A DNA stretch of 28,916 nucleotides. It comes from a virus. A program made the position numbers and the translations under genes. Each line of letters starts with the position of its first letter. Positions within the stretch are counted from its first letter, which is position 1. The notes beneath the pieces were generated by a model, which saw only the letters and a program-made list of their open reading frames with translations, was not told the DNA's origin and did not search any database. Positions 1-28,916 of the stretch are shown here, one piece after another. Where the stretch lies: the IMG/VR virus record IMGVR_UViG_3300047481_001044, positions 1-28,916 of that record, one strand, 5' to 3'.

Positions 1-1349
1 GCATTTTTTTCTTCATAGCTAATAAAAAACACATCATATGATTTATGACAAGATATTAATCTATCATTTTCTTTTTTATTAGCTATTGCTCTAAAATTAA
101 ATTCTCTTTTACTAATAGCATCAACTGAAGAAAATAACACAGGCGAATTATGAGTTATAATCTTATTGTTAAATTTATGCTTGAACGTATTATGTTCTTC
201 AATATTGTGTTTTGTTTTCCAATCTTTTGGATCAAAATAAAAATCAAAAATTGTATTGTCTGTTATTTCGATTTCTGGCCAGATTCCCCAAAACATTTTT
301 TGAGTTTCTTTTTCAAATATGTTAAGATAGTCTTCATAAGAATTTAAAACATATCTAGGATATCTATATCTTGTTGCTACTATATCATATTCTTTTTTTT
401 CAACAACATATCTTGCATTAAATTCTTTTTTAGAGATTGGTTTAAATTTGCTACATAATATCATACCGTTTATATACGATGAAGAATCATTACAGGCATT
501 TTTAAAAATATGATTTTCAGCACGATCATAATCTAACGAACCGTCATTTGGATCAAAATAAAAATCAAATATCGAATCATCAATAACTTCTATATTTGGC
601 CACTGGCACCAAAACATTTTTTGTTTTTCGGTGTTGACAATTTCTAAATAATCTTCGTAAGTGTTGATTTTGTAAATAGGATATTGATATTTGCTAACTA
701 TACGATCGTATTCTTTTTTATCAACAGCGTATTGATTATAAAACTCTATGCTAGACAAAGGTTTATATTTGCTACATAAAATTACTCCGCTAAGATACGA
801 TTCTGTGTTATTGCAAAGGTTCTTAAACACATGATTTTCTCTACGATCATAACTATTATGATGACTAAAATACATGTCAAATAATGTACTATCAATTATA
901 GTAAGTTCTGGCCATACTAACCAAAACATTTCATCTGTTATTTTTTCATATTCTTCGTACGACTTCGGAGAATATACATTATATTTTTTTGGTTTACTAA
1001 CTTCAATATCAATTTCTTTTTTGTTAGTAAAAAATCTATGATAAAATTCTTTAGTTGAGATTTTTACATTTTTTGGAAAAAGGCCAACGCCATCATAAAA
1101 ATCTCCATTTTTAAAAACATGGATGTACATATCATCCCATTTAGTCGCTTTATAATCTGTAATATTAAAAGAATCTAACAAATCAAGATCGTCCCAAATA
1201 ATCCAAAACATTTTAGTAAATGCCTTAGACTGAATCTGATCATATGAAACAACATTATCTATTTTTTGAGCATACGGATATCGAGATTTAATTTTTTCCC
1301 AGTCTAAAAAATTTCCGTTGTTTTTAGAAATATAAAAAATATCATACAT
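1..1349 (-). CDS. Multi-repeat glycosyltransferase-like protein, C-terminus cut by window edge
   Basis: This is an open frame of 449 codons from ATG at 1349 to the left edge with no stop; the C-terminus lies outside the window. The start overlaps the stop of the upstream glycosyltransferase gene by 8 bases (ATGTATGA), so translation is probably coupled; no strong ribosome binding site is visible. Four tandem modules of about 94-107 residues begin at 'MFW' at residues 47, 141, 245 and 352. Each runs MFWxxW, an acidic/hydrophobic stretch, FDxYF, DRxENHxFKN, a Gly/Leu/Cys/Ser/Lys stretch, an E-F/Y-R/Q segment, KKExD and a 'YxxYxxxSYEDY' linker. The first residues (YDIFYIS) and the last visible ones (YDVFFISYEEKN) match the start of the 304-residue glycosyltransferase next door (FDVVFLSYDEPNA). 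I infer that the modules are diverged GT-A-like units and that a further glycosyltransferase-like unit follows beyond the edge. The DxD metal motif is not conserved in the modules, so activity there is doubtful. Confidence 0.85.
   Translation of the reverse strand, partial: MYDIFYISKNNGNFLDWEKIKSRYPYAQKIDNVVSYDQIQSKAFTKMFWIIWDDLDLLDSFNITDYKATKWDDMYIHVFKNGDFYDGVGLFPKNVKISTKEFYHRFFTNKKEIDIEVSKPKKYNVYSPKSYEEYEKITDEMFWLVWPELTIIDSTLFDMYFSHHNSYDRRENHVFKNLCNNTESYLSGVILCSKYKPLSSIEFYNQYAVDKKEYDRIVSKYQYPIYKINTYEDYLEIVNTEKQKMFWCQWPNIEVIDDSIFDFYFDPNDGSLDYDRAENHIFKNACNDSSSYINGMILCSKFKPISKKEFNARYVVEKKEYDIVATRYRYPRYVLNSYEDYLNIFEKETQKMFWGIWPEIEITDNTIFDFYFDPKDWKTKHNIEEHNTFKHKFNNKIITHNSPVLFSSVDAISKREFNFRAIANKKENDRLISCHKSYDVFFISYEEKN
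18..1214 (-). repeat. Four tandem in-frame protein repeats (degenerate GT-A-like modules)
   Basis: The in-frame 'MFW' codons begin at 1211, 929, 617 and 296, giving spacings of 94, 104 and 107 codons. The last two units are also close at DNA level: ggatcaaaataaaaatcaaa occurs at 229-248 and again at 550-569, exactly 321 bases (107 codons) apart. This suggests recent duplication of that unit, while the first unit is the most diverged. Confidence 0.8.
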
Positions 1350-2256
1350 TTGCAGGCACCGGCATTCTAAAATAGGTATCATTTAAATTCATAGTTTCGT
1401 TGTATAAATCTAAAGTATACTTGCTTTGTTCAGGGTCTAAATAGGGCCAATGTAGTCCTAATTTAATTTTAATTTTTTCACCTAAATCTTTTGTCTCTTC
1501 GATTAATCCGCTGATATTCTTTTCATATTGCTTTACATTTTCATTGTAAATATTTCTTAAAATTTCAAAATCTCGTACATCAATATAATTCCAATCTGTA
1601 CAATTGGCCATCCATGTACCTAATCTCGCTCCGAACACCGCAAATAATCCATTTTCTTCGTGCGATCCAACTGTTGACCACATACGAAGTCTATGAATAT
1701 TGTGCCACCAAATACGTTGTTGAATTTCCGATGGCGAAACTTTAACTCCGTCGAGCAAGGTCATTTTTACACCTTCACGAAATCCTGCTCGCCAGGCCTG
1801 AATAGGCGATCCTGTAATGATACTATCACTGAAGCTTAGAGGAAAATTTTTATAACCATCTTCCCAACAAAAATCAACCTGTCCGCGATCACTTTCGGAA
1901 TTTTCGTGAGTTTTCATATTAAGAACAAAATTTTTGTTCCAAATTTTCAATCCGCCGTTGCCATAACGTAATCCGTTAATTACATTACGACCACACCAAC
2001 CATAAACCTGTATTTTAGAATTACTCATATCTAGATCGATATTAAAAAATCTAGAATCTACAATGTTATCGGCATCTACCGTAACAAACCAATCCGTTTC
2101 ACTTTGTTCAGCAGCAGCCTTATGAGCATGATCAGAACCTTTAACACCGTGTACACGTTTAGCCCAAGGTACCTTATTGCATAGATCTGCATAATGCAAA
2201 TCTGCATTAGGTTCGTCGTAACTTAAAAAGACAACATCAAATTCTATAATCTTCAT
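1342..2256 (-). CDS. GT-A-type glycosyltransferase-like protein (304 aa)
   Basis: This is a probable nucleotide-sugar-dependent glycosyltransferase acting in the host cytoplasm; its donor and acceptor cannot be read from the sequence. It opens with FDVVFLSYDEPNADLHY (residues 6-22), a beta-strand followed by an acidic loop typical of GT-A N-termini. An 'AKRVHGVKG' segment (residues 32-40) and 'AHKAAAEQSETDWFVTVDADN' follow, with a DxD-type metal/sugar-nucleotide motif at residues 61-63. Then come a 'GRNVINGLRYGNGGLKIW' stretch and a charged helical tail. Its start overlaps the upstream stop as ATGA at 2256-2253, and GGAA lies 5 bases before the ATG. The downstream gene overlaps it by 8 bases. 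Its first 100 residues align by eye with the repeat modules of that downstream gene, so the two appear homologous. Family assignment is from motifs only. Confidence 0.75.
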   Translation of the reverse strand: MKIIEFDVVFLSYDEPNADLHYADLCNKVPWAKRVHGVKGSDHAHKAAAEQSETDWFVTVDADNIVDSRFFNIDLDMSNSKIQVYGWCGRNVINGLRYGNGGLKIWNKNFVLNMKTHENSESDRGQVDFCWEDGYKNFPLSFSDSIITGSPIQAWRAGFREGVKMTLLDGVKVSPSEIQQRIWWHNIHRLRMWSTVGSHEENGLFAVFGARLGTWMANCTDWNYIDVRDFEILRNIYNENVKQYEKNISGLIEETKDLGEKIKIKLGLHWPYLDPEQSKYTLDLYNETMNLNDTYFRMPVPANV

Positions 2257-2849
2257 CTTATTTCCAATGTATAATTAGAAAACAGTCGTCGAGTAAAAAT
2301 ACTAAATTTGGTACGCAACTTACATTTAAATTTTTGAGGATAAGCAGTTAATTCATCAATAGAAAACTTTATCATTTCTTTTAAATCGTTAGGATCATTA
2401 TATCCTGTTACTAAAAATATCATTTCTTTTTCGCCTGGCCAGGTCATTTCTTTAATAGACGGGTTGATCTTAAAAGTTAATTCTTCATTAGATCTATCAT
2501 AAACGATATGAATATCAGGTTTAGATATTGTTGACCATTTTTTTTCTATAATTCTATGAAGTACATTATCTATCTTCGATAATACTAAATTATGAGATTG
2601 ATCTTCTAAAATTTTAAAAGGAAATTCAGTTATATCTATTTTTATCGAAGTTAACGACTTTATTCCTCTTAAAAGTTTATCGGCTAGATCAGCATCAATC
2701 TCTAAACAATTTTTATCAGAAATATTAGTGCGACTAGGAAAAACTTCAGTAATTGCACCTGTCGAAAAAGAAAATCTAACATAATATTTTAAAACAGGAA
2801 TATCAACTACTAAATCAAAGTAACCGTCTTCTATTGTTTCTTGAACCAT
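2253..2849 (-). CDS. Hypothetical protein (198 aa) within the glycosyltransferase cassette
   Basis: I do not recognise this family. It is a mixed alpha/beta, charged, soluble-looking protein with no signal peptide or membrane segment. Notable segments are 'DLVVDIPVLKYYVRFSFSTG' near the N-terminus, 'HIVYDRSNEELTFKINPS', 'MTWPGEKEMIFLVTGYNDP', and a basic C-terminus with several Lys/Arg and Phe residues. The ATG at 2849 has AGAGG 7 bases upstream and overlaps the preceding glycosyltransferase gene by 19 bases. Its stop overlaps the next ATG as ATGA. Its place between three glycosyltransferase-like genes suggests work in the same pathway, for example an accessory or acceptor-binding subunit, but that is context only. 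Confidence 0.75.
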   Translation of the reverse strand: MVQETIEDGYFDLVVDIPVLKYYVRFSFSTGAITEVFPSRTNISDKNCLEIDADLADKLLRGIKSLTSIKIDITEFPFKILEDQSHNLVLSKIDNVLHRIIEKKWSTISKPDIHIVYDRSNEELTFKINPSIKEMTWPGEKEMIFLVTGYNDPNDLKEMIKFSIDELTAYPQKFKCKLRTKFSIFTRRLFSNYTLEIR

Positions 2850-3676
2850 AAAACATCCTCTAGTAGACTTATATATTCAGCTGTAATTAAATCTTTTTCT
2901 ACATAATGAAGAATATTCGTCTGTTCAAAATTTCCAATTTTTAATCTACCCTTTTCATTCAAATAGAATCCTACATGATCAGTGACTCTTTCCGAAGTAA
3001 AAGACCAATCTTGTATCATAGATTTTAAGTGTGTAATCTTTGGAAATCCTAAATCATAACTAATTTCATCTGAAATATCTAAAATTTTTGCACTTAACGC
3101 AAATGCTTCATCGGTACCTATGATTTTTGGTTTGTGCTTATCTAAAAAAACATTACTAAACTCTTCTGGATTTTCTATTATAGACCTTCCCAAGTTAAAA
3201 AACTCTTTAGCAAGATCAGATCCTCTATCAAAAAATGTATAGAAGCTGTAAAGATTTGGAAGATTGTTTGTTTCAAAAGCTTTTCTATAGTAACAACTAG
3301 TTACAACTTCATCTCTAAACGTATAAGATTTATTTGGCAGATATAACTCGGTATTATTTTCTACGAAATAATCTATCCAATGACTATAATCTCTTAAAAA
3401 CAACATATCTGCATCTAAACAAACAGTGTATTCGAACGGAGTTAGCTCATCCATCCAAGATCTTCCGTCCCACCCTTGTTTCTTATTCCATTCGATAACA
3501 TGATCAAATACCCAAGGAGAATTTACAGTATCGACTTTAGATTTATCATCTATCACCAATGCTACTTTATCGTAACCTTCTTTCTGTGTATTTTTTATAC
3601 TAATGGCTAAACTGTATGCTAATTTTAAATAATCTAATTTTTCGTTAGACACAAATATTAAGTATCCAAAATTCAT
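2831..3676 (-). CDS. GT-A-type glycosyltransferase-like protein (281 aa), GT8-like layout
   Basis: This is a probable glycosyltransferase. It starts with a hydrophobic strand (FGYLIFVSNEK), then an alpha/beta nucleotide-binding half with 'KVALVIDDKS' at about residues 37-46. The metal-binding motif is CLDADMLFLRDY, with DAD at residues 88-90, the arrangement seen in GT8-like and related GT-A enzymes. A Tyr/Phe-rich acceptor-side region follows ('LYSFYTFFDRGSDLA'), then 'IIGTDEAFALS', a typical late acidic motif, and 'NILHYVEKDL' near the end. The ATG at 3676 has GGAG 5 bases upstream and overlaps the previous stop as ATGA (3676-3673). The next gene with its layout is the upstream 286-residue protein; the two look like diverged paralogues ('GxLIFxxN' start, 'VxLVxD', DxD). 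Donor and acceptor are unknown. Confidence 0.75.
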   Translation of the reverse strand: MNFGYLIFVSNEKLDYLKLAYSLAISIKNTQKEGYDKVALVIDDKSKVDTVNSPWVFDHVIEWNKKQGWDGRSWMDELTPFEYTVCLDADMLFLRDYSHWIDYFVENNTELYLPNKSYTFRDEVVTSCYYRKAFETNNLPNLYSFYTFFDRGSDLAKEFFNLGRSIIENPEEFSNVFLDKHKPKIIGTDEAFALSAKILDISDEISYDLGFPKITHLKSMIQDWSFTSERVTDHVGFYLNEKGRLKIGNFEQTNILHYVEKDLITAEYISLLEDVLWFKKQ

Positions 3677-4533
3677 ATCAACTCCATTAGTGCGTCTTTA
3701 TTTCGAATGATACTTTGTTTATTCATCACATGAAGATCCGTATCTATAATTTTAACTGATTTGAAATTACCGTCGTTCATTGGATCCATTAAAACAATCA
3801 TCTTTCCGTTTTTATCTATTTCTAACAAAATATCTTTATCAAGAACTGATGTTATCGGAGGCAAATTATAAACATTTTCTATTTCATAACCGCTTAAAAT
3901 ATGTTTTGCTATACTAAAAGCAATATCATTCCTGAACTGCGTTGAATTAAACCTAAAAAGATCAGCAAAGTATACATAATTTAATTTGATGAATTCAACT
4001 AATTTAAAAAAGAATTCACTTTCTTTATTCTTTTTAAACATTACTGTAGTTGCCCATAATAAAGGAATACTAGGCTCAGATACTCTTTTATCTAAATAAC
4101 CTGGCCTATCTTCTAGGATGTCATTCATCGAACTTCCTACCATTACACTAGATTCGATACTCCAATATTCGTTTAGTTTGTTAGTGAAAATTAAAAAATC
4201 GCTATCTATTAACAATGTTTCGTCGTACGGTGTAAGAAAAAATGCATCGCATCTATTAGAATTTATAAATGGCACTGTTTGATGATCAAATCCATCATAT
4301 AATTTTCTTGTATTCTCTGTATAAGGATATTCTATTTCTATAACTTTTTCAAAGATGTCATTCAATTTTTTTTCTAATCCGTTGTTTTTTAACCAAGCTA
4401 ACGTTCCTTTGTCAGTGACTAAAGACACGGGTAATCCAAGATTTTTTTTAGCAAGTCCGCCCGAGATAATTGCTAATGTACCGTAATCTACAAACGGACT
4501 ATTATGCGCAAAAATTAAAATTCCTTTATTCAT
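3673..4533 (-). CDS. GT-A-type glycosyltransferase-like protein (286 aa)
   Basis: This is a probable glycosyltransferase, paralogous in layout to the 281-residue protein downstream. It begins MNKGILIFAHNSPFVDYGTL, followed by 'LPVSLVTDKGTLAWL' (residues 34-48), a nucleotide-binding-type strand and loop. The DxD motif is ETLLIDSDFLIF, with DSD at residues 110-112. After this come 'SIPLLWATTVMFKK' and 'FNSTQFRNDIAFSIAKHIL', which resemble the acceptor-side strand and acidic helix of GT-A enzymes. The C-terminus is beta-rich and ends in a short charged helix. The start overlaps the stop of the 116-residue gene as ATGA (4533-4530). The visible Shine-Dalgarno is weak (GGA close to the ATG), so coupling to upstream translation is likely. 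The substrate is unknown. Confidence 0.7.
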   Translation of the reverse strand: MNKGILIFAHNSPFVDYGTLAIISGGLAKKNLGLPVSLVTDKGTLAWLKNNGLEKKLNDIFEKVIEIEYPYTENTRKLYDGFDHQTVPFINSNRCDAFFLTPYDETLLIDSDFLIFTNKLNEYWSIESSVMVGSSMNDILEDRPGYLDKRVSEPSIPLLWATTVMFKKNKESEFFFKLVEFIKLNYVYFADLFRFNSTQFRNDIAFSIAKHILSGYEIENVYNLPPITSVLDKDILLEIDKNGKMIVLMDPMNDGNFKSVKIIDTDLHVMNKQSIIRNKDALMELI

Positions 4534-4880
4534 AGTTCCAAAAGCTTTTGCAATGATCTAGTGGTTTTTACCTTTTCGTATTCTTTATAATATTCCAAGG
4601 TAGAAGTAAAATATCTGTCCAGTATTTCGTTTTTAAATTCTTCTAGGTCTGTAATTAGGATCGGATTTTCATTTGAATCTAGCAAGGGTACATCATTTTT
4701 TCTACCCATATTGATTAACATATCAACAAAAGCAATTAAAGACATATCAATTTTAAATATACCACCTCCATAGCCGTAGGTGAGCTTTGCTTCATTTTTT
4801 TCTTTTAAAATTTTTCGTTGAATTGAAAAAGTATACCGAAAATTAGAAAAATCTAAGGCTTTTTTAAGACGTTCATCCAT
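4530..4880 (-). CDS. Hypothetical small protein (116 aa) between fibres and glycosyltransferases
   Basis: This is a short, charged, mostly helical protein with no signal peptide or membrane segment. It starts MDERLKKALDFSNFRYTFS, has a Tyr/Gly-rich turn (LTYGYGGGIFKID) around residue 35, then a hydrophobic helix (LIAFVDMLINMG), and ends in a Lys/Glu-rich helix. The general pattern reminds me of small conserved proteins encoded beside fibre genes in marine T4-like phages, but I cannot name a function. AGGGGA lies 5 bases before the ATG. The gene follows a strong inverted repeat at 4893-4928 and is coupled by ATGA to the first glycosyltransferase. T4-like phages often encode small fibre-assembly chaperones near their fibres, so that is one possible role. 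Confidence 0.75.
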   Translation of the reverse strand: MDERLKKALDFSNFRYTFSIQRKILKEKNEAKLTYGYGGGIFKIDMSLIAFVDMLINMGRKNDVPLLDSNENPILITDLEEFKNEILDRYFTSTLEYYKEYEKVKTTRSLQKLLEL

Positions 4881-4892
4881 TTATTTCCCCTG

Positions 4893-4928
4893 AATTAAAG
4901 TAGCATATTATTTAGTGCTACTTTAATT
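4893..4928 (-). terminator. Perfect 13-bp inverted repeat between structural genes and glycosyltransferase cassette
   Basis: On the plus strand aattaaagtagca (4893-4905) and tgctactttaatt (4916-4928) are exact reverse complements around a 10-base loop (tattatttag). It fills most of the 60-base gap between the 331-residue structural gene and the 116-residue gene. It could be a terminator or attenuator, or an RNA-stabilising or processing hairpin. No clean T-tract follows the stem on the minus strand, and only 4 of 13 pairs are G-C, so strong termination is uncertain. Confidence 0.55.
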
Positions 4929-4940
4929 AGGAGTCAAAAA

Positions 4941-5936
4941 TTATGAACCTGTAATAGCTGTTGTAGCGTATGTAGGTAAAATAATGGTCCAAACCGGTTG
5001 AACTGCTGGCGGTGTTACTATTGGTAAAAGATTTATACCTGCAGTGCTACCAGCATAAGTTTGTGTTACTGTTAAATTCAGATTACCATCTACTTCGTCG
5101 CCCGGCGGAGGACCGCCCGGATCGGTATAAGGATCAGACCAAGTTACTGTAAAAATAATTGAAGTTGCTGTGAAACTGGAAGATCCGACAACTCCGCTCG
5201 CTAGTCTTGCTCTGATTCTGTAAGTATTTGAAGCATAAGGTGCCGACGAAGTAATTGAATACCAAATTTGGTCAGAAGTAGTTAAATTGTAAAAATTCAC
5301 TCCTTGATTACCGCTACTAATGGCTCCTAAACCTTGAGTACCGGCTGAACTTAAGGTGCTAGACCAAATACTATTTTGAGAAGTTGAAGCACCGCCGGTC
5401 CTAGTACTTGCAAAATTAATTCTACCGCCGCTATTAAAAAAATAACGCATAGAATTAACATTAGGAAAAGTTACTGTGACAGTACATGATACACTAGAAT
5501 TCCAACTGGTAGTTCTGGTGATAGGCATTGTAATATCGTTACCGCTACTATCTTGGATTGCTACTGTACTAAAATATCCAGTTCCAAGATTAAATCTATT
5601 AGTAATTGCCGAAGCAGTTAAAGAATCGTATTGTGTAATTGGATGAGTGGCTCCGTACCTAATAACATCTCCGCTGTTTACGGTTGTAATTGTAGGACTA
5701 GTGCCGTCTTGATGTAATCTAGCATTCAGTATATCATTTTTTAAATTATCAAACTGTGATTTAGTTATTGTTTGACCCTCTGAAACAGCCGAACTCATTA
5801 ATTGTTGTCCGTATCCATATGTATAATCAGTTACTCCTGTGGTAGGATTAGTTGTTCCGGTACCCATAACCGCTATAATTTTGTTTCTAATAGCGTTATA
5901 ATCTGCTGCCGATATTAATGATCCGACTGATGCCAT
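4941..5936 (-). CDS. Virion structural protein (331 aa), probable tail or fibre component
   Basis: The N-terminus (ISAADYNAIRNKIIAVMG, residues 8-25) is helical and is followed by 'YGYGQQLMSSAVSEGQTITK', 'FDNLKNDILNARLHQDG' and a long Ser/Thr/Asn-rich beta region. The motif 'MRYFFNSGGRINFASTRTGG' (about residues 163-182), with downstream 'NSIWSSTLSSAG', is a pattern I associate with phage virion proteins. A Pro/Gly-rich linker (DPGGPPPGDE, near residue 272) leads to a C-terminal beta region. Composition and location point to a secreted-style virion beta protein, not an enzyme. The start at 5936 has AAGGAAG upstream and sits 12 bases after the stop of the 582-residue fibre gene, in the same transcript. 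Its exact place in the particle is not known. Confidence 0.75.
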   Translation of the reverse strand: MASVGSLISAADYNAIRNKIIAVMGTGTTNPTTGVTDYTYGYGQQLMSSAVSEGQTITKSQFDNLKNDILNARLHQDGTSPTITTVNSGDVIRYGATHPITQYDSLTASAITNRFNLGTGYFSTVAIQDSSGNDITMPITRTTSWNSSVSCTVTVTFPNVNSMRYFFNSGGRINFASTRTGGASTSQNSIWSSTLSSAGTQGLGAISSGNQGVNFYNLTTSDQIWYSITSSAPYASNTYRIRARLASGVVGSSSFTATSIIFTVTWSDPYTDPGGPPPGDEVDGNLNLTVTQTYAGSTAGINLLPIVTPPAVQPVWTIILPTYATTAITGS

Positions 5937-5948
5937 TTTAATTCTTCC

Positions 5949-7697
5949 TTATATTACAATACATTCAACAACTTTTTCCTGAACATCGTCATTGGATTCT
6001 AACGCTATAGCAAAAACATCAGAGTGTGAGTGAAAAGCGGCCTTTTGTGCAGCACCATTATCAACTGCTATCAACCGATCTCCTTTTTTAATTGCTCCTA
6101 CTACTTTTACAGGAACCCTACCCTTAAGTGCTACTGCTACGCCATCAGATAAGTTATCATTCATAAGATATGCAGGATAAGCTGAGATAACACCGATGGC
6201 TCTATCTCCAAATTTTGATGCCGTAATTTCTTTTTCTCCGCCGATAGATACAACCGTTCCAACTTCGTATTCAGTGTCTGGCAAATATTTTTCAGCTAAA
6301 TCGCCGTATTCTGCCGCAGTTGCAGTTCCTCTAAACTTGACAGCATATATATCACCAGAAGAATCCCTAGCTGCTATAGTACTGGCTGTGGCAGTAGTCT
6401 TGGCAGATCGATAATTAGGATCGGTATCTGATGCAGCGTCGTTAATTCGTAACCTATCGGATTTATCTGATATTCCTACAAATTGATTTGCTAAAATATT
6501 TCCAGATGAATTTCTTATGGGTATTGTACTATTAACTATAGATTCCGAAGCTGATACTCCGCCTAATGTAGATGCAGATGATGCTGTTCCTGTAACACTT
6601 CCAGTAACGTTTCCAGTCAAATTACCAGAAAAACTACCGGTATAAATCTTTGTAGTGGCATTATATGCAACAGAATTGTCACTTGCTAATATATTTCCTT
6701 TATGAACTCCGGTAGTATTTCCAGTAACGTTTCCTACCAACGAACCGTTGAAAGTAGATGCAGTTACCTGTAACCATGAGGAGCCTATTGCGCCTAAATT
6801 AAATGTTGCATCAGCAGCAGGGAATACTCCTGTAGTACCTATTGTTAAAACATCTAGATCAACAGCGGTTTTAATTCTAAATGTTATATTATCTCCGAGT
6901 TGATTTTCTAGTAAAACATTATTACCGTCTTCTACCCATATCCTTAGATCATTCTGATCGCCTATTGTTATTCCGGAATCAGCTACAGATAATCCTGTTG
7001 AAAAAGTTGCTGCGCCCGATCTTACAAAATCAGTAGCAGAAAAACCTCCTAGTTTTGCAGCATTAGAAGCAGTACCCCAGAAATAATGATCGGTACTAGT
7101 AACTCCTGTTGTTCCATTGGTGTTAACAAGATTTATACCTTTCTTAATATCCTGAAAACCTGTTATCGGATTAGACGTATTCAATCTGAATGCATCTGCA
7201 CTTAAAATTGCAACGACTTCTCCTTCAGATATTAATTTTAAAATAGAATGATTGTTATTAACATCATCTTTAACAGTGTCTTGAACTGCTGCAGATTCGC
7301 CTGTAGTAGGACTGGCTTCTGGACCAATTAATATATATTCAGTTCCATTCCATGTATATAACTGTTCGGTGCTGGTGTCAAACCACAAATCTCCTGTTTG
7401 TAACCCAGGAGGAGGCACAGAGCCCACTTCGGCACCGCTAGCGGATCTAAATCTAGTACCATCAAAAAATTTAAGTTTTTTAGTTCCGGTATCAAACCAA
7501 ATTTGTCCGGTGATTTTCTTAGGCGGAGCTGTAGTATTAGCAAAATTTTCTAATAGATGGAGGAAATTTTCGTTTTGTACTTCACCGTATCCGGCATAGT
7601 TTTTTCCAACAAATCTAAGATCTGTGGTGGTATCAATAGTGCCGTCATCGACCGATACTAAAAACGTGCCGTTAAATTTATCAACTTGATATGCCAT
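5949..7697 (-). CDS. Tail fibre-like structural protein (582 aa)
   Basis: This is one of four paralogues sharing an N-terminal module: 'NYAGYGEVQNENFLHLLENF' near residues 33-52, then two 'GQIWFDT...LKFFDGT'-type segments up to about residue 125. The middle is Ser/Thr/Gly/Asn-rich and includes GNVTG/GNLTG repeats (about residues 314-376), typical of fibrous beta shafts. The C-terminal domain from about residue 454 ('TAAEYGDLAEKYLPDTEYEV', 'RAIGVISAYPAYLMN', 'VALKGRVPVKVVGAIKKGDR') is shared with the 710-residue paralogue. It is probably a trimeric fibre, with the N-terminus anchoring and the C-terminus distal. The gene has its own late promoter at 7718-7725 and a GGAG 7 bases before the ATG. 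I cannot tell which fibre is the receptor-binding one. Confidence 0.85.
   Translation of the reverse strand: MAYQVDKFNGTFLVSVDDGTIDTTTDLRFVGKNYAGYGEVQNENFLHLLENFANTTAPPKKITGQIWFDTGTKKLKFFDGTRFRSASGAEVGSVPPPGLQTGDLWFDTSTEQLYTWNGTEYILIGPEASPTTGESAAVQDTVKDDVNNNHSILKLISEGEVVAILSADAFRLNTSNPITGFQDIKKGINLVNTNGTTGVTSTDHYFWGTASNAAKLGGFSATDFVRSGAATFSTGLSVADSGITIGDQNDLRIWVEDGNNVLLENQLGDNITFRIKTAVDLDVLTIGTTGVFPAADATFNLGAIGSSWLQVTASTFNGSLVGNVTGNTTGVHKGNILASDNSVAYNATTKIYTGSFSGNLTGNVTGSVTGTASSASTLGGVSASESIVNSTIPIRNSSGNILANQFVGISDKSDRLRINDAASDTDPNYRSAKTTATASTIAARDSSGDIYAVKFRGTATAAEYGDLAEKYLPDTEYEVGTVVSIGGEKEITASKFGDRAIGVISAYPAYLMNDNLSDGVAVALKGRVPVKVVGAIKKGDRLIAVDNGAAQKAAFHSHSDVFAIALESNDDVQEKVVECIVI
6570..6755 (-). 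repeat. GNVTG-type coding repeats in the 582-residue fibre shaft
   Basis: The protein reads NGSLVGNVTGNTTG and, 40 residues later, SGNLTGNVTGSVTGTASS. At DNA level ttccagtaacgtttcc recurs at 6599-6614 and 6719-6734, exactly 120 bases apart and in frame. Shorter copies of the same idea (GDITGNVT, GNITGNATTAT) occur in the 710- and 705-residue fibres. Confidence 0.7.
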
Positions 7698-7717
7698 CTA
7701 TAAACTCCAATATTCAG

Positions 7718-7725
7718 TATTTATA
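7718..7725 (-). promoter_or_regulatory. T4-type late promoter octamer TATAAATA
   Basis: The minus strand reads GTATAAATACTG in the 41-base gap upstream of the 582-residue fibre gene, an exact match to the T4 late consensus TATAAATA. A GGAG ribosome binding site and ATG follow at 7697. By T4 rules transcription would start about 6 bases after the octamer, giving a very short leader. It implies sigma gp55/gp33/gp45-type late transcription machinery elsewhere in the genome. Confidence 0.8.
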
Positions 7726-7738
7726 CGTTTAACTATTC

Positions 7739-9871
7739 TTATAATTTGCAAACAACAACCTCTATAACTCCTTCTGTGCCATCGAAATCTTCAAGAGCTT
7801 TCCCTACAATAGTTCCAATTTTTGGGTCTGCAGAAGGTCTAGCATACCCGTTTCCGCCACTAGTAAGAAGATCACCCTTGCGTATTTTACCTCTTACCTT
7901 GCAAGGAACCCTGCCTTCTAAAGCTATAGATACTACATATTCTCCTTGACATTCTGAATTCATTAAAAATCCCGGTTTAGTAGATACTACTCCGGCCACT
8001 GCTCTGGTTTCGTCTTGTGCAAGAGTAACTTCAAATTTACCTCCAAATTCTAATACTGTTCCAGGCTCATATGCATTATCTGCCACATAATTCTCAGCTA
8101 AGTCTGCATATTCCGCCGACGTTGCTCTTCCTCTAAATTTATTAGAACCTACATCAATATCTTTGTTTGATACCCATTTATCTCCGGTAGCTCTGTAATA
8201 AAATTCTGCAAAAGATCCATCTATTAATAAACCTGATTGATCCGCTGCTGCCGAAGTAGGTGACCCCGAGGCCAAAGTAAGCGTTTTATCTGCCACATTC
8301 ACAACAGTTGAATTTACGGATAACGTAGTTCCTTGTATTGTAAGATTACCTGTTATAATAAAATCTGCATTGGCTGTAATTGTTGTGCCGCCTACAGTCG
8401 GATATAACGAGCCCACTCTAGATAAACTTCCTCGATATTCAGTAGCATATACTTTATTCCAAGGAAAATCAGGCAATCCTAAATTTATAGAACCACTTTT
8501 AGTTTTAGTAAGTGCAGGTTGATTATCTCCACCTAATATAACTGCCTGTGCTGAACTAATAAAAGAAATAGCGGGATTATTCTGACTTTGTGGAGAATCA
8601 TTTATTTCTAAAGTTAAACCGCCATTTAAAACAGTAGATTCAATAGTCGGATTGTTACTATCCAGATATAATTTTAATTGTTGCCCTGTACCAATTTTTA
8701 CACCAAATTCTCCAACATTTAAATCGGCTAATATTCCTACAGAAGTTAAACTCGACTGTGTTACGTTAGGAGGAATTGTGTTTCCTGTTAAAGTATTAGC
8801 AGCAGCCGGAACTGTGATATTTGCACTTCCGTCAAATGATACACCGTTTATTAACACCGGAGTAGCTAATCTCGATGCTGTTCTGGCATTTCCAGTTAAT
8901 GTGTTTCCAACAAAAGTATTTGCTTCAATTACATCAAATCTACTAGTTCCTGAAATAGCTGTAACATTACCAGTTATATCTCCTATAAGATCAGCTGTAA
9001 TAGTTCCTGCACTGAAATTTCCAGAACTATCTCTAGCTACTACTTTTCCTATTACATTTGATGATGATGCATCTACTGCCCAGGTTGTCGCAGAGCTGCC
9101 ATCGAAATTACTTCCTATTAGATAAGTTCCTCGAGAAAGTATATTAGCAGTAGATGATTTTATGTTTATGCTTTGTGTCCCGTTAAAAGGAATACCGTTT
9201 ATATTAACATAATTTTCTAATCTAGTTGCACTTTCGGAATTACCCAATACATTCCCATTTAAATTTGTTCCAGATTTTAAATTAATACCTCTCACAAGAG
9301 CAGTATATCCAGTTAAATTTTCTGTTGTGCTAATTGTAAAAGAATCGCTGGTATATATTGCTATAGGTTCATTATTGCTATAAAAAAGAGCGGCTGGATG
9401 TTGTACTCCGTTAACATCTGCTATAGATTTACTTACTAATTTTGTAATTCCAAAATTTTCGATCGAATCGGGACCTATAAGATTCCAAACTTCGCCGTCG
9501 GATATATAAAGCTGATTGGTATTATTCTTAAACCATAATGCTCCCGGAATAGGATTCGTCGATGCTGCATCTACTGCCGAGTTTGGTGCTGTGTCTGATA
9601 CTGAAGCTCCGCCAGCAGGCGACCATCCTGTTCCGCTATAAACATTTAATGTTTTTGTTGAAGTATTATACCAAGTTTGACCAGTTATAGGTTTTGACGG
9701 AGCTGTTGAATTAGCAAAATTTTCTAAAATAAAAACAAAGTTTTCATTTTGTGTTTCTCCGTAGCCGGTGTAATTTCTTCCTACTAATCCTAGACTCGTG
9801 GAATTATCTAAAGTTCCATCTTCTAGAATAGTTAATCTTTCACCATTGAATTTATTAATTACATAAGCCAT
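7739..9871 (-). CDS. Tail fibre-like structural protein (710 aa)
   Basis: This is the second paralogue of the fibre set. The N-terminal module (MAYVINKFNGERLTILEDG, 'NYTGYGETQNENFVFILENF', 'GQTWYNTSTKTLNVYSG', 'GALWFKNNTNQLYISDG') covers about residues 1-140. A long Ser/Thr/Asn-rich beta shaft follows, with 'GDITGNVT' and 'GNTLTGNARTASRL' motifs. A segment around residue 500 ('GNLTIQGTTLSVNSTVVNVA') matches part of the 672-residue paralogue ('GNVIISGTLTVNDGD..NVEDKLIVLA'). The C-terminal domain from about residue 579 ('SAEYADLAENYVADNAYEPG', 'GVVSTKPGFLMN', 'ALEGRVPCKVRGKIRKGDLL') is homologous to that of the 582-residue protein. GGAG lies 6 bases before the ATG, and the gene follows the 672-residue gene by 11 bases. 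Expected role: host-recognition or side fibre. Confidence 0.85.
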   Translation of the reverse strand: MAYVINKFNGERLTILEDGTLDNSTSLGLVGRNYTGYGETQNENFVFILENFANSTAPSKPITGQTWYNTSTKTLNVYSGTGWSPAGGASVSDTAPNSAVDAASTNPIPGALWFKNNTNQLYISDGEVWNLIGPDSIENFGITKLVSKSIADVNGVQHPAALFYSNNEPIAIYTSDSFTISTTENLTGYTALVRGINLKSGTNLNGNVLGNSESATRLENYVNINGIPFNGTQSINIKSSTANILSRGTYLIGSNFDGSSATTWAVDASSSNVIGKVVARDSSGNFSAGTITADLIGDITGNVTAISGTSRFDVIEANTFVGNTLTGNARTASRLATPVLINGVSFDGSANITVPAAANTLTGNTIPPNVTQSSLTSVGILADLNVGEFGVKIGTGQQLKLYLDSNNPTIESTVLNGGLTLEINDSPQSQNNPAISFISSAQAVILGGDNQPALTKTKSGSINLGLPDFPWNKVYATEYRGSLSRVGSLYPTVGGTTITANADFIITGNLTIQGTTLSVNSTVVNVADKTLTLASGSPTSAAADQSGLLIDGSFAEFYYRATGDKWVSNKDIDVGSNKFRGRATSAEYADLAENYVADNAYEPGTVLEFGGKFEVTLAQDETRAVAGVVSTKPGFLMNSECQGEYVVSIALEGRVPCKVRGKIRKGDLLTSGGNGYARPSADPKIGTIVGKALEDFDGTEGVIEVVVCKL

Positions 9872-9882
9872 CTAACGCTCCA

Positions 9883-11901
9883 TTATACGAATGTTTCACT
9901 AATGTACTTCCAGCCAACACCGATTTGTATTTGAAAAGTTTTAACTGTTCTAGGTGATACTTGAATTGTTTGAGCCGGAACCGTTACCGGTGCAAAGGAA
10001 ACTGATGATATGCCCGGCGACGTTCCCGGAGACCCGCTAGGCGGTGTTAAGAAATTTGTAAAAGACGTAGATTTAGAACCTTCTACATCTGCAGTTGAAT
10101 TAGCATTTGTTAATGATGTACACAATATTCTTGCAACTGTTCCCACTTCATATTCTGTTATTGGGGCTAATGTAGTTAAAATTCCTTCTATTGCAACATT
10201 TGTTAATCCATCAGAAATATCCATACTAAAAACCAATGATCGTGTTCTAACAAAATTTAATACGTATTGTTTATTTGTAGCTTCTGTGTTTTCTGTAGCA
10301 GATAACAGCGTAGCCGATTCACTAGTTTGACTGGGTGCTGATTGAGATGTTGTAGCAACACCTCTCAGTAAAGGAAACCCCACATCAGTTTGTGTAGAAA
10401 AAGTTGATCCGGTAACCTGTCTAAACTGGACATTACCAGTACCATTAGGAGTGATTTGAATATCAGAATTCGTAGCTACCGCAGAAAATCTGTTTTGTTC
10501 TATTCTAAGAACAGGAGATCCTGCAGAAGGTCCAATTTGTACAAAAATTTGTGGTCCGAAACTTGTTACTCCCGGTATGCTTGTAATACCAGGGCCTAAA
10601 CTTGTTCCATCTATTACAGTAGTTCCGTTTATTTTAAATGCTTTTCCTGCTTCTAAATTAATATGCTCAGAACTATTCCAAGCATCGTCTGCTAGAGCCA
10701 TCCTTGTACCAGAAGAAGATTTATTTCCATTACTCCATTGAAATATATGATCTTTCAAAACCCATGTATTATAACTGGGACTGCTAACATCGTTGTCAAA
10801 AAAAGCACCCTTTAATACCATGCCTCCCTCGTCAGCATATTCATCTCTGTTTAAACTACTATCACCAGTTTGCGCCAAGACAATTAATTTATCTTCAACA
10901 TTTAATTCAGTAGTCTTAATAATAGTTACATCGCCATCATTTACTGTTAATGTACCACTTATTATTACATTTCCTTGTACAGCTATAGATCCACCTATAT
11001 TAACTTGACTATTAATATATGCATTGTCATTGTAAATTCCAACAGTTCTAGTAATAGGATCTACCGTGATTGCATCTTCTGATTCAAGATCTTTTTTCAC
11101 AGATATTTTAAATGTTTTATTATTAGCAATATTTGCCATTTGAACATTTGAATTATCTACGACTACTTGAAACTGATCGTCATTTCCTACCAATAGATTG
11201 TCTCTTATACTAAGATTTCCCTCAATAGAACCGCTAGTATCACTTCTTACATACGATGACGCTGGTTGATTTCCTAACTTATCGGAATTAGTTGCTGTCA
11301 CTGAAAATTTGATTCCGGCACTAGCGGCCTGATTGAATCCGGGAATGATTTCGATTCTGCCGAAGCCGGATATTTCTGCCTTTGGAGTAAACGTATCTTT
11401 AGAAAAAATTCCTAATAATACTGCATTTACATACAATAAGGTTACTATTCTTGTTTGATTTCTGTCGTCTAAAACATTAACAACTTTTAATCCGCTTAAT
11501 CCCTGACTTTGAGAATAATCTGGTCCTAGTAATATAGGATTGATGCCATCATAAAAATATAATTGTTTATCAGTGCTATTAAAAAACAAATCACCTATGG
11601 CTATATCAGTTGGGAGAGAATCGGCTATGGTCGCGCTGGAGACTGGTTGAAAAGACGAACCATTGTAAACTTTTAATTTAGCTTCAGAAGTATCGAACCA
11701 AATTTGTCCTCTAATCGGATTGGAAGGTACTGCAGATCCTGCAAAATTTTCTAATAATTTTATAAAATTCTCATTTAAAGCATCACCGAATCCGCTGTAA
11801 TTTTTTCCTATAAGAGTAAGATCAGTAGTCACATTGTCCAACTGACCGTCGGCTAAAGTAGTTAAAATTGTTCCGTCAGTTTTATTAATTGTATATGCCA
11901 T
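9883..11901 (-). CDS. Tail fibre-like structural protein (672 aa), variant C-terminus
   Basis: This is the third fibre paralogue, with the shared N-terminal module ('NYSGFGDALNENFIKLLENF' near residue 34, then 'GQIWFDTSEAKLKVYNG' and 'GDLFFNSTDKQLYFYDG'). The shaft includes 'GNVIISGTLTVNDGDVTI' and 'LNVEDKLIVLAQTGD', found in similar form in the 710-residue protein. The C-terminus differs from its two neighbours. After 'ATNKQYVLNFVRTRSLVFSM' comes 'ITEYEVGTVARIL' (about residues 576-590), a recognisable trace of the 'TEYEVGTVVSIGG' segment of the 582-residue protein. A Pro/Ser/Thr-rich tail then ends in 'IQIGVGWKYISETFV'. It may be a truncated or re-domained distal end. AAGG precedes the ATG, 9 bases after the collar-protein stop. 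Confidence 0.85.
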   Translation of the reverse strand: MAYTINKTDGTILTTLADGQLDNVTTDLTLIGKNYSGFGDALNENFIKLLENFAGSAVPSNPIRGQIWFDTSEAKLKVYNGSSFQPVSSATIADSLPTDIAIGDLFFNSTDKQLYFYDGINPILLGPDYSQSQGLSGLKVVNVLDDRNQTRIVTLLYVNAVLLGIFSKDTFTPKAEISGFGRIEIIPGFNQAASAGIKFSVTATNSDKLGNQPASSYVRSDTSGSIEGNLSIRDNLLVGNDDQFQVVVDNSNVQMANIANNKTFKISVKKDLESEDAITVDPITRTVGIYNDNAYINSQVNIGGSIAVQGNVIISGTLTVNDGDVTIIKTTELNVEDKLIVLAQTGDSSLNRDEYADEGGMVLKGAFFDNDVSSPSYNTWVLKDHIFQWSNGNKSSSGTRMALADDAWNSSEHINLEAGKAFKINGTTVIDGTSLGPGITSIPGVTSFGPQIFVQIGPSAGSPVLRIEQNRFSAVATNSDIQITPNGTGNVQFRQVTGSTFSTQTDVGFPLLRGVATTSQSAPSQTSESATLLSATENTEATNKQYVLNFVRTRSLVFSMDISDGLTNVAIEGILTTLAPITEYEVGTVARILCTSLTNANSTADVEGSKSTSFTNFLTPPSGSPGTSPGISSVSFAPVTVPAQTIQVSPRTVKTFQIQIGVGWKYISETFV

Positions 11902-11910
11902 TTTTTTACC

Positions 11911-14028
11911 TTAGAATTCTGTTGGTCCTGATCTAATAATAAAATTTAATGTCAAAAACGGATTCATTGTAGAAAATGCTGTTGACAAAGTTTCACTAGT
12001 TTTAATGCTTCCACTCGTAGGAAGATATTGAGTTTGAGATGGTGTAGTGCCGCCTCTTCCAGAAAAAGATCCAACATCTGTAGGAACAGCACTGTCTGCT
12101 CTCGTTGAATAATATTGTTCACCAGTAGAGCCAATCATATTATGTTCGTGATCAGGTAAGTTTGCCACTGTTAAAAATTGATCTGAAGAGCCGCCTGATC
12201 CACCGGTCGTTTGAGCTTCGATACCTTCAACTCGACCAGCAGGTCCTGATGGTTTTCCGGCTATCTGACCTGTAGCAGGAGGTGCTGCTTGAACAAGACC
12301 AGCAATAACTCCGTCATCTTTATTGTCCATATCATCTCTACCGAGCGGGAATCGACCTCTAAGATCAGGAAGTTTAAATGTTTCAAATCCGACAGTAGGT
12401 GCTCCATAAACATTTCCTATTACATTGTACAAAGTTCTGTACCTAGATATTTCTAATTCTCTACCGTCACAGAGTAAATATCCTGCAGGTACTGTTTCTC
12501 CGGCAAAAGGTATAATGCCGCCTATAGGTATTATTGCATCTTGTAAAAATTCTTGTTTACTTACTTTAAATAATCCTGTGGTTCCGCCCGTTGTAGACGG
12601 TGCAGGTCTAAAGATTAATAAGTCGTCATTTTTGTCTAAAGGATATCTTTCTATCGGAGCTCTTGTTTGACCGCTAATTATCTCGCTGGTTAAAGAAGTT
12701 TCTAAAGTAATTGATCCTTCTGTTCCTGTAAATGTTTCAACCGTCGAAGTAACAGCACCTATAGTTTTAAACAATGTTGGAAATTTTAGATTTGTCGCTG
12801 TTGTAGCATTACCTGTAATATTTCCAGTTAGAATGCCGAACAAATTTTGAGCATACAAATTTTTAGTATAAACAGCATTATATCTTAATTCATTACTTTG
12901 TCCTAAACTATAGGTATCAGTGACCGAAGGTCTTATATTACTAGTAGTAGTAACACCAGTAACGTTTAATGTAGTTCCTATTAAGACATTTTTAGAAACA
13001 GATATTCCGCCTGCAGTTCTAATGGTACCATTGTTAAAATTTGTGCTTTCTGTAGTGGAGGTTAAGATAATAGAACCATCTAACTTAAGATTCCCACTAA
13101 TATCTACTGCTTCGTCAGGAACATTTTTATTAATAGCAATTTTATTATCAATTATTCTTAAAACAGTTACAGGTCGATTATCTTGATTTGTTTGGATGTC
13201 GATACTACTACCTGCGGAAGAATTATAAATTTTTCCTGCGCCAGACGAAACACTGAAACTGAAAGTACCGTCAACACCTAAAGTAAGACCTTGGTTATTT
13301 TTAATATTAAAGCCTTGCTCTGTAGTATTAAGAACATCCGATCTTAGAAATCTCGATGCTGGAATTTCTGATCCAGATACATTTAAAGAATCTGAATTAA
13401 GTGCTGCGCCATAGAATTTAGGAGAAAATCCTCCTGATCCAAGATCGCTAACAGATGAAATATTCACACCAGATTTAATTGTTGTAAAGCCAGTGATAGC
13501 TATCTTAGGTGTAAAACTATCTTTAGAAACAATTATTACAGGACTATCTTCAACATAAAAAACAACAATTACTCTATTCAGATTTGTACTATCTACTATT
13601 TGCTCTACTAGAGGACCACTTCTTAATCCTGTTGAAAAATTAGGACCTACGAGAATCCAGCGTTCTCCGCTGAATATGTAAAGTTGTTGATTATTAGTAT
13701 CCACCCATAGCTCGCCTGTTTCAGCCGAAGCTAAACTAGGTTCATTATTATCAACCCTAATATTACTGGCTGATTTCCAGTTTGTTCCGTCGTATATTTC
13801 TAAACTTTTATTATTTGTGTTGAAATATAACTGACCTTCTACTGGATTCTGCGGCTTGGTAGCACTGGCAAAATTTTCTAAAAGATGTAAAAAATTTTCT
13901 GCTATATTTTGTCCGTAACTTGTAGTATTTCTTCCAGGAAATATCAAACTTGTTTCTGTATTATTGGTACTATCGTTAACAGTAATGGGTAATTTTGCAC
14001 TATCAGTGAAATTGACATTATATGGCAT
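11911..14028 (-). CDS. Short tail fibre / collar-domain protein (705 aa), T4 gp12-like
   Basis: The N-terminal module is the same as in the other three fibres but more diverged ('NTTSYGQNIAENFLHLLENF', 'GQLYFNTNNKSLEIYDG', 'GELWVDTNNQQLYIFSG'). At about residues 495-565 lies a phage tail collar domain: 'IPFAGETVPAGYLLCDGRE', 'SRYRTLYNVIGNVYGAP', 'FKLPDLRGRFPLGRDDM'. The tail has a Gly-rich linker, 'VANLPDHEHNM' (His residues that in T4 gp12-type tips can take part in metal binding) and the standard ending 'MNPFLTLNFIIRSGPTEF'. In T4, gp12 forms trimers folded under the baseplate that bind LPS irreversibly, and a comparable role is likely here. A GAGGT site lies inside the end of the preceding gene, and the gap between the genes is 2 bases. 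Confidence 0.9.
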   Translation of the reverse strand: MPYNVNFTDSAKLPITVNDSTNNTETSLIFPGRNTTSYGQNIAENFLHLLENFASATKPQNPVEGQLYFNTNNKSLEIYDGTNWKSASNIRVDNNEPSLASAETGELWVDTNNQQLYIFSGERWILVGPNFSTGLRSGPLVEQIVDSTNLNRVIVVFYVEDSPVIIVSKDSFTPKIAITGFTTIKSGVNISSVSDLGSGGFSPKFYGAALNSDSLNVSGSEIPASRFLRSDVLNTTEQGFNIKNNQGLTLGVDGTFSFSVSSGAGKIYNSSAGSSIDIQTNQDNRPVTVLRIIDNKIAINKNVPDEAVDISGNLKLDGSIILTSTTESTNFNNGTIRTAGGISVSKNVLIGTTLNVTGVTTTSNIRPSVTDTYSLGQSNELRYNAVYTKNLYAQNLFGILTGNITGNATTATNLKFPTLFKTIGAVTSTVETFTGTEGSITLETSLTSEIISGQTRAPIERYPLDKNDDLLIFRPAPSTTGGTTGLFKVSKQEFLQDAIIPIGGIIPFAGETVPAGYLLCDGRELEISRYRTLYNVIGNVYGAPTVGFETFKLPDLRGRFPLGRDDMDNKDDGVIAGLVQAAPPATGQIAGKPSGPAGRVEGIEAQTTGGSGGSSDQFLTVANLPDHEHNMIGSTGEQYYSTRADSAVPTDVGSFSGRGGTTPSQTQYLPTSGSIKTSETLSTAFSTMNPFLTLNFIIRSGPTEF

Positions 14029-14030
14029 TT

Positions 14031-14702
14031 TTAAACCTCATTAAAACCAGTTAAACTTTGTATTCTGATCGTATAATCGATCTGCAGCAATCTATTCAAA
14101 CTTTTTTGTACAGGGTGAAAAACTACGTGAGTTAGCAATTTTCCTGATCCCGAAGGATCATACGATTTTAATCCCAATTCGTCGAATACAAAATCCCCAG
14201 ATAAAGTTTGACTATTGTCAAAAGCTTCTTGACCGTCTGGTTCGCCGTAGTCTAATAGACAAGTAATAATAACATCCGAATACGTTGCACCGCTTATATG
14301 TCTAATTTCCATTTTATTTCTTACAGGATCGGTATTTGCTGTAGCATTTTGATCTACTATTTTACTATAGGTCTGATTATAAAGTCCGGTATTTGTGCCT
14401 ATGGTATTAGGGGTCAGGTAAGAAATTAAACCCGTGGGGTCCACCGTCGTGCCGCCTGAACCAAAAACCATTTGATAAATCCAACCTTTACCCTGATTAC
14501 TAATACTATTGACCATAGCCACACTAATATTTTCGTAATGGATGGCGTTTCTTTTATCGATTAAAACTTCGTTTGTATCAGGATCCCAAATTTTGATGTG
14601 CCCTTCATAGTGAAAACCGCCGATTTCATTAGGCTTTTTTTCTGAGATTTTATTGTTTTCTGGCATTGGCTGCTGTTCCATATTGTTCTCTTCTAAATCC
14701 AT
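14031..14702 (-). CDS. Conserved virion structural protein (223 aa)
   Basis: The N-terminus is short and polar (Glu, Asn, Gln, Pro), followed by a compact domain. That domain starts 'GGFHYEGHIKIWDPDTNEVL', continues 'RNAIHYENISVAMVNSISNQ', 'WIYQMVFGSGGTTVDPTGLI' and 'YLTPNTIGTNTGLYNQTYSK', and ends with 'FVFDELGLKS' and 'LQIDYTIRI'. I associate this pattern with baseplate or tail proteins of marine T4-like phages, but have no T4 name for it. The coordinates use the first ATG, which has no ribosome binding site. ATG at 14681 (Met8) has AGAAGAG 6 bases upstream, and the late promoter at 14706-14713 predicts transcription starting near 14700. Met8 is therefore probably the real start on late transcripts, giving 216 residues. 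The gene lies between the giant protein and the fibre genes, suggesting it connects baseplate and fibres. Confidence 0.8.
   Translation of the reverse strand: MDLEENNMEQQPMPENNKISEKKPNEIGGFHYEGHIKIWDPDTNEVLIDKRNAIHYENISVAMVNSISNQGKGWIYQMVFGSGGTTVDPTGLISYLTPNTIGTNTGLYNQTYSKIVDQNATANTDPVRNKMEIRHISGATYSDVIITCLLDYGEPDGQEAFDNSQTLSGDFVFDELGLKSYDPSGSGKLLTHVVFHPVQKSLNRLLQIDYTIRIQSLTGFNEV
14688..14694 (-). promoter_or_regulatory. Ribosome binding site for an internal start (Met8, 14681)
   Basis: AGAAGAG on the minus strand lies 6 bases before ATG at 14681-14679, inside the first codons of the longer frame. The upstream ATG at 14702 has only A/T-rich sequence in the usual window. This decides in favour of 14681. 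Confidence 0.55.
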
Positions 14703-14705
14703 AGT

Positions 14706-14713
14706 GTATTTAT
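14706..14713 (-). promoter_or_regulatory. T4-type late promoter (AATAAATA) overlapping the giant gene's stop codon
   Basis: The minus strand reads CCAGAATAAATACACTATG. The octamer AATAAATA differs from the T4 late consensus at the first base and keeps the flanking C seen at 7718-7725. The TAA stop of the giant gene (14712-14710) lies inside it. It would give the 223-residue gene and the fibre genes a transcript independent of the giant gene. Confidence 0.65.
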
Positions 14714-17700
14714 TCTGGCAACTCCGTAGTCTTTTGCGACAAGAATACTGCTATAGATGTGTCGTTTTCTAATAAACTCTGTCCTGTTGTTGCAGTAGTT
14801 GTACCACGGGTATACCAAGATTTTCCTGTGCGCCTAATTACAGTAATTTTCGTTCCAATCTTAACTGGTTCAGAAAGACGTATATAATTCGAATCTCCGT
14901 CAACGCTGAATTCTGCTTGTAATGTTGTATCGGCGGACGGACTGGACGGACCTAGATCTTCTTTATAAATCGTTATAGGATCTTTTCTTAGCCTTGTTCC
15001 ACCAACAAATACTTCAATCTGATCGCAAGGACCGTAATCTGACGGAATATCATCACGATACCAAGCATTCCTATTAGATTTACTAGGGATATAAGGTAAA
15101 GGACCCACTAACAAAGTACTACCGTCACTTATAAAGTCGTTCTTATCTTGAGTTTCTACATATGGAATATTCTCGGACGATCCTAGATTTATTACATAAC
15201 TTCCTTGTGAATGTACTGTCGCTATCGCAGTACCAAAACTGCCTCGTCTCAATTGAGATATTGTATTTCCATTTATTGACAAATATTCAATTTTTTCTCC
15301 GTTAATTTCTATAATACCCGGGATATTCCGAGAGGCTATCGGAATAGAAAGATTTGATGCATCTGTTACTTTGATCGTTTGATCATAATAATTTAAATCT
15401 TGTGCTAGTTTTAAATTTTTATCGATGGAATAACGCTTGTAATGATAAACGTTTAGCATATCTTTAAAAATTTGATAAGCAGAGGATTTTTTATAAATCC
15501 TATTACCAAATTGGAAAATTTTAATTTTGTCTGTTATAGTAGTTTCTTCGGTTATGTATAACACAGAACGTGTAAGAGACACGGTATAATCTTTATTTCC
15601 TGTCAATCTTATACCATTCTTATATACCCAAACATAACTTGAATTGATAGTCGATGTTGGTAATCTATAAATTGATTTTCCGCCTGTATATTCGTCACTG
15701 ATAATATCAAACGTTGGATATTCGCTGAACCAAGTTACTGTTACAATATCTCCAGAAGTTAAACTTACTGAATCACTGATTACAATATCGTTGTTAGTGA
15801 TGCTGTATTCACTTCTTACATCATTTTCTATTTTAATTATATCTCCTACTTGAAGATTAACAACATTGACTGTTACTACACTTGTGGTCCCGTTGTAGGT
15901 CCAATCAACTAGAAAATCTTGTTCTACATTATTCACAAAAACTTTTATATTATTAGAAGTAATAGTTCCCGAAACTTCAGCTGGATCAACTCCTAATTGC
16001 AGTGTATTATTTGTGCCGTCATAAATTTGAACAACGGTATCAACACCTTTTAGATATGAATTGTTAACTTCTACTAACATAGCAGATCTAGAACTGTTTC
16101 TAGTTAGGTTAACAAACTTGTCTAAATCAAATGTTCTAATAACACCGTTGTATGTAAATGTTTGTTTATTAGACCTAATAACAGATTGTTGCGTACTGTC
16201 TGTATCAAGAGATGCTCCCAAAACTATTATCTTTACAACTTGGTTCAGCTCAGGTCTTTGACCAAATTCTATTAAAGTTTTTCCAACAGTTTCTGTTACG
16301 GTAGAACTTTCGATAAATCCTGTGTCAACTGCAATACCATCTACAGTAACTAATACAGATTGGGTGTTTGTATAATTTGCTTTAGTTAGAAAATGAGCTG
16401 TCTCGCCATCTGCTAGAAATTCGGTGTAGTCTAAAATTGCTACGCCACCGACCCCTATAGAAATTATTTCAATTAAAGAATCAACGGGTGGAGCATCATT
16501 AAATTCTATCTGATTAGTAACATAGTTAATAGAATATATTATGCTGCTTTCTTCAATAAAATCTTGTTTAACTTTATCTATATAAACAACTAATGATTCT
16601 CCTTCGAGTATATGCAATCCTATATCAAAATTCTTTTGTACTCCATCGGCAAAATACAAACGTAAATTAACTGGAGCTGCTCCTGTAAATGTTGAATTAA
16701 AAACTTTTATACTGAGACTTTCCAATACTTGACCTGGAACATTTTCTTCTGGAGCTGGGACTTGATCCGGATCTATTAGTTTACCTCCATCGATAGAAAT
16801 ATCTTGAGCTAGTGTACCCTGAGCAGTTGAATAAGACCCTGCTACAGAATTAGGACCCACTAATGTGTTAGTCCAGGTTCCGGCAAAAGAACCTCCGCTA
16901 ATTGCTGTGTCTAATAAATTCGGATCATTTATTGTAACAGTACCGTCGCTTTCAAAATTTCTAAAAATTAAAGTGTCTCCTGGAAAAGTTTGCACTCCAT
17001 ACTCGTCAAATACGACTGTTCTATTTTCACCGTCTCCGATAAATGTAGGCATAACTGCATGTTCTGGTAAAGTTGTTCTACCATTAGGCATAACAGTACT
17101 ACCATCATACATTCCAAAATATAAATCATCAATTCTTACTGTAGGAGGTTCATCTACAGCCGTATCGTATACCACTACCGGATTTCCGTTTATATCTAAA
17201 GTTTCAATAGATCTAAGTTCTTTCGATCCGGCACGTTTTAAGTATATGGATACCTTTTGTCCGATTGCTGGAGCTTTCGGTAATAAAACTGTTATAGTGC
17301 TGCCGTCATCTGAACTAGGTACAATATAAAAATAATCGTTATTCGATTCGACACTATCCCATCCGTCAGTAAACCACGGCAACGCATCCCATCCTCCGCT
17401 AACATCAAAGGTTGTTCCCTGAATTTGAACACCGCCGTAATCTATACCTGTCATCAACTGGTTGATAACTTTACCTTTCATACCTTCCATTGGAGAGTAA
17501 TATGCATCGATTCTGTTTACGCTGTCATAAATTTCATTAAATTTTTCATAGACGATCGTAATAAAATCGCCTTGATTTAATTGAATCAAGAATTTAATTT
17601 TGGCCTTAGTTAAAGAATAGGTATCTGTAGTGGAAGTATAATAGATGATTTCATATTCATTATTAAAAACGATCTGACCGTTTTTAGTGATTGATATCGA

Positions 17701-20700
17701 ACTTTTATCTTTATTAGGTGCATATTTTAAATCAAACACTGCGGATGACGCTGTTGCAGTAAATGATTCGGTAAAATTAAATTCTGACAATATTCCATTC
17801 TTGCTTATTCTATCAAACTTTAAAGTTAAATCAAAAGTTCTTATAGGAGATTCACCTAAAATTGCCACTGCTTTGGCTACATTTGAATTAAATCCATTGC
17901 CTCCTACTAAAGAAATTGTAGGAGCTTTAGTATATCCTGTTCCAGGAGATAATAATCTAATAGATCTTACTCGTCTGTTGGTTATAAACGCTATAGCTTC
18001 TGCACCAGTTCCGTCACCTTCAATAAGCACTTTAGGTGCAGTTGTATACCCCTCTCCACTCGACGCAATAATTATTTCTTTAATTTCAAATCCTAGATTG
18101 TTTTTCCAATGCTTCCAGGGATATTGATCTGTTAAATCGTAAGAACTATTAACTGGTAAAATTTTTCCGCTTGCTACAGAATATGACGGAGGTAGATCAA
18201 AATCAGTTACTGACAAATTATCTATATCAAAATTAGTATATCGACTGGTGTATTGTCTAATGGTTGTACGGTAAGGTTTGACTTCTTCTATATAATTTCT
18301 ATAACTATCTAAACTATCATTTTTATAGTTAACTTTTTGTTCCAACGATCCTACATTATGTGTAGCATTTAAGAAACTTGTTTTAAATGCCCAATCTATG
18401 TATTCTTGCTCTGAGAATGCATATCTCAATGAGATAAAAAATAAATTATTCCACTCGTTTCTCAAATCTTCTATAAAAATATCTTGTTTAACAGCATTTA
18501 AAATATTTCTTAATTCTAAAGATGGCAGTAAATCATATTCACTAGTGTCGTATGAACTAGTAGCATCGAATCCTAATACTTGAGATTCTTTGCTATACAA
18601 TTTACTAGACAGTTCTATCGTACCATTTTGTCTGCCAACTAATTTATAATTTGTTAAAATATCTCCTTGACCTTCTTCAACCTTACTGAGTAAAGCCCAG
18701 CCGCCTGTTCCAAATTCTTTAATTTTTAATAAATCTCCTTCTTGGAAGATTAAAGAACTTTCTTCGTAAAGAGATCTTATTTCTTTAGTAATCCTAGAAG
18801 TTTTAGAATATCCTTCTGCATACCAATCAATCTTCGACCAATATTTTGTAGTATCAAATCCTTGAGATTCGCTTCTAAAAAAATCTTGTCTTATGTTGTC
18901 ATAAGAGTAAACGCTCCAAAAATTATTAGCCGTTTCATCGTTGTTTACCAAGACTGCATAACTTCTAACTTTTGCTATAGCTGAAGTATATTTTTTTCCT
19001 CGAGCAATAACTGTTACTGAATTTATTCTACCTTGGTTGTCTATTGTTAATTCGGCCTTGGCTCCTGAGCCATCGCCTTCGATTTCAACTGGGGGGATTA
19101 CTTTATAACCGAATCCAGGATCTATAATATCTATAGTATCAACTTCTGCATCAACTACATTCACTGATAAAATAGCCTGTTTGATTCTAACCGTATTAAC
19201 ATTTTGTAAATCAATAAAATTATCAACTTCATCATCAAATTTGTTAGAACTTTGTTCTGGTTTCAGATCTACTAAATTTAGATTACGATAATCTAAAGTA
19301 TCTGCGAAAGGTCTAAGTAATAAATGTTCATTGATTCTATCAATTAATATCGATAGTATCTTATTATTATTTTTAAATATTCCTTGTCTAGGTCTAAATG
19401 ATAGACCATATCGTTGCTTGAGAGGAATTCTAGGATCTGGAACTGTATTGCCGGCCTTATCAAACCCAACCAAACTATCAATCCATTTTGTTTCGATATC
19501 TTGATTAGGTATGCTACCTAATAAATTTTCTGATAATAACAAATATTCTGAATGACTTAAATTATTTGATTTTTTATCTTTTCTATATTGAATGTTCGAA
19601 TATGCGCTGTCATTCTTTAATATGGAATTAAAATTATAAGCTAAAAATTTATCAGAATCTAATAGCGCCAAAATTGGAAATTCTGAAGATGCTGGATTTA
19701 AAATTAATGATGTTACATCCGACGACGGAATTCTTCTACCAGGAATATCTTTAGGTAATACTGCTTTATTTTTTACCCAGAAATAATACCGAGTTCCAGT
19801 TAATTGTCCGGTATTGATATTGAAAATTTCTTTAACACTATAAACAGTATTGTCGGGATACAACGGCTGACCCGAAATACCTTCGGTTAAACCTTCATTG
19901 GTGTCTGCAAGAACACTCCAGTCAGAGGGTAATAATGGAGACTCGACCCATTCGTAAACATCAATAGACGATCCGAATGCAGTAGCATTCCAATTTCCTG
20001 CTCGGAATATATCGTCTCCTTGTTCATATTCTATCCATTTTACCGTAGAAAGATTCCACCATAGTTTACCTATATTTTTTTCAAACCAAGCTGTAGTTTC
20101 ATCAACTACTTGAACATCTGTTCCGTTTGTATAAACTGCAGGATCATAAACAGTTTTAAATGTCAATTCTTGCTCGGCTATTCCTAAAATTTTTAATTTT
20201 GCATGATCTACAATATCAATGTCTGCTAATTTTGTATTAGTGATTTCGTCGTACACTTCAATCGAAGTAAGTAAATCTATATCGACTTTTGGAGATTGCT
20301 GAGCCAAAGTATTCCACGATTTAACGTTAGGATCTTTTCTAAATATTCTAGTTATTCCTATAGGATGAGAACTTAAAGCCTGTAAATCTGTTTCTAAATC
20401 AGCTCTATAATTAGGAGACCCTGTAACAATAACTGGCCCATATGAATCTATACTATAACCAAAAGATTCAGCATTTTGTAAATCGGCTTCTAGTTTTTCT
20501 GCCAATAAAAATATATTGGCTTTCTTTTCGAAAACATAAACCTGTCCAGTATATCCTTGCGGCTCACTGAAACTAGTAGCATTGCCATCGAATGTTGTAC
20601 CTAAAGAAATATCAAATCTTGTAGGAATCTTATAGGGTGCATTTTTAGCACCTACTATAATTTTTTCGGCGTTGTAGTCTACACTTACAGAAAATCCAAA

Positions 20701-23700
20701 TTGTTCGTTATTATAAGATTCGTAACTAGAAATTTTCTGGTCGAGATTATATGTAGGAGAATCTAAACTTGTAGTTGAAAATACATATACCGAACCTTGA
20801 TTCTGTAAATTACTATCTGCATCCGGACTTGAAACTACTAATATAGAACCAGATTCATCTAAATCTAAACTAAATCCAAATTTATCTCCCGAATAGATTC
20901 CTATATCCGAACCCGAATCAGTATTATTGTAATCTTCGATATTTTCAGAAGTAATAATTTGAATTAAATTATAAACATCATTATTATCTTTCTTATAGAT
21001 ATGAATCTTTCCTGAGCTAACTGTACTTAAATTTCCTATAGGGAGCCAAGGTGTTGTATTAGATAATGTAGATTCTGTAATACCAGGAACAGGAACATCG
21101 CCTTTGCTTACTATCGACGAATCGACTGGTCCCGGTATCGATGTATCCATTAGTCTATAATAATTACCGTCGTACTGAACTACATCCGATTCAGTATATT
21201 CTTGGAACTGGCTCCACTGTCCTCTATAATTTACAAAAAACTGTCCGTCACTGTTAGGGGATCCTACTACCAATATACTACCATCTTTATTCATAGCAAG
21301 GCTAGATCCGAACAAGTCTCCTGCCTTAACTAATTCAGCTATTTGGTTTTTGTCTAACAGTCCTAACGCCAACGTAGACCCGTCGTCGCCTAAAGCAGCA
21401 TTTGTTGGTAGTGAAGATTGTGTAGATATAGAATCTAATTCAATCCAATCATTTAATCCTATGTATAATGAACTACCGTCGTCACTCAAATTAGTATCTA
21501 CTAATGCTTTCCAAAGTTTGTTATCCCACCATATTATACTGCCGGCTGGATAAAATTTATTTGTACTAGCAGTTTCGAAAGCTCCGGTATAAGGATTATA
21601 TCCGCCATTAGGATTGAATACTCCCCTGTAGTTATTATCCTCTAGATGTCTCCAGCCTTTTGTTACACGTTCTCTATAAACTATAGATAATGTAGCTCCA
21701 GCGCCATACGAAGGTTCTACTGTTGTAGATGCCGGCGTTGTTCTAATCGTAGTAAATCTTCCTCTGATAATCGGTTCGACTGAAATTACTTCACCGGCAG
21801 ATATTACAGCAGAAAAAGTAGCTGTTTGGCCTTCATAATTAACTGTAAGAACTGTAGACCCTATATTAACTTCTCTAAATGTTAGTCTCAGAATACAGCC
21901 AGAGCTTAATGTCGACCCGTCTGAACTAAAAGTAGGATCAGCTGTAGCAATTAACGGCGTTGACGGCAAGTTATTCCAAAGACCTCTATCAATCGGTGTT
22001 ACGGATTTTATCGGGAATAAAAGATCAACATCTCCCGGTACTGTTGTTTCTGTATCGACTATACCTGCAAACGTTGCGGTTTGTCCTAGGTAAGTTACAG
22101 TTAAAGTGACTCCGGAAGAATCTACATTATAATTCGATCCGGGTTCAACTATTTCAACATCTGCTACTTCATAAACAGAATATCCTGATCCACTAGAAAC
22201 AACAGAAGCACCGTCAACTTCTTGAACAGTTTCGTTATCGTACACGTAAAGATATACTCGACCCTTACTTTCTAAAGAACCCGGAGCAGAAATTGCCAAA
22301 TAATATTTGTCTCCGCTTTGTCCTACAGAAATAGCACTACCAAACAATTCGCCTGCTGCAGGTCTAGGGCTGACTACCGAAATAAATTCAACCCATCTGT
22401 TAGATTCAAATTTATAAATTGTAACCATACCCTGAGTATCATAACCGGGCAATCTACCAGTAGAATTAGCTTCTACAATAGTTACTGATTCCCAATCTAC
22501 AGAATAGATATCGATGTAAGATGAATCAGTAGGAACTTCTCCATTTCTTATTTGCTCTAAAGTAGGAGCCAACGGATTACCCGGAACATCTGTAACTGCT
22601 TTCCACAATTTTCCATTGTATATTACTATTTCGCTAGCAAAGTAATTCTGTCTAGGATCAAATTCTCCCATAAACTTACTTTTAATATAACTAGCTCTCG
22701 GAGAACCAACAATTAAAAACTGTCCATCTGGTGTAGCTGCAACGGTCGATCCAAATACTGACGATAGTTGACTTCTAAATTCACTCGGAGGAGAAATAAT
22801 TTGATATAATTCTAATCCTCGGTTAGTCTCTACATAAGAATAAAGATAACCGGTGTTTGGCATACTACTGATAATTTGTTTTAAACTGTTGATGTATAAT
22901 ACTGATGTTCCACTACCAACAGGTTCTTGAATACCATATTCTATAAGATTTTTATATGAATAAGATTGTTGTTTCTGTATCACTTCCCATCTACTGTTTT
23001 GATCAGAGTCTATCCACAGTTTTGTATCTTTCTTTAATGATGCTATTTCAGATAAATCTAAAACATTATAACTAGAAATACGTGCAGGTACCAATAAATT
23101 TATTGTTTGAATCGCACTGTCGTCAATAGCAGGAGCATCAGAATCTTCTCTTTTTTCTACTATTATCGATCTAGTTGTTCTAGATTTTACTATAAAAAAT
23201 CCTTCTAGATCTATTATATTTTTTAAACCTACAATATCTTCTTCTTGTATAGAATGTGCTCTAGTAAATCTAATTTCTACTTCGAGATCAAGCAATTCGG
23301 TTACAGATTCAATAATTAACAAAGGTTGATTTTCAAATCTCAGAACATTCCAACTTTGATTATCAAAAGTAATCCAAATATAGTTGTTCTCTTTGATTGT
23401 GTTAATATCAAGATTTAAAATTTCATTTCTGTTTTTAACTATAAAATCTACCTGATCGGTTCTAACATACCCAGCGATTCTAGAAGTGAGATCGTACTCT
23501 TTTGTAGGATTTATATTGGTTGTAAAGACTCCATTGGCTGCTTTGATTACATCATTTGAAGTTATTCTATACTTTTGATCGATTTTAACATTGCTAGTTT
23601 CATCGCTTGTTATCAATATAGTTTGAGGATTAACTTCAAAATTAATTTTATTAACTTTAATTTCAGTTTCTAATAATTCATTGATACCACCAAACCTACC

Positions 23701-26700
23701 GGTTCTAACAGCCCATTCTTCATTCAATACTACGCTGTCTTCATCAGTTTTACTAAGTTTATCAAAAATTTTAGTTATAGAATTATTTGTTCCTTTTTCT
23801 CTAATAAAACCTTGATATAACTGAAATTGTGTAATTTCATCTTCTGCAATATTTTGTAAATAATTTCTTGTCTGATATCCGATCGAGTGTCGACCTAGTT
23901 CTCGTTGTGCGGTTCCTAATCCTTCTCCATCGAGATTATAATAGTCTTCAAACAAATTAATTCTATAATCAAAGTTTGAAACTAATTGTTTCTGCGGAGT
24001 AGAATCTAATTTAGTCCATTTAGTTTCGTCAAATAGATCTGTTCCCTTTTGATTATCTCGGCTAGTCCAATTAAAAGATTTGTAGACAACAATGTCTCCT
24101 AATCGATAATCAGTAAACGGTTGCCAAGATTCAATGCTAACATTGTCAAACAAAAATCCCGGACTAGTATAATCACCGTCCCAATCAACTGTACGGAATC
24201 CTCTAGATTTAATACGTTCCTGCCTATACCCTGTTGGTTTATCATATATCACATCATTGAACACAGTCCTATCATCAAAAACAGTAACGTGTTCTTTAAG
24301 AACAAAATATGTTTTAAAAAAATAAATTCCGTCAGTGGTGTTATTTGTAGAAACAACTAAATTTTGAAAATCTCTTTTAATATTTAAAAAGTCTGGTTGC
24401 AAAACCTTACCGTCTGCACGTAACACCTGATAAGAATAAAAACTATCAAATAAATTATCCGATACTCCTAAATCTACATTAATGTTTATTTTTGGTGCCG
24501 AAGGACTTAAACTTAGAATCGCTCCTTCTTCCCAATTATGCTTGGTCCAAAACATAAATTCTTTAGCAGAAGTAATCCAATCCTGTGCCGTCCTAGTTTC
24601 TTTATCATAACCGTCAAAGACGAAACCGTTAGCTTTTAAAAATTCTCCGTATCCAAAAAGAAAATCGACTACGGCTTGAATACTAGGTAAAATTGTTCCA
24701 TAGGTTAAAGTTTTTTTACGCAACCGATTAAAATTTCTTCTATACAATGCTGTGATTGATCCTACTGTGGCCGGTCCTGCTATCTGTTTTAAATTTTCGG
24801 TGCTGAAATCTAATCCGCTTCTAAAACTTTTTATAGTTCGATAAAAATTATTCTGATAGCTTACACAAACTCCGTTACCATAAAATTTTTCTTGTTCCCA
24901 ACGAAGAACACCTTCGCTGATTCCACCTACTGATATTATAGGATCATTACTAGAATTTGCAGCTTCGTAATAATTAAAATATGGGAACTGATTGTCGTAA
25001 CCGTTTACTTTCCATCCTCTATTAACTTTTTCAACCAACACACCGCTATATGCCAATGTAAAAATTGGAGTGCTGGTGTTAAAAATAATTTCATAATTTT
25101 CTTGGGGTACAAAAATACTACTAGATGTTGCACTAGGCGACTTACTATCTAATAGATACTTTTGTTGTCCTTTATCGACAAATCCTGATAATCTTGTAGT
25201 CAGGCTAACGTCTATGCTATTAATGATTTCTTTTAAAGTCGTTTCATTTAAGGCTAAGCTTCGTGAATAGTCCATTAAGAACGAAAGAAGTCCGTATGTT
25301 TGATCTTCTCCTACTTTAGGAATAACTATGTTTTCTAATTTTATAAAAGTATCTGTACTGGTGTGAACATACTGTCCTATATTATTCTTTTTAATTCTTG
25401 TAAAATCTAAACAAGTATTAATATATTCAAACGGTCTTAGTAAACAAAGAGCCTTTACTACCGCAAATGGAAACTCTGAACTAGATCTCCAGGCATATTC
25501 TACAGGACCAACATCTCCTAATACGAACGGTCCTTGATTGTTTATTAAAGCAAAATTACTTGCAAGAGACGAATCAAGAGGACTCAATAATTTTCCGTTA
25601 TTGTCCACAGGTATCTGTTTTATTAAACCTGGTCTTTTATATCTATCGTGTATTCCTTGACGATTTCCTTGCCTGATAACTCCGTTTTCTATATCTTCCC
25701 AAAGTAATAAATTGCCGCTAGTGTACGGAGCGGCTCCGTATTGAGATTGCCACCAATCGGGTTCTTCTGTAAATCCTAACATTTCCCAAGGACATACGTG
25801 AGGACGGTATGAATCATAGAACCAATTATAGACTCCTCTCCAATAACCGGGCAACGAAACTTTTCCTGGTTTATCGGCCATATTACTGTATGTGTAAGTA
25901 AAACTGTTTTCAGAATCAAAATAATTATTATTAGTATAATCAATATTTGTACCAGATACCCATTTTAAAAAATCTTGAATTAATAATGGATCTATTTCGT
26001 TTTTGTTAAATTTACCTCCGCCGTAGTAGCTTGAAAAAATCAAATCTATATCAAATAAAGATTCGTTATATTCGATTTTGATATTATTATAAATTCTTAA
26101 TTCAAATTCTAAAATTACATCATCTCTATAATCGTTGTACGCTTTAGTAATACTACCATCATGACCCTGAATAACATATATTGGTTCTACGTAGGTATCA
26201 TCTAAGAATTTCCTTGGCAGATACTTTTTATATAAACCTAAACTTGTAGGAGAAGGAGGAACAAAATTATAACTTGTTGATGTGTATTCTCTTATTTGAA
26301 TTACATCATTTTCTTGCAATTCGATGTTTATCGTAACAAATGAAAACGATTTATTAAAAACATAATCCTTTCCAACAATTTTTTGTTGCCCATTTATGTA
26401 AACATACACTGCTTCTCTACTAGGAGTTTCCAGATCAAATGGTGAAGATAATGTATAAGTTTTGATTCCTGTATCTTCTACTACGTATCTAATTTCTGTA
26501 AATGCTCCCGATCCTATCATGTCAGAATCAGAAAACGGACTTGTTGAGGTTTTTGTTCTGCCCATATCCGAAATTATCTGATCTAAAAATTCCGAAGGAT
26601 CATCATTATAAATCGTATCAGAAATTAATTCAATAAATTTATTTTTAAATTCAGTATAAGATTGTTCACAATATTCGATAGATTTAATAAGATTAATTTT

Positions 26701-28916
26701 TTTATCGCATAGTAAAGTTATCGGTAAAGGCGTAATGCCAGAATGTTTAACGAATCTTTTAGTTTTATTTTGATAATCGCTTAGGTCTCTTAAATTGCTA
26801 GAGCCGGGATAATCTCCAATAACTCTTTCATCGATCTCGATAGCCGTCGATAGATGATCAGTTGCCTGTCCTAAAGTAAACTTGCTGAGATCTTGGTTAA
26901 GAGGATTCCTTTCTAGCCCGATAGGAATTTCATAATATCCTTCTTCAGGAACGATAGAACTATACAATTTAATACTTACAACATCATTTTGATTTAATGT
27001 ATCTACAAAAGTGAATGCACCTCTATTAGCTATTCCTTCTGAAATATTAACCTTATTATTAGAGATTTTTTTACCGTTTACATAAAAAATAATTTTATAA
27101 TTCTCGACATCTAACTTATTCCATAGAACTGTATTGAACGTAATTGTATTAGATCGTTCCTCGACAATTTTACTATCAATGATCGGTTGTAAAATTTCTT
27201 TTTCTGTTTTAATCCAACAATTGAAATAATTATTAGACAAATTATTTCTTATAAAACCTGTGTTAATATTTTTTACAAATTTTTCTCGTTCTATATAATG
27301 AGAAAAATTTTCAGTATCCCAATTGAAATCAAATTCTATATCACCAACATTGTTAATATTCAGATACGATATGGAAAAACCTAATTCCGAATCTATTGGG
27401 CCATTGCCTGCAGCATAGCTACAGATTTTTGATCCGACAAAAGACGAAGTTTCATAAACTGTCTGATTAGAAAAACTTTCTTCGTTTTCATTGAATACAT
27501 CAAACAACGGTGCTTGTTGGACTGAGATTTTATCTTGACAAGGTGCCCAATTATTACCGTTATAAAAAAACATCTTACCTCGATTTTCCAAACCTCGACT
27601 AATCAATACAGCTTCTCCAAAATTAGAAACTGTATCTTCTGTTTCTCGAAGAGTAATTTGTTTTTTTCTTTGTCCAGTTACCGGATCGGGATGTTGGATA
27701 AATTCCACTCTATAAATTTTATTGTTGGCTAAAGAATCTTTATCTGCTATTACTAAAATTCTAGCACCTTCAAATAGATCTTCTCCGTCTATATTGTATC
27801 CCTTGCTACCTTCTATTTTAGAAAAAATATCATCTGTGAAAGTATCGATATAATCTACAGTCTGTTTGGCAAATTTTCCGTGATTGAACAACTGTAATCC
27901 AGCGTGAAATTCTAGAATAGGACGTTTAGCTCTTAATGTTTCGATAGAATCAAAATCTGAACTATTGAGCTTATGAGATAATTCTAAAACCGATCGATGA
28001 AACCATCGGTTATATCGACTCCAGGGATTTAGATCAGGGCTAGAACGATTTATTGTTATATAATCTTTATCTCCAGGGTATTCGCTCGCATCATCAAAGG
28101 GATCGGTATCGAATCCAGAATTATCAAAAAGAACTTCCGGTACTTTGGAAGATAATACTGGAACTATTAGATCTGTGAACTTAGTTAAAGTTATAGAAGA
28201 ACCCACACCCTCGACTAACCAAATACCGGTTGAATATTTTTCAGGAAGAACTTGTCCTATAAACTCTACTATCATTCCATTTGAAAATTCAATACCGTTA
28301 CTACTTTTATAAGTTTTTTTACCTATTATTTCTTTAGTAACATTAATCTTTGTAGCTGTGTCAGCATCAGCTATGATAAATCTTCCAAACCTATTAGGAT
28401 GAATTGTGCTCTGATAAAATAATATATCCGGAGCGTTGAATGGTACGTCAAACGTTACTGTACCTATATCTATATTATTGTTTGTAACACCGGCATTATA
28501 ATCAAAAATGTTTTGATTAGACACATCTTCAATGTATTCCCAATCTTGAGATTCGAAAGTTATGCTACTTCCGTCAGAAGGCAATATAAATGTCTTAGCT
28601 TTCCATAGTTTTCCGTCATAGACAGCTAATTGATTTGCATTATAAGAAAGTATAGGATTATAAATTAAAGATCCAGTATCATAGTTGGTTCTTATAGAAA
28701 ATCCTTCTCCTGGCAAAGATACATTAAAATTATAAGTTTGACCCCTATACAATGTTAATGTTGGATTATTTGTTTGACCGTCTGGAGTAAAAATCCAGTT
28801 TTCTCCTAATCCCTGTTTGACTTTATAAGTGCTTATTATATTTTGAGATTGTCCTGTAATTTTTATACTTGGTGGGCCGCTTGGTACCCAATAGTATTCT
28901 CGATAATTAATAAACT
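14710..28916 (-). CDS. Giant multidomain virion structural protein (at least 4,735 codons, N-terminus outside window)
   Basis: The frame is open to the right edge. The TTG at 28752 is internal (context T-L-Y-R-G), so no start is present. In protein order the visible modules are: a beta domain with PTLTLYRGQTYNFNV (28700-28800); a segment with 'GKMFFYNGNNWAPCQDK' and 'QQAPLFDVFNENEESF' (27430-27570); and a Trp/Pro-rich core 'LPGYWRGVYNWFYDSYRPH' followed by 'PWEMLGFTEEPDWW' (25720-25870). Next come six or seven FG-GAP-type repeats (19940-22780), interleaved with CBM5/12-like 'Y..GdiV.Y.gklWka' modules, then GxGY-repeat modules (17865-19150) and the signature 'MTGIDYGGVQIQGTTF' with 'GWDALPWFTDGWDS' (17330-17460). 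Several 'VxVNG...' beta repeats follow (15600-16620), then an 'INGEKIEYL...LRRGSFGTA' module (15190-15310). There is no catalytic signature. It is probably a tail, baseplate-periphery or fibre-type virion protein. Four or five neighbouring fibre or structural genes follow it. Confidence 0.85.
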   Translation of the reverse strand, partial: FINYREYYWVPSGPPSIKITGQSQNIISTYKVKQGLGENWIFTPDGQTNNPTLTLYRGQTYNFNVSLPGEGFSIRTNYDTGSLIYNPILSYNANQLAVYDGKLWKAKTFILPSDGSSITFESQDWEYIEDVSNQNIFDYNAGVTNNNIDIGTVTFDVPFNAPDILFYQSTIHPNRFGRFIIADADTATKINVTKEIIGKKTYKSSNGIEFSNGMIVEFIGQVLPEKYSTGIWLVEGVGSSITLTKFTDLIVPVLSSKVPEVLFDNSGFDTDPFDDASEYPGDKDYITINRSSPDLNPWSRYNRWFHRSVLELSHKLNSSDFDSIETLRAKRPILEFHAGLQLFNHGKFAKQTVDYIDTFTDDIFSKIEGSKGYNIDGEDLFEGARILVIADKDSLANNKIYRVEFIQHPDPVTGQRKKQITLRETEDTVSNFGEAVLISRGLENRGKMFFYNGNNWAPCQDKISVQQAPLFDVFNENEESFSNQTVYETSSFVGSKICSYAAGNGPIDSELGFSISYLNINNVGDIEFDFNWDTENFSHYIEREKFVKNINTGFIRNNLSNNYFNCWIKTEKEILQPIIDSKIVEERSNTITFNTVLWNKLDVENYKIIFYVNGKKISNNKVNISEGIANRGAFTFVDTLNQNDVVSIKLYSSIVPEEGYYEIPIGLERNPLNQDLSKFTLGQATDHLSTAIEIDERVIGDYPGSSNLRDLSDYQNKTKRFVKHSGITPLPITLLCDKKINLIKSIEYCEQSYTEFKNKFIELISDTIYNDDPSEFLDQIISDMGRTKTSTSPFSDSDMIGSGAFTEIRYVVEDTGIKTYTLSSPFDLETPSREAVYVYINGQQKIVGKDYVFNKSFSFVTINIELQENDVIQIREYTSTSYNFVPPSPTSLGLYKKYLPRKFLDDTYVEPIYVIQGHDGSITKAYNDYRDDVILEFELRIYNNIKIEYNESLFDIDLIFSSYYGGGKFNKNEIDPLLIQDFLKWVSGTNIDYTNNNYFDSENSFTYTYSNMADKPGKVSLPGYWRGVYNWFYDSYRPHVCPWEMLGFTEEPDWWQSQYGAAPYTSGNLLLWEDIENGVIRQGNRQGIHDRYKRPGLIKQIPVDNNGKLLSPLDSSLASNFALINNQGPFVLGDVGPVEYAWRSSSEFPFAVVKALCLLRPFEYINTCLDFTRIKKNNIGQYVHTSTDTFIKLENIVIPKVGEDQTYGLLSFLMDYSRSLALNETTLKEIINSIDVSLTTRLSGFVDKGQQKYLLDSKSPSATSSSIFVPQENYEIIFNTSTPIFTLAYSGVLVEKVNRGWKVNGYDNQFPYFNYYEAANSSNDPIISVGGISEGVLRWEQEKFYGNGVCVSYQNNFYRTIKSFRSGLDFSTENLKQIAGPATVGSITALYRRNFNRLRKKTLTYGTILPSIQAVVDFLFGYGEFLKANGFVFDGYDKETRTAQDWITSAKEFMFWTKHNWEEGAILSLSPSAPKININVDLGVSDNLFDSFYSYQVLRADGKVLQPDFLNIKRDFQNLVVSTNNTTDGIYFFKTYFVLKEHVTVFDDRTVFNDVIYDKPTGYRQERIKSRGFRTVDWDGDYTSPGFLFDNVSIESWQPFTDYRLGDIVVYKSFNWTSRDNQKGTDLFDETKWTKLDSTPQKQLVSNFDYRINLFEDYYNLDGEGLGTAQRELGRHSIGYQTRNYLQNIAEDEITQFQLYQGFIREKGTNNSITKIFDKLSKTDEDSVVLNEEWAVRTGRFGGINELLETEIKVNKINFEVNPQTILITSDETSNVKIDQKYRITSNDVIKAANGVFTTNINPTKEYDLTSRIAGYVRTDQVDFIVKNRNEILNLDINTIKENNYIWITFDNQSWNVLRFENQPLLIIESVTELLDLEVEIRFTRAHSIQEEDIVGLKNIIDLEGFFIVKSRTTRSIIVEKREDSDAPAIDDSAIQTINLLVPARISSYNVLDLSEIASLKKDTKLWIDSDQNSRWEVIQKQQSYSYKNLIEYGIQEPVGSGTSVLYINSLKQIISSMPNTGYLYSYVETNRGLELYQIISPPSEFRSQLSSVFGSTVAATPDGQFLIVGSPRASYIKSKFMGEFDPRQNYFASEIVIYNGKLWKAVTDVPGNPLAPTLEQIRNGEVPTDSSYIDIYSVDWESVTIVEANSTGRLPGYDTQGMVTIYKFESNRWVEFISVVSPRPAAGELFGSAISVGQSGDKYYLAISAPGSLESKGRVYLYVYDNETVQEVDGASVVSSGSGYSVYEVADVEIVEPGSNYNVDSSGVTLTVTYLGQTATFAGIVDTETTVPGDVDLLFPIKSVTPIDRGLWNNLPSTPLIATADPTFSSDGSTLSSGCILRLTFREVNIGSTVLTVNYEGQTATFSAVISAGEVISVEPIIRGRFTTIRTTPASTTVEPSYGAGATLSIVYRERVTKGWRHLEDNNYRGVFNPNGGYNPYTGAFETASTNKFYPAGSIIWWDNKLWKALVDTNLSDDGSSLYIGLNDWIELDSISTQSSLPTNAALGDDGSTLALGLLDKNQIAELVKAGDLFGSSLAMNKDGSILVVGSPNSDGQFFVNYRGQWSQFQEYTESDVVQYDGNYYRLMDTSIPGPVDSSIVSKGDVPVPGITESTLSNTTPWLPIGNLSTVSSGKIHIYKKDNNDVYNLIQIITSENIEDYNNTDSGSDIGIYSGDKFGFSLDLDESGSILVVSSPDADSNLQNQGSVYVFSTTSLDSPTYNLDQKISSYESYNNEQFGFSVSVDYNAEKIIVGAKNAPYKIPTRFDISLGTTFDGNATSFSEPQGYTGQVYVFEKKANIFLLAEKLEADLQNAESFGYSIDSYGPVIVTGSPNYRADLETDLQALSSHPIGITRIFRKDPNVKSWNTLAQQSPKVDIDLLTSIEVYDEITNTKLADIDIVDHAKLKILGIAEQELTFKTVYDPAVYTNGTDVQVVDETTAWFEKNIGKLWWNLSTVKWIEYEQGDDIFRAGNWNATAFGSSIDVYEWVESPLLPSDWSVLADTNEGLTEGISGQPLYPDNTVYSVKEIFNINTGQLTGTRYYFWVKNKAVLPKDIPGRRIPSSDVTSLILNPASSEFPILALLDSDKFLAYNFNSILKNDSAYSNIQYRKDKKSNNLSHSEYLLLSENLLGSIPNQDIETKWIDSLVGFDKAGNTVPDPRIPLKQRYGLSFRPRQGIFKNNNKILSILIDRINEHLLLRPFADTLDYRNLNLVDLKPEQSSNKFDDEVDNFIDLQNVNTVRIKQAILSVNVVDAEVDTIDIIDPGFGYKVIPPVEIEGDGSGAKAELTIDNQGRINSVTVIARGKKYTSAIAKVRSYAVLVNNDETANNFWSVYSYDNIRQDFFRSESQGFDTTKYWSKIDWYAEGYSKTSRITKEIRSLYEESSLIFQEGDLLKIKEFGTGGWALLSKVEEGQGDILTNYKLVGRQNGTIELSSKLYSKESQVLGFDATSSYDTSEYDLLPSLELRNILNAVKQDIFIEDLRNEWNNLFFISLRYAFSEQEYIDWAFKTSFLNATHNVGSLEQKVNYKNDSLDSYRNYIEEVKPYRTTIRQYTSRYTNFDIDNLSVTDFDLPPSYSVASGKILPVNSSYDLTDQYPWKHWKNNLGFEIKEIIIASSGEGYTTAPKVLIEGDGTGAEAIAFITNRRVRSIRLLSPGTGYTKAPTISLVGGNGFNSNVAKAVAILGESPIRTFDLTLKFDRISKNGILSEFNFTESFTATASSAVFDLKYAPNKDKSSISITKNGQIVFNNEYEIIYYTSTTDTYSLTKAKIKFLIQLNQGDFITIVYEKFNEIYDSVNRIDAYYSPMEGMKGKVINQLMTGIDYGGVQIQGTTFDVSGGWDALPWFTDGWDSVESNNDYFYIVPSSDDGSTITVLLPKAPAIGQKVSIYLKRAGSKELRSIETLDINGNPVVVYDTAVDEPPTVRIDDLYFGMYDGSTVMPNGRTTLPEHAVMPTFIGDGENRTVVFDEYGVQTFPGDTLIFRNFESDGTVTINDPNLLDTAISGGSFAGTWTNTLVGPNSVAGSYSTAQGTLAQDISIDGGKLIDPDQVPAPEENVPGQVLESLSIKVFNSTFTGAAPVNLRLYFADGVQKNFDIGLHILEGESLVVYIDKVKQDFIEESSIIYSINYVTNQIEFNDAPPVDSLIEIISIGVGGVAILDYTEFLADGETAHFLTKANYTNTQSVLVTVDGIAVDTGFIESSTVTETVGKTLIEFGQRPELNQVVKIIVLGASLDTDSTQQSVIRSNKQTFTYNGVIRTFDLDKFVNLTRNSSRSAMLVEVNNSYLKGVDTVVQIYDGTNNTLQLGVDPAEVSGTITSNNIKVFVNNVEQDFLVDWTYNGTTSVVTVNVVNLQVGDIIKIENDVRSEYSITNNDIVISDSVSLTSGDIVTVTWFSEYPTFDIISDEYTGGKSIYRLPTSTINSSYVWVYKNGIRLTGNKDYTVSLTRSVLYITEETTITDKIKIFQFGNRIYKKSSAYQIFKDMLNVYHYKRYSIDKNLKLAQDLNYYDQTIKVTDASNLSIPIASRNIPGIIEINGEKIEYLSINGNTISQLRRGSFGTAIATVHSQGSYVINLGSSENIPYVETQDKNDFISDGSTLLVGPLPYIPSKSNRNAWYRDDIPSDYGPCDQIEVFVGGTRLRKDPITIYKEDLGPSSPSADTTLQAEFSVDGDSNYIRLSEPVKIGTKITVIRRTGKSWYTRGTTTATTGQSLLENDTSIAVFLSQKTTELPE
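15600..16620 (-). repeat. Repeated 'VxVNG' beta units near the giant protein's C-terminus
   Basis: Successive units follow the pattern V-x-V-[NDK]-[GN]-x(4)-x-F/Y...hydrophobic strand...L-x-x-G-D-x-I-x-I: 'LVVYIDKVKQDFIEESSIIY' (16540-16600), 'VLVTVDGIAVDTGFIESSTV' (about 16300-16355), 'IKVFVNNVEQDFLVDWTYNG' (15890-15950) and 'VWVYKNGIRLTGNKDYTVS' (15575-15635). Single copies occur elsewhere in the protein, for example 'VYVYINGQQKIVGKDYVFN' near 26360-26415. Such units are common in receptor-side phage proteins. Confidence 0.65.
17865..19150 (-). repeat. GxGY 'PxVxIeGdGtGA' beta modules in the giant protein
   Basis: Two clear modules are present: 'IDPGFGYKVIPPVEIEGDGS' (about 19060-19130), followed by 'GAKAELTID', and 'SSGEGYTTAPKVLIEGDGTG' (about 18005-18070). 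The second continues directly into another unit, 'LSPGTGYTKAPTISLVGGNG'. A looser pair, 'SSGSGYSVYEVADVEI' and 'EPGSNYNVDSSGVTLTV', lies at about 22090-22210. Repeats of this type occur in many phage structural proteins and probably form stacked beta units. Confidence 0.7.
19940..22780 (-). repeat. FG-GAP (integrin-alpha-like) beta-propeller repeats inside the giant protein
   Basis: In protein order the repeat cores are VFGSTVAATPDGQFLIVGSP (about 22700-22770), LFGSAISVGQSGDKYYLAIS (about 22300-22350), LFGSSLAMNKDGSILVVGSP (about 21250-21315), KFGFSLDLDESGSILVVSSP, QFGFSVSVDYNAEKIIVGAK and SFGYSIDSYGPVIVTGSP. A weak seventh is AFGSSIDVYEW (about 19960-19990). 'GxVYVF'-type closing strands ('GRVYLYVYD', 'GSVYVFSTTS', 'GQVYVFEKK') follow repeats 2, 4 and 5. 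This is the classical FG-GAP blade pattern, and seven blades would suit a propeller. Inserted CBM-like modules separate repeats 1-2 and 2-3. Confidence 0.75.
21030..28650 (-). repeat. Dispersed CBM5/12-like modules in the giant protein
   Basis: The pattern is Tyr, then [GS]-[DE/S]-[IV]-V-x-Y/W-[DN]-G/N-K-x-[WY]-[KR]-A/x, then a Pro/acidic loop, then a conserved Trp. It is visible at about 28520-28650 (NQLAVYDGKLWKA...DWEYI), 24005-24145 (LGDIVVYKSFNWTS...WTKLD), 22490-22670 (ASEIVIYNGKLWKAV...DWESV), 21430-21570 (AGSIIWWDNKLWKAL...DWIEL) and 21030-21220 (ESDVVQYDGNYYRLM...PWLPI). A weaker copy is at about 24780-24905 (VCVSYQNNFYRTI). These resemble small carbohydrate-binding modules. The range given covers the dispersed set, not a continuous array. 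Confidence 0.55.

Follow-up and report, generated by a model that had tools for sequence, protein, structure and literature searches.

Gene content of the window and its relatives

The stretch of DNA analyzed here (the window, 28,916 nucleotides) is a 28.9-kb linear record of an uncultured virus of bacteria. A cassette of glycosyltransferase (GT)-like genes lies at its left end, entirely on the minus strand and downstream of a tail block. This tail or host-recognition region (4941-28914, minus strand) encodes a 331-amino acid protein, four tail-fiber-like paralogues, a 223-amino acid protein, and a virion structural protein of ∼4.7 thousand amino acids; PHROGs matches were to tail fiber, tail collar, and virion structural families, and tblastn led to virion structural proteins. 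The four paralogues lie in tandem (5949-14028) and have in common an N-terminal block that matches GxNYxGYGExxNENFxxLLENFA exactly or nearly; the last also carries a tail-collar-like part. The virion structural open frame at 14710-28914 exceeds 4,700 amino acids and is ∼25% similar to proteins of large-genome phages (Sinorhizobium phage Phosso and Agrobacterium phage Atu_ph07).

Adjoining the tail region on the minus strand are genes for a 116-amino acid protein (4530-4880), two putative GT-A-like enzymes with DAD/DSD (3673-4533 and 2831-3676; assigned by DxD pattern only), and a 198-amino acid protein (2253-2849). The two smaller proteins are unnamed, their places in the cassette being kept across divergent phages, and no Pfam family was found for the syntenic genes at 2253-4880. 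Two GT-like genes and proteins of ∼200 and ∼120 amino acids were observed upstream of modular genes, in the same order, in 45-50 of 59 testable cases. The next gene, P (P0002; 1342-2256, minus strand), is the upstream partner of the modular gene and encodes a GT-A-like enzyme of its own, complete and carrying DADN (DAD codons at 2068-2076). The ATG of the modular gene, at 1349 (MYDIFYIS), overlaps the stop-codon end of P by 8 nt, and the window edge cuts the gene at position 3, leaving its 5′ part (3-1349, minus strand).

In the initial annotation, this open reading frame was described as four tandem repeats of ∼100 residues, and this description was borne out: a profile from the repeats, iterated over related loci, matched all four units at 105-143 bits. 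The first unit, or N-cap (984-1349, minus strand), consists of 122 amino acids including an extra β1-α1, reads YDIFYIS...DWEKIKSRYPYAQ, and has W-D-D at the DxD position. It is followed on the same strand by module 2 (681-980; W-P-E; 127.5 bits with the module profile and 10.6 bits with the GT profile), module 3 (360-680; W-P-N; 142.6 bits), which was the target for AlphaFold2 modeling, and module 4, the last unit or C-cap (39-359; W-P-E; 104.8 bits). The motifs WDDLD, WPELT, WPNIE, WPEIE, and H-V/I-F-K-N that had been picked out by eye are present in the units. The YDxFxIS start attributed to all repeats is confined to the first unit and to the C-terminal domain that ends the protein, whereas the internal units begin YNVYSP, YPIYKI, and YPRYVL; secondary structure assigns these starts to β2 of the enzyme rather than β1.

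The last 12 residues visible, YDVFFISYEEKN (3-38, minus strand), had been taken for another degenerate unit. They align with YDVVFISYNEPNAD, with which the DGDA domain of relatives begins, and in complete relatives (L003-L006 and L008) they open an intact domain of ∼225 amino acids with V-D-G-D-A. These residues are thus the start of a C-terminal catalytic GT-A-like domain (C), the remainder of which lies beyond the window. Relatives of the modular gene were present at twenty viral loci. At L015 (2843-3300), L018 (859-1330), and L020 (5548-6055), an extra N-terminal region (FVWLVEEGI...IHLFPY...VQLVPT) precedes the first module and resembles an additional unit that has diverged greatly.

Members of the family are widespread among phage contigs from the environment, with at least 600 matches in a collection scan, yet the family is unnamed in Pfam, PHROGs, and NCBIfam. 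Searches of these databases with the window and its relatives gave nothing above curated cut-offs for the modular and GT proteins; one relative had a weak match to Pfam Glycos_transf_2 (E = 0.0042), below the cut-off. A PDB sequence search returned nothing useful, and tblastn against GenBank phage records with P0001 (E values up to 10), P0002, a complete modular protein, and a bacterial C domain gave no match. Given that the neighboring structural gene, the positive control, matched 64 GenBank phage records, the search itself was effective. Arrays of this kind were not found in a literature search that covered few subscription journals.

For 133 C-domain genes, P is found no more than 300 nt upstream; for 31 others it is not so close (redundant contigs counted). 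Several contigs carry a P-C fusion; in a contig of a Neisseriaceae MAG (L103, 2985-4634), the two form a single 550-amino acid open reading frame. At L172 (5347-6675), a P-C fusion includes a seemingly truncated P part that has lost its DxD region and is possibly a second degenerate GT domain. Radical SAM proteins are encoded downstream of modular genes in 39 of 68 cases, and in many phage contigs several of them come directly after the modular GT (L005, 7997-13377, and equivalents); two match NCBIfam N_Twi_rSAM (NF033640; 314 and 656 bits). In two Bdellovibrionia MAG contigs (L105 and L106, 5027-6681), the gene after P encodes a C-type GT with no modules, radical SAM genes are also present, and the surroundings look chromosomal.

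Relationship of the modules to the GT-A fold

The common core of the GT-A fold begins at β1, includes the Rossmann part, and ends in the C-terminal region (PMC7185993). The C domain of relatives is predicted to have this core: an AlphaFold2 model of a module plus GT had a pLDDT of 86.5, and the list of PDB matches was headed by GT-A enzymes, GT2-type enzymes being matched at E = 1e-6. The C domain of relatives also contains a DxD motif, of which D56 and D58 are invariant in an alignment (A1) of 40 C-type domains including P0002, and FRExxK is conserved. It is therefore designated a putative GT-A-type glycosyltransferase. The identity between P0002 and the C domain is 38%.

A profile of the modules, constructed with no full C domain in it, matched all 44 isolated C domains at 20-38 bits, compared with 6.9 bits for the best of 821 scored shuffles and -1.3 bits for the best reversal. 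Direct comparison of the module and C-domain profiles gave a probability of 96.5 and an E value of 8e-10. With the GT profile, each of 74 first units scored above 10 bits (median of 33 bits, with matches from GT position 1), whereas internal modules matched more weakly (median of 8.8 bits, 85/192 above 10 bits); no shuffle exceeded 10 bits in either set. The first unit of the window scored 32.4 bits over GT positions 1-86, against 5.5 bits for the best first-unit shuffle, and was the only window unit matched by the P-family profile (16.6 bits). These matches indicate that the first unit is the least degenerate copy and retains β1-α1. Window modules 3 and 4, taken alone, scored <2 bits with the GT profile, and their homology therefore rests on the family profile.

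By these profile and profile-profile comparisons, the modules are homologous in sequence to the GT-A family. The module profile did not match the adjacent DADN enzyme P0002 (-1.2 bits), and the profile similarity to that enzyme proposed initially extends only to the first window unit. The closest parent of the modules, as judged by sequence, is the C-terminal domain of their own protein. The proposal that a GT family was duplicated into a DxD-less array is thus upheld as regards GT-A homology and loss of the motif, but not as regards the adjacent enzyme as parent.

The AlphaFold2 model of module 3, obtained with a modules-only alignment, had a pLDDT of 86.7 and a pTM of 0.75. A Foldseek search of the PDB with the single-module model gave no match at E < 0.001; among the 50 matches listed, all were GT-A glycosyltransferases or related nucleotidyltransferases (best probability 0.97, TMq 0.60). 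The initial annotation had named a fold that was not GT-A-like, or a lack of profile similarity with the neighboring enzyme, as evidence against itself; neither was found, the structural neighbors being GT-A-like with a best E value of 0.05.

In the module plus GT model, the order of elements common to both parts is E-H-E-E-...-E-E-E-H-E. The module elements (E2-4, H8-17, E22-26, E30-32, E56-63, E66-68, E74-77, H84-89, and E95-105) run parallel to GT elements E135-138, H143-153, E158-163, E166-168, E187-194, E201-202, E207-211, H225-229, and E232-243, and each module is thus predicted to represent the middle of the GT-A fold, from β2 to the long strand; this mapping uses element order and sequence alignment, not superposition. 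The modules therefore do not correspond to the first ∼100 residues of the enzyme, as had been supposed. Internal modules lack β1-α1 and the C-terminal helices; by alignment, β1-α1 is kept in the first unit.

Loss of DxD, selection, and copy number

Aspartate at both DxD columns was observed in none of 266 distinct modules. The commonest triplets at this position were WPE (80), WDD (49), and WPN (20), with WDD typical of first units. Given the loss of DxD and the missing parts of the fold, the modules are apparently catalytically inactive. A set of module-specific residues is nevertheless conserved (D49, H54, E82, R86, and K91-K92-E93 in profile numbering), of which H54 and E82 are near-invariant. 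Purifying selection on the modules is as strong as on the catalytic domain (ω ∼ 0.10), with median ω values of 0.096 and 0.095, respectively, for 8 usable pairs, a small sample in which dS is high for some.

Among complete proteins, C occurs alone in 28 and as a P-C fusion in about 6, and 1, 2, 3, 4, 5, 6, 7, and 10 modules precede C in 12, 10, 17, 15, 15, 4, 2, and 1 proteins, respectively; the counts are taken from assembled metagenomes, in which repeats can collapse, and L010 may be such a case. Proteins with 98%-identical C domains can have four or five modules, and the reading frame of the 10-module protein is still open. The presence of modules was clustered on a tree constructed from 91 C domains (11 changes versus 25 in shuffles), and well supported branches force just one of the 11 gains or losses. 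Module-less homologues occur in related gene neighborhoods, and the array is thus not needed for the basic reaction.

The units follow one another with almost no linker. Across proteins of unlike copy number, the nearest relative of a first unit was a first unit in 52/52 comparisons, that of a last unit a last unit in 44/57, and that of a middle unit a middle unit in 117/126; the closest relative lay within the same protein for only 18 of 247 modules. New units thus seem to be added in the interior of an array that is itself old and position-specific. In its tandem units with almost no linker, its distinct first, middle, and last classes, and its variable copy number, the array shares the sequence features of a solenoid-type repeat array with capping units. 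At L121 (4362-5720 and 5689-6669), four modules occupy one open reading frame and a module plus C an overlapping second one, and L145 (4695-5993 and 5971-6948) shows the same split; these represent either two genes or a frameshift. Such a separate four-module frame means that the array may act in trans.

Origin and possible role of the array

It is very probable that the array arose from the enzyme itself. The core domain of a GT-A-type enzyme would have been duplicated, the copy trimmed to the portion from β2 to the long strand, with loss of β1-α1, DxD, and the C-terminal helices, and the trimmed copies amplified in tandem ahead of the intact catalytic domain. As an overall explanation, we favor a self-derived, inactive array that serves as a rigid arm for the acceptor or for partner enzymes, and consider its chances to be evenly balanced. 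The range of 0-10 copies between related viruses, together with the strong selection, points to a binding or positioning arm, a role in which our confidence falls just short of even. The near absence of linkers and the capping-like end units suggest a rigid rod. Conserved module residues would either bind the acceptor, which may be a glycan chain or a protein of the virion or host surface, or serve as docking sites for partner enzymes, and the acceptor would thereby be positioned for C and P; the same residues could equally form inter-module interfaces. The substrates are likely host surface polysaccharide or the tail fibers encoded next door, with host O-chain modification or virion glycosylation as the likely use. 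In a more specific and rather speculative form of this explanation, a capped rod of DxD-less GT-A mini-domains would grip the acceptor chain, gain and loss of middle units would set its length, and copy number would tune acceptor length or specificity.

Alternatively, the array may bind no sugar and act as a structural spacer, ruler, or scaffold that separates C from P, GT-like, or radical SAM partners or from the virion surface, its copies tuning length. This is a serious possibility, albeit one to which we incline less. It accords with the scarcity of linkers, the capping-like ends, and the change of copy number in mid-array, as well as with P and C being adjacent or fused and with the four-module frames of L121 and L145. 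The near-invariant H54 and E82 and the conserved K91-K92-E93, however, exceed the needs of a spacer, unless they are interface residues.

That the modules are active, metal-independent GT domains is highly unlikely. Some GT-A families, such as GT14 and prokaryotic GT6, are active despite DxD loss (PMC7185993), and an acidic residue is kept at the second DxD position in 195 of 266 modules, but two parts are missing from the modules: β1-α1 of the Rossmann core and the helix region with FRExxK at the C terminus. Chance likeness, or convergence on an α/β unit, is a shade more doubtful still: the single-module Foldseek E values of ≥0.05 and the weak GT-profile matches of internal window modules are what it would lead one to expect, and against it stand the shuffled and reversed controls, the profile-profile E value, the graded first units, and the collinear order of elements. 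Neutral decay into functionless duplicates, to which the rapid copy-number change between close relatives might be ascribed, is rejected as scarcely credible by the equal ω of modules and C and by the open frame of even the 10-module protein.

If the more specific, gripping-rod form of the explanation is correct, these proteins would represent a repeat-protein class built from an enzyme's own catalytic core. An enzyme core has here become a tandem, apparently dead array on its own intact parent, with copies that vary between near-identical phages and units that remain constrained. The family is well suited to asking how enzymes give rise to repeat proteins and whether repeat number is used by phages to tune glycosylation.

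In pelagimyophages, host-recognition clusters contain several GT genes among tail-fiber genes, for which host O-chain modification has been suggested (PMC7029224). The GT-like genes described here likewise lie beside tail-fiber genes; modular arrays are not mentioned in the parts of that report consulted. Two uncharacterized proteins of uncultured Caudovirales phages in BFVD, known from sequence only, A0A6J5LK21 (804 amino acids) and A0A6J5L5L5 (1076 amino acids), are structural matches (E = 4e-21 and 2e-20; 21-22% identity over >340 columns) with lengths that fit modular members, although their record names say nothing of repeats or function.

The module plus GT model matches the GT2-like GT-A enzymes K4CP (chondroitin polymerase), RmlT, PBCV-1 A064R, SunS, and WrtF at E values of 1e-6 to 6e-4. 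In these enzymes DxD is conserved, as in the C domain, and no curated Pfam, PHROGs, or NCBIfam family covers the modular GT. To our knowledge, in none of these structures is the core itself repeated in tandem in truncated form. K4CP has two related GT-A domains per polypeptide, both complete, which resembles the P-C fusions or adjacent P and C genes; unlike K4CP, the modular GT places 0-10 truncated, DxD-less units between P and C. The lectin domain of ppGalNAc-T and the TPR array of OGT are non-catalytic parts thought to guide the acceptor. These enzymes likewise combine a catalytic GT with a non-catalytic appendage, whereas the appendage of the modular GT derives from its own core fold.
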